Positions 1 to 64,000 of a stretch of 64,000 nt of DNA are shown piece after piece. The translations under genes and the position numbers were made by a program. Positions within the stretch are counted from its first letter, which is position 1, and every line of letters begins with the position of its first letter. The notes under the pieces were generated by a model. That model searched no databases. It saw only the letters and a program-made list of their open reading frames with translations, and was not told where the DNA came from. Source of the stretch: Dryococelus australis (taxonomy: Eukaryota; Arthropoda; Insecta; Phasmatodea; Phasmatidae); assembly GCA_029891345.1 (NCBI GenBank), contig CM056993.1, forward strand, positions 223,829,924 through 223,893,923, written 5' to 3'.

Positions 1-605
1 TGTGAATGGCTGACAAGAGGTCCCAATCTCCTGACGCCAGTGTCACGTGACTGCAATGTGTGGGATATAAAGTATGCTAAATGAATACCGCCATGCAATC
101 AGTACATATATTGGTAACTTCTCGCCTGATTTGGATCGAGTAATAGTACAACATAGAGCTTTTAATCGTAGCAATATTTCATTGTATTATAATTTTGTCC
201 ATGTTTACATTATCAAAACTATTTACGCCGTGGAACACACATTTGCCTGGTCAATAATGACACGTGAAAGTTGCATTTAGTCTTATATGCAGTTTTTTTT
301 ACACATATCAGAATTTGCATTATAGAACAGTGCCGAATTGTGGTGTATTTGCAGTGAATAAATAAATGGTGTTCCTAAGAAGTCGTATATCTTTCTCAAA
401 TAAAACGAAACTTTTACACAAAAATAGTATTGTTATGCAAAAAATATCTGTACAGATGTAATGTTCATGTACAAAACATGGAGATATTTACTTTAAAGTA
501 TGTAAAAACATCCTGTCCAACACCACTAGCAGTATACGAGGCGTAGAGTACAAGGAGAATTCAGAATTGGAAAGTGACAACTGTGGTGGATCAGTGCATG
601 AACTG
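1..605. other. AT-rich intergenic stretch
   Basis: No gene, RNA gene or clear repeat is visible. The open frame at 74-280 is short, has no recognisable motif and has composition like its surroundings, so it is not called as a gene. Confidence 0.5.
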
Positions 606-850
606 GGGCCACGGTGGTGTAGTGGTCAGACTACTTGTCTCCCCCAAAAGTTAACTGGGCTCTATTCCCGGCGGGGTCACACCAGATTGCGGGGTCACTC
701 CAGATTAGATTTTTTTGCATGTGGGAACTTTGCCAACCGGCAGGTTTTCTTTGGGATTTCTTGGTTTTCTTTGGGATTTCTTGTTTCCCGTGCTCTTGCA
801 TTCTGACACTGCTCCATTCTCATTGGCTCTCAAGACCACATTGTTAAGGG
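606..850 (+). repeat. tRNA-headed SINE
   Basis: The head at 609-640 resembles an RNA polymerase III A box (GGTGTAGTGGTCAGAC) and is followed by a B-box-like stretch near 660-675 (GCTCTATTCCCGG). The body contains TTTCTTTGGGATTTCTTG-type repeats at about 745-785 and the motif CATTCTCATTGGCTCTCA at 816-834. The same last motif occurs, inverted and diverged, in the SINE at 21040-21240, so the two belong to related families. No protein is expected. A target duplication could not be fixed by eye. Confidence 0.65.
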
Positions 851-1625
851 CTTCACTAAACTTTCTACTACAGTTTATGAAATTTTGTCTTAGGATGACC
901 AAATATAGGCCTATAGCCTATGTTCAAAATTGTATGTTCTGTATCTTGGGTTTTAGAATAAATCACTTTTTTTTTTGTGTAGCATTAGTAAATTTTATAT
1001 GGGTACCTGAAAATTTTAAAAAAGTTCCATTATTGAAGTTTGACAAATAAAAACACAAAAAAATATTAATTTTTTTTGCCCTAAGTTTCGTGTATTATTT
1101 TGAGTATTTTCATTTCTGGAAACCATTTTGTTACAAAGAAGAACTTGCCAGTTGTGGTGTGAATCAACGTAACTCAAGGTCAGTGCTGACAGAATGCAGT
1201 GCCGTGAGGCATTACTGTAAACAGCAACACACCACATGTTGAAAAGCAGCATCAGCAACTGTGACTGGATACGTCTCACCTTGGCAAGCGTGAGATCCTG
1301 GACTTTCATAAAACGTTTGGAATTCTACTGACCATCTGAATTGCCCCAGATGCTGTCGGTGCAACAGTCAATTGGGGCTCATGAAATACTGACATGTAGC
1401 AGGACGTCGACTGCCAAGTGAGGACATGCTGGAGAGTCATTCACATTAACAATCCATGTATTTGACTTGCGTAACAATCAACTTGCATCCTATGGCGTAT
1501 AGTATTCCCTCGGAGATGTGTGCAAGTAGGTCACAATACATAACAAACAACATGAGTAAACATAGGGTCAAATATGTACCGTTTATACAACCAGCCATGT
1601 AAATAAATAATAGTTTTAATGTAAA
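851..1625. other. non-coding AT-rich stretch
   Basis: Nothing recognisable was found. Open frames on both strands (to 1050 and 1016-1309) have no motif. Confidence 0.4.
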
Positions 1626-2045
1626 GGCGGTTCACGATAAAGTGAGCACTTTTGAAATCAACTTCAGAAAAACGTCACTGTCCTTGTCTACGTATATTAT
1701 AATGGATGCACTGAGTGACATGCGTCCAGTAAAGATGGTAATAATAGATGGAAAGTAGTTCCATATTTTCGCGTAGGATAAAAAGTGTTAAGGTAACTAT
1801 TTGTGATAACGTAAATTACTTATTTTGCTTTCTGTTTTTTTAATGCATCGAAGTGTAAAAACGAACAAATTTGTTAAATATTTACTTTTCTAACAATTTC
1901 ACGGTTTCACTTGACCGAAGCATTAATAAAGTGATAAGGCATGTGGCAATGCCAATTTTATATAACGCGGAAGAATATTTAATGTGCACACAAGTAGATC
2001 TTGAGCAGGGCTCTCAAAATGTGGACCAATGTAAATGTAAAAAAC
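1626..2045 (-). mobile_element. MITE copy 1 (~410-bp family)
   Basis: The end at 1626 reads GGCGGTTCACGATAAAGTGA. The body matches 27413-27833 in reverse complement along its whole length, including the block CGGTTTCACTTGACCGAAGC (about 1902-1921) and a poly-A/T plus GCATCGA block near 1842-1852. The far end (about 2009-2045) is the decayed second terminal repeat. There is no coding capacity. This is a non-autonomous DNA transposon with terminal repeats of about 35 bp; the superfamily is not certain. Confidence 0.7.
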
Positions 2046-2504
2046 TGAAAACACTTTTTGGTACGTAACATGTTAAAAACCAAAATCATTCTTTATATTC
2101 TTTTTACCCCACAAAAAGTATTCATTATGGCACTTTAGCATATGTCTTTCCTTGCCTCTTTCGGATGGTTGTATTTAAATAAAAAAACATAATTCAGTAA
2201 AAGCTGCCATTGTTTTCAATTTCTTTTTTTTTGTTTTTCAAATTGTAGTAGCCTATGAGTTGCTGTTCCATTTTATTGTAAAATGCATAATAGTTTTTAC
2301 TGACATATCCTCTGGTATTTTATGTTAGGCAAAGTGCTAGCATGGAATTAATTATTTTCACATTTTAAAGGTTTACTGCAAGTTATCAGTTTTGTAAATG
2401 TCATGTCACAGAAATTTTACTTACGATCAGTTTTTATTTTGACGTATTTCTATAGAACATAAAGTTGGAAATATTTGTTCCGCCACTACTCTAGAGCTGT
2501 GTTC

Positions 2505-2508
<4 letters not shown>
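2046..2508. other. AT-rich stretch without a gene
   Basis: Poly-T runs and AT-rich sequence only; no coding or structural signal was recognised. Confidence 0.4.
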
Positions 2509-2557
<49 letters not shown>

Positions 2558-2568
2558 CACACACATAC
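2509..2568. repeat. (TC)n-(CA)n microsatellite
   Basis: An uninterrupted TC dinucleotide run of about 40 bases is followed by a short CA run. Confidence 0.9.
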
Positions 2569-3556
2569 TGTTACTTACCATTGCTCACTTCAGCACCCAC
2601 AGTACTACATATTCCCGTGATCCCTTTTTGACGAAGTTGATATAATTTCAAACACCCATCTTTATTTGGAAATTTTTAAGTTCCAGTGCCTAAGCGATTG
2701 AAGAACCAATGAACTCAACACATTTTCTTATGTCTTGGTTTTTGTACTAACAAGTGTTCAGCAAACGACAGGAATAAGTTGCGTAATTGTTATGAACAAT
2801 TAAACGTACAGTGTAGGGCATGTGTAGAGGACATAGCTCTTGCCCATAGTCGAATGGGATATTCAAGGTACATTCATGTCCTTACAGAAAATTCAGGGTT
2901 GACAATTTAACGTCACAGCCATGGTACACTTTTCAGGGACACAGAGCCAGACAAGGGCTCTTGGCTTTTTAAATTAGAACACACATTAAGTTAGTTTAAA
3001 CGAACATGTTACTTTGTGCATGAACAATGAAATGTGGTGAACATTTTTTTCTTTTAACAGTGCCTACTGATGCTTTTTTGTGAAATACAGGTTTTTAGGT
3101 ACGAGTATTTGAAAATAGAATATATTTACTTCAGTGTAAACACACTTTTTCAGAAGGGGGACTGTTTAGTGTGGATGGCAATAAATTGTAGATTTGGCAT
3201 TTTTATAGCGGATTCCATTATATTTTTTTTATGTTTTGCTACATAATTTCCCTGATCTTTACAACTATCCTCATTATGTAGAAGTTTTAGCTATAAATTA
3301 AGCTTAATTCAAAAATGAAATGCTGGGGCATGACTGAGCAATTTCTGTACTTCTTAAATATGCTATTTTCTTTTTTTTTTATCTTATTTTAGTTACACTA
3401 AAAATTGGGTAACAAATTTTGACTTGATTCAAAGTACATTCTTTGGAAAAAAACAAATATTAACTATAGTGCTATGAACAACTTGTTATGTGGAGAGGAA
3501 GACATAATGTAATTTAATGGGCTATAGATTATCTTTAAAAGGCACCTTATATTTGC
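2569..3556. other. non-coding AT-rich stretch
   Basis: No open frame of note and no repeat was recognised. Confidence 0.4.
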
Positions 3557-4105
3557 GTTAAATCGCAATATTACAACTCAACTCTTGCGTTATGAAAATT
3601 TATTCTTGTCCTAATGTCACATATAAAGAACACATCACAGTTTTAAAAATAAAAAAAACACGAAATTCCACTAATTACTATTACAACTCGTTTGACACTT
3701 ACTAGCCTGCATGTATTCATTCGGAATAAACACGATTGTTTACGTTAAATCGGAACACTATACCCCAAAAACCACTGCATTACACAAATGTAATCTTCTT
3801 TTACTTGTCATGCAAATATTATTACGATTTAATAAATATAAAACGCAACATTGCATTCATTATAACTCTTTTGGCACTGGTTAGCCTATGTATGTTTACA
3901 TTCGAATTAAACACGATTGTTTTCGTTAAATCGGAATACTTCTATCACACAAATCATTGCATTACACAAATTTATTCTTCTTTTAATTGTCACGAAACAA
4001 TTATTACAACTTAAAAAATATAAAACACGAAATTACGATAAGTTTTACACGTATAACACTTAATGTGCATGTACTCTTATGGTAGAAACGCTATTGTTTT
4101 GGGTC
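3557..4105. repeat. Three tandem copies of a ~183-bp unit
   Basis: Units begin at 3557, 3744 and 3925, each with GTTAAATCG. Each ends with a variant of AAACACGATTGTTTTC and carries internal CATTACACAAAT and ATATAAAACACGAAATT blocks. Lengths are about 187, 181 and 181 bp. The copies are diverged, so the array is old. Part of it reads as an open frame at 3736-4014, which is a by-product of the repeat. Confidence 0.75.
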
Positions 4106-4938
4106 ACGCATCTACGATACTATTTCTACTCGAGCTTCACTCTAAGCGTACGCAAAACGATGGCAAGTGTCCAGACATATCTTTATAACCGTGGTCACAA
4201 CATAGGCATTCTTCCAAGACATAGCAAAGGTTAGTTCTACTACCTGAATGTTGAGAAGATCAGTTACAAGTTTGCAAAGGGTAAATTTTCTCCACTCGGT
4301 AAGCGCTAGTGTCGGCAAGGTAAGAGGTTTCTTCTTCATTCTACGTTTAAAAAAAAACAGGGTAATTGCAATAATTATAAATCAAATATAGAATAACTTC
4401 GTAACTAAGTAAAATCAGTAAAATTTTTCTCTTTTATAATTCACGTACTTAAAAATTATAATTAAAATGTAGGTACTTTTTTGGAACATTGTGTATGTAG
4501 CGAAGTAAATTTCCTGTATGCCAAACTCACTCATAAGAAATGTCGTTTTGTTGCTAACCTGAGCAGAATAAACCTTAGACATGGCTGAAGAAATATGACT
4601 TGGCCGGCAGTTTTCATTAAATTCTCTGCAAAGAAGTATTACATCATCAGCACTCAAAGTGTAAGCCACTCAAATGAACAGGTTGGACTAGCTGTTTATT
4701 ATTCTACGTAGGAAAAATATTTGATTTGTACTCTTTAAACTCGGTATTATAGTGTGAGAGAGAGCCGGGGCCGCGGCCAGTAATGAACAATGTACAGTAT
4801 AGTGAGTGTATCCGGCGTTGTGTCAACAAATACGACTGTTGTTGGAAATGGGAATACAAGTGCCAAATGAACTGATTGGCATACATTCAAGAATACGGAC
4901 GACTGGAGTTTAGCCAGTCTAAATATTTAGTAGGCCTA
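4106..4938. other. non-coding stretch
   Basis: Short open frames on the minus strand (4142-4339, 4415-4669, 4704-4886) show no family motif or splice context that supports a gene. Confidence 0.4.
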
Positions 4939-5489
4939 CAGTGGCGTTTATTCCATAGACGCAAGGTAAGCATTGCTTACACTATACATATTGGAAATGT
5001 TTGACCCTTTGCAGTTTTCGCCTTAACTTTAAACACATTTAATTCTGAGTTTCCCATTTCCAATTCGAGTAACAGAGTTTCCGTAACTCCCATACTGTAC
5101 ACGCTTAGTGCTGCTATCTAGTATTTATTTCCACAAACGGGAGCGACTAGCGATGAATCGATATCGAACTTGCAAGCAACAACAGACCAGACGCTCCCCG
5201 TTCCTTCGGCAGGGTAAGCAGTTGTTAAGTTTGCGTCCTCCAGTTCTAATTTATTTCCTTGGGAAGTGGATGAAGTATTCGGAAATCAGGAGTTGTCTTA
5301 TAAGTAATTTGTAATATGCTCTCTAAATAATATTCAGTTGAATTTTTATTACATTATTTTCGTTTCTATTTTATAACTAATGTTAGGTATTATAAAACGG
5401 TAAATACACGTGGAGGGTTAGCAAATTTGGAAGTTGCACTTGTTAGTAAAATTTGCTTACCCTGTAAAAACACTCACTACACGCCACTG
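4939..5489. mobile_element. Small non-autonomous hAT-like element
   Basis: The left end reads CAGTGGCGTTTATTCC and the right end, on the opposite strand, CAGTGGCGTGTAGTGAGT. A second matched block, GGTAAGCA, lies 30-40 bp inside each end. The CAGTGGCG terminus is typical of hAT elements. The flanks do not give a convincing 8-bp duplication, which lowers confidence. There is no transposase. It lies within 140 bp of the host exon at 5626-5721, in what would be the downstream intron. Confidence 0.5.
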
Positions 5490-5625
5490 ATTCAGTAAAT
5501 GTGTAGGGCTACAGCACTTATGATTGTTAAGTGGAGGTAGTAAGTTCTCGTAGTGATAATGTAAATGCTGAGCAGTTTGTAGGAGCAAGCATATTGAAAG
5601 GAGTATGTGAAGTAGAGCAACTTAC

Positions 5626-5721
5626 CTCCTGCAGTAGTCTGTCTCTCTTGTACTGCAGCGCGGCCAGTTCACTGCGTAGCGAGGTTGCCATGTCGTGAGA
5701 CATCGCTCCTTCCTCTTCTGC
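5626..5721 (-). CDS. Internal exon of an unidentified host gene (coiled-coil segment)
   Basis: On the minus strand a pyrimidine/TG-rich stretch ending TGTGTGCAG gives an acceptor at 5722-5723, and the exon ends at 5626 before the consensus donor GTAAGTTG. The 96 bases hold 32 codons in phase 0 at both ends and no stop. The peptide includes MSHDMATSLRSELAALQ followed by YKRDRLLQE. Its heptad-like leucines and charged residues suit a coiled coil, with a short acidic stretch (AEEEG) at the front. GC content is clearly higher than the flanks. I do not recognise the gene. Flanking exons are not securely seen, which fits very long introns. A candidate upstream exon is at 12268-12306. Confidence 0.75.
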
Positions 5722-6129
5722 CTGCACACACATCACATTCCCGCACTGTAACACACTTCTGACAACATTTCTACATAACATTGCAAGTTAATAACCTTCA
5801 CTCAGAAAACAACATTTAGCAAACTTCACTTTTAGAGTATGCTGACATTAAAAGGTCTGTTTATTTTCTTGTTATTTTATATTTTACTTTAAAAATTAAG
5901 GACGTTAAAACGATTGAATATTTGTTATACTTCTAGCGTATTAACTTGTACTACGGAAATGGAGAAACCCCCATTTTCCAACGAGGAGTTACTGATATAA
6001 TTAATGAGCCTTGTTTCCTCAACATGGCTGCAGTTTATTGTTAAATATTTCTTAAACGTTCAGTTCGTAGGTAGGACTTGTCGTCTCGTTGAAAGCAATA
6101 TCATTAGAAATGAAACCAGAAATATATTC
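5722..6129. other. intron-like AT-rich stretch
   Basis: This lies directly upstream (minus strand) of the exon. No other feature was recognised. Confidence 0.4.
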
Positions 6130-6225
6130 AAAGTAGTGAGACACTTTCGTGCCTTAACCGGGAATCGAACCCCGAAAAGCTCGCACCATAAGCTAGTATA
6201 CAATCAACTACATTCCGGAGGTCAG
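6130..6225 (-). repeat. tRNA-like SINE head
   Basis: The minus strand carries a B box GGGGTTCGATTCCCGGTT (about 6155-6175) with an A-box-like TAGTTGATTGTATACTAGC upstream. The spacing of the two blocks is tRNA-like. The copy is short and its body is not resolved. Confidence 0.5.
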
Positions 6226-6239
6226 ATTTGAGCATCAAT

Positions 6240-7060
6240 TTCGATTTTAATAAGTCTAATGATTCGAATGAAAGGAATTAATAACCTAAAATATTTACAG
6301 GGCTGTCTTTTCGAAAATATGCGAGTGAGCAACATAAAACACGTAAGTTTACATGGCCTACCATAGCACCACTTGTGTGAAAAATTGGCTGAAAATCGGT
6401 GAATTGGTTCCTAAAATATTGCCTAAAACCTCCATATTTTCCGTGGAGGACGGAAAATTTATGTATATATTAGCACATTCGATGATTCTATACTACCAGT
6501 ATACAAAATAAAGCAAAAATTGATTACATATTTTCGTAGATATGACATATTAAGGTAAAATTTTATTATAACAGCTATTCTGAAAATAAATGCTTGTCAC
6601 TTTAAAAATACATATTAATATGACCTACCGCAGTACAACTTCTTCGCCAAATCTGATAAGAATCGGTTGATTGTTTCTCGAGATATGACTTTAAAACGTT
6701 ATTTTTACTGTGGGGCTATCTTAAGAAATGGCAAAAAAAAAAAAAAATTATGCTCTGCGCAGACAAATTTGACGGTTGTAAATGATACTGCAACCATACA
6801 AAGTTGAGTTGAAATTTGTTTCGTAAGTAAAATATATCGAGCTAAAATATTTATATTGCCACCATTTTGGAAATAAGTTCCTAACCTACTTGAATAATAC
6901 CAATTTACACTATCTGCTGAAGAACTATTGGCTTGCCAAATTTGGTAGGAAATGTCAAATGTTTCCCTAGATATAAGATAAATCTTTATTTCTCATATGA
7001 AATGTCTTACAAAATGGCGGACAAGAAACGCACTGTGTAGATGTATTTGATAGTTGAAAT
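6240..7060. repeat. ~285-bp satellite-like modules, left block
   Basis: Three diverged modules can be aligned on the blocks TTTCTCGAGATATGAC (near 6675) and TTTCCCTAGATATAAG (near 6960), the CCTACC/ACTACTT-type block (6357, 6622, 6905), and ACCATTTTGGAAATAAG (near 6862; diverged near 6570). Spacing is 265-290 bp. The same modules resume in the same orientation at 23214-23705, showing that the 7061-23209 element was inserted into a pre-existing array. Confidence 0.65.
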
Positions 7061-8690
7061 CATAGACTAAATATGAGGTAGACCCGTCTCGCTGGCTGCG
7101 CACAACAAATCTCCATGTCCCAACATTGAACTGCTTTTCTGCCAACACGTCTAGCGAAAACGGCAAGGTTTACTATTAGATTAGAAAACTGATTTATAAA
7201 CAAATGATTCGAGGTGTATGTATACTTCGTCTAATCAATTTGTAATGTAGTCTGATTAAATTAAAACTGGCAAAACTATTTCATTCATATATAAGCGCTT
7301 GTCATTTAAAAATTAAGATGTAAACAAATACATTCATCACTGTGGACCATGTCACTTTAACAGTAGTAGTAAGGGCATGCCGGTTCTGGACCACTTTTGA
7401 TTAATTGGATTATCGATTCGAATGATTGGATTATCGATTTGAATTGTTGGATTATCGGTTTGATTAATCAGCCTAATTATTCCGATCAAATGATCGGATT
7501 AAGGATCCAATTATTTTCATCCGATATAATTAATCGGATTAAAATAAATTTAATTGATTGATTTATAAAATAAAATAAAAGTTTAACAATTTGTGTTATT
7601 TTATATTTGGTATGCATGTGCAAGAGTGTCATAATGGTGATGAGTAATTATCAATTTTTGGAGATCAGCAGTAGGAGCATCGATATTCACTCTTCTATGT
7701 CTGGTGGTCGACTGAGGTGGAGAGGTGTATCTGAAAGTATATATATGTATTGTGTTATAATTTTTATGAGTTAAATATTGTATTTAGGAGGGAGAGGGTG
7801 TTGTTGGGAGCAGGGCATTGGAGTTACTTCCCGTTTGTCATCTGGCAGGCGACAGAGGTGGTGGAGAGGGTCGGGAGCACTAAGAATACATGTCAGACAG
7901 TATATTGTATTACATGTAATGGCTGAATCAGACAATATTAATAAATAACGAAGTGAAATGAAATACATGCCAATGTATTTAATGATGACACATTACGAAC
8001 AGAACATATTTTATTACAAAGCAACAAAATACACATAACGAATGAGTAGCTAACCAGAATTAAATATTCTTTCTTTGGGAATGCAACTACCTTCACTGAT
8101 GGACTTACACAAAAAGAACGAGTTAATACTCAACGTGTATTGAACCACTTAACAAATCAATAAATATGATTTAGCCTGTTTATGACACATGTAACGAATA
8201 GACCTCAAATTCAAAATATTAAAGACTCCCAAAGCTATTTCCCTACCAATATATGTCAAAGAAACACGCGCATAACAAGTTGTAATGAATGAACAACACT
8301 CATAGATATTAATTTAAACACAGGAATGAAATGCTCAGAAGAATCAAGTAATGACAGTTATACATACAATGCAAACACAATGAAGTAATAAAAAACTGAC
8401 CAAGCAAAGTTGTGCTACAGCCCAAGAACCAAGGTGTCAGAAAACTTAGGGATGCAATGACTTAATAAAACGATTCCGAAAAAGGCATATGTAGAAAATT
8501 TATGTAAATATCATATCAATATATGTTAAAGAAATACAGTAAGTCCTACAACATGTTATGTTTGAATTACAAAACATAAATTAAACATAAAATATTGACT
8601 TTACCACCCCAGCAATATAGGTGTCATAAAAACTCTTTTGTAAAATCGAAAACTATGTTTCACTCTCATTGGCTCTCAGGTCTACAATGC
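7061..8690. repeat. Left terminal inverted repeat of the 16-kb element
   Basis: This matches 21770-23209 in reverse complement. Shared blocks include the GGATTATCGATT-rich segment (7400-7560), a GC-rich segment with GTGGTGGAG and CCCGTTTGTCATCTGGCAG variants (about 7790-7880), ATATGTTAAAG/TATTGAT-type AT-rich blocks, and CACCCCAGCAATATAGGTG near 8610. The left arm is longer by roughly 200 bp, from an insertion or a loss in the other arm near its outer end. Confidence 0.75.
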
Positions 8691-10230
8691 ACACAACGAA
8701 ATACCAGAAATGTTACCCCATTTCCACGAATACCTAACCACATGCTTTAAATTAATAATGCACAAAACCACTGTACCACTCTGTTTAGTATTTTTCCTAA
8801 CATATTTAAAAACAATTCACCACTAACCCACATGAAAACTTCCGTTAAACACAACTGCAGTCAGCTTACCGAGTTTCACAGTGTGTGGCGTACGAAAACC
8901 ACTACACTTATCAAAACATAGGTCGCCCTCAAAAACATAGCTCTCACTTTGCACTCACACAACTCAGCAGAACACGTTTATAAAATGTGCATTCGTAATT
9001 AGCAATATGATTGTGAAATGTAGTGTATGTTGTGAAGGAAAGGAGACAAGCACTCTGCCCAGCGGCCAGCATCCAGCCAGTCCAATATCTGCTGCACAAC
9101 TAAGCATCCAGACAGTCCAATCTCTGCCGCACATCTAGAAGAGTCCCGTTACCCTCCCCCCTCACTCTTGAGCACTGGAGCAGGATGCTACTGCCAGGGG
9201 TACGACTTCAATCCTTTGTGGAGAAAACCATTGGAAAAAAAATTTCAAACATCACATCTCAGCTGTCTTAGCCTGCTCACTCCTAGGAAATTTATAATTT
9301 AACAACAGACAAAATTAATTAAAACCAATATAAATATACAAGAAAAGAAATCACACTGAAATATATTCGGAGAAAAAGTATAAAATTACTTCCTTAACAC
9401 AATGAATTACGTCACAACTAATTTTAACAGCAGGAAATTTATCCATAAATATGACTAATCCGGCACAAGGTAATGTTACACGATTCCGTTACTTATATAT
9501 TATTTATGTTTGAAAAATACTTAAATGTCGTTTTGTAGCATAACTATTAGAAATACCTTAAACAATTTGTAAAATAAATATATCCAAATATGCAAAGAAA
9601 CCCGTTTTCCAAGTGCCAAAACCTATCACCCTACACTGATTTAATACAAATATATGTTCAAGATACATAACTCAAAGGTTTAATATATCTAACTAATACG
9701 ATTATGTCAGTTCCAAAATATGATATACAAACATGCATACATATTCATTTGTAACTTCATTCATACTTTTTAATATTATTTTATACCCAAGAAAAAATTA
9801 CTTTTTCTCCACCTTTGTGTGTAGAGTTCTCTACAAGACAAACAGTTCAAATATATTTGGTTATACCACATCCAAAGTTTTGTGTATGTGACAAATTCTG
9901 TCTGTAATACATCCCTTTACAAATGTATCAGTTAACCATAATAATTCTCCAATCCCTTAAATATTCTCACAAAAGTCTAAATGTCTTTCGATATACCAAC
10001 TATTATATAATATACCAGAAATATGTATGCATATGCGCTTATTCTATTTTGAAATACTAAGTATTGGCAATATAATATTAAATAAAGACTGTATACCATG
10101 TTTCCAACCTGATATTTTCTTGATAGGATTTGTAATATGGCTAATTTAACAATATTTCAACAAAATTTCCAAAGAGATCATATTTTAGGCAATTATTAAG
10201 GAAAATGGACGCCATTTTGGATGCGAGTAC
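8691..10230. other. Interior of the 16-kb element, AT-rich, no recognisable gene
   Basis: A 35-bp direct duplication beginning AGCATCCAGCCAGTCC lies near 9068-9137 within a GC-richer patch (9050-9200). Otherwise the stretch is AT-rich with no coding signal. Confidence 0.45.
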
Positions 10231-10238
10231 TATATAAG
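10231..10238 (+). promoter_or_regulatory. TATA-box candidate
   Basis: TATATAAG is followed within about 100 bp by a 29-bp tandem repeat and a short open frame. A TCAGT-type initiator at the canonical spacing is not evident, so support is weaker than for the three promoters at 13550-14742. Confidence 0.35.
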
Positions 10239-10331
10239 AAGGGAATAAATTAATTTTTCTCGGTGTAAAGTTAGCAGTCGCCAAGTTGAGATCGTAAACT
10301 GTGTCAGGCGTGCAACACATGAGTTGTGTAT

Positions 10332-10408
10332 TACATCAGTCATCACCACGAGGTTTGGATTACATCAGTCATCACCACAATGTTTGGACTACATCAGTCA
10401 TCACCAAG
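10332..10408. repeat. 29-bp tandem repeat, ~2.7 copies
   Basis: Units start at 10332, 10361 and 10390 with TACATCAGTCATCACCA. The repeat is nearly exact, so the expansion is more recent than the surrounding decay. Confidence 0.85.
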
Positions 10409-10671
10409 CCGTACAACAGGATTCAGCATAACCGAGACGTACATCTGTGGTCGACAGCGCAATCAGGTAATATGCATGATGGGCACTGCTGCGAGTATTG
10501 CGACCAAGAGTGTGTGCAAGTGTAAAACACAATTTTAGCGTACGAGCACACCAACACTTTGCTAAGACTGGACATTGAAGAAAAACTATTTACATTACCA
10601 AAGGAATTTTTAATTACCTTTACATCGCATGAAATTCTGTAGGTGTACCCTTTTCTTTTGGAAGAACTTAT

Positions 10672-10890
10672 GGCAGATGAAGATATAGTTTCATATCTCC
10701 CGTGTGATGGTTGCCCATACAGCGCTACTGCTTCCTTTAACAATTGAAATAAATTTCATTTGAGGAGAGACTGTGTTATACGCAGGTGGCAGCAAGTAAT
10801 TAAACTTATTAGTAATAATCCTCCCGAGTTACCAATGGACGATTCCAGGATCGATGAAGTCGATTCGGATGTAACAACGAAGATCCTGTA
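10672..10890 (+). pseudogene. Small zinc-finger-like coding remnant in the element interior
   Basis: An ATG at 10672 opens MADEDIVSYLP followed by a Cys-x2-Cys pair (CDGCP), as in one half of a C2H2 finger. A second open stretch ending at about 10890 is rich in Asp and Pro (PPELPMDDSRIDEVD). Zinc-finger genes are known passengers of insect Polinton-like elements, but this copy is broken and its assignment is tentative. Confidence 0.3.
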
Positions 10891-11162
10891 AACATATATA
10901 AATGTCTTGTAAATAGTGACAATAAATGTTATATCGCAATTACTTTCAACTCTAATGTAACCTTGTTTAATAAGAAGACACCCTAGCCATGATTTCTTAT
11001 GTGCAAGGATTTGAAAACCATCACAATAAGAATTTACTGTGAAAGAAGTGGCTATATCGTATTCAACTGACGATAATGGCACTAAAGTTATCAGCTTTAA
11101 ACCACCTCATCTGTGGTGTGTTTTAACTCATGAAATGCAAATGGCATTCCAACATCAAACAT

Positions 11163-11300
11163 ACTGTTGAGGGTACATGAAGAGGGCATTAATAAATGGT
11201 TATTCACACCGCTGTATGAACCTGGCATTGCGGTACACTTCAGCACAGGGCGAACAAGTATTGTATTGTCAACATAGCATGAACCCCCTCCACACCAAAA
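11163..11300. repeat. Direct repeat, copy A
   Basis: This matches 12566-12710 in the same orientation through GAAGAGGGC, TTAATAAATGGTTAT and TGAACCTGGCA blocks and ends at GAACCCCCT. The copies are about 1.4 kb apart and moderately diverged. Confidence 0.75.
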
Positions 11301-12267
11301 TTTAAATAAAGGTATTTAATTTTCATGAATATCTATAAATACAGATATGTGTTCTACGAGAACTGCACAATACTGAATACTTTACACACTAGTTCATATC
11401 TTCAAGGTGTGTTTTTTCCCACTTTAGCAAACTTGCATATTTCTCAGTTTTAATAAATGGTCAGTCAGTTGTTGTGAAGAATTTTGGTTGCTACCTTTAT
11501 ATTAATTCTTACAAGTTATTATTTCTATACTTTTCATGCAATCACTTGCTATAGTAAATTGTAGGTATAACCAAATTTCATTACTAGAAATATCATTAAT
11601 ATTATCAATCATTAATCTCACACATTTGTGTAGCTTAAATATTTGTGTGCTTAGTATTTTAAGAATCCCTTCCATTACAGCTCACAATATCGAATGATAG
11701 CTTCTTGCCAGCAGAGTAATTAATTTTTTTTGCATTTATTTAATATTATTACAGTAGTTTACTTATTACTACATTTCGATATCATCTTATCTCCAACTGT
11801 CCTTGTGACATTACGTATTAGATAACATACATAGTTCTTAGTCTTGAACCACAAAATATACATCTCTTTTCGTATATTCTTTCAAATGCAGTTTTTTTTA
11901 CACAAACCTATTGAATACTATAGTTGATATTTGTACCAATGAGTAGTATTATTGTTCCATGTCTTATGTATATGTTTCGCATAAATGTCTCATAACAATT
12001 AGAAAAAAATAGTATTTGTTGTAACAGGAAGTATTTTTTCTTTACATGATTCCTTGTTTAAAAATTAACCATCATTTTGAAGTCATATACATTTTTTAAA
12101 TTGTACTAAACTTACTATGTTTTACATTTACGTTCTCAACATTATTCATTGCTGACACACAAAGTCTTGTTAGGGAACCACCTATCATCAAGAAAAGGTT
12201 ATCGCGTGTGCAACTTCTTCCATGGTGGCGACTGCTGCATGAACGCAAGAAAGTCAGTTGTACTCAC

Positions 12268-12306
12268 CCTCGACTTTGCCGGTCCAAGGTTCGCCGCAGC
12301 CGCCAT
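12268..12306 (-). CDS. Candidate first coding exon (13 codons)
   Basis: On the minus strand an ATG at 12306-12304 opens MAAAANLGPAKSR and runs in phase 0 to a strong donor, AGG|GTGAGTA, at 12268/12267. The surrounding ~150 bp are GC-rich in an AT-rich setting. The phase matches the exon at 5626-5721, which also starts in phase 0 on the same strand, so the two could be joined by splicing. The catch is that this exon lies inside the 16-kb element. It could be a captured host fragment, an element exon, or chance. No function is assigned. Confidence 0.35.
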
Positions 12307-12565
12307 GTCACCTGTCACAGCGATTCTGTGGACCCACAATGTTTACGACCACCTGCTCGAGGACAGTGAGGCAGTTCCTGTACCCTAGCTATCCTTCTTT
12401 CTCTCTGTTAATTCCCATCGCAACATAATTTCCCTCCTGTTTGGAAGACTTTCCATATTTTCCTTTTCCCACTACCACTGTAAGAGATATACACATAACA
12501 ATTTCGCTGATGTTGGCCGGACTTCTCTGCATGGTGAGAGCACCACGCATGTAAAGATAAAGGGA

Positions 12566-12710
12566 GATGTTGAGGGCACATGAAGAGGGCCTTAATAAAT
12601 GGTTATACACACTGCTCTATGAACCTGGCAGTATGGTACAATTTTCAGCAGAGAGCGAAAAAGCATTGTAATGTCCATGTAGCACGAACCCCCTACACCG
12701 ACACAGGAAG
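12566..12710. repeat. Direct repeat, copy B
   Basis: This is the second copy of the 11163-11300 segment. The two copies bracket the GC-rich exon-like patch, so they could be the ends of a nested insertion, although no LTR-like termini were recognised. Confidence 0.7.
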
Positions 12711-13043
12711 TGACCGGTGAGCTCACCACAAAACACCACGACGAGAGAGTCAAGTGGAAGTGCTGACAAGAGCAGGTGCATCGGAGGAGCTTCCACAATG
12801 GGCCATCAACAAGAGGAGTTTGGTACAGTGAGTGTGCCGCCGTCGTGATTCGTATAGCCAGACACAGCCTCCGACAGCAAGTTCAGTTTGGGAACAGTAC
12901 AGTTAGATTGACTTCAGAAGGCATGGGTTAGTTATAAAATTTAATACTAAATTAAATATAAAATAGTTATAATATTTTTATATATTTCGATAGTTCTCTG
13001 TTGCAATTGACATTGCTGTTATTGATTAAATATAATTGTATTT

Positions 13044-13416
13044 ATGCCAGGACTGAGCAAAAACCCTTTTTCTGTATATGAATTACACACCTTCTGTAAT
13101 TATATATTAGTAACACCCTCAACCCAAAGGTCATGGTATAATTTGTATGAGATTACGTACAAATCAGTTAGTGGAATGAGTAGGGCTTTTCCATGCCCCA
13201 GACCCATAACAATACGAACTACATTTTTTGAATTGGGAGTTAGGTGTTTCAGAATATGAAGACATATTTAAACACATAAATGATGCATTCCTCAAAGACT
13301 ATCCTGGATATATACTGATAAAAATGCAAAAGGACATAATGAAAATGTTAACTAATGCAGAAGTTTTGAAGATAAGACGAATGTCCAAGTATTATTTATC
13401 TTGTACAACATTATAA
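13044..13416 (+). pseudogene. Unidentified coding remnant of the 16-kb element
   Basis: Overlapping open frames have protein-like composition, for example the stretches YEITYKSVSGMSRAFP and SEYEDIFKHINDAFLK. No family was recognised. The remnant ends just before the first of the paired promoters. It is broken. Confidence 0.35.
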
Positions 13417-13549
13417 TATTCACCAATGTTCGAACAAAATGTTTGGTTCACAGTGTAAAAGCAAGGTGTTAAGAGAATATATGTACCAACACCCATGGCA
13501 TGTTTAACTTTAACAATATCTGTTTGTTACATCATAGTGTGAGAAAAGG

Positions 13550-13585
13550 TATAAATACAGGAACATTTGCAACTCCTACATCAGT
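13550..13585 (+). promoter_or_regulatory. TATA plus TCAGT initiator, promoter 1
   Basis: TATAAAT at 13550 and TCAGT at 13581, with 33 bases from the first T of TATAAA to the A of the initiator, match the arthropod core-promoter arrangement. Confidence 0.55.
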
Positions 13586-14190
13586 TTACTTACATTACTG
13601 AAATAGAGAGGTTCAATCCAGCAAAGTTTTACGAGAGCATAATATGAGGATGTAGGAAAGTGTGCTTTAAGTGTAAAACCAATACGCCCTACCAAATACA
13701 GCTCTGCAATTGAGAAAAACATTGGATTTTCTCACAAACTAGTTCGAAATATACATATGAAGAACGGAGCTTTTGTGATGAAGATGACTGCCTTGTGTTC
13801 AACATGTGGACCAATACGGAACTGCCATGTACTCAAACTGAACTAAGTTTCAGAGTTCGACATGAAGAAATAACAAAGTATTCAGGATATAGACATATAA
13901 AGAATTAATAGATGAAGGAATTCTGTGATATTTCTACAATACAGACTAAAGCCTGCAATAATAAGCAAACATCACTCAAATCCAAGGAAGTAGTCGACAT
14001 CTAGTCACACCTCATGGAATGTGGAAATGTAAGGTATGGCTAAGCAACATATGTGCCTGCAAAATTGATTTAACAAAGATATCACTGGGAAAATACTACA
14101 ATTTAAGAGGGCGATACAACTATTCAGTGATGCACTACTGACTAAATGTTGGAACATTTGCAACTAATTTGAAAATTATGTAAATATATC

Positions 14191-14227
14191 TATATAAAGG
14201 AAGGATCATATATACTGGAATGTCAGT
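14191..14227 (+). promoter_or_regulatory. TATA plus TCAGT initiator, promoter 2
   Basis: TATATAAAGGAAGG at 14191 and TGTCAGT ending at 14227 have the same 32-base spacing as promoter 3. An ATG lies a few bases downstream, at about 14232. Confidence 0.6.
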
Positions 14228-14419
14228 TACGATGGAGAGATTAAGTCGACAGTAAACTACGCAATTAGTACTCCGGGATACAGGAGAGTATGGTTTCAAG
14301 AAGAAGATACACCATTACAGATTAAAATTTGAAATGGGGAAGAGCATTGGCATTTCTCCTTAATTAGTCTTACATGTACTTTATAAGTTTTCTATGTTTG
14401 TTATGGACAACAGTATGCT

Positions 14420-14653
14420 TTGTATAAGCTATGTCCTGACAATAAGTTACACTGCAGTGTAAATAAACTAGCATGTGAAGCTAAGCATCATGAAATTCAT
14501 ACCATGCAAGGAATTGAATACATAAGGCAAAAGGTATGCTGTTCTATTCCTACAGTGTGGAGCGAACAATGTGACAACAAGGAACATGTTATTCACATAG
14601 GTGACCAAGAATTAACATCTCCCTGTGGTATGTGGGAATACAAAGTTTTTTAA
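14420..14653 (+). pseudogene. Unidentified open frame of the 16-kb element
   Basis: A 77-codon frame with several Cys and His residues (for example KLHCSVNKLACEAKHHEIH) lies between promoters 2 and 3. The pattern is not a standard zinc finger and no family was recognised. Confidence 0.3.
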
Positions 14654-14705
14654 AACAAGAATGTGTAATTAGCCATTGAGAAGCAGTGACATCATGATTC
14701 GAACC

Positions 14706-14742
14706 TATATAAAAGGAAGGTATAAGGTAATAAACTGTCAGT
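14706..14742 (+). promoter_or_regulatory. TATA plus TCAGT initiator, promoter 3
   Basis: TATATAAAAGGAAGG at 14706 and TGTCAGT ending at 14742 are nearly identical in layout to promoter 2, so the two look like copies of one another. Confidence 0.6.
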
Positions 14743-15312
14743 CATTGTTAGTGTGTTCAAGCCTGCATATGTTTACAAAGTCCTGCAATTAGTATACAGA
14801 AGAGGATTCTTTAAACCTTTCGACAGAGTTTTACAAGTTCAAGCATGCAATGATATTGAACATTGGTGCTATACCTTCTATGCTAGTATGTGAGGTATTT
14901 CCATCCCGAGAGTGAGCTGCCATATACACTAGAATTCACCATGGAACCACTATTTGCTAGATGGAAACCTGCAATGGAGACATCCACAACTTTATTTTCG
15001 AACAAGGAAGTTTAGTATTTCGGTATATGTGCAACATTTATACATGTGAAGTAGCTAATTCAGAATAATGTTCACACCAAATGGCAAGTACTCGTTAATT
15101 GAACATGGTTTGTATGCTGAAAGATATTAACTACCATATTCACATGACAGATATTAATTTTAAATGTTCATATTGGCATGGCTATATGTTAAGATATAAT
15201 AGAAAATTAATTTTTTAATCTAGTTGAATTGAATGTATTAGTTCAAAAAGTCGTGGAAGTTTATGTAGTCCATACATGTTAGAGAAAAAATGTAATTTAA
15301 GACTGGTGGTGA

Positions 15313-15990
15313 AAATACTGTGACAACATTTTGTGAGGAAGAAGAGAGTTTGAAACAGGTTAGTTACACAGGAAATAACAGTAAACAATTTCAGTATTTC
15401 CAAGAATGTAACAATGGTATACATAATCTTGATTATGATCACAAGGAGTTTGGTTACTTATTGCTTATTGGGTGTGTCTCATCAAAGTGTTACGTACATC
15501 CAGCTGTGAAACTTGGAAAATTAAAGTTTAACCCACAGTGACTGTTCAATCTAAAATTGCAGAGGAGGTTTCCAATATTATAGACATTGTTTTCTAAGAA
15601 CTGCTCTCAGTTGAATATTAGATTGCATACTATCAACATGTTTTTTCACTGAGGAAACCATAATGTTATTGTAAAACCAGGGAAGTCTAATGTATACTAT
15701 TTGTTTTGGTTTAACAAGCTTTTGAAAGAGTTTATGGAGACCTGTGACAGTGTTTTTCATTTCCGGGTGGTTTACTTTCCGTTAGGGAAGAAAAAGTTCA
15801 CAAATTTATTCAATGTACTGACACAACAAAATGTCCCGTGTTCTACATGACTGCAACTACTCCTCTTATCGCCAGCATTGAAGTTGCTCACTCACAATAT
15901 GTTGAAACCTACCCAGATATACTTGAAAGTGTGGTTTTACAATCGCCTGACAAAAGATATTTGTATTCAAACTGATCCTCAGAGGAATAA
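15313..15990 (+). pseudogene. Unidentified coding remnant of the 16-kb element
   Basis: Several open stretches have protein-like composition, including 15320-15541 (with FGYLLLIGCVSSKCYVHP). No domain was recognised. The remnant is broken and is followed by a repetitive AT-rich tail (16080-16330) and an AATAAA-type signal near 16330. Confidence 0.3.
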
Positions 15991-16079
15991 GTCTGGACAT
16001 AAGAAACACTCCCTCCTTGAAAGTACTCTTTAATAACAGGATATAGATCCAATACTTAAAAAGTGTGTGAAAACAGTGT

Positions 16080-16340
16080 TTAGTGCGCTCACAAACAGCC
16101 AGTATTATATAACTTGGATAATATTTGGTATGTATGTTTTGAGAAATTCTGTATATACTTTGTGCAAAATTTTATATGACTGTTTTGAGACATTTTGTAT
16201 ATATGTTGTGTAACATTTGATATGTCCATTTTGTGACATTCTATATGTTGTGTACATTTTCAGACATACTGTATAATGTTCAGTTCTTATCAGTGTTTCA
16301 ATACATATTATTTGTATGTTTCTAATTTTGTAAATAAATC
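16080..16340. repeat. Degenerate ~55-bp AT-rich repeats
   Basis: There are several imperfect copies of a unit containing TTTTGAGACATTTTGTATAT followed by GTTGTGT. They sit just after a coding remnant, where a 3' untranslated region would lie. Confidence 0.5.
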
Positions 16341-17739
16341 TGTTTTAAAATTAATTGATTTGTGTGTTATTGTGTCTATAACATCTCCCTTTACAAAATG
16401 TGAAACACACTGCAAATATGACCTTTAGAAACAAAAAGTAGCAGTGTAAAAATTTAACTTCGGAATGAAAATGAGCTTATAAATTCAAGTATGTTGGGCA
16501 AAGGCTTTTAAAATAAAAGTCTCCATTCTCATCTCGCATGTTACATTGACGTGGTGGAGTTTTTGGGAACACAAGAGGTATAGGTTAGGTTTTCTGAATG
16601 GAAGGTTAGATGAATATTCACTGGGTTTGGGCGCCAGTGCAGAGCACGAGAATAAAGGGGGCCGTGAAGGCCGAGAGCCCATGTGGCCTCCCTTGGTGTC
16701 CCGACGTAAATCCTGCAGCAATCATTCTTGTTTCGATGATTTTGCAGTTCCAATGAGCTATAATTATCATGCCTAGTCTATTAGGGGCTGTAGGCCTCCC
16801 CTAAAACACCATTAATTATGTAGTGGGTTGTTTCGGCCACCCAACACAGCTAAATATTTGCCGTACATTTTAAGAGAAAATAATTTGCAAATTAAATGGT
16901 TATACCAACCAGTAAATAATTCGCATGCTCTATTCCTTGAATGTAGCACTTAATTTATGAACCCTCGTTTGAGGCACAGAATAAGTACATCTCCACTTTA
17001 TCTCGGAGAGCTCTTGAAAAGTACGAAAATAGCACAATGCCTAAATGATTCGTAAGTTTCAAAGTTAAGGTTCACCTGTGTACAAAATGGTCCAAACTAT
17101 GGGGTGGTGCATGCTCCGGGATAATGAAAGACTAAAAAGGTTCCATTACAAATAAATTTAACATGGCAGATACATTATCAATTCAAAAAGTTGAAGTCCA
17201 AGGAGCGGGCACTCACGTACGATCAGCCCCTCTGGATATGATGCCGCTACAGAAAAACGTTAGCATGGGAGCCGGCCATCCTGGTGCAAGCTTCCCCCAT
17301 TATGTCAAATGTCCCATTATTCGGGAATAAAATATTATACGAAGTGTAAATGGGAGTGACAATGATACCAGAATTATTAAACAATACGTAATGCATTAGA
17401 AGTTAGATAATAAAAACATTCAAGGAGAAAATAAAACATTACAATAGCCAATTTTTGGTTAATATGTAACTTGTCCTTGTGCCTCACCCTTGACCTATAA
17501 ATGTACATATTTCGCACAGTGCGTGTCCCCCTTGTATAGTATCCCCCTCGCCACATTCATTTGTGTGACTTTCATATGAATAATAATTTATGTTAAATTA
17601 CTCTGCATTACATAAAACACTATAAGAAGAAATAAGTATGGTTTAGCATGCTTTTTGTAAGTATATGGACAAAGTCTGTGGACGTACTATGGCCTGCGGC
17701 CTCTGTCACCTGACTCTGCTAGCCAGTCTTTAGGTTATG
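16341..17739. other. Interior of the 16-kb element, no gene recognised
   Basis: A GC-richer patch at 16540-16830 has open frames on both strands, none with a known motif. The rest is AT-rich. Confidence 0.4.
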
Positions 17740-18318
17740 CTAAGGTGGCAAGTACAGTTTCTTACTTGCTCCTCTACTGTAATGTCTTGAGTTACCTTTG
17801 AAAGAATCTACATGCTCTTTCACAGCTTTCTGTATATGTTGAAGTTTTTTACTATGTACGTGGTTGTACTTCCCATGCTTATCTTTTGGTGCCGCACCCA
17901 AAGCCTTTCCTGACTTCTGTAAGGTTTGTACTCCTCGTGTTTTGATACCATGAATGGAAACAAATGCTTTAGAACAAACAGGTACCTCTATTATTTTTTC
18001 ACCATCTGATACACACACTTTGTAGGTATAACCATTGTTATGGAAGTTTGTATGATTCACATCATGTCTAGCTCTACATTGTTTTACCTGATTAATAGAC
18101 ATCATACCAAATAAGTACAAATTATGTTCACCATATATCTTAATTTTACTAAACTGTTTGATTTTTAGCAGTCTCTGTCCGGGAGAAATATTATCAAAGC
18201 ACTTTAAACTCTTACATTTGCATTCCAGGACAGTATCATGAGATGATAGATGTATTTTCACCATAACATCAATCATGCGACCATATTTGATCCTTTTTGA
18301 AGAATTACCTGTGAGCAC
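17740..18318 (-). CDS. N-terminal part of an arthropod multicopy, transposon-associated protein
   Basis: The frame has 192 codons and runs a little upstream of its first ATG. The order of motifs matches a family I remember as present in many near-identical copies in insect genomes: a CKCKSLKCF cysteine segment near residues 34-42, a middle segment ending in VPVCSKAFVSIHGI, and a C-terminal segment with KRGK-like KHGKYNH and HYSRGASKKLYL. The family usually continues with a longer conserved second half, absent here, so this is a partial copy. Function is unknown and no domain name is offered. It is the longest intact frame inside the 16-kb element and runs opposite to the polymerase remnant. 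Confidence 0.55.
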   Translation of the reverse strand: MLTGNSSKRIKYGRMIDVMVKIHLSSHDTVLECKCKSLKCFDNISPGQRLLKIKQFSKIKIYGEHNLYLFGMMSINQVKQCRARHDVNHTNFHNNGYTYKVCVSDGEKIIEVPVCSKAFVSIHGIKTRGVQTLQKSGKALGAAPKDKHGKYNHVHSKKLQHIQKAVKEHVDSFKGNSRHYSRGASKKLYLPP

Positions 18319-18433
18319 AATGTTTGGAACATCTTCCGTTTCACTTTCTTCACCTTCTATGGTTACACTTTTCTCATCAAGTCACAGCAACACATTATTT
18401 ACACACTTTGACTGACAGCTGATATGTAGTGTT

Positions 18434-18610
18434 GTAACAACATAAACAAACACAACAGAAGTGACCATAGATATGAAAACAGGTTAATTAGCACTTGGTA
18501 ACTGTGAAACACAAACAATGATGCCAGAAATGGCCATAGATATTAAAACAGGTTAGTTAACATTTGGCAGTGAAACAGTTTAAACAAAGATACCAGAAAA
18601 TCACCATATA
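18434..18610. repeat. ~85-bp tandem duplication
   Basis: Two clear copies and one partial copy share AGATAT(G/T)AAAACAGGTTA and GATRCCAGAAAT-type blocks. Confidence 0.65.
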
Positions 18611-18879
18611 TATTATTTAAACAGACAAGGTAAACCTTGGCATTGACAACCAGAATTTTTCTCCTGTAAGATTTGATAACAAGCGACCGATATATTGTAA
18701 ATTTCTGTTATGCATTGACAATTATTGTTTTTGCTATGAAACACCGCTGGTAAATTCTACACACTCTCTGCTTTGCATTGCTACTTTTAACTCATTTTAG
18801 GCGAAACAGTGTCATTCATCATTTTTGCAATGGGCTCTTCAAATATAAACAAACAAGTAAAAAATATAAATATGTGTAA

Positions 18880-19165
18880 AACCCTTGTTAATGTTTCCTG
18901 TTTATCAATAGCAATCGACGTCCCCTAGTGAGGTGGGGCACTCTAGGGCATTAAAGAAAACACAACTCACTATAACCAATACAACTGTCAACACAACATG
19001 TAATTACCCTCATAGTATGATAGATTAAAGTTTCCTGTGTATCAATGGCAATTGACGTCCCCTACTGGTATGATGCACTTTAGTGCATGGAGGGAACAAG
19101 TCATTATTATACAAACAAGTAAAACTGTAAAAACACAACACACAATCAATTTCCCTCTCATTATT
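18880..19165. repeat. ~130-bp direct duplication upstream of the polymerase remnant
   Basis: Copies near 18892 and 19030 share TTTCCTGTNTATCAATNGCA, GACGTCCCCTA and CACAACNCAC blocks. The GACGTCCCCTA core is palindromic around GACGTC. Confidence 0.7.
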
Positions 19166-19399
19166 ATTTATTCCGTGCACAAAACTTGCGTACACAGCAC
19201 TTACGTTAACATAACACACGAGCTATTTATTAACACAATACTACAATAAAATATGACATGAAAACTGCACTTCCAAATGTAAACAAACATGACGTGGCAT
19301 GAGGACACTATAGCACACGCGTGACGAATGCAATGTCGCACAAAAATAATATTAAAAAAGGCAATTTAAAAAATAACAATAACATTACACTTCGCTGCA

Positions 19400-19905
19400 T
19401 TGATGCACTACATGAGTACGAAGTTCCCTCCACCAGTCTTGCACCTCTTATATTGTGACACCGATTCTTTGATATATTCTATTGCTTGCGATGATGTTTA
19501 TAAAATAATTGCCCCAGATTTAAAAGTGTGGTTTGATACATCTAATAACATGTCCGATAATCCACAAGAATTCTCCCACAAGAACAAAGGACATACCGGA
19601 GTTATGAGGGACGAATGAGCCAGCCGCATTGTCACACACTTTGTAGGTTTATGTCCCAAGCATTACGCATACATTATTGTGAATGAGCAGTGTATACATA
19701 ATGCGAAGGGTGTAAAATCTAAGGTGTTGCAAAAATTCCATTATATGGATTATCGTGATTACCTCGATCGTTGCACCAGGGTTTTGGGAACCAAATATCA
19801 GTTTCATTCACATAGTCATAAAGACTATACTGAATGTGTGACCAAAGTGGTATTATCGGGGTTAGATGATAAGCGCTTCATTGAGCCGGATGGAGTATAA
19901 ACTTT
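19400..19905 (+). pseudogene. Type B DNA polymerase remnant (Polinton-like), C-terminal part
   Basis: The stretch carries the polymerase C motif as LLYCDTDSLIY, followed by the segment DDVYKIIAPD and then, downstream, NAKGVKSKVLQKF. This order is typical of the C-terminal palm and thumb region of protein-primed family B polymerases carried by Polintons and their viral relatives. The palm, thumb and terminal-protein parts expected upstream were not found in the window. It is treated as a broken fossil gene that once served replication of the element. Confidence 0.75.
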
Positions 19906-20659
19906 ACCCTGGGGGCACTACAGAATCCCTACTAAAAATTTTTCACAACTCTGTACTCACTACCACAATAAATAAAGCCATGCCACCTACAAGCCGCAAC
20001 CCAACTGCTAGACTGCCATACCAACGATGAATATTACCGCCAGTAGCCCACACCACGACTAGCTGCAACACCACCTGCTGCTTATGTACTCCTCATCGCC
20101 TTCGAAGAGAGGACCCCTTCCGCTCGATACGACATTCCAAACTGCTTTGAACTCTCAGCATGCTTTTGTTTGCCTGACCAGTCAACAACTGCCTGTCTTC
20201 AAGAACAACTTCAACAACTGCCTACTTCATCATTAACATAGAACCTGTATCTTCTACATTACCCATGTGGTCCTGTATACCTTACTACCAAAGTTCTTCA
20301 TCACCATTAATATCGAACTAAGAAACGGTCTCCGCTACATTAACCCCTGTGGTTCTATATATCTTCACAGCATAGGAGCACATAACATCTTGAAAACCAT
20401 TACAATCAACGAATATAAGACGTCTCTACATTTACAGTTTTACAGTGTTAAAAAATCAACCCTGGATTCCCCTACAAATATTGGAGTGCGTGTGGGTCAT
20501 AGTTGGTGTGTGCTTGTCAATAAAATGAAGGTAAAATTTTACCCGAATGTGACCATTTGACGCCCTATAAGAGTGCCCATGTAAATATTTTAAGATTAGT
20601 TTTTAAAAGGGACAGCCTTTAGTGCGATGGTGTGAATACTTAGTTATGTTTTTTTGTAC
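19906..20659 (+). other. Region downstream of the polymerase remnant
   Basis: It contains a 97-codon open frame (20267-20560) without a recognised motif. The sequence is GC-richer from 19970 to 20250 and then returns to AT-rich. Confidence 0.35.
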
Positions 20660-20800
20660 ATAATTGTTTTAAAAATTGCTTATGTTCGAAAAGAAATATG
20701 TTTAAAAATTGACAAAGTTTGAAAAGAAATGTGTTTTAAAAATTGCAATGTTTGAAAAGAAATGTGTTCTAAAAATTGCTAATGTTTGAAAAGAAGTGTT
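20660..20800. repeat. ~40-bp tandem repeat, four copies
   Basis: Copies of AAAAATTGC plus ATGTTTGAAAAGAAATGTG vary by a few bases. It lies about 0.8 kb after the polymerase remnant. Confidence 0.7.
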
Positions 20801-21039
20801 TTTGTTTTGTAAATAACAATTTTTTTTGTTCATAAGGATTTAGAAAAAAAAAACAAAGATCTAAGAAAATAAAATTCAACAGTAATGGGATTTATGTGTT
20901 TTGTTATTTATTTAATATTGCTGTGTCATTTAGGTGCAATATATTGTGTTCTTAAATGTGAATGAATGGTGATTATGTGAATCAGAAGATAATCAAATGA
21001 AAAATGGAGCGCTTGGTTATTTTTTAACTACATTATACA

Positions 21040-21240
21040 ACAGTATCATGATTAAGTGAAGAGATTTGGACGGCTTGAGAGGTCTTGAGAGCCGATGAGG
21101 GTGATTGAGAATGTAGCAGCCCTGAAATAAAAGGGCGGGAGAAGCCCAAGAAGACCTATGAACAGGTAAAAAAAATTTTGCGACCCGGCTGGAGATTGAA
21201 CCAGGATCGCCTTGGTGAGGCGAACAGGCCTCCCACACTT
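21040..21240 (-). repeat. tRNA-headed SINE inserted in the 16-kb element
   Basis: The minus-strand head has the B box GATCCTGGTTCAATCTCC (about 21191-21208) with GGCCTGTTCGCCTCACC upstream. The body carries CACCCTCATCGGCTCTCAAG, shared with the SINE at 606-850. Its position inside the element shows that the SINE came later. Confidence 0.7.
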
Positions 21241-21769
21241 AAATAAATGTTACATACAAGACTGAATTTATCTGTTTTTTATACGAATATATTGATATAT
21301 TCAATGTAAACTTTCGTTGAATTGATAAGAAAATGATAAAGTTTTTTTTTTTGGTGGAAAATATGTTGGACAGCAGTGGTTGTGAGAGAAATACAGTTAG
21401 AGGAAGACAACTGGGTTTAAAATTTAACAACCTCTCCCGGGACAGCGAGACTAAAAAAATTCTAGCTTGACGGACTTCGATCTGCAACACCAGGTGATGA
21501 GGTGCAGTGACTTTAAACTAAATTATCATGAAACACTTTCCAAGAAAAGGAAGATGTTTTTATAAGGGAACACGACATATTTTAACAGGGTAAAACACAT
21601 AATATTATCAATAACTTGACACATCGGATGTTTTCCATTTATAAACTTATAAAATAAAATTTGCTGCGGCTGTGAGTCAACATAAGGATTTCAGCTGCTA
21701 CATCCAGAATTTGGTATCACACAAGATTCGAAGACCTAAAGACATTTAATTTACACATTTGGTTATCCT

Positions 21770-23209
21770 ATACCTGAGAGCCAATGAGGGTGAAACGTAC
21801 TTTTCGATTTTACTAAAGAGTTTTTATGTCACCTATATTGCTGGGGTGGTAAAGTCATTATTCCGTGTTTAATTTATATTCTGTACTTCAAGCACTGTGT
21901 TTTGTAAGACATAGAGTATTTGTTTGACATATATTGATAGTATATTGATATAAATTTTGTACGTGTGTGTTTTTCGGATTCTTTTTACTAAGTCATTTCA
22001 TTCCTAAGTTTTCATGATATCCAGATTCTTTGGCTGCAACATACCTTTTTGTTTGGTCAATATTTAATTAATTCGTTGCATTTGGGTTGTATGTATAATT
22101 GTATTAAATCGTTCCTTGATTCTTCTGGGCATTTTGTTCCTGTGTTTAAATGAATGTCTATGAGCGTGGTTCATTCGTTTCGAGTTGTTACGTGCATGTT
22201 GTAGGACTTAGTGAATTTCTTTGTCATATATTGGTAGGGAAATAACTTTGAAAGCCCTTGATATTTTGAATTTGTGGTCCATTCGTTGTGTGTGTCGTAC
22301 ACACGCTAAATAATTTTTATTGATTTGTGAAGTGGTTCAATATATGTTTAGTCTTAACTCGTTCCTTTTGTGTAAGTTCATGAGTGAAGGTGGTTGGGTT
22401 CCGATAGTACGAATATTTCATTCTGGTTAGCTACTCATTCCTTATGTGTGTTTTATTGTTTTGTAATAAAATATGTTGTTTGTAACATGTCGCCGTTAAA
22501 TATATTGGAATGTATTTCATTTCGCCGAAATACATTCTATAGTATACTTCATTATTCATTAATATTCTCGAATTCAGCCGCTGCACATAATAGAGTATAC
22601 TATCTGACATCGCCTAAGGCAGGAGTGTCTTGGTGCCCTGACACCCCCTCCACCACCTCAGTCGACTGCCAGATGGCAAACGGGAAGTAACTCCTATGCC
22701 CTGCTCCCGACAACACCTTCCCCCCCTCAATACTATATTTAACCCATAAAAATTATAACACAATACATAATACAATACATAACCTGCAGATACACCTCCC
22801 CACCTCATCCGACCACCAGACATCCAAGAGTGAATATCGATGCTGCTACTGCTGATCTCCAAAAATTAATAAATACTCATCACTATTATGACACTCTTGC
22901 ACATACATACCAAATATAAAATGACTCAAATTTTTTTAATTTAATTTTTTATGATTATTTAGTTAATTAATTTAATCAGATTTATTTCATCGGATTAAAA
23001 TCATTTCAACCTTAATCCGATCATTTGTTCATTAATCCGATCGTTTGATCGGATTAAGTAAGTGGATTAATCAAACCGATAATCCAATCAATTAAATCGA
23101 TTATCTAATTAATCAAAAGTGGCCCGACAGTTGTGTGCCTTTGTGGTAGGTAAAAGTTGAGTACATGCGCAGAAGATGAATAAGCGGTCTACCTCATATT
23201 TAGTCTATG
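21770..23209. repeat. Right terminal inverted repeat of the 16-kb element
   Basis: This is the mirror copy of 7061-8690. The outer end reads TTTAGTCTATG at 23209. The AT-rich TTAATCCGATC segment and the GC-rich CACCACCTCAGTCGACTG segment are both present. Confidence 0.75.
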
Positions 23210-23213
23210 GTTG

Positions 23214-23705
23214 TAATATATATTGTTAGCATACAAAATTAGGTTTCAATGATTACATGGTTTCGATGATAAAGTTTGCTTAGCTAAAATGCCTACGTGA
23301 TCGCCATTTTGAAAATAAGGGTCCGACATACATAAAACTTACAATTTTACATCACCTGGCACAGTACTACTTGCTTGCAAAATTTATTTGGTAGGAAGAG
23401 GCAAAAGGCTTCTCGAGATATGACATAAAAATGTATTTATTCATGTGGCACTATCTTAAAAAAAATGGCTGGCGAAAGTGGCCATGTGATGGCATGTATG
23501 ATACATATAACATATGCTTTAAGCATACACCATTTGGTCTAAATTGGTTAAATGTTATAATAGACATACCAAATAAAATTATAATATTTGTATGGCCACC
23601 ATTTTGAAGATAAGTGTCTTATGACGTCTAGTTACTTACGTTTAACTAAGCTGTCATAGTATTACTTACATACCAAAATGAGTGAGAATTTTTTTGATAG
23701 TTTTC
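23214..23705. repeat. ~285-bp satellite-like modules, right block
   Basis: About 1.7 modules in the same orientation as 6240-7060. CTTCTCGAGATATGAC (near 23408) and GGCCACCATTTTGAAGATAAG-type blocks (near 23590) mark the unit. Confidence 0.65.
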
Positions 23706-23785
23706 GAGATACACACACACATACACACACATTATATATATATGTGTGTGTGTGTGTGCGCGCGCGCGCCTGAGTGTGTGTGTTT
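23706..23785. repeat. Compound microsatellite AC-AT-GT-GC
   Basis: Runs of AC, then AT, then GT, then CG, then GT. The AC and GT runs on either side of the AT core make an imperfect palindrome. Confidence 0.9.
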
Positions 23786-25380
23786 AGCCTACTTTCTGAA
23801 GGAAAGAAAGGGTTATGAGATCATTTCCTGTCTTTGTGGCTGTGGGTGATTATGTGTGTCTTCTCTGTGTGGTGTGTTTGATGTATGAGCAGGTTGGAGA
23901 ATGTATTATTTTTTCCTTATTTATTAGATTTACAGCATCACAAAGTATCTTTATTTTCACCAGAATTAATAAATAATTTCGCGTTGGAATTTATTTATAA
24001 AAAATTTGTACATAGAATTAATTTTCTAGCATTTTAAAAGGATTAACATGAGACCTCAATGTCATGGTTTCAATAATGTACTGAATGCAATTTGCTTTAA
24101 TTTTTTCGCACTTGTAAAGTCTTTCATTATATGACTCGGCGAGGTAGAAGGGTGGTGCATGAGAGCTGTATTTGTGTGTCTTTCCTGGACTTCGTATTGG
24201 GGTATATTTCTGCATGGTGGAGTAGCATCGCGGGAATGAAACTGTGTTTTTTGTGCATAATTCATAAAGGATGAATAGTATTGACACCAGCTGGATTAGA
24301 AGCTGCACATGTGAGAGTGTTACTTTTCATTCTCCTAAAGTCGCGAAGCAGCGTGGCATTATTCTGTTGGGAGGGGGAGGGTGGAGGTGTTTTACAGCGG
24401 GTCGGTTATATGTCTTAATGGATAGAGTGCACACGTTGTATGAAAAAACAGAAATGTTGTTTGCGGAAGGTAACTGTCCTTAATGATTTTGTTCTTGTGA
24501 TGGGTGTACATTTATGCTAGCACCTCATCACGATATATATTTTTTCCCTGCACAACTAACTATATGTACATTCTTTGCATGTATAAAGAGTTTTATATGT
24601 GGACACTGGGAGCTAGAAATACCATTGTTCGTGGAGTAGCCATATGGAAATAATTTCCTGCCGCCTACATTTCCTCATGTAGGCCTACTGATTTAAAACT
24701 TGGGAGGGAATGTTTTTCTCCGTTAGCCCTACATTTTTTCAGCTTTGGTCCTGACACATTTTCATCGTTGGTGGGCTGCGTACTTCTGCATTTTACTATT
24801 TTCCAGTGTTTTATAATAATATACTTACTCTATTTGAGACACAATAATATATTTTTTATTCGGCAAATATACTTTACCATGTACGCACTTATGTAGGAAG
24901 TGCATTGGTGGTGCAGGGATTCCTATACATTAAATATTGTGCGCTGGTTTTCTCATTGGCATTTCCCCGGCAGTATTGTACCATAGGTACCACAGATAGG
25001 TCAAACCTGGACCCACCTGTATGTCATGTCTCATCATTTAGGGTGAAGTGTATTTTTTTCTTCATTAACTTGTTTGTTATGCATCTCCAGTACCGTAACG
25101 GGTAAAATTTTTCGTAATGAGAATAGTGACAGAGCTGTAATTGGTTTGTTGTACAGTGTAATATTTTCTCGTTAATTTGTTATGTCTCCCCAGTATTGGT
25201 TGTTGAATAAATTTGTCTCGTTGTTACTTTACCATGTTGTTTTTCCATATGTGTTGTACTGCGTATTTCCCGTATGTCTATGCGTGAATTTTTTACGCTG
25301 GCGTGTCTGAGGTGCACTATGGTCAAACCTGGACCTTTTGTCAGCATGTCCTTAATTATTCTTAGCTGGGGCTACAGTTC
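23786..25380. other. non-coding stretch with a short duplication
   Basis: GGTCAAACCTGGACC occurs near 24999 and again near 25322. No gene was recognised; open frames at 24018-24308 and 24271-24483 lack motifs. Confidence 0.4.
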
Positions 25381-25381
25381 C

Positions 25382-25675
25382 TCAGCGTATTACATGATAC
25401 ATGCATATACAGTCACTGTCTGTTGGAATCATACATATATCTTCTAGAAATTCTGTTTCACATGTGAAATACTCAAGCCTTGATAGCTGTCTCTGGATCA
25501 TAGTACTCTCTCCGGCGGCCGGCGCGTCGGGTGGCTGGCCGCTGTTGTTCACAAGTGCACTTCCGGTCCGGTCTTCTGCGAAAATTGCCGACGTTGCGAA
25601 TACATCCTGCCGTCCAAGTCTAGAGACGACAATTACAGCAGCCAGCCTCCAGCTGCACACAGTTCCTTAGTTTTA
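25382..25675. other. GC-rich patch, open on both strands
   Basis: About 170 bp (25500-25670) are much richer in GC and CpG than the flanks and are open on both strands (92 codons on minus, 89 on plus). The minus frame includes SGQPPDAPAAGES and QRQLSRLEYFTCETEFLED. A minus-strand acceptor-like TGTGTGCAG lies near 25651-25659. It may be a host exon on the same strand as 5626-5721, but the exon ends are not secure. Confidence 0.3.
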
Positions 25676-25694
25676 TAAATTAAATTACGTTCGT

Positions 25695-25754
<60 letters not shown>

Positions 25755-25792
25755 CGTGTGTGTGTGAGTGTGTGTGTATATAGCGACTTAAG
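25695..25792. repeat. Compound microsatellite CG-CA-TA-GT
   Basis: A long CA run passes into TA repeats and then GT repeats, making an imperfect palindrome like the one at 23706-23785. Confidence 0.9.
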
Positions 25793-26111
25793 TCTCTCTT
25801 ACATTATAATTTAACAAACCCGAGTATGTCTTTACAATATACCAACATTTTTCTTCAAAATATCCCCAAAATCAAATAAAACTTTCTTTATATCAAAGCT
25901 GCTATACTAAATTTTTTTTTTCATCATTAGGAGGATGTGACTCGAGATAAAAAAATAATTAAGACATTTATTTATTTACATACAAATGATATTGTTCTGC
26001 ATTATGTAAAGTTTCTTTCCCAAGTCTTTGGGGGCCTATTACACACACACAATGTTTTCTCCTCCTAGTCTTTTGTTTACATGTACTAGGGATAATTATA
26101 AGTCGACAATC

Positions 26112-26540
26112 TTAGTGCTTGGACATTTCACGACCTAGATGGTTCATTTTGACACTCGTGTAGCCTTGTGGTGTACGTCTCGACCAGCTGAAATAGTGGC
26201 GGCAACTGCAATATCTGCGCAGGTCCACGATGTTCGTGCCAGCAGGACACGAACTACGCATCGTCGACTCTTGGCAATTAACGTACATGGGGTAATAGGG
26301 AATAATGGCTTCCTCCAGCACTTTGCAAATGTCCCCGTACGTAATACTTCCATCGTCATAGCTAAGTCCGTGCGACTGTAAGCGGTATGCCAGCTGCGTG
26401 GTGCGATCAAGATGCTTCCATACACATGGCTGTAAAGTCATAAACACTTTGGTTTCCATGTCGTTGTCACTGTACAAGATGACAATCTGCATGGCGGTGT
26501 AAGAGTCCAACGAGCGATAACCTTGGCTGTTGCAAAACAT
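26112..26540 (-). CDS. Unidentified 142-codon open frame
   Basis: The start context is clear and the composition is protein-like, including LAYRLQSHGLSYDDGSITYG and ICKVLEEAIIPYYPMYVNC. I do not recognise a named family. It lies head to head with a plus-strand zinc-finger patch beginning about 150-200 bp away, as in paired genes with a shared promoter. It may belong to an old virus-like or transposon element; no splice sites were fixed. Confidence 0.4.
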   Translation of the reverse strand: MFCNSQGYRSLDSYTAMQIVILYSDNDMETKVFMTLQPCVWKHLDRTTQLAYRLQSHGLSYDDGSITYGDICKVLEEAIIPYYPMYVNCQESTMRSSCPAGTNIVDLRRYCSCRHYFSWSRRTPQGYTSVKMNHLGREMSKH

Positions 26541-26689
26541 TTTTAAAGTAATTTCAAGTCCTCACGCGCACAGCGACTAGTGTGAAAGAGACATCGTCTC
26601 GGCTAGCTTCTACAGCTCCGCATCTATGTCTTATTTTGCATCTGCGCTGCCTTCAGATACTCCAGAGCTAATGGTAGCTACGACAGTGT

Positions 26690-26965
26690 CAGAGACTTCT
26701 TCGGGAGGGGTACCCTTCTTCTTTATCTCCAGCGCCTATATCTCCTACAGTTCCGTCCGAGTCTTTGCCTGAACCATTACGCCATCATCAGTGTCACTTT
26801 TGTGATACGGCATTTACTTTCGACTATAATGTATGGCGACGTGATTGATTTAATTAATTAATTTTGCCACGAATCCCTGTCATATGTCATATTTGTGTGA
26901 CAGGTGTGGTAAGCAGTTCAGCCATAGCGACAATTTATTTAGTCATGCAAAGACCTGTAAAGGTA
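26690..26965 (+). pseudogene. Zinc-finger coding remnant
   Basis: A Ser/Pro-rich segment (LSPAPISPTVPSE) leads into a finger-like CHFCDTAFTFDYNVW. A second segment at about 26887-26952 reads YLCDRCGKQFSHSDNLFSH followed by AKTC, a Cys2-His-Cys or Cys2-His2-type finger. No DNA-binding domain beyond the two fingers is seen. It is divergent from the frame at 26112-26540 and is broken. Confidence 0.45.
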
Positions 26966-26989
26966 AAGTTCACCTCGCTTTCAGAATCT

Positions 26990-28200
26990 TGGTATAAGGT
27001 TTACTGCAGCCAGGTCTCTTGTGACTTCTTAGAGTTTTTCAAGGCCATAGGGTCGAGGTCAAGGTTGCCTGTATCCAATACGGTGGTAGTAGTCTGTAAC
27101 ATAATTTAATAGTTGAATTTTATGGATTTTATCTCATTTCTGTTTTTAAGGTTATTCAAGGTCACAGGGTCAGTATCGTGGTCTCCTGCATCTAGTATGG
27201 TGGTAGTAGTCTGTAAGGTCACATATTTGTCTACTTTTATGTATTTTTCTCGAGTTTTTGTTTTCGAGGTCACGGAGTCAAAATCTAGGTAGCCCGCATT
27301 TAATATGGTAGTAGTCTGTAATGCTTATACTTGTCCACTTTTATGTATTTTTTCTGAATTTTTTTTAAGGTCATTAAAGGATATGGGGTAAGGTTCGGGG
27401 TCGCCTGATTTTATAGGCTATTCACGATAAAATGAGCACTTTTGAAAGCCTTGCTTAATATCTACTTGTACGCATGTTTTGTATTCTTCCGCCTCATGTA
27501 AAATTAACGTTATCATGGGCGTCATCACTTTATTCATACGTCGGTCAAGTGAAACTGTGAAATTATTAGAAAAATAAATATTTTACAAATCTGCTCATCT
27601 TTACAGTTCGATGCATTAAAAAAAAGAAAGCGAAATAAATCATTTAAGTTAACAGAAATGGTTACCTAACACTTTTTATTTGACGTTAATATACGGAACT
27701 ACTTTTCCATCCATCGTTATGAACTTAACTGGGGCCGTGTGACTCAGTGCGACCGCTCAAATATATTCAAGATATGGGTAGTGACTTTTTCTAAGGTTAA
27801 TTCCATAAATGCTTACTATGTCGTAAGCAGCCTTTAATATTGTGGTAGTAGACTGTAATGTAATATGCTTGTTTACTTTTGTGCATTTTTCGTCGAGTTC
27901 TGGTTTCCAAGGTCATTCAAGTTTATGAGGTAAAGGTCGAAGTACACTGTATCTAATATGGGGGTAGTAGTCTGTTAAGTCATATGCTAACCGACTTTTA
28001 GGTATTTTTCCTTGAGTTTTTTCCAGGTCATTCAAGGTAATAGGGTCAAGGTCGAGGTTACCTGCATTTAATATGGTGGTACTAGTCTTTAATGTCATAT
28101 GCTTGTTGACTTTTATGAATTTTCTCGAATTTTTATTTTCAAGGTCATTCGAGTGCATGGGATCAAGGTTGAGGTCATTTGCATCTATTATAACAGATGG
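26990..28200. repeat. ~115-bp tandem array rich in AGGTCA
   Basis: Anchor TGGTAGTAGTCTGTAA recurs near 27085, 27204, 27309, then (variants) 27842, 27962 and 28075. Units also contain TTCAAGGTCA, GGGTCAAGGTCGAGG and TTTTATGTATTTTTCTCGAG. The array is interrupted by the MITE at 27413-27833. The AGGTCA hexamer is the half-site of nuclear receptors, and TCAAGGTCA at 27156 is the extended monomer site known for FTZ-F1/ERR-type receptors. Whether it is used is not known. Confidence 0.75.
27413..27833 (+). mobile_element. MITE copy 2, inserted in the 115-bp array
   Basis: Both ends are present: AGGCTATTCACGATAAAATG at the left and, at the right, a decayed inverted copy ending GTAAGCAGCC. The body matches copy 1 (1626-2045) in reverse complement. 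The array unit resumes immediately after the right end, so this is a clean insertion. Confidence 0.75.
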
Positions 28201-28500
28201 GTGACGTATACCAAGGGGGCAGTCACTTTAACGTGAGAGGCAAACTTCGTAACAAATTATGCTTACCAATATGGCGGCCATCATGCTTACCAATATGGCG
28301 GTGTAGCAGCAGATGCGACTAATTTATCGAACGTAAGTGAGAGCATGCAAATACGGCCTCGCACCAACCAAAATGGAGGCTCCAGAATTGTATAAACAAA
28401 TGACAGACGAAAAATCAAAATTTTGGAATAATTGTATTTGAGGGGAGTGGAGGTGAGGGTATCAGTTGTCTGCTGGGAGGACTGGGGGTCCATAAGTTTA
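28201..28500. repeat. Short duplication with ATGGCGG motifs
   Basis: ATGCTTACCAATATGGCGG occurs twice, 28 bases apart, near 28259 and 28287. No gene was recognised. Confidence 0.6.
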
Positions 28501-28810
28501 AATTTTTTAATGACATATTATTTACACATTTTAAAACGATTTATTATTAATTTTAATGATATATTTATATATTTTTTTAAACAACTTTAATACATTTTTA
28601 TAATAAATATTTTTATAGAATACTTTAAACAATTTGTAAATATATTTTTGTAAGATATTTATTTTACGATTTTTTAATTAAATTTTTGTGGTAATGTTTT
28701 AAACAAATTTTTAAATTAAGTTTTAAAAATCTTTTTATAAATTGTTTTAACAATTTGAAAATAAGTTGTAAATAATAATTTTGTATGAATTTTTAAATAA
28801 TTTTTTGGAT
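28501..28810. other. Extremely AT-rich block
   Basis: About 300 bp of almost pure A and T with irregular TTTTAAA and ATTTTTATAA motifs. No gene is present. Confidence 0.7.
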
Positions 28811-28839
28811 CTTTTTTGGGTTTTTGGGATCAGAGATCA

Positions 28840-29580
28840 TGAGTCTGGGGTTAAGGGTCAAATATCAAGGACAAGGTCACAAGGATTGAACATGTCTGTA
28901 AGCATCGTCACAACATGGTAGCCGGGCAGCGGCGGTGCTCTGTGTCCTCAGCCCATTGCGCGTGATCTTACATTGCCTTACTACCCACACTCACGCACCT
29001 CAATTAGCACCGCACTTATCACTGCACTTAGCACTGCTCTTAGCACCACAATCAAGGGTCATTATGGGTCATGTGTAAATGGGTCAACTGTCAATGGTTC
29101 AAAGGGTAAATGGGACAGTGGGTAATTGGGTCAATGGGTTATTATGTGTCGTTATGGGTCATTTATGGCCCATTGTGGGTAATTATTGGTCATTGTGGGT
29201 CATTTATGGGTTATTATATGTCATTTATGTGTCATTCAGGGGCCAAGGTGGAAGAGTCAGTCGGCGGGAGTCGATCTAACCATCAATCTTTCACAATCCG
29301 CTCTGTGCACTCCGAAATCCATTCCTCATTCTCGGCCATCCGCTCTGCATGCTCCGCAATCAGCTCCACAAGTTCCGCAATCCGCTCCGCAATCAGGGGT
29401 AATTAATGTGTCGTTATGAGACGTTATGTGTCGTTTGGGTCGTTTGGGGTCACTAATGGGTCATTATGGTTTCTTTATGAGTCATTATGGTTCATTATAT
29501 GTCATGGGTCATTAGTCTCGGGTCATTGGGTCTTAGGTCAAGTTTCAAAGTTTTTTTGGGGGGGATTTGTTTGTGGTTTT
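28840..29580. repeat. GGGTCA-rich and AGCACCGCA-rich degenerate repeats
   Basis: 28990-29050 holds TTAGCACCGCACTTA-type repeats, 29050-29235 TTATGGGTCATT-type repeats, 29290-29400 AATCCGCTCYGCA-type repeats, and then GGGTCA again to 29530. Inverted or partial copies lie at 53440-53625 and 59540-59645. Open frames here are by-products. Confidence 0.7.
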
Positions 29581-30654
29581 CGGAATTTTTTAAAATGATT
29601 TTTAAGAATTTTTTTCTTCATGGTCACCTGGGTCCAAGAAGGCGACTAGATGACGTCATAATATGGTGGCTGGTCGCTTCCATTCGTTCGTCACCTTTAA
29701 ACACGAACATTTAGTGTTTTATAAATTTGTGGGTTTTTTTTGGAGATTTTTGGGGATTTTGGGGTTAAAGATCGAATTTAACTGACATTAAGGTCAAAGG
29801 TCAGTTCAAAGTAATCTGCATTAAATATGGTGGCTATGGTGGCTGACTGAACCAAGATGGCTGATGGTTATATCTGACTCCAGACTCCGGACCCCTTGTA
29901 TTAATTTGGTATATCTATGCCTATAAAACTAATATGGCCACCACTGCTATGCCCTCTAGAATCGAGCCTCCCGAAATCACCTGAGTTGGCTGAAGACTGC
30001 ATTTCTGCAGCTCTTTCTTGCAAGCGGGAGTCTCGGTTCTTTTTTTCATGGATAAATGGGACATTTTTAGGTAAAAAGGGAAATTTTGAGGGAAATTTAG
30101 TTGGTTTTCAGGGAAATAAGGAACATTTATAGAAAAAAAGAACTCTGGTGGACTGGAATTTTTAAATAATGAAAAAAAAAATAATATTTCTATTTTCTGT
30201 ATGTTTTTGGATTTTTGACACTTCTTTGGGTTCGAGGTCATTCAAGGTCACGAGGTCAATGTCAAGATTACTCGAATTCTAGATGGCCACCTGGTTACAT
30301 CTGTGTACTTTTCGCATAAGTTTTTAATTTTTTTTTTTTTTAATTTTTTGGGCTTTCATGGTCATTGGTCAGGGTGGAATGAGGTGGACATTTCTGCCGA
30401 TCCTCAGCGAGCCCCTCAAATCACTTGAATTGGCGGGGAAAAGCCTTTCGGGGCTGGTTCTTGCAATTCTGACGCAAAGACTTTTTGAGGGTAATATGAG
30501 GAATTTTAAGGAATAAAGGTAATTTTTTAGGGAAATTAAGTCGATTAAGAGGGGAAAAGGGAAATTTGTAAGGAAAATGGGTAATTCAAGATGGCGGCTG
30601 GTTGGCACCTGACTGCTATCCCCTAGCCCCTTTCACCCGACTTCCCCAAATTAT
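29581..30654. repeat. Composite repeats with AGGTCA, GGGAAA and ATGGCGGC motifs
   Basis: AGGTCAAAGGTCA at 29791-29803 is a perfect direct repeat with one spacer base. TCAAGGTCA recurs at 30242. Runs of GGGAAATTTAG-type sequence (30060-30130, 30485-30580) and CAAGATGGCGGC (30588-30599) recur, and related GGGAAA modules lie at 56339-56500 and 61670-61830. No gene was recognised. Confidence 0.6.
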
Positions 30655-31074
30655 AATACTGCCATGATCCATGCATCCTTGTAAAGTGGCACTCCACTCC
30701 ATCGAGAAGTATGCCTATAACGGCATGGGGTGCCATTTCCTACGATTCCAGAACACCGATGGTGGTGAATGTTGGAACCCTGATAGTACGGCAATACGTC
30801 CAGGAAATTCTGCGGCCATGTACGCTCTACTACCTGGTGCAGTAGACAACCCCATTTTCCAGCAGGATAATGCCCGGCCTCACACAGCACGCATATCTAT
30901 GGCCTGCCTTCATGATGTTAATATGCTTCCTTGTCCAGCAAGTTCTCCAGACCTTTCGCTCATCGAGAAGTTTGGGACCAGATTGGACAGCAAATTCGGC
31001 CAGTAGAAACTACGGCGGGTTTGTAGGGTCAGCTGCGCCAGCTGTGGAAGGATCTTCCTCAAGAGAACATAGGT
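30655..31074 (+). pseudogene. Tc1/mariner transposase remnant, C-terminal half
   Basis: The frame at 30671-31006 reads NPIFQQDNARPHTARISM and, further on, SPDLSLIEKFGTRL. These are the second Asp (QQDNARPHTA) and the final Glu (LIEKF) of the DD34E-type catalytic triad. Normal Tc1 proteins have WPA.SPDLNPIEH.W here, so several residues have changed (CPASSPDLSLIEKF). The last part, QLRQLWKDLPQENIGRMYAS, lies in another frame. The N-terminal DNA-binding half and both terminal repeats are missing. It is a dead copy. Confidence 0.8.
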
Positions 31075-31266
31075 CGTATGTATGCCTCCATGTCCGACCG
31101 TATTTATGCCTCCATGCCCGACCATATGTATGCCTCCATGCACGACTGTATGGATGCCTCCATGCCCGACCGTATGTATGCATCCATGCACCACCGTATG
31201 GATGCCTCCATACCCGACCGTATGTATCCCTCAATGCCCGACCGTATGTATGTCTCAATGCCCGAA
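31075..31266. repeat. 24-bp minisatellite, eight units, grown from transposase codons
   Basis: Eight in-register units begin with variants of CGTATGTATGCCTCCATG. Translated in the transposase frame they give RMYASMSD, RIYASMPD, HMYASMHD, CMDASMPD and so on. The first unit is continuous with QENIGRMYAS of the Tc1 C-terminus, so the unit arose by duplication of those codons. Confidence 0.9.
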
Positions 31267-31275
31267 CGTATACAT

Positions 31276-32129
31276 GGTTTGTGTGGTACAGTATTGTGAT
31301 GTTTTCTGTATTCTTAATATCATGTCGTGTCCCTGTATCCACTTACAGTCCCCTGCGATGACACCTTCAGGGTAATCAAGATTTGTAAATGAGTTTATAA
31401 ATAAACATAATATTTCTCGAGCAGCTGTAATGAGCAATACTAAGATTACGCTCAAGCGGAAAGAAAATTCTACCAACCACTTTTTTCCAACATGCATATG
31501 TAGGCCTTCCATTTATGTAAATTTGCTAAAAGTAAGAGTGTTCGTGATTGATGTCCACCATCTGTCACGAACATTGACGTAATTTACACCGTGTAAAAAT
31601 ATGTGGATTGTAGTACCGTGTTGAACAGAGAAGTGAAAATATAATAATATGATAAATAGGCCTTTTATCATAGCTAACCGTCTGGCCACAGCGGCTGCAT
31701 GAATACTATGTCTGACCTTGTATGGGGCGCCGCCACAGTGGGCTGGATTCACTCTTCATAGTGCCAAAAATAATTCCTGACTCTTTTTATTGCAATACCT
31801 ACTTCATATTTGACGCACTTATACATCACGTGAATAAAAACCAACTGAATTCACAATTTTGAGTAAATTATAAAAGGACCCTTCATTGAAGGACATAAAA
31901 CACTAATGGCATCATCTAGTAACCTATAACAAAATACAGAATCTCCAGAAAACCCTTCAGAGTTGCGGGATACATGATGTGCACCGCAAAAATTCATCAA
32001 CAGAGTCCCCTTTTTTCGTCATTGTATTTTACTTTCTATGTTTATTACTTAATATATTGTTTTACGATTTAATAATTTTTAGGTGTATACTAAACAAACG
32101 CGTTATAAATATTGCATTTAACAACTTAT
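31276..32129. other. non-coding stretch
   Basis: No gene or repeat was recognised. Confidence 0.4.
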
Positions 32130-33052
32130 CAGGCCCGTAGCTAAGGGAGCGACTAGGAGGTGGGCAGGATTCCCCTAAATATTTTTGGGCCCCCCCAAAT
32201 TATAATTTACTGATTATTTAATTTTCTGTGAAAAGCTCCTCACAATAGGAGAAATTCAAGCAATGACAGTTTACACTAAACGAATCTCACAACACTCTAA
32301 TTTATTTAAAAAAAAAAAATTGTTTATTTACGTAATGGTATCTGGAACGTATGCGCCAACCAAAATTTATTTTGTATTCGCCATCACCATTCAGACTCGA
32401 ACTCTCAACTTTCCACACAGGAGCTATGAACTTGAGGTCATCAGGTCAACTGTAAAGTGTGAGTTGGCATATCTTTGTACGCCCATCTTGGTTGTAAGGT
32501 AGAGCTGGTGAGAACTTTTAAAGCAATACATAACATGTGCACTGGTTAAGATTTCATTAATTTAGTTCTTAAGGTAAAAAATATTTTTTCTATTAGAAGA
32601 TATCCACAAAGAAAATAGTGCTACTCTTGTCTTCTTTAACATTCATACATCCTGTGGTTGTGGACTTATTGATCATTGTGTGTATGGGCGAGTAAATGTT
32701 TTCGCTTTGTGCAGTACTGTACGATCCCTTGTGAGTTGTCTGTTCACCCACCCCCGTGAAGTCGCCACGCCCCTTTCCGACTTCATTCCTTACAGTATCA
32801 GGGAGGTTCCCAGTCACAAACAACAAGCCATTGGCTTTACTGGATGGGGTGTGGCATTGTTGTTCGTGCAGTGGACAGACCAGTCAGTGATGTTGCACGT
32901 TTCTGTATTTTAAGTTTTACTGTGAATATTTTAACTGTTAACATCGACACTGTCTGGATTATTAGGTGATTTAAACAGGTACGTTGTGAGTTTGCTGGTA
33001 TTTAATACTTATATATTAATACAACATGTAGTAGGTAATGTCTAAGACACAA

Positions 33053-33125
33053 CTCGCACAGAGTGAGGTAGCGCATTGGTATACACTGGATTTTAATTCA
33101 ACAAGGTGTGGTTCGGTATCCAGTG
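33053..33125 (+). repeat. tRNA-like SINE head inside the hAT element
   Basis: A-box-like GAGGTAGCGCATTGG (33064-33078) and B-box-like GGTTCGGTATCC (33111-33122) have tRNA-like spacing. The body was not defined. Confidence 0.45.
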
Positions 33126-34879
33126 TACTGCTATCTTTAATTGACATGCCCCAGCATGGAAAACAAAATTTAAAAATCAGTGAAAATCTGTTAAAACTGA
33201 GTCGTAGGAGGCTTGAGTTGAGTGAGTGGGCTGGCCGGCATGTAGGAATGTCTGTCCCCTGTGGAAGCATTCATTCGCCACCATTATGGGCAACAGGATC
33301 ACGATAGATGCCAGATTTGACCCGAAGATTCCAGCGACCTGGCCATTAAGGTCGCTAATTCTCTTTCCCCTTATTATGTTTGCGCTTGTTTTGGTGGCAA
33401 GCAGAGGTCATGTTTACCTCTCCGGGGTATCATTTTATTTGGAAAACATCTGCCTGTTAAAATAAATTATGTTATTCATTCATTTAAAATAAGAAAAATA
33501 GTATAAGCAGATTGTCAATAACAGTGACGCACATTAATATCGAAATCCAAAATCGTAATCTATACATCAAAGCGGAAAATCCATGTAGTATAAAATCAAA
33601 CATAGTTGAAAGGGTATTGACCGTGAACGACTACGGAAATGTAGAGGCAGAAGAAGTATGGCAGACAGACAACTAATGTGTGCTTCACATGGTCACGAAA
33701 CTCACAGCAAGCCCGTTTCACACTATCTCGAAATACAGTACATGTTTCTACTCATAAGATCACAATTTATTTTAATATAGGCCTAATAGTTTTGCGATTT
33801 TTTGATAGTTCTTCAAAAATACCTCATAACCATGTTATCGCAGTTATCGTGCTCACTATTACGGAATTCGAGTGTAATTTAAGCCTTAAAAATTGAGTTT
33901 TTGGTGATATGTATTGGAAAATAATTATTGCAGTGCTGGAAAATAATTATTGCACTGGCATAAGTTGTATTATATGTAAAAAAATCTTCTAATAAATTAA
34001 AAGTTCAGAACGTAAAGTTTTTTATATATCTGTTCTGTTGTGTCTATATAACTGTTATGTTACTGCATTTTGTTTGTAGCATTTATGGCCGGTTTTATCA
34101 ATGCATAATGCAATTTAGGAGCTACTCAACTCCACACCAAGAGCTACTTAAGACATCCGACTGTTAAACTAACTTCAAATGACACCTAATACCTATATTA
34201 TCCCTTAACTTAAGGGTCTCCAAATTTGACACTTCAATTATTTAAGTGCCCTTTAACTACATACAAATAAATAATAAACATGTACAACGGTTGCTCATGA
34301 GGACGTATTTGGCAATGTATTGTAAATATTGGTATTTTGCAGCAAATAGTCATCAAACAGTAAATGTGTTGTTGGGAAAGTAGCTCAACCAGAGTACATT
34401 AGTGAATTCATCAGTGGTGAATCGGTTTACGAGTTATAAAAAAACGGAGTAGCAACATTAGGATGAAAACCAACACGACTTAAATTTTGTCTTTAGTTCT
34501 CCTATTTCATTACCTCGATCAGATTACTGCAACTTCCCAGCTTCACTGCCTAAGTAAGAATTATTACTACTGGTTTCCCTGAAAAGCCTTCAGCTAAGAG
34601 ACCCCTTCACCTGTACAGATATGAATGTAGAATTTGTGAAACATTGATTTTTTTAAAGTAATCCTCTTAAGGGCAACAAACAAAAGTATATCTTAGAAAA
34701 GAGGTTGGTTTATTTCGTGTTGATGAAACTGGTCATTAGTACAAGATTCTATGGAATTATATCAAAACAATACATTTTTTAAAAATTGGCTCTAATTACA
34801 ATATTTTTTATTGCAGGATTGCAGTATGAATGTCACCCATTAACCATAGTTCCCAGCCAAAATTATATCAGTTAAGCAA

Positions 34880-36835
34880 ACTTCAATAAGAAGTTTCTTT
34901 ACTGGGCATCAATCGAAGGCCACAGCTGATGTCACACAAAATGCCGACGGAAATGCTGATCCTTCTGTTCTCATCACAAGCAAAGCGGTGGAAAATGCTG
35001 ATTCTGATATTCCCATAATAGGCAATACAGTGATATATACTGATACTGCTGTGAGTACATCTACTGCGAGTGCCTCCACTACTTTAGAAAGTATCAGTGA
35101 ATGCACAGAAGTATAAACAAAAATTCAGCACACACACACTTAGGCACACCTGCAGATTTATGTAATGAAAAACCTGCACAACTGTATCTTTCGTTGTATC
35201 CTGCAACTGAAATATCTGGCCGTCCACGAAATTTCCAGTACTCCTGGTATAAAATATGGGATTGGTTGGAGTACTCAGTCACAAGAAACGCTGCATTTTG
35301 TTTTGTTTGTAGAAATATTCCTTCTGCAAACTCTGACTCATCATTTGTAACTACAGGTTATACTGATTGGAAACATGCTGCAGAAAAAGGGAAAGGCTTC
35401 TTCAAGTATGCGATGTCAAATGTCCATATAAATGCAACAAAAACGTTTTTGGAGCAACAGAATCGAGAATTGACAGGAGAAAAAGCTGTGTGGAGATGTT
35501 ATAGAAAAAATAGATACTATGTTAAATGTATTGCAGAAGTCATTCAATTTTTAGTTGTCAATCAGTTGCCTTTCAGAGGCGAATCTGGTGGTGTAGGAGT
35601 AGATGCAAATGCGCTGTTCTTGGAGTTATTTGAATTTTATATGAGGAAAGATGAAAAATTGCGACAAATAGTGAAATCAGTTCCTGCAAATGCTTCTTCG
35701 TTGCTTCAATCACCAACTTCATTTGGTTGTAGTTCATTCAATCGACGCAATACCTGAGGTGAAGGAATATTTTGACTTGTGTGAACAGTATTATGTATTC
35801 TTTAAGAAAGGCTGTGTTCCTCAAATTTATGAGGGAAATTCTTTGAAATGCGCTTAAGATTCAGTAAAGATTATACATTCAGACAAATAATTCATTGTTT
35901 CCACACTTGAATTAATTGCTGTATGAACCTCCGCTGAACAGTATTATCACTTGAAAACTGAAGCGATTGGGCTGCTTAATCAAGTGACTGGATTCCTATT
36001 TTCCTTTCTCACTGAAGTTATGCTGAAAGTACTAAGCTATCTAAAGCAGTGACAGCACTGCTACAACAGAAGAACTTAGACATTGAAGCTGCCTTGAAAC
36101 TTGTGGACTGTCTTCGAAATCAGTTGCAGGATATGAGAGATGATGATGTTTTTCACATAACTTTTGAAGCATTCAAGAAAGCATACAACTCTACAAATGT
36201 AGTAGCACCGCCTCCAAAACGTCTTCGTAAACTTCCAAAACAGCTCTCTGACTGTGTAGTTAATAGTAGTGTTAATTTTGAAGGTAGAAGTGAAAAGGCG
36301 AATTACAAATAAGAAGTCTTAACACTAGTGTTATTGACAATTGTGCACAGGAACTAGAAAATCGGTTTCAAGAAAGACATAATAGTGTTGTAGTTGCAGC
36401 TTGTAAGCATTTGCTGGAGGTAGATAGTAGTGATGAGCTAAATTTAAATCCACTGTGTTACATATTGAAGCACAACTCAGATAATTGCAGAAAGTTGGAA
36501 AATATCAGTTCTGAACTTCAGTTGCCAAAATCCCTTATAAAATAAAGGCTATCACTAACACAGTTTTCGGTGGAACTTATGAACTATGGCAGTGCATTTC
36601 ATGGAATAGGTCTCTTAGTTGAGGCCGCATAACAATCTCTAGCAGTACTGCAACAGTCGATAGCTGTTTTTCCCATCTAACTGAAGTTTTACGACCACAA
36701 AGATTATCAATGATACATAAACGTAAGGCTGATCTTGTTCTCTTAAATTTTAATAAAGACATTACAAGAAAATTGGACTTAGATGAACTTGTTTTGCATT
36801 TTGCTGCATCGAAAACGAGGAAACTTTTGTTGTAA
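34880..36835 (+). pseudogene. hAT transposase, TTF/ZMYM-type zinc finger
   Basis: The order of parts is as in ZMYM1-like hAT transposases. A short N-terminal segment with RSFFTGHQSK lies near 34890. The main frame 35101-35757 holds the TTF-type finger: PRNFQYSWYKIWDWLEYS, AAFCFVCRN and TGYTDWKHA. A frame at 36049-36312 covers the pre-dimerisation region, and the C-terminal dimerisation segment is at 36629-36835 (TVDSCFSHLTEVLRPQRLSM, then KADLVLLNF). The parts lie in more than one frame and carry stops (for example after 35757 and between 35760 and 36049), so it cannot make a full protein. It would have cut and pasted the element in the nucleus. Confidence 0.8.
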
Positions 36836-36879
36836 TTTTTTTGGTTGTGAAAACGAGCAACGTACTGTACTTTGTAAAA

Positions 36880-37190
36880 GAAACAAGTGTCTATTCTCAT
36901 ATGTCAGCATAAAATGAGCAACATACTTTGTATAAAAAATAAGAGAGTATTAATGAGCTGCATACTTCATTTAATAAATAAGAATGAAATACATTCTTTG
37001 TATAAGAAATAAGAGTGTTTATTGTTATATTTAAGTACAACTGCTAATAAAATTATCTATATAATTTTTGTAAGAAATAAGAGTGTTTGTTATATTTAAG
37101 TGCAACTGTTTATAAAATGAGCCACATACTTTGTATAAGAAATAAGAGTGTATTTATTGTTACATTTCTGTACAACTGTTTACAGGGAAA
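36880..37190. repeat. Degenerate ~60-110-bp tandem repeats in the hAT 3' region
   Basis: Blocks ACTTTGTATAAGAAATAAGA, GTGTTTATTGTTATATTTAA and CAACTGTTTATAAAATGAG recur four to five times between the transposase stop and the right end. Confidence 0.75.
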
Positions 37191-37809
37191 TTTGAAAATG
37201 AAATCATACTGTGTTTATCAGAAAATTTGTTATAGTTATTATTGTAAGTACTTTCAGTTTCAGAAAAGATGATGAAATTACCACCAGCATATTGTTATTT
37301 ATTCAGATTCATACTTTAGATTGTATTAAAAATACATAAGGGTTTGCTTAGTTTTCAAATGTGTTTTACTAAGGTTAGTGTTTTATTTAATAACAATAAA
37401 TCAATTAATAGATGCGAGAGCTGCTATCCGAGAATAATGCATTTATTTTACTGACAGAGGTATACACACATGCACACACATTGTATACGTATGTGCTTAC
37501 ATATACACACACACTCTAGTCGGGCAGTAATTGCCCCCCCCCCCCCCACCCGGGTCATCTGCCTCCTCCCCCAAGAGCTTTAAGCCTGGCTACGGGCCCG
37601 CAACTGATATACATATTAATTACTTTTACATAAATAATCTAAAAATAAATCCGTATTTGTATGAGGCACAAGTAAAAATTTTAAATTTTTAATTCAACTG
37701 CTTATGACATGTATTGACATTTATACATGTTTCGCTGGGTGAAGTTACAATTGTGATCCAAATATTAACGTAATAGGTCTATAAAAAGGGAAAAATATCT
37801 ATACGATAA

Positions 37810-39755
37810 TTAAAAAACTATACTAGACGATGAGTCCTCACCGCTGTCTTCCAGGTAATTTTTGTCGTCATATTCACTGTCAACTACGGATTCATCGGAA
37901 TGAGTAAATATTCCAAGACGCTTGTAATTTCAGGGTGAAGTTTCCGAACAATCTTTATCGGTAATTTGCGCACAGATGAAATTACTGGATCTGATGATAA
38001 TAGAAGCCGACAGAACAAATCACTGACGTTTAAATTTCTACTTGATTTGCGGCAGAAGAACTCGCGATAATTTCTGACATCTTCATTTCTTGCTTCCTGA
38101 GCCTCTTCAGACAACTGGCCCATTGGCAAAAGACAATGTTTCATGATAACTACACTATGCATGCAAAGTCGGTGTTAGCTCATACCTACTGATCTGTTTC
38201 TTATAGTACAGCAAAGTTCTTTTACAATAAGAATCAAATTTGTCAATACTGACCTCGTGGCCAATAGCCAGAACCTATAATATGACAGAAAACATTTTTA
38301 TTTATTCCTGGTCAACCCCTGTTGCTTTGGATGCTGTATTTGGATGACAAAAAAACCTTCGTGCAGAGTTTCCGTCAGTGGTGGAGCCAAATCCTTGTCT
38401 TGGGCGATCGGGATTAATGTGCATTAATAACTTTAACTCCTGTGAAACAACCTCCTTGCGCTGACGGACTTCGAGATCAATTTTGTCGCCACGCCTTTTT
38501 GATTCATGACCTGCAAAAAAAAGTCAAGTCGGAATATATTGCACCCACGAAAGTCATAATTCCTTATAACACTATTTGAATACTCTCCTAATCTGTAGGA
38601 AATCGCCAAAATGAATTCCAAAAATCTGATGTAGGAATGCAGCGGTGATATCCCATATTTAAGGGCGTCTTCGTTTATGAACTTTTAAACTGTCCACGAA
38701 AAAGAGCATTTCGCAGTCTGCTTACAAATCAGACACTGCAATGTAGAGGTGTCAGTCAAGTCACAGAGAACTTTTCCATCAATCATTGTCAGTAGCATAT
38801 GATGTTTTATTTGTAATCCTTCTCTCTTGAAATTACACAAACAAGTGGGACTAAAGAACTAAGAAAAACACTTTCTTCGCTAGTCTCCGTGTTCTCTTTC
38901 CAAACCTTCTTGTATGGAGATTGCCCAGATGGGCCATCGAAACCCCATTTACAAAGGGGTGTAAATTCACCTTCAAGTTGGTTGTCCAATGCCTATAATA
39001 TTCGTATCAGTGTATGATCAAATAAATTTTGCAATGGAACCTCACAACCAATTTCTGAGCACTGAATATTGCCTGGATAGCATAACTATTTCGCTTCTAC
39101 CAAATTCTAATAGGTGGAATAAGTATCCGAATTTCGCATCTTTAATGACAGTCTGATTAAATTGGATGATTGCTTCTACAAGCTGGCTTCAATTAGTAGA
39201 GACAATGGTTCTTCGGGAGAATAAGGAACGCATGTTTTTTCATGTGTTGCCGTCGATAATTTCCGAAGCAAATTTCTTGAAGATGTTGGTGTACTACCAG
39301 CCGAAAGTTTTACTGCCAACACACTTGTCATGTAGCCTATCTATACCTCTGAGGCGAGAAGAGAGAATTCTGTCTGCTTTAGGAGTAGTAACAACGTCGG
39401 ATGCATGTTTTGTGATCCTTTTTTTGGTCCACTCGCTCGCCTCACTGTACGATTTTTGTGGCCGACCACGTTTTTGGGTATTTCTTTTTTTGCTTCACTC
39501 TGTCCAGGGATTGAAACTGTGTGTTCGGGAAAATTCACAACGTTAACAAGCCATTCAGAATACTTCCGTTCTAATCTTTTCCGATTGCGACAAGATTATT
39601 TCCCCTAAATATAAAATTTTTTAAGACTTTTTCAACTTAGACTTTAGTGAGTCTTTGTACTCATGTAAACCATAATTTTCCAAAGCACGAGCATAGAACT
39701 CATTAAAGTCACTTGAATTAATGATAATGTTCCCTAATTGTTTTCTAGTTACCAT
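37810..39755 (-). pseudogene. Transib (RAG1-related) transposase, decayed
   Basis: Family landmarks occur in the right order on the minus strand: an N-terminal start at about 39750 after an acceptor-like TTTTACAG; GRPQKSYSEASEWTKKR near 39420-39475; CKWGFDGPSGQSPYKK near 38910-38950 (first catalytic Asp); GFGSTTDGNSARRFF near 38349-38395 (second Asp); and LSEEAQEARNED near 38075-38115 (catalytic Glu), followed by RKSSRNLN and LLLSSDPVISS. All three acidic residues are still readable. Frames change several times and internal segments between 38990 and 39340 are weak, so the gene is dead. Transib is the transposon superfamily from which the RAG1 recombinase of jawed vertebrates is thought to derive. 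The right end of the hAT element lies only ~200 bp away. CAC-type Transib termini were not found. Confidence 0.8.
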
Positions 39756-41595
39756 TTTGATACCTGTAAAATGAAAACCGAGGTACTAAATCTAGCAATC
39801 TGGGTACATCATACACATCTAATTTAGTGAACGGTTTAATTATGGAATTACGTAAATATTATTAAAATTCTTGAAGTTATTGCAGAACGTTTTTATTATG
39901 AGTTTTTTAGAGGATACCATATTACAAAATATGAAATTATTAACTCCAGCTGCGATAATTATGAGTGACTAAGAAAAATAAACAGAAGGCTAATCACCTG
40001 ATATGATACATCCATAAGTACAGTAAAAGAGCGAGTACACTCGACAGACTGTTTTTTATCGTCCCTTGCGACATAGACACTGACTGCCTAATACTGATAA
40101 AGCTAAGGTTTCAACCTGGATTCGACGGCTCTCGTAGCCTTACATGTAGTGGGCTATGACTAGCCGGAAATCTCTCTCCCTCTGCAGGCATGTCCAAGGG
40201 ATAGAAAAGGTGTTTACAAAAGTGTAGGCCTACTGCTCATTACGTGAAAGTTCTCGCTGTCACCTTGTCTCACGAGCCTACTGTAGCATCCTACTTAAAT
40301 TTGATATGTACCCCAAAGCCGCAATTTGACACAACCAAACGTTATATCCCTTGATTATCTGATATTTTATCTACAGTAAAAGCTGAAAAAATCCGTGATC
40401 CTTGGTAATCCCAGAATTATACAAACTGATTTACATCGAAAAGTAAGGAAAAGAGATAATTAAAAAAAAATTATTTACTCCTATTTTATTATTAATAAAT
40501 TACAAAAATTTAAAATGCGGTTGTGTGTTGAATTCAATATAGTTTTTGAAAACAACAAAGACAAATTTACCGCAACTTCCACACATAGCTACATTCTTAT
40601 GTGAAAGAAACGAAAATTGTCGATAAATCCTAGTGTGACATGACTCTCCACAAATTAGTAAATTTTCTTAAAAACCGTAAGCTTACTAGTTCACCACAAT
40701 TAAAAATATTTCTCTCATAGTTAGTATACATCCAGTAGAAGATGTAACTATTTCAATCTAAAATAAAAGCGTTCAATTTTTTTATTTTTGGTAGCCCACT
40801 GGGTACTGCTGTGATAAAGACAGTAAATTATGCTTTGCAAAGTTCCACGTGTGATACATCATGTAATGGCACTACTACAATAATATACCCCACTTTCATT
40901 ACAAGCATAAGTCGAACTACTTGTTCACAACAGGGTCAGTAACACTTTGTTAGAAAATGGCATTTAAATCAAATGTTAAAGTTTTCACCGCCTAATCGCT
41001 GGTGTGCGGCTTCTACACAAGTCATTGCAAGTAGCCTAAACATTAGGGTTCAACAGCTTCTTTGTGTGTGGTAAAGGTGATCCACACAGGATCACATGCT
41101 AGATTCATGGCATCGCTACGGCTAAGTGGTTAGCCATAGTACAACAATATCTGTATATTTTATTGAAGGTTATTTTGCTTCTCTACACAATTACGATATA
41201 AAAATCGGCCATTTTTTAACATACTGTATATCACTGATGTAAAATTACTTATAGATGCAGTGCCAGTGATTAATGTGCACCCTTCGTCACGACCATTACT
41301 TTTTTGTAGTAGAGCAACATTTTTTCAGTATATCTATAACGTTATCAAATAAAAGTTTATAAAACTGGAAATGGGGATTACGCCAAGTATTCCAGAATGT
41401 TTTTATAAGGCTTTTGGTACAGCTCAAGCCATACCCAGGCCTTATCGGTATTACACAATGTTATAACGTCAACTAAGGATTTCGTTAAGCTGCGTCCGAA
41501 GCCTCACTCTTATTAAAGGCTGCGATTTTGATGACTAATCCTTGGTACAAACGAAACCTAAGCATGCATAGCTAAATCAGGGGCTAATTTATAAA
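39756..41595. other. non-coding AT-rich stretch
   Basis: A weak tRNA-like patch near 40090-40135 (GATTCGACGG) was not strong enough to call. Nothing else was recognised. Confidence 0.4.
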
Positions 41596-44500
41596 ATGAT
41601 GGACTCCTGCCAACTGACTGCAGCACACTGACTCCAGCTGACTGACTCCAACCAATTGTCTCATACAGACTCGCTCCAGCCGACCGACTTCAGCAGAATG
41701 ATTTAAAGCAGACTGACTCCATCAGACGGACTCCAGAAGACTGACTCCAGCAGACTGACCCCTGGAGACTGACTCCCGGGGACAGACTCCAGCCGACTGA
41801 CTTCCGAAGTCTGACTCCAGCGGGCTAACTCCCGGAAACTGACTCTAGTAGATTGACTCCTGTATATTGACTCCAAACGACTGACTTCCAGAGAATGACT
41901 CCAGTAGACTGACTCCCAGAGACTGACCCAAGTAGATTGACTCCTGTAGATTGACTCCAGCCGACTGACTTCTGCAGACTGACTCTAGCAGATTGACTCC
42001 TGTAGTTTGACTCCAGCCGACTGACTTCCGGAGACTGACACTAGTAGATTGACTCCTGTAGATTGACTCCAGAAGACTGACTTCCGCAAAATGACTCCAG
42101 CAGACTGACTCTAGTAGATTGACTCCTGTAGAGAGACTCCAGCCAACTGACTCCCGGAGACTGACTCCAGCCGACTGACACCCGTAGACTGACCATAGAA
42201 GATTGACTCCAGTAGATTGACTCCAGCCGACTGACTTCCGGAGAATGACTCTAGGCGACTGACTCCTAGAGACTCACTCTAGAATATCGACTCCTGTAGA
42301 GTGATTCCAGCCGATTGACTTCCGGAGACTGACTCTAGTAGATTACTACTGTGGATTGACTCCAGACGACTGACTTCCGGAGACTGACTCCAGCCGACTG
42401 ACACCCGGAGACTGAATCTTGAAGATTGACTCCTGTACATTGACTCTAGCTGACTGACTCCCGGAGAGTGACTCTTCTAAATTGACTCCTGTAGATTGAC
42501 TCCAGTCGACTGACTTCTGGAGAATGACTCTAGTTGATTAACTCCTGTTGATTAACTCCAGCCGACTGACTCAAGAGACTGAATCCAGACGACTGACTCA
42601 TGGAGACTGACTCTAGAATATTGACTCCTGAAGATTTAATCCAGGCGACTGACTTCCGGAGAATGACACCAGCCAACTGACTCCTGGAGACTGACTCTAG
42701 TAGAATGACTTCTGTAGATTGACTCCAGACGACTGACTTTCAGAGACTAACTCTAGTACATTGAATCCTATAAATTGACACCAGACGACTGACTTCCGGA
42801 GAATGACTCCAGTTGATTAACATTCGCAGTATGACTCTAGAAGATTGCTCCTGAAGATTGACTTCAGCTGACTGACTTCCGGAGAATGACTCGAGCCGAC
42901 TGACTCCCACAGACTGACTCTAGTAAATTGACTCCTGTAGATTGACAACATCCGACTGACTTTCGGAGACTGACTCCAGTCAACTAACTCCTGGAGAAGA
43001 CTCTAGAAGATTGACGCCTATAGATTCACTCCAGCCGACTAACTCCCAGAGAATGACTCTAGAAGATTGACTCCTGTAGAATGACTCCAGCCAAATGACT
43101 TCCGGTGACTGACTCTAGTAGATTGATTCCGGTAGAGTGACTGCAGCCGACTGACTTTAGAAGACTGACTCCTGCCGACTGACTCCCAGAGACTAACTCT
43201 TGAAGGTTGAATCCTGTAGATTGACTCCAGTTAACTGACTTCCGAAGAATGACTCTAGCCGACTGACTCCCGGAGACGGACTCTAGAAAATCGACTCCTG
43301 TAGATTGACTCCAGCCGGCGGACTTCCGGAGATTCACTTTAGCCAACTGACTCCCAGAGACTTACTCTAGAAGATTGACCCCTGTAGATTGAATCCAGCC
43401 GACTGACTTCCGGAGAATTATTCTAGCCGACTGACTCCCGGAGTCTGACTCAAGAAGATTTACTCCTGTAGATTGACTTCCGCCGACTGACTTCCGGAGA
43501 CTGACTCCAGCCGAATGATTACCGGAGACTGACACTACAAGATTAACTCCTGTAGATTGACTCCTGTCGACTGCCTTTCGGAGAAAACTCCAGCCGACAG
43601 ACTCCCGGAGACTGACTAAAAGAATGGCTCCTGTAGACTGACTCCAACCGACTGACTTCCAGAGAGTAACTCCAGCGAACTAACTCCCAGAGACTGGCTC
43701 TAGAAGATTGACTCCTGTAGATTGACTCCAGCTGACTGACTTCCGTAGAATAACTTCAGCCGACTGACTCCTGGAGACTGACTCCTGTAGACTGACTCCA
43801 GCCGACTGACTTCCGTAGAATGACTCCAGCCGACTGAATCCCGAAGACCGACCGACTCTAGTAGATTGACTCCTGTATATTGACACCAGACGACTGCGTT
43901 CTAGAAATGACTCCAGTGGACCGACTCCCAGAGATTGACTCTAGTAAATTGACTCCTGAAGATTGACTCCAGCCTACTGACTCCCGGAGTCTGACTCTAG
44001 TAGATTGACTCCTACAGATTGACTCCAGCTGACTGTCTTCCGGAAACTGACTCTAGCCGACTAACTCCGGGAGACTGACTCTAGAAGTTTGACTCCTGTA
44101 GATCTACTCCAGTCAACTGACTCCCAGAGAATGACTCTAGAAGATTGACTCCTGTAGGTTGACTCAAGACGACTGACTACCGGAGAATGACTTAAGCCTA
44201 CTGACTCCCAGAGACTGACTCTAGTTGATTGATTCCCTTAGATTGACTCCAGCCAGCTAATTTCTGGAGAATGACTACAGTAGACTGACTTCCGGAGACT
44301 GACACTAGTAGATTGCCACCTGTCGATTGACTCCAGCAGACTGACTTTTGCAGAATGACTCCAGCCATTTGACTCCCGGAGACTGACACTAGTAGATTGA
44401 CTCCAGACGACTGACTTCTGAAGAATGACTCCAGCAGACTGACTCCTGGAGACTGCCTCTAGTAGATTGACTCCTGAAGATTGACCCCCACGACTGACTT

Positions 44501-46290
44501 CTGGAGAATGACTCCAGCTGACTGACTCCCAGAGTCTGACTCTAGTAGATTGACTCCTGTAGATTAACTCCAACCGACTGACTTCCAGAGACTCTAACCT
44601 ACTATCTCCCAGAGACTGACTCTAGAAGATTTACTACTGTAAATTGACTCCAGCTGACTGACTTCCGAAGAATGACTCTAGCCGACTGACTCCCATAGGC
44701 TGAATCTAGTAGATTGACTACTGTAGATCGACTCCAGCTGACTGACACCAGCAGACTGACTCTATCAGGCTGGCTCCAGCTGACTTACTAAAGCAGACTG
44801 ACTCCAGCCAACTGACTCCAGGAGACTGATACTAGTAGATTGGCTACTGTAAATTTTCTCCAGCCGACTGACTTCCGGAGAATGGCTCCAGTAGACTGAC
44901 TCCTGAAGACTGACTCTAGAAGATTGACTCCGGTAGATTGACTCCAGCCGACTGACTCGTGGAGACTGATTCTAGCAGACTGACTCCTGTAGTGACTCCA
45001 GTCGACTGACACCATCAGACTGACTCTAGCATACTGACTCTATTTGGATGACTCTAGCAGACTGACTCCTGTAGATTTATCCCAGCATATTCACTCAAGC
45101 AGACTGACTACTGTCGACTGATTCATGCCGACTGACTCCAGCAAACTGACTCCAGCCGACTTACTCAAGCAGATTGTCTTCCGGAGACTGAATATTGTAG
45201 TTTGTCTCCTGTAGATTGACTCGAGCCGACTGACATCTGGAGAATGTCCCCAGCTGCCTGACTCCTGGAGACTGACTCCAGTAGATTGACTCAGGTAGAT
45301 TGACTCCATACAACTGAGTTTTAGAGGATGACTCCAGCCGACTTACTCCCGGAGACTGACTCTAGTATATGGATTCCAGTAGACTGATACCAGCCGCCTG
45401 ACTTCCGAAGAATGACTCCAGTCGACTGGCTCCCAGAGACTGGATCTATTAGTTTGACTGCTGTAGAGTGACTCCAGCTGACTGACTTCTGGAGAATGGC
45501 TCCAGCCGACTGACTCCCGGAAACTGACTCTAGTATATTGACTCCTGTATATTGACTCCAGACGACTGACTTCTGGAGAATGACTCCAGCAGACTGACTC
45601 CTGGAGACTGCCTCCAGTAGATTGACTCCTGAAGATTGACCCACGCGACTGACTCCCGGAGACTGACTCTAGATGATTGACTCCAGTAGATTGACTCCAG
45701 CCGACTGACTCGTGGAGACTGACTCTAGTAGAATATCTCCTGTAGAGTGACTCCAGTCGACTGACACCATCAGACTGACTCCACTTAGCTGACTCCAGCA
45801 GACTGAATCCTGTACACTTATTTTAGTCTATTCACTCCAGCAGACTGACTACTGCTGACTGACTCCTGCCGACTGACTCCAGCAGACTGACACCAGCCGA
45901 CTTACTCAAGCAGATTGTCTTCCGGAGGTTTAATATTGTAGTTTTTCTCCTGTAGATTGACTCCAGCCGACTGACTTCCGGAGAGTGTCTCCAGCTGACT
46001 GACTCCCGGAGTCTGACTCTAGTTAATTGACTGCTGTAGATTGACTAGAGCTGACTGACTCTAACAAACCGACTCTTACAGACTGAATGACTTAAGCAGA
46101 CTGACTCCAGCACACCGACACCAGCACACCGACACCAGCACACCGACACCAGTAGACTGACACCTACAGATTGACTCCAGTTGATTGACTCCTACAGGCT
46201 GACTCCAGCATACCCTATCCTACAGTCTGATTCCCACAGTCTGACTCATATAGACTGACTCCAGCATACTGATACCTGCCGACTGACTCC
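41596..46290. repeat. 4.7-kb minisatellite: 14-bp unit in 84-bp higher-order units
   Basis: The base unit is TCCAGCCGACTGAC and its variants. Six variants in a usual order (TCCAGCCGACTGAC, TTCCGGAGAATGAC, TCCAGCCGACTGAC, TCCCGGAGACTGAC, TCTAGTAGATTGAC, TCCTGTAGATTGAC) make an 84-bp higher-order unit repeated some 50 times, about 330 base units in all. The order is looser at both margins, and 46104-46152 has a purer run of CACCAGCACACCGA. Because 84 is a multiple of three, long minus-strand frames encode 28-residue repeats such as SQSTGVNLLESVSG; these are by-products of the array. Confidence 0.93.
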
Positions 46291-47504
46291 ACGATGTGTT
46301 TTCTCAATGCTTTCATGCGATTGGTCGGTTGCAATCACGTGGCGAATCGGTGATTTGCTCGTCGGTGTCCTAACAATGTTTTAATGGCGTAGTATGATAG
46401 GTTCAATGTCAATATGACATCATAGGACTTGCATACTCGTAAATTATAAGCAGTAGTGAGGTCACCTGAGAGGCTTAGATTGACAACAGCTGCCGTGATA
46501 GATACCAGGATATCCATGGCCAGTAATAGTGGGTGCGTGTATGTTTTGGCTCACTTCATGCAAGAGTGGCCTATGTGCCATTTGAAAAGTTAGGTTAGGT
46601 TCGGTGGCGCCCCTATCCCCTATCTAAGTTGTGTTGTTATTTGCTGTCTCTCTTCCCCTCCACTGAGCTGAGATATGTTGTGTTTTGTTGTACCCCTCCC
46701 CTCACCACTGCTCTGAGCTGGACTGTGTTTTGATTGGCTGTGTCATGTGGTTATGTTAAGTGAGGTTAAGTTCTGTCATTTGGAGGAGCAAGCATAGGTG
46801 CTCACCCTTCGAAGCCTCGTGGCTGACTGAGCTCCGAGGGGCGGGAGCAGCAGCATATACGTGTTGATATAGGATCAAGACTGGTACAAGGGTCATTTTA
46901 AGTGTTCATCCTTTGGTGCCTGGATGAGGACTGAGGTTTAATGTTGGGTGAGGGCTCATGTCCTGATTGGTTACTGTGTGAATGAAGACTGAGCTCTGGA
47001 GGTCGGGAGCGACATATGTGTTTTCTGATTAATGCCTAGCGAGCGACTGAGGTCGAAATTGTGTAATGGCCATTACAAATCTGATATTTAATTTATTAAA
47101 AAACATAAAAAATCCAGGAAAAATAGAGAATTTAAGTTTTACAATTTGTAAAATGACTTACAAATCAATCCATTTCTTTCTCTATTGTCTCTCAGTACAT
47201 CTCTTTCCCTCTTGTCTCACCTTTGTTCGACTGCTATCTTGGTTCTAGAGTTTGCTGCTAGGAGCACTGGTGTCGTTCGACTGATTACTTAACTTTATTT
47301 GACCACCATATGGGTTCTAGAGTTTACAGCTAGGAGTGCTGCTTTTTTTATAACTTAAATACCACCTGGAATAGTGCGGTATCGAACTGCCGGAACTTGG
47401 GTCACCATACAAATGCCTTAGAGCACTTTTTTTTACAGTTCTTTTGCAGTTGTTTGACGAGTTGAAGTTGACGAAGCTCAAGGTGTACCGACTCGCTGAC
47501 AAAT
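46291..47504. repeat. GC-moderate stretch with a ~170-bp imperfect direct repeat
   Basis: GACTGAGCTCCGAGGGGCGG near 46826 and GACTGAGCTCTGGAGGTCGG near 46987 each precede GGAGC and a CATATACGTGTT- or CATATGTGTTTT-type block. A second short duplication, TGGGTTCTAGAGTTTGCTGC- or TTACAGCTAGGAG-type, lies near 47240 and 47315. No gene was recognised. Confidence 0.5.
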
Positions 47505-47640
47505 TCTCAATTCGACACGCAAACCGAAAATCTGTCGCGGAGGGGCCGGGGTGTGAACCCATGACCCCTCGACTACAAGTTGGCAACCCTATCCCTAAGC
47601 TATGGGGGCAGGGTGCCACTCGGCTATCGTGACATGCGCT
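47505..47640 (-). repeat. tRNA-headed SINE
   Basis: On the minus strand the A-box-like CATAGCTTAGGGATAGGG (about 47593-47610) and B-box GGTCATGGGTTCACACCCC (about 47551-47569) have tRNA-like spacing. The tail (CGCGACAGATTTTCGG) continues to lower coordinates. Confidence 0.65.
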
Positions 47641-47667
47641 GGGAAAAGAGTTTATAAGAATTATATA

Positions 47668-48868
47668 CACTATCGACCAAAAAGTAATTGACCACCTGTC
47701 TACAATGTCTGCTCGGTGGTTGTCACTCTGTTAGATTCTCGGAGGGCCACCTCTTGTGACTATAACAGCAGCCACCCTTCCTGGCATGCTCTCTACAAGT
47801 GTTTTCAGGATACCCATGGGGATTCGTCGGAATTCCTCTTGCAACCATTCCATGAGTTGAACAACGGGTTTTGGCCGTAACTGATGAGCCTTCACCCGGC
47901 AATCTAATTCGTCCCAAATATGTTCTATAGGGTCGAGGTCGGGGCTCTGGGTGGGCCAGTCTAATCGGCGAACATTTTTGTCGGCATATCACTGCATAGT
48001 ACCCCTTGAAACATGGCACCTGGCATTGGCATCCTGGAAGTAACACTGGTCCATTGTGTAAAAATTCCACAATATTGGGAGCTATTCATTACCCAGAGTG
48101 TTACAATAGGTCTCTGTATTAATGCTACCACAGACAAACACCAGCGGTCCTACACTGAAGGCTGTGAAACAGCCCCACACCATCACTCCTCCACCACCAC
48201 CGAATTTCCTAGTTGGCACTATACACTCCGGCAGAAGCCGTTCCCCGGGTAGACGCCACACCCATACATGTCCATCGGACTGGAATAATGTAAACTTCGA
48301 CTCATTACCGATTTCTACTGCTCAAGTGTCCAGTTGCGACGGTCCAAACACCACCTGAGTCGCTGAGTTTTATTGCTTGTCGTGATATGGGGCTTATGTG
48401 CAGTTGCTCTTCCGAAATATCTAAATCGGTGGGCCTCTGTATGCAATGTTCCAATGGAAACCGATACTCCTGTTGCTGCATGAAACTCCTGTCGGATGGT
48501 AGCCATGGACTGTGCCCTATTTTTGAAAATTTCACGTTTCAGGGTTCTGCGATTTCTGTTGATCAAGATTGGGGGTCGCCCAGAACATCCAGCATTGGCA
48601 TAATGCCAATCGACCTTCCACTTACACAGGACGAATGTGACCGTTGATTTGGGCCTGTTTACCTTCCGTGCAATCGCCCGGCTAGACTGCCCACTGAGAT
48701 GGCAGCCGACAATCACACTCTTATCGAAGTCCGATAGTTCTGTACCTCGTGCCATCTCCTTGTCAACTGATTCTACACCGACCAGCAGCGTATGGTGGCC
48801 ACACAAGTCAACTGACGTACTGAATTACCTATCTTCACTGGTGCCCAGTTACGTTTTGATCGATAATG
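47668..48868 (-). mobile_element. Tc1-like DNA transposon, nearly full length
   Basis: Inverted ends CACTATCGACCAAAAAGTAA (47668) and, on the opposite strand, CATTATCGATCAAAACGTAA (48868) are flanked by TA at 47666-47667 and 48869-48870. Length is 1201 bp, close to the 1.2-1.3 kb usual for the family. Confidence 0.9.
47735..48755 (-). pseudogene. Tc1 transposase (DD34E), inactivated
   Basis: The start MARGTELSDFDKSVIVGCHL at 48755 opens a helix-turn-helix region (SGQSSRAIARKVNRPKSTV) followed by the GRPP(I/L) linker. The catalytic region includes FGGGGVMVWGCF, the second Asp in FQDANARCH and the Glu in SPDLDPIEHIWDEL. The C-terminus reads ESMPGRVAAVIVTRGGPP. The frame is interrupted by a frameshift and stop near 48315 and by in-frame stops near 48085 and 48000, so the copy is dead but recent enough to be read throughout. 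The substrate would have been the element's own ends, cut and reinserted at TA. Confidence 0.88.
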
Positions 48869-48870
48869 TA

Positions 48871-49360
48871 GCTTGCAGATGATTAAATATCTTGTCTCTG
48901 ATTGAGCCATTTATTTTTAAGTTTTAGTATTTAAGTATTTATTTTTATTATATAGATTTAACTTCATAATTTTTAGTAATTTATTTACATACAATACTTT
49001 TTTTTTACTATACAGCACTAAGAAGTTTTTAATATATTTTTAAGGTTTAAATTTTAAGTATTTATTTTAATGTTTGCATATTAACTATTTTTTGTGTATT
49101 TTTTCAGTTTCATATTTATGTATTTATTTTCAGTATATCTATAAGATGTACAATTAATAATTTTTTTACTATTCCAGACATATATAGGACAGCAATAAAT
49201 TTTTCTTTTAATGGTTTTTTAAATTTATATTTTACTTACACATATATATATAATTTAACTTAAATAATTTCTAATAATTTATTTATATATACTTTTTTGT
49301 TATTCAGTATTAAATGGTGTAGTTTTTATGTATTTTATTTACATATAATGATTAATTTTT
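48871..49360. other. Very AT-rich degenerate block
   Basis: ATTTATTTACATATA-type motifs recur irregularly over about 480 bp. There is no coding signal. Confidence 0.6.
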
Positions 49361-50899
49361 AATTAGAAGTGTGCATATTTGTGAATTAAATTAACACATG
49401 TACCATTACCAATTGTAATTTTAATATAAAGTATATTTAGCATGGGTACTGAAGTTAATGGTATCTGTTGATCACGATTCAGGTCACATTTAACTTTCTT
49501 GTTGCGTGAATTATTATATTGCTTTAAGGTATATGAAATATTTTGTCCTGGGTGCTCGATTAAATTGGGAAACGAGCTGCGTAAAGTGTTTGCCCTTTTT
49601 ATGTACATATTTTTTTGCGAGTAAATTAATCCAGTAACAGTTGGTCACAAGGCGTGACTCTCGTTAATGTGCAATGTACAAATATTATGCAACTAAAGAG
49701 ATTTAAAACTCATGTAATCTGATGTGTCGACATTAAACGAGATAATGTGAATTGTTTGCAAGTTCTCAAGTAAGGTTTGTCTTGAATCAGTTTGGTAAGA
49801 GTTGGTATCTACAAGTTGAGATTCACCCAAGGTTTTGAATGTGAGTTATTATCAGGCTTTCCCCTCCCGTTGAAAAAGTTTTTGGAACACATCACACTTA
49901 ATTATGAGACAATTTATAATACTATATCGTAAGTAAATGAGGTATGTGTTGGCCAAGAGTATAGTGGCTTGGTATCACAAAATCATTGTGTTTGCTTCTA
50001 ATGTGTGAATATTTTACGGGTTTCAGACTTTACTCGAGGTATGTATGAAAAACTGCCATTTGTCTTAAGGTTCGTCTGCTATCAAAAATGACATAATGTG
50101 ACATTAATCACACCTTAAAAAATATCTGCTGTTTCACAACCGAGCTGCGCCTTGAAAACTCTGCTCAAAATGCGGAACGTGTATTTTGCTATTATAAAGT
50201 AATGCTGTAATTTTAAAAATTTCTGTCTGATATACAGGAAACAGAAAAAAAAAACTTTATAGGAGGGGGAACATAAATATCCATGATTCTCCGATTGTCT
50301 GGTGTAAAAAATATATTATAAGGAAGTTTAATGCCCCATTACGTACGAAATGCGCTACAGGTATTAAAAATTCCCTCTCAGTTGTAGACAACAAGCCTTG
50401 AACAGTCGTAGTGTTACTTGTGACACGTCACGGCCAGTTCGTGTAGGCTTACCTCTGCGCTTGCGAAAATTGATGCAGATTGTGTGCCTAGTTCATGGAG
50501 TCGGCGAGGGCAGGTGTAATATTATGCTGTGCATAGACGAGTCGTGGAGTTCACGTCCATGGGACACATGAAGAGTGCCTAATCAGCGATTAAGTTACAA
50601 GTCGTGGCAGCATCAGGAGCTGGCATCCGACAAAAATTTAATTATTTCATGTGAACTTAGAATTTCTGAATTGAAGACTTACTTATTAATTTTAGAATGA
50701 CTACTTTGCTAGAGTTGATATTAACTGTTTTATATCAGAAGTAAACAGATCTTAAAACAATGTATTTGCTGTCTTATCAGTATTTCTATTATTGATTTTT
50801 TCTATGATTCCAGTTATTTTGATGCACTAAAATTCAACGACTACATGCACCTTAATTCCATCATTTTAAAAGGAGGTACTTTCAACCAACTACCACAAA
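49361..50899. other. non-coding stretch
   Basis: No gene or repeat was recognised. Confidence 0.4.
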
Positions 50900-50912
50900 A
50901 AATATATATATA

Positions 50913-51002
<90 letters not shown>
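50900..51002. repeat. (AT)n microsatellite with a short GT run
   Basis: About 100 bases of AT dinucleotides with one GT interruption near 50913-50927. The minus-strand tyrosine-isoleucine frame over it is an artefact. Confidence 0.95.
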
Positions 51003-51003
<1 letters not shown>

Positions 51004-51241
51004 CATTTGGAAAGATGTATCTTATTTGTTTTAATGGTTGTCAATAATTCTAGCATTACATGCCGTGTCTACTTAACTATCAAATATGATGTAATCAAAC
51101 TTATTGTGTTGATGCATTTAATGTCAGCAGTTAAGCACTAAGCAATGGCATCAATCTTTCAGTCAGTTTAAAATATACTATTACCAAAAATAATTTTTAA
51201 CAGAAATATATATATTTATATTTCTGCTATTTATTGAATGT

Positions 51242-51327
<86 letters not shown>
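51242..51327. repeat. (CA)n(TA)n microsatellite
   Basis: About 48 bases of CA pass directly into about 38 of TA. Confidence 0.95.
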
Positions 51328-51329
<2 letters not shown>

Positions 51330-53439
51330 AATGCTGTTTTTTTTATTGTTCAGATTTAAACGCCAAATAATAATTCAGTTCAGGTAGGCAGACTCCCTGA
51401 ATAAAATACCGTTTCTATACTATGGTCCGTTGTCCTTAATTTATTCCAACTGAGACCGTCCGTTTGAAGAAATCGCCCAACCCATATAATTAACAAGAGG
51501 TTAAAATACTACACACTTTTTTCCCCAATGGGTTTAACTCAGTCGTAGAAAATTATTAACGTTTTAATGTGTATTACTTGTATATGTTATCAATGTACCG
51601 TAATAACTCCCATAAAAATACAAACATTGTTTAAAAAAGCTGACCTAAATGCTGTAAAAAAATCGTTAACATTCGTACGAAATAGTTTTACAAAAATATG
51701 AGAAAATTTTCTGAAGAGTTAACAAAGAATTTAACAGTTAAAAATATAGAGGTCACACTGCAGTGATTTATGTTTATGCGTAGCAGAAGGATAGTACAAC
51801 TTTCTCAGCCGGGCCTCAGAATGGTCTTTAATGATGTATCAACAAACTGCTAACGGTCGTAATTATGTATGCAACACAAGATATGTTTCTTTGCTTACAC
51901 AGATCATATTTTAAAAATTACATTTCATCATTTCGTGCGAATGGCTAAGACAAACAATCTCATTTAATGAATCCAATGTATGAAAAACAATTTTTTTTTA
52001 AACTATGTTGCATTTCTGGGTGCTAGTGAACACTAGAGTTTTTCTGCTAGGCCTGAGAAAGCAAATTATATCATAATTATATTTTTGCATTCCAATAGGC
52101 CTCCAGAATGCTTAATATATTCAAACTCAGTCTGTAATGAGGTAAATGACTCAAAAAATAGTCTTGCTTGTCTATATCACATGACTGAAGATGAGCAGTA
52201 ACAGTGGGAACACGGTTTTGTGTATGAAGAGGTTGGGCGGCTCTTAATTAATGAGGCCTGGAATTCCAGGACATCACGGAGAAAACACCACGGCATCAAC
52301 CTGATCGATTCTTAATGGCGATAATATGTATATTGAAAATTTAATTTGTACACATACAAGATTAAGTAGATTTTAATATTGAAAAATAATTACTAAAGGA
52401 AAAATAAATAAAACACTGCTTGCAGACATGAACTTTGTATGCGATTTTCTGTATTTTTACATGCTCCGAATATATACTTTTAAGCAATATCTATTGTTTA
52501 GGAGTCGCATAGGGCCTCCAGTTGGAGACACGACAATAAAAAAAAAATTAAATTTACTTTCAGACATAGAATAATTTTAGAGGCTACTATAGGAATGAAT
52601 AATTAAGGCGTATCGCCTTAATTATTGGTTGTAACTATCAGACGCGGGGACCAGGAAATGATAATATGATTGCAAATCGATTGATGACGTAAGCTTTTGA
52701 AGCCCTTTTAGCGTAGTTATTAGTTTATTATTTATGCTGCGCAATTCCTACAGATTTTGAAGTAAGCTGTAACTGTTAGGTATAGCGTATGGACCTGTGT
52801 TCGAAGCCCGAAACTATTAAAACAATATTCATTTTCTCTTAGTCTTAGAAAATATTGGACAGTTTTTCCAAGTGATAGAAGAATTTACATATGAGCTGTG
52901 ATGCAAGCTGATACCATAGTTCTTGTTTGGACATTGGGAAGTTGGCATCAATTTGAAAGTATTCTCTCGCTATACAGTGGAGATGAATTTCCTTTGACCT
53001 CGATGACTATGCAGCCGCAACCTACACCATCACTAACTAACAGGGCTTTCAATATTTCCCACTTGAATAATAAATTCTAGGATAAATATTTATTTAGTCG
53101 ATCACGGACACATCAAAAGTGAAACACCAAACTCAATTTTCGTAATAATCTACAGAAAGAGAAAACCTCAGGTGCAAGTTGCCACAGGAAAAAATAAGCA
53201 TTAATTAGTAAATAATGTATACTTCGATTAGCCCGGGAAGGACCCTACCAGACGAGTTGTATAAACTTCTGACGGACTCACTTGTCACCGCTAACTTTTC
53301 ATCGTTGACCTGCCAGTGAAAGAGTTATTATTAATGTGAAAAATATATTTGGTCCTCCTGTTATCTTCGCTCAGTTTGAACTCATGGTCACACTTAAAGC
53401 ATACAAATGACTACTGCCAGACCGACCACTCACAATACT
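51328..53439. other. non-coding stretch
   Basis: A weak tRNA-like patch near 52770-52815 (GTGTTCGAAGCCC) was seen but not called. No gene was recognised. Confidence 0.4.
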
Positions 53440-53625
53440 GACCCATTGACACTAACGACACTAAAATGATCCTAATGTACCTAAAATAACTCTAATGACC
53501 CCAAAATACCCCAAAATAACCCATTACTGTACTGATTGCGATGCTAAGTGTATTGCTACGTACAATGCTAAGTGTGGTGATAAGTGAAGTGCTAAGTGTG
53601 GTGCTGGTTGCGGTGCTGATGTTTC
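53440..53625 (-). repeat. Inverted copy of the GGGTCA/AGCACCGCA repeat family
   Basis: On the minus strand, AGCACCACACTTAGCACTTC is followed by TAATGGGTTATTTTGGGG and further GGTCATT motifs, the same two blocks in the same order as 28990-29240. Confidence 0.65.
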
Positions 53626-53884
53626 GACATGCCAAATTTCTTTGAGTGGCTGAATACTAGACATGTAGGACACATGTGTGCTTAGTATAAGTATAATTTT
53701 TATCTGGACTCTGGTAGGTTGAATTAGGATTTTTTTTTCTTTTGTAGGTTAAGTTATGTTAGTTCGACAGATGGTAAGAATGTTTGTGTTGTGGATTGGT
53801 CTGGACTATAAATTTCTTTGGTATGGTTGGGTGATAATATGTTTTACAGTTTATCTGTCATGCGATTGTTGGTGTAAGTTTCAT

Positions 53885-54131
53885 GGTGTGGAAGACAGTA
53901 TGTGTATGTCGGCGAGTCCTCTAATGATGTGGACGACAGTATGTGTATGTCGGCGAGTCCTGTAATGGTGTGGACGACAGTATGTGTATGTCGGCGAGTC
54001 CTGTAATGGTGTGGACGACATTATGTGTATGTCGGCGAGTCCTGTAATGGCGTGGACGACAGTATGTGTATGTCGGCGAGTCCTGTAATGGCGTGGACGA
54101 CAGTATGTGTATGTCGGTGAGTCCTGTAATG
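53885..54131. repeat. 41-bp minisatellite, six units
   Basis: The unit contains GTGTGGACGACAGTATGTG and ATGTCGGCGAGTCCTGTAAT. The CGGCGAGTCC anchor lies at 53910, 53951, 53992, 54033 and onward at exactly 41-base steps. Units differ by one to three bases, so it is young. Confidence 0.95.
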
Positions 54132-54271
54132 CTAAGGCATGCTTGAGTTTTAGTAAGAGGTATGATCAATGAGTACATTTTGTCTGGTGTTGGTTAGTAG
54201 ACCAGAGGGTCTGAACGCTATAATTTCTGCAAATTTGAGTTATGATGGGTGGTATGGTACCTGTGTGCGGA

Positions 54272-54310
54272 TATATAAGCAACCAGTTTCTATTTAGGAA
54301 GCTTAGTTTG
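54272..54310 (+). promoter_or_regulatory. TATA/initiator core promoter candidate
   Basis: ATATATAAGC at 54271 and an initiator-like TTAGTTTG at 54303 give 31 bases from TATA to the initiator A. It lies 140 bp after the 41-bp minisatellite. Confidence 0.5.
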
Positions 54311-54474
54311 ACAGTGACAGTCGTTAAACATTGTCGTGGAGAAGAAGAATAGGTCTATGTTCAAGGGTTCTGGTTGGACGCATGCTAGCATAGACTGTCT
54401 TGAGCTACGTATACGCAGATTATACTCACTACAAGAAAAGTGAGTATGCTGTTATAAAGATACTACGAGAATGG
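54305..54474 (+). other. Candidate non-coding first exon ending in ATG|GT
   Basis: From the initiator the sequence runs to GAGAATG|GTGAGTAA near 54473, a strong donor directly after an ATG. A second donor-like AAAA|GTGAGTATG lies at about 54438. An arthropod gene whose start codon is the last codon of exon 1 would look like this. No downstream exon was recognised in the window. Confidence 0.35.
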
Positions 54475-55225
54475 TGAGTAATATTTAAATATTCTATTTT
54501 AATGTTTGTAGTCTGAAGTATGTAAATTATGAGAATCTGTCATTGTGTAGTATTTAGTCTTGAAGATAGGAGCCCTGAAATGAAGTTGAGAGAACTTTTG
54601 CATAGTTCTACTGTATTTGGCGTACAATTTAAGTACAACTTATGAAAAATTAAATTAATTTAAGAATCGAAAAATAAATTAATATTTTTTATTTGGCATT
54701 CACCTATGCCTATGAAAAGTAATGTGGCCACCAAAAAGAGAGATACATTCTTGGAACTATTAATGATACTTGCAGACTGAACTTCACGATGGTACCTGCC
54801 TCCTAAGAGTTTGCAAATTATATTCACTTGTGACTATATATATAATCGTTTGCTTACAGCCGGACTTGCTGCATAATTATTTGAAAATAATATATAAAAA
54901 CAATCAATCTGTGTAGGCACATAAAGTAATTAAATATCCAGACTCTGAATGAAAAAATATAACGAAATGATAAAATACACTACATTGCTTGCCTTTAAAT
55001 AAATTAAACAATGAAACTTCATAACATTAATATTCATAAGCCATATATACACTGATTGAAAAGAAGTATAACAAAATATTAAATATATTAATGAAATTTA
55101 AGCAACGGAATGCATCCTCTTCAATGGTTACAACTTTTCAGCATTTGTATCGACGGGAGCTGGGTGGTCAGGGGGTCAAAGAAGCTGACTGCTGTCTGAG
55201 AGGTCTCGGGCTCCGGTCCTGCCAC
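54475..55225. other. non-coding AT-rich stretch
   Basis: No gene or repeat was recognised. Confidence 0.4.
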
Positions 55226-55228
55226 CAT

Positions 55229-55252
55229 TTTTTTTTTTTTTTTTTTTTTTTT
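55229..55252. repeat. Poly-T tract
   Basis: Twenty-four T in a row. The preceding GC-rich 80 bases (TCTGAGAGGTCTCGGGCTCC) may be the head of a SINE, but the tRNA boxes are not clear. Confidence 0.8.
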
Positions 55253-55859
55253 AGCGCTATCGACTGTCATTCCAAAGTTTAAAATTTATATAATTTCAAA
55301 TTTTTTAATCTGATATTGCATTAAAATATTTTTTAGATGTATTTTATTGTTTTTTTTTTTTAGATTTCGGCATTATTCAATAATAAATAAAATCAATTTA
55401 AATAAAATGATTCTACTTACTTATAAATGCATCGATTCCTAGACATATGATCGTTATTTGACAAGGCTACATAGCAGTGTGAGCTATCACTTAATTTCGC
55501 GTGCACTTGTCTCAGAGGTAGTCAACACTCCCGCATGGTACCTACCGACATACTGTACTCTTGGCCTGTCACAGCAGGTGCATATGCCTCGCAGGCTTGT
55601 CGGTGCGTGCGTGGTTTCAAGGCTAAGAGACTTATTTTTAAATTAAAATTCTTTTTTTTTTTGTACTATAGTAAAAACAAATTGAATGAATTAAATATTT
55701 AAAAAATATTTTTTAATGTTATAAAAGGTATTTTTTAAATAAAGTATTGAAACTCGAATATTTTTTACAAAGTGCCGGCCGGAAAATACTTTACACACTG
55801 GCGATTCGCACACTTTAGCAGGCGATGAAGGAACTATGTATACAGTAATGTTGAACGAA
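55253..55859. other. non-coding AT-rich stretch
   Basis: A GC-richer patch at 55490-55620 has no recognised motif. Confidence 0.4.
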
Positions 55860-56045
55860 AGTGAGAGACAGAAGAGAAGGAGATGGAGAGAGAAAGACAA
55901 GATGGAATGAAAGAGAGAGAACGAATGAAAAATGAGAGAACTAAGATAAGACCTATGGAATAATAGAGAGACAAATGACAAACCAAAAAACAGAGATGGT
56001 GTCGAACGAATGTGAGAGACAAGAGAGAAATAGAGAGAGACAACC
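55860..56045. repeat. GA-rich purine tract
   Basis: GAGAGA and AAGAGA motifs on the plus strand. GTGAGAGACA occurs twice, about 150 bp apart. The minus-strand open frame rich in Ser and Leu is a by-product. Confidence 0.7.
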
Positions 56046-56338
56046 CAGAATGACAGAGTATGACGTGCAAAAACAAAATGATGGTATGACTTAATGGTAG
56101 TATGGGCCTTCAGAAGACGAGTCCGGTGATATATAACACTTAAAAATTCTGTCTTTAAAATTTTTAATATAAACATATATTTAAATTTAAAAAATAATTG
56201 TTAATACAATGATATTTTATCGACGTCTCATATATCTCTTTGTGTGGGCTAGAAACACGAAGGAAACTACCAAAGAACTTAAAATTGCCCTAAAATTGGC
56301 TTTGGGTAGCTTAGTTTTGTAATTCTGTCACATAGCTT

Positions 56339-56530
56339 TATTTTTACACATTTTTGGAAAAAAAGGGGCGTTTTTCTTAGGGGAAAGAGGCAAATTTTGC
56401 ATAAAATAATTGATTTCTGAAGTAATTTCTGGGTTAGAACAAGTGATTCTGAGAGAAAATGGGAAATTCCAAGATGACTCCCTGGAGCCTCAGGCCTCTC
56501 CACTATTCCTTGTCCCATTAAAAAATACAT
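56339..56530. repeat. GGGAAA-type module
   Basis: GGCGTTTTTCTTAGGGGAAA and GAGAAAATGGGAAATTCCAA, followed by AAGATGACTCC, repeat the motif order of 30485-30600. Confidence 0.5.
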
Positions 56531-56999
56531 TGCCCCAGAATTCCTAATTGCCTACTAGTCACCTGTTTTCACACTTTTTTAAATAACATAAATTGTAAAT
56601 GAAATATTATTATATATAGATAAAGTAAAAGTAAACCGAACATTAAGGTACATTTACATAGAAAAATGAAACGCTTGTGATAATACAATATTTAGGACTC
56701 AACTAAACACGTCTGCCATTGAAGTGATTTTTCAAAGGTTAGATTAGAAAATTGTAAATAATCTAGAATAGACTATACAGACACTACACATCATACAGGA
56801 GAGTAATCTAAGGTGCAGGAACAATGTGACGCGTTCTGTAGAATGAGTAGGTGGGAGAGAAACAGTTTGCTACTGTAGTGTTAGTAACATTGACCGTTAA
56901 ATCTGCAGCAGGGTGCCAAGTCATTCACAATCCGGACAGAGTACTGTAGGCAACTGAAACCTCTAAAAGAGTTCGTGAGACATGAATTATAACTATAGG
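56531..56999. other. non-coding stretch
   Basis: No gene or repeat was recognised. Confidence 0.4.
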
Positions 57000-57158
57000 A
57001 GGCTGTTCGCGGTAAACAAAGAAATTTTGAAAGACATGCTTACGATCTACTTCTTGGTTTATAGTGTTTTATTCCGCCATATAAATTAAAATCGCCATGG
57101 GTCTGATCATTTTATTCATGCGTAGATCACGTAAAACTGTCAAGTTATCATAAATGTG
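57000..57158 (+). mobile_element. MITE copy 3, left part only
   Basis: GGCTGTTCGCGGTAAAC opens a stretch matching the first ~160 bp of copy 2, including ATTCCGCC and the TTATTCATGCGT block, then changes abruptly to Tc1 transposase sequence. Confidence 0.65.
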
Positions 57159-57665
57159 GCGTTGACGAGGAGAGCGGCAACAATCAGAGCGACATACAGG
57201 ACCAACTCCTGGCATCATGGTTTGGGGGGCAATAGTCTACAATTACCGTATGCATCTGGTGTTTATTAAGGGAACACTGAAGAGTAAATGATACATCTAG
57301 TATATCACCCAGCCCACTTTTTTTGTCGATATTACAATGCTAAGAAGATGTCCTCTTCCAGCAGGACAGTATCCGTGCACACACGTCTCGTGTTACCCAA
57401 CGCGCTCTCGAAGGTGTTCGTCAACTCTCCTGGCCAGCACGATCACCGGACCTGTACTCCATTGAACACGTGTGGGACAATATGGGGACGGCATTTGGCG
57501 TGGTCTGCAATACCGGCAACAATCCTTCACCAATTGCCATAAGAGGTGGAATTAGCGTGGGACACTATTCTCCAAGATGACATCCGACACATTTACGATC
57601 TTCTGTTTGCACGACTGCAGGACTGCATCGTCGCTAAAGCAGACTACACAAGATATTGCCATTGA
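57159..57665 (+). pseudogene. Tc1 transposase remnant, C-terminal half
   Basis: TPGIMVWGAI near 57206, then FQQDS with HTRV-like residues near 57355, a SPDLYSIEHVWD-type segment near 57450 and an IRH...YTRY C-terminus near 57655 follow the Tc1 order. The second Asp and the final Glu are readable. The parts lie in more than one frame and the N-terminal half is missing. It joins the MITE fragment directly at about 57158. Confidence 0.8.
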
Positions 57666-58902
57666 AGTTCAGGACTCTCTGTAACCTCTGTTCGTGGGTT
57701 TCCGACCCTGTGATCACTTTCATACGCATTGTACAACCTGTATAATTATTCAATTTAACCTTCATCCATGTGGGACCATTGTGTCCGGTGTTCATTTTCC
57801 ATTTTTTCGCCAGTGTTAGTAAAATCACCAGTATGGTAAAATAGTTGCTCATAGATCTGTCCAAAACTGTTATCTATATTTTGCTTCTAGAAATTTGTAG
57901 AGTGAAATTACCGTATTTGTAGTTAATTTATTGCCGATGCCCTCTTAATGCGCCGGTGGTGCTTCAGTAGTTCGTGATTGTCATATGTAACAATGCAGAC
58001 ACGACGCAATCCACACTTAAAATTAAAACATTCTTACACTTAATGTACACATTTCAACGCGTATCACGCCATGCCGCATAAGGGCAGCACCGACGATAAG
58101 TCTGGCGAAAAAACATGTCCTTTATTGTTTTCTAGCGTATTTGCTTGTACTTATTTTGACGAGGTTAAACAAAAAATGCGAAGTGAGTCAACACAAATTT
58201 AAGAGTTACGAAAATCTCGCATTCCTCAAATTTTCGAGACATATAAATAGGAATATAATTTGAAACAATTAAAAATTGGTGAAATAATATTTGTTTGCAT
58301 AACGTTTTAACGCTAGGAACTAACATATGCAACAATAATTGATACAGTATGTAAATTTCGATTTTCAATAATTGCCAACATTTATTTAAAAGCTATAGAC
58401 ATAAAACACAAAATAAGTACATATGCCAAAATATATTTCTTTAAATTTACAAAATAATACTATCGATAACTCTATAAAACGATGCGTTGCCATGTGATGA
58501 CTTGCGATGAGCTGTAGCCAATCAAGACGAAGCAGCATTCCATCGCAGTGCGTCGGTTGCACGTGTGTGGTGCAAAATTCTTGCGTTGTGATTGTTGGCG
58601 ATAGCCTGCAACGGGTAATAGTAATAAGTGTTTATATATAAAGAGAATAAAAATATTTAATTGTTTACATTTTGAAGACGACATGTGCGTTTATGCTAAG
58701 AGTTTAACACAATTTTCATATTTGAGATTGCGTTGGCGAGTGTTTTTTGTCAACTTTTTTTTTTGTAGGATATAAAGAATGTTGCAAAATTGCATGTCAT
58801 TACTTTGGGGGGACATTCCTCACATCTGGAGTATGAAAAAAAATGTTATATGAACGCTTAATTTCTTTATTATAGTCCTTAATACATTACGTAGAGTGTA
58901 TA
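57666..58902. other. non-coding stretch
   Basis: A CpG-richer patch at 58480-58620 includes AGCCAATCA, which resembles a CCAAT box, but no gene start was recognised. Confidence 0.4.
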
Positions 58903-59343
58903 GCCCGCGGGCTGGATCATGTTACTGTGGAATGCCATCGCAGCGTTCGTTTGCATGATACACGACACCTCACACTATGAAACTACACCTAGAACAGTAG
59001 GATCTGCACAGGAATTAGTCACATATGTATGAAAACTTATCGTCGGCACTAAAGGAAATGTTCAAAATGCTCTCCATCAGGAGGAACATGCATCAACCCG
59101 CCATTGCATGGACTCCCTGATACAGTGATGAATCCCTTGAGTATTCCTGATAGTTTCGCAGCCGCCACAATACGGTTACGAAGGGTGTCCATATCATCCA
59201 CTCTGGTTACATACATAAGTGCCTTCAAGTGTCCCCACATATAAAAGTCTAGTAGATTCAAATCAGTGCTCCTCGGGGGCTGGTATAGGGCTGCCAATTG
59301 CAGCTGTGATGGCATTCCTCAGTCACATTATCCAGTCCGTGGG
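58903..59343 (-). mobile_element. Internally deleted Tc1/mariner-type element
   Basis: Ends GCCCGCGGGCTGGATCATG (58903) and, on the opposite strand, GCCCACGGACTGGATAATG (59344) are inverted repeats. Inside, the minus-strand frame 59049-59315 keeps the transposase C-terminus: PPRSTDLNLLDFYMWGHLK, then LRNRIVAAAKL, with EHFEHFL at the close. The family usually has WPPRSPDLNPLDFYLWG, so Pro is replaced. The N-terminal two thirds are missing. Confidence 0.75.
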
Positions 59344-59360
59344 CTGGATAATGTGACTGA
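59319..59360. repeat. Perfect hairpin at a head-to-head transposon tip junction
   Basis: TCAGTCACATTATCCAG (59319-59335) is exactly inverted as CTGGATAATGTGACTGA (59344-59360) around an 8-base loop. Both arms are copies of the tip of the element at 58903-59343. Confidence 0.9.
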
Positions 59361-59539
59361 TAATAATTTTATAGCCTTAATTGGGTTTAGTTAAAATACC
59401 ATTCCTGCCAGGCCCTGGAAACTTGGAATGTACAAGAGTAATAATCAGTCTTAACTTTCGTGCTCTTTTCTGACACCAATATGTGGAAAATCTTTAGCAA
59501 TTTTCCTATCAATGTTTCAATATTTACATCGATCTTTCA

Positions 59540-59645
59540 CAATCAGATCCGCAAAAACAATCAGCACCGCATTCAGTACCAAAGTCAGCATTGCAAATGC
59601 AATCAGCACTGCAATCAACACCACACGCGCCACAATTAGCAGTAA
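59540..59645. repeat. ATCAGCACCGCA-type degenerate repeat
   Basis: AATCAGCACCGCATTCAG, AATCAGCACTGCAATCA and relatives recur at 12-30-base steps, as at 28990-29050 and 29290-29400. Confidence 0.65.
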
Positions 59646-59924
59646 TTTTGGAAACATTTTGGAGTTAATATCAGTCATTAAGAAAAAGTTTGCATAGTGA
59701 GTCTGTAGGAGCCAGTTGTCTGCTTTAAGTACGACCATGAGTTCAAGCTGAGAGAAGATATCGCGAGGACGAAAAGTATTTTCACAATAAAAAATGTATT
59801 TCCTTGCAGGGCAACGTTAAGTTAGAGTATAGCCCCAGTCTAACCATAGTGTACATTGTTTACAAATTAAAGCAAAATATTTTTCCTTATTAACTTGCAT
59901 GTCGTTTGTTTAAAATTTACTTCG

Positions 59925-61290
59925 GTGTAAGGGATTAAACATTAAAATTTGTTACTATATGATGTTTTACATTGAATGTGTCTGTATATAGGCATGCTCG
60001 ACATAATAAATATTTATTCTAGAATTTATACTTCACGTGCGAAATATTCTAACCCTAGTGTGAAGATCATTATGAATGGAAGGTGCAGAGACATCTATAC
60101 AACATATTTTCTCCGTCCGCTGGTTTTAATTTTGTTTTAAAGGGGTCTAAAAGGTGTGTGATATGTGATTTATATTTTTAAGAAAATTATCTGTTTGTCG
60201 CAATCAGTATGTTTTATTTGTCTCCATCAGTATGTTGTGTCTTTTTTCATATATTATTATGGCAACTTGTATATATTTTCGTCAGTATGGTAGTTTGTAA
60301 GTGTTTCTTAAGTTTCGAACGTGTATAAATTATGGATGAATACTAAACGGTGAAAAATTAATGTAATAACATCACTAAAAAAGTTTCCAAAATCGGGGGT
60401 CACTAATCGAATTGCGATACTATTATATCACCCTGATTCCTATATCCGATGTCTAAAACTTACATTGCCGTTTATTATTCATGCCTAAAACATTCTAGGG
60501 GAAAAAACTGAGCAAAATTACCAAGTTTTTTCTAAGTCCACGAAAAACTGATATTTTTTTTTACAATTTCGGGCTTCGAACTCAAGCCCTACGTCATACA
60601 TCACTTTTTCAAATTGCCTACGTCATACTGGAGGCGTTCTAAAGAGCAAGGGGTGGCCATCTCGTGTGATGATCGGTAATTTGAGACGAAGTTCTAGCTT
60701 TATTATTATTTTTTTAGTTTCGGGTCTCAAATTCAGGGTCATATACCGTACCTCACCTTTGGAGATTGCTTAAATCCTTATATAAAAGGTGCGCATGAAT
60801 TTTAAACAGCGAAAAAATGACTGCACGTACATCTCTACTGCCGACCTCCCGTGACGCAATCGGTTGGTGCGCCACCGATATTGGGTGCGGGAGATTCTGG
60901 ATTCGAGTCCCGGGTAAGGGATGGGTGTTAATTTAAGTTAGGTTATAAGTTAGTCTGTAAGTTGTTCCCTGCTAAGCTTTCAAGTATAAAAGCGGGTACG
61001 TTAAAAATCCCTTTACAATACAATACAACAACGCTAAATCTCGGGTATCAATAGATTTACAATCCTACTATCAAATCTGATTAATACATCTGATGCCTAA
61101 AACTTCCGTTTCATCTTTAGTATAAATTAACTATAATATTCACTGACCACTGCGAAAAATTGCCGCATGTTTTCTAACTCCATTACATAAATTATATATA
61201 TTTTTTATAATTTCGGGTCTGAAACTCAGGTCCCTACACCATACCTCAACTTTTGAGATTTCATAAATCTTTATATCAGGTACGTGCGTA
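59925..61290 (+). repeat. Left arm of a large inverted repeat
   Basis: Starting at GTGTAAGGG, it matches 63244-63996 in reverse complement: CATAATAAATATTTATT, TGAATGGAAGGTGCAGAGAC, ATTCCTATATCCGATG and AATTTCGGG...ACTCA blocks are shared. The inner module (GATGCCTAAAAC to TCTTTATATCAGG) is repeated about three times on this side, and a SINE has inserted at 60836-61035. Confidence 0.8.
60836..61035 (+). repeat. tRNA-headed SINE
   Basis: A-box-like GTGACGCAATCGGTTGGTGC (60851-60870) and B-box GGATTCGAGTCCCGGG (60899-60914) have tRNA-like spacing. The body ends with CAATACAATACAAC near 61018-61029. Confidence 0.8.
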
Positions 61291-61443
61291 TAAGCACGTA
61301 AAAAGACATAAAACGCGTACAAATTCAGTCAAATTGATCCAAAACTCAGGTCGGTGTTCGAACTGTGAACCATTTATCTCACTATCAGATCTCTATCCTT
61401 CGTTCGAAATGCGGTTGAAAGCTTGCATTATAAGTGTCATACA

Positions 61444-61470
61444 CCTTTTTTTTTTTTTTTTTTTTTTTTG
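61444..61470. repeat. Poly-T tract
   Basis: Twenty-six or so T residues in a row just after the left arm. Confidence 0.85.
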
Positions 61471-61669
61471 GCACTGGGCCATATAAAAACAAGGGTTTTC
61501 ATATGGGATTTATTCCAGAATTTGTTTACTAAAGCGTCACTTAGGTAGTTCTTGCATGTAGGCTGGTAGAATGATTATAGTGTGCTGGGTTGCAACCCTT
61601 TTTGAAGTTTGATCTCAAACATTTAACTTGATCTTGACCATCATGGGATGTCTTCTGTATTGAATGCCT

Positions 61670-61830
61670 GTAAAATCAGGAAATTTTTAGGAAAAAAAGA
61701 GAAATTCTTAGGGGAAAAGGGGAATATTCAGGGAAGAAAAAAAGGGGAATGTCATGTTTGAGGGAAAAAGGGAAACTTTAAGGAGAAAATAAACAATTTA
61801 AGGGAAAATGGGAACTATATAAAAAACAAT
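61670..61830. repeat. GGGAAA-type module
   Basis: AGGGGAAAAGGGGAA, GAGGGAAAAAGGGAAAC and TAAGGGAAAATGGGAAC run for about 160 bp, resembling 30060-30130 and 56339-56530. Confidence 0.6.
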
Positions 61831-61904
61831 AAAAAAAAAACTAAAACCCAACTACTCAAAAGTCAAAAATATATCTTTAGTTAAGTGTTTGAGTATAATG
61901 ATAA

Positions 61905-62130
61905 AGCCGTTTCGTTGGCAGTGACGTCATTAAGGACAGTGCATGTTGCGCAGGGAAGATGGAGTGGAGAAGGAAAGAGAAGGCATATGGCTTTTGTTAG
62001 GATCCCATCCCAGCTTTCGCCTAGAGTAATTTCGGAAAACCGAAATCAGATGATGGCCGGAACAGGGCTCGAACCCGGGTCCTCCCGAATGCGAGGCCAG
62101 TGAGTTACCACCGCGCCATCCCACTCGGTA
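61905..62130 (-). repeat. tRNA-headed SINE
   Basis: On the minus strand the head GGCGCGGTGGTAACTCACTG (about 62099-62118) and B box GACCCGGGTTCGAGCCCTG (about 62064-62082) are strong. The body runs to CATGCACTGTCC near 61937. This is the best preserved SINE head in the window. Confidence 0.85.
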
Positions 62131-62267
62131 CGAAACTAATAATGCAAGCGGCGAATCACATTTTGAACGAAGGGTAGAGAACTTGTAGTGAGATAAATAG
62201 TCCAGTGTTCGAATACAGACCCGAGTTTTGGACCATTTTATACGAACTTTGTACATATTAATTGCTT

Positions 62268-63001
62268 ACTAGCGATGTGGCCCTACTTCGCCCGGGTACA
62301 GTTGAGTTTCCTCTGCATACCGCGGCGCGCGGGGCTGCACACTCGTCTCGTATACCTTCCCCCTTGCTCACCTCTTTCAAGAGCATCGACTCGCCCCGCG
62401 TCACCACACCCAACTACGTATGGGTCCGTGGCGCATATCTCGATTTAAGAAATTACTTTTTAAAAAACTTTTCATAACTTTTAAATTAATGGTGATTATT
62501 GTATGATGCAAAGGAAATTTCTTACCTACATTAAAGAGCTTCAATTATGAATTAATTAATTTTGATAAAGATTAATTTCTTTATGTTTAGAAAATATAGT
62601 GAATTTTATGTTTGTTTTTTTGCGTTATATAATTGTAAATATACTTTTTAATATTTATCTATTAAATAAATATATATATGTGTGTGCTAACCATGACGTT
62701 TATTGTAGTTAATTTAATTTTATACAATTATTTCCTACATGATTTCGTTATATCTCTAGAGGCTTGGACAGCGTATTCCATGAGAGCGCGAGGGCGGCAA
62801 ACTGTTTTCCGACTTGATTTACTAATACCCTTAATGCTCAGCTGCTATAAGTACAAGGGTAATTTTTAATACACACAACCCTTCCTCGACAAATGCAGAT
62901 CATAATAGTAAAACCCCGCATCCAAATCCATTTAGTGGTTCTCGAGATTAGCGCAGACATACAGACGCGCGCCACGGACTTCCTTTTATACTATGTATTG
63001 A
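62268..63001 (+). mobile_element. Possible LINE/RTE-like end fragment
   Basis: The stretch opens with TACTAGCGATGTGGCCCTAC plus TTCGCCCGGGT and closes with TTCTCGAGATTAGCGCAGAC followed by CTTTTATACTATGTATTGAT. Paired ends of this kind are widespread in arthropod genomes. No reverse transcriptase is present. The class assignment is a guess from memory. Confidence 0.35.
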
Positions 63002-63243
63002 TATAGGCTGTTCACGGTAAAGTAAGCGCTTTTAAAGGTCCTTGTACATTTTTCTTTTCATACAATTTCTATCTTCCTGCTGCTTTTTAATATAAACATT
63101 GCAATGTGACCAATAAATATGGTGAATACATTTCACCACCCTCAAAATTTAAAGCCTGAGGCTGCAATGAGATATATTTATTAGTGAATAATGTATGTTG
63201 GAAGGGCTTTAAAAAGTGCTCACTTTACCTTAAACAGCCTATA
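63002..63243. mobile_element. Short MITE, both ends present
   Basis: TATAGGCTGTTCACGGTAAA at the left and, on the opposite strand, TATAGGCTGTTTAAGGTAAA at the right make near-perfect inverted ends of about 38 bp. At 242 bp it is a shorter relative of the copies at 1626, 27413 and 57000. Confidence 0.85.
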
Positions 63244-63996
63244 CGTAACTGATATAAAGATTTATGCAGTCTCAAAAGTTGAGGTATAGTATAGGAGGGA
63301 CCTGAGTTCCAGTCACGAAATTATAAAAAAAAAAAAAAATTAATTAATTTCCTATCCGAGTTAGAAAAAAATGCGGTAATTTTCTCCAGTGTTCGGTGAA
63401 TATTATAGGAATCTATATTAAAGGCGAAACGAAAGTTTTAGGCATCGGATATAGGAATCAGAGTGAGATAAGGGGGCCGGAATTCGATCAGTGACCCGAG
63501 TTTAGGAAACATTTTTTTTTTTAGCGATGTTAGTACATTAATTTTTCACAGTTTAGTTTTCATCCATGATTTATACAGGTTCGAATATTGAGAAACACAT
63601 ACAAATTACCACACTGATGAAAAAAATACACACGTTACCACACTGATTGATGAAAAAAGACATAACATACTGGTGGGGACAAAAAGAACGAACTGCGGGG
63701 ACAAACAGAACGTACTGTGGGGACAAACAGAGAAAATTCCTTTAAAAAACAAATCACTTGTCACACGCATTACATACACCTTTAAAACTAAATTAAAGCC
63801 ACTTGACTGGGAAAATATGTTGTATAGACGTCTCTGCACCTTCCATTCACAATCAGCTTCATGATATTTAACAACGCTTAGAATATTTCGCACGTTAAGT
63901 ATAAATTATATAATAAATATTTATTATGTCAATTGCGCCTATATACAGAATCAAAACAACACATAGTAAAATTTTTAAATGTTTATCCCCTTACAC
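63244..63996 (-). repeat. Right arm of the large inverted repeat
   Basis: This is the mirror of 59925-61290, ending with TTTATCCCCTTACAC four bases before the window edge. It also holds three ~25-bp tandem units GGGGACAAACAGAACGTACT at 63675-63730. Confidence 0.8.
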
Positions 63997-64000
63997 TTAA

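Follow-up and report, generated by a model that had tools for sequence, protein, structure and literature searches.

Replication of Mavericks, or Polintons, is believed to depend on a protein-primed family-B DNA polymerase (PolB), the linear DNA then being integrated by an integrase of the retroviral type. According to the excerpted text of a vertebrate survey (PMC8097293), Mavericks are 12.7–24.6 kb long, have arms of 46–1447 bp, end in (AGT)2//(ACT)2 or (AG)3 and are flanked by 6 bp target duplications. Superfamilies with 8 bp duplications include hAT and P, as given in extracts of two accounts of MITEs (PMC3517528; PMC4168063). We describe here a structure of 16 kb at positions 7061–23209 of a 64,000-nucleotide stretch of Dryococelus australis DNA, which as a whole is referred to as the window. 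In our view, this structure almost certainly consists of two ordinary mobile elements stacked one inside the other, namely a decayed Maverick/Polinton and the MITE around it, which is dispersed in the genome and about 383 bp long. The features are as follows.

6237–7060, forward strand: left part of the dispersed repeat holding the MITE, in units of about 270–280 bp
7053–7060, forward strand: left 8 bp target duplication of the MITE, GTTGAAAT
7061–7364, forward strand: left part of the MITE, its last 6 bases being the left copy of the Maverick target duplication
7359–7364, forward strand: left 6 bp target duplication of the Maverick, AACAGT, where the MITE halves overlap
7365–7387, forward strand: outermost 23 bp of the left Maverick end, AGTAGTAAGGGC..., without a counterpart in the right arm
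7388–8684, forward strand: left long terminal inverted repeat, from self-alignment, with relatives elsewhere in the genome
17735–18686, reverse strand: another dispersed repeat inside the Maverick, carrying a 213-amino-acid ORF (17740–18381)
19370–19900, forward strand: remnant of the C-terminus of a family-B DNA polymerase, with one in-frame stop
21769–23125, reverse strand: right long terminal inverted repeat, from self-alignment
23126–23131, forward strand: right 6 bp target duplication of the Maverick, GACAGT, where the MITE halves overlap
23126–23209, forward strand: right part of the MITE, starting with the right copy of the 6 bp duplication
23210–23217, forward strand: right 8 bp target duplication of the MITE, GTTGTAAT
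23210–23711, forward strand: right part of the dispersed repeat holding the MITE, in the same orientation as the left

Genome searches indicate that 7061–7364 and 23126–23209 together make up one dispersed MITE with 24 bp inverted ends (CATAGACTAAA...). A query of 7061–7560 gave 39 matches besides the window, all confined to query bases 1–309, and a query of 23100–23260 gave 40, all confined to bases 20–132. Each of the 16 aligned MITE copies is continuous over the junction, with no arm between the two parts. In the original prediction the large element had run from 7061 to 23209; the genome matches assign these two ends to the MITE, and the large element itself spans 7365–23125 (15,761 bp). 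What had been observed of the outer ends nevertheless holds. The outer 24 bp are identical in inverse orientation, self-alignment of 7058–7084 with 23186–23212 finds 26 of 27 bases equal, and the flanking octamers agree at seven of eight positions. Same-orientation modules do lie outside both ends, with 58–64% identity, but these are members of a family of dispersed repeats (for which 40 of 6529 first-look candidates were scored), and TRF, run at its default score, reports no array in this region; the satellite array into which the insertion was said to have occurred was accordingly rejected.

The 8 bp duplication of the MITE in the window is GTTGNAAT. Across the 16 aligned copies, taken in the aligned frame, this duplication is perfect in six, matches at 7/8 in two and at 6/8 in one, and shows no match in seven, four of which have lost the CATAGACT left end. 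In L011, also one of the seven, moving the left end one base outwards gives a perfect match, 9/9 at nine bases; the flanks there are themselves MITE sequence. From the length of its duplication, the window MITE is a candidate hAT or P type, and several of the MITE duplications lean towards GT....AC, which may recall P-type targets.

The two halves of the MITE overlap by exactly six alignment columns (AACAGT and GACAGT), with five of the six matching. At the same site the uninterrupted copies have GACAGT once in 15 of 16 cases and GACTGT in the other. Since the MITE fixes the empty site, the duplication made by the Maverick remains legible despite the decay of the copy. At 7365 the left end reads AGTAGTAAGGGC, starting with AGTAGT, i.e. 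(AGT)2. This motif is found on the left end only; the outermost 23 bp are missing from the right arm, so that the alignment of the arms starts at 7388 and 23125.

Allowing up to three mismatches, the Maverick end AGTAGTAGGGGC was present in 18 of 20 other loci, the exceptions being L089 and L094. The same end was noticed by eye in further arm relatives, while two copies on C1 were without it at their right ends, as were relatives L029 and L034, also by eye, and it was not found in relative L043. Relative L044 has one match at two mismatches, a score that 49 of 200 shuffles equal or better. No duplication was obtained from the two C1 copies, L043 or L044. Four fetched loci had both ends inside the piece of sequence fetched, and a 6/6 duplication was seen in two of these and was absent in two: L079, a short copy, has CACATA/CACATA; L081 has 6/6 between inverted flanks, which makes it ambiguous; L080 reaches only 3/6; and L082 gives 3/6 or 1/6. 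A paired copy on C5 shows 4/6 by eye. Two ends on C17 (L031 and L022) were considered as one pair and dropped, as their flanks appeared unlike by eye. We note that the same genome contains very short foldback derivatives which comprise two Maverick ends only, for example L079, which measures 207 bp and has AGTAGTAGGGGC-type ends and the perfect 6 bp duplication given above. These might be Maverick-derived MITEs integrated by the Maverick machinery, some of them inside palindromic host repeats (L080–L082 and L088), although we hold this tentatively and at somewhat less than an even chance.

The arms, of 1297 and 1357 bp, form a single alignment of 1369 columns with 78% identity (gaps counted; E 0). 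The inverted arms reported earlier therefore exist, but at 1.30 and 1.36 kb they are slightly shorter than the 1.4–1.6 kb then given. Identity is 82.6% over 1286 ungapped sites, corresponding to a K2P distance of 0.200, or about 0.10 per arm (point values). The MITE in the window diverges by 0.107 from its family majority (also a point value), and comparison of the two figures suggests that the nesting is chronologically plausible. The distance between the arms, the shortened right end and the survival of no more than a PolB remnant agree with the earlier description of the copy as old and broken. Inside the Maverick, the repeat at 17735–18686 has 53 genome matches, with 40 of the 92 first-look candidates having been scored, and meets a second repeat at 17400–17742.

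The polymerase remnant is of family B, the link to DNA_pol_B_2 being made through a longer relative (L116). The stretch 19409–19759 matches an ORF of this relative at 65% over 117 amino acids, and that ORF in turn matches PF03175 (Pfam DNA_pol_B_2) at 1.2e-11. An arm-bearing copy (L051) has the same polymerase stretch as the window, and a 93-amino-acid polymerase piece was matched at all 150 scored genome places, the window included. Of ten polymerase pieces taken from other genomic loci and compared with PF03175, one scored above the cut-off, four scored below it and five gave no match. Eighteen window ORFs (one entered twice) gave nothing over the curated Pfam cut-off, and this includes the window polymerase pieces alone. 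With a polymerase piece a PDB sequence search found no match, a profile of eight pieces found a single irrelevant PDB match (E 1.7) and one polymerase ORF found no match in a phage collection; NCBIfam gave nothing above cut-off and Rfam gave no match over the window at gathering scores. The fragments tried as queries revealed neither an integrase nor an ATPase remnant in the window. Two arm-bearing copies elsewhere gave matches below the Pfam cut-offs, L050 to the integrase core rve (23.4 bits, E 7.5e-5; cut-off 32.6) and L049 to Pox_A32 (E 0.016).

The original prediction suggested an unusual branch with an 8 bp duplication and a CATAGACT end, which would make the whole structure a single 16 kb element of a distinct Polinton-like group. 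The inversely identical ends and the 7/8 octamers are what such an element would display. However, the outer ends occur elsewhere as one continuous MITE without arms, which is the independent occurrence that the prediction itself had named as evidence against it, the octamers are duplications of the type that the MITE makes and the arm relatives in other copies end at AGTAGTAGGGGC. We give this reading practically no credence, as the existence of MITE copies without arms refutes it, and a distinct branch is unsupported because both of its features belong to the MITE that the element entered. Deletion derivatives are common among DNA transposons, and the MITE-like sequence could in principle be the internal-deletion offspring of the large element, with CATAGACT the true end of both, given that the two share ends in the window copy. 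This is highly improbable: the 16 aligned MITE copies cross the junction without arm sequence, the break in the window falls at one 6 bp word present twice, and the arm relatives start at AGTAGT beside flanks which by eye are unlike the MITE. It is also improbable, if a little less so, that the large element is of some other integrating kind that likewise has PolB and long inverted repeats. In favour of this, the window holds only a PolB C-terminus, and the integrase and ATPase matches are weak and come from other copies. Against it, one arm-bearing copy has the integrase-core match, albeit below cut-off, and the (AGT)2 left end, 6 bp duplication, arm length and size lie within the Maverick range given in the excerpted survey (PMC8097293).

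The window thus contains a 6 bp duplication (5/6), an (AGT)2 left end, long arms, a total length inside the range of about 13–25 kb, and PolB, and this is the anatomy of a Maverick/Polinton. The large element is an ordinary member of that group and nothing favours a new 8 bp group; the kinship originally proposed is upheld by the element's own duplication, its AGTAGT end and the PolB fragment, and a 6 bp duplication is the result which had been named beforehand as that of an ordinary Polinton. The MITE would first have landed in the dispersed repeat, and the Maverick now at 7365–23125 then entered it at GACAGT, doubling those six bases. The copy has since decayed, with its arms changed by about 10% each, other repeats now inside it and the PolB C-terminus left as the only recognisable gene part. 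The placing of the MITE's entry into the dispersed repeat as the earliest step is inferred, as are the copy mechanism of the Maverick and an integrase as the agent of its insertion. The case does away with what looked like an exception, a Polinton having 8 bp duplications and CATAGACT ends, and demonstrates that nesting within a MITE can mimic a new transposon branch.

Compared with hAT MITEs (PMC3517528) and P MITEs (PMC4168063), as far as the extracts describe them, the window MITE shares the 8 bp duplication, the 24 bp inverted ends, the short length and the many copies. Set beside the vertebrate Mavericks of the excerpted survey (PMC8097293), the large element differs in being decayed, in having a right end without its outermost 23 bp and in retaining a PolB fragment as the only gene recognised, but it resembles the (AGT)2-ended members described there in ending with AGTAGT, duplicating 6 bp, carrying PolB and measuring 15.8 kb, with arms of about 1.3 kb.

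The outer ends at 7061 and 23209, whose match was taken in the original prediction to delimit one 16-kb element, belong to another element, a short transposon (MITE). Used as a genome query, 7061–7560 gave at least 40 matches after scoring of 40 out of 3835 first-look candidates, and the 39 outside the window were confined to query bases 1–309. Similarly, with 40 out of 1794 candidates scored, 23100–23260 gave at least 41 matches, and the 40 from elsewhere were confined to query bases 20–132. An alignment was made of the 16 copies given loci and both window pieces; in all 16, uninterrupted sequence without arms crosses the junction. The two window pieces combine to a MITE about 383 bp long, whose inverted ends measure 24 bp. 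They overlap by exactly six alignment columns, and joining the host flanks at this overlap yields a continuous MITE. The large element is thus 7365–23125 (15,761 bp), and the outer pieces are the separate MITE. The features concerned are as follows.

7359–7364, left 6-bp duplication of the large element, AACAGT (MITE alignment)
23126–23131, right 6-bp duplication of the large element, GACAGT (MITE alignment)
17735–18686, dispersed repeat inside the large element, holding a minus-strand ORF of 213 aa (genome matches)

GACAGT occurs once at the junction in 15 of the 16 uninterrupted copies, and L016 has GACTGT. Flanking 8-bp duplications are perfect in six of the 16 MITE copies, match at seven of eight positions in two and at six of eight in one. 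The flanks of the other seven are unmatched in the aligned frame, and four of these (L012, L013, L015 and L016) lack the CATAGACT left end. L011, also among the seven, matches 9/9 with one extra base, within flanks that are themselves MITE sequence. Since MITE copies carry 8-bp duplications, the window octamers GTTGAAAT and GTTGTAAT, alike at seven of eight positions, are the duplication of the MITE and not, as had been proposed, of the large element, whose own is 6 bp.

Among sister copies, both ends are present in four fetched loci, L079 (C7:160544594–160544958), L080, L081 and L082. We note that these are very short foldback elements (207–319 bp), each made up of two Maverick ends, and that the flanks of L080–L082 and L088 resemble one another by eye. 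The 6-bp duplication is complete in L079 (CACATA/CACATA, 6/6) and in L081 (CTATAG/CTATAG, 6/6), the latter being ambiguous because it lies between flanks that form an inverted repeat. The flanks of L080 agree at 3/6 positions, those of L082 at 3/6 or 1/6 for two possible left ends, and those of a pair on C5 at 4/6 (AGTTCT/AGTTTA, by eye). With the sister copies mixed, the best evidence for 6 bp comes from the window, where the MITE marks the site.

The left end of the large element starts with AGTAGTAAGGGC. By eye, several arm relatives end at the same point within unlike flanks, and the end motif is not shown by L029, by L034 or, at their right ends, by two C1 copies. Among 20 stretches fetched from genome matches, AGTAGTAGGGGC with up to three mismatches was found in 18 and not in L089 and L094; shuffles gave 0.22 chance matches per 1001 bases and 0.28 per 801 bases. 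The right arm lacks the outermost 23 bp (counterpart 7365–7387), with the 6-bp duplication kept and directly adjoining 23125. These bases may have been lost after insertion, or an already shortened end may have inserted.

The inverted arms are real, forming a single BLASTN alignment, although their extents are 7388–8684 and 21769–23125 rather than the 1.4–1.6 kb first described. Scoring of 40 out of 582 first-look candidates gave at least 69 matches to the left arm, the window's own two arms included, on several chromosomes. The MAFFT-aligned arms are 82.6% identical (K2P 0.200, 1286 compared sites), which comes to about 0.10 per arm on the assumption that the two were alike when inserted. The window MITE differs from the majority of its 16 copies by a K2P of 0.107; the figures are approximately equal, a result compatible with nesting.

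No scanned window ORF exceeded a Pfam cut-off. The polymerase remnant comprises two pieces, 19370–19615 and 19619–19897, in the same frame with one stop between. The second matches all 150 scored genome places, window included (6731 first-look candidates). One of these, L116, provides the link to PF03175 (DNA_pol_B_2) through its ORF: this 423-aa ORF matches the family at 1.2e-11 (44.7 bits; cut-off 25.8) and is 65% identical to window 19409–19759 over 117 aa. Ten polymerase pieces from other genome places were compared with Pfam: L116 alone passed the PF03175 cut-off, four matched this family below it and five did not match it. The corresponding polymerase stretch in L051, from an arm-bearing C2 copy, is identical at 45 of 70 positions. 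PF03175 had at least 54 genome matches and none in 14 control genomes; with 6287 first-look candidates, 91 of them scored, this 3.4-Gb genome may contain a great many polymerase fragments of Maverick type. Mavericks are probably copied by protein-primed synthesis and inserted by an integrase. Two copies sharing both arms gave matches below cut-off, L050 to an integrase core (7.5e-5) and L049, weakly, to an ATPase (0.016); the Polinton integrase is treated in PMC2836005. A tblastn search with ten fragments (E 0.01) found no further gene remnant in the window. The repeat at 17735–18686 adjoins another (17400–17742) and has long copies elsewhere, up to 87% identical; its ORF matched no Pfam family at E 1.

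The modules outside the MITE (6237–7060 and 23210–23711) have a period of about 270–280 bp and are 58–64% alike between sides. When 40 out of 6529 first-look candidates were scored, the left one had at least 46 genome matches, the long ones mostly at 73–78%, over many chromosomes, and TRF at its default score lists no tandem array at the modules. They are therefore a dispersed family and not the local satellite array originally described. Elsewhere in the window, TRF reports a long diverged, GC-richer minisatellite at 41602–46291 (unit about 14 bp, 335 copies), with higher-order periods of about 164–167 bp, and a tandem array at 53883–54131 (41-bp unit, 6.1 copies, 96% matches).

The original observation is thus confirmed only in part, and the unusual branch that it proposed is not supported: the large element belongs to a known kind and is decayed, and its nested setting is informative. 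The 8-bp duplication of the MITE fits either of two superfamilies: hAT elements, with 8-bp duplications (PMC3517528), and P elements, most of whose insertions have them (PMC4168063). Vertebrate Mavericks, as given in PMC8097293, have (AGT)2 or (AG)3 ends, 6-bp duplications, arms of 46–1447 bp and lengths of 12.7–24.6 kb. With these the large element agrees in its left end, 6-bp duplication, arm length and total length, and a polymerase remnant is also present.
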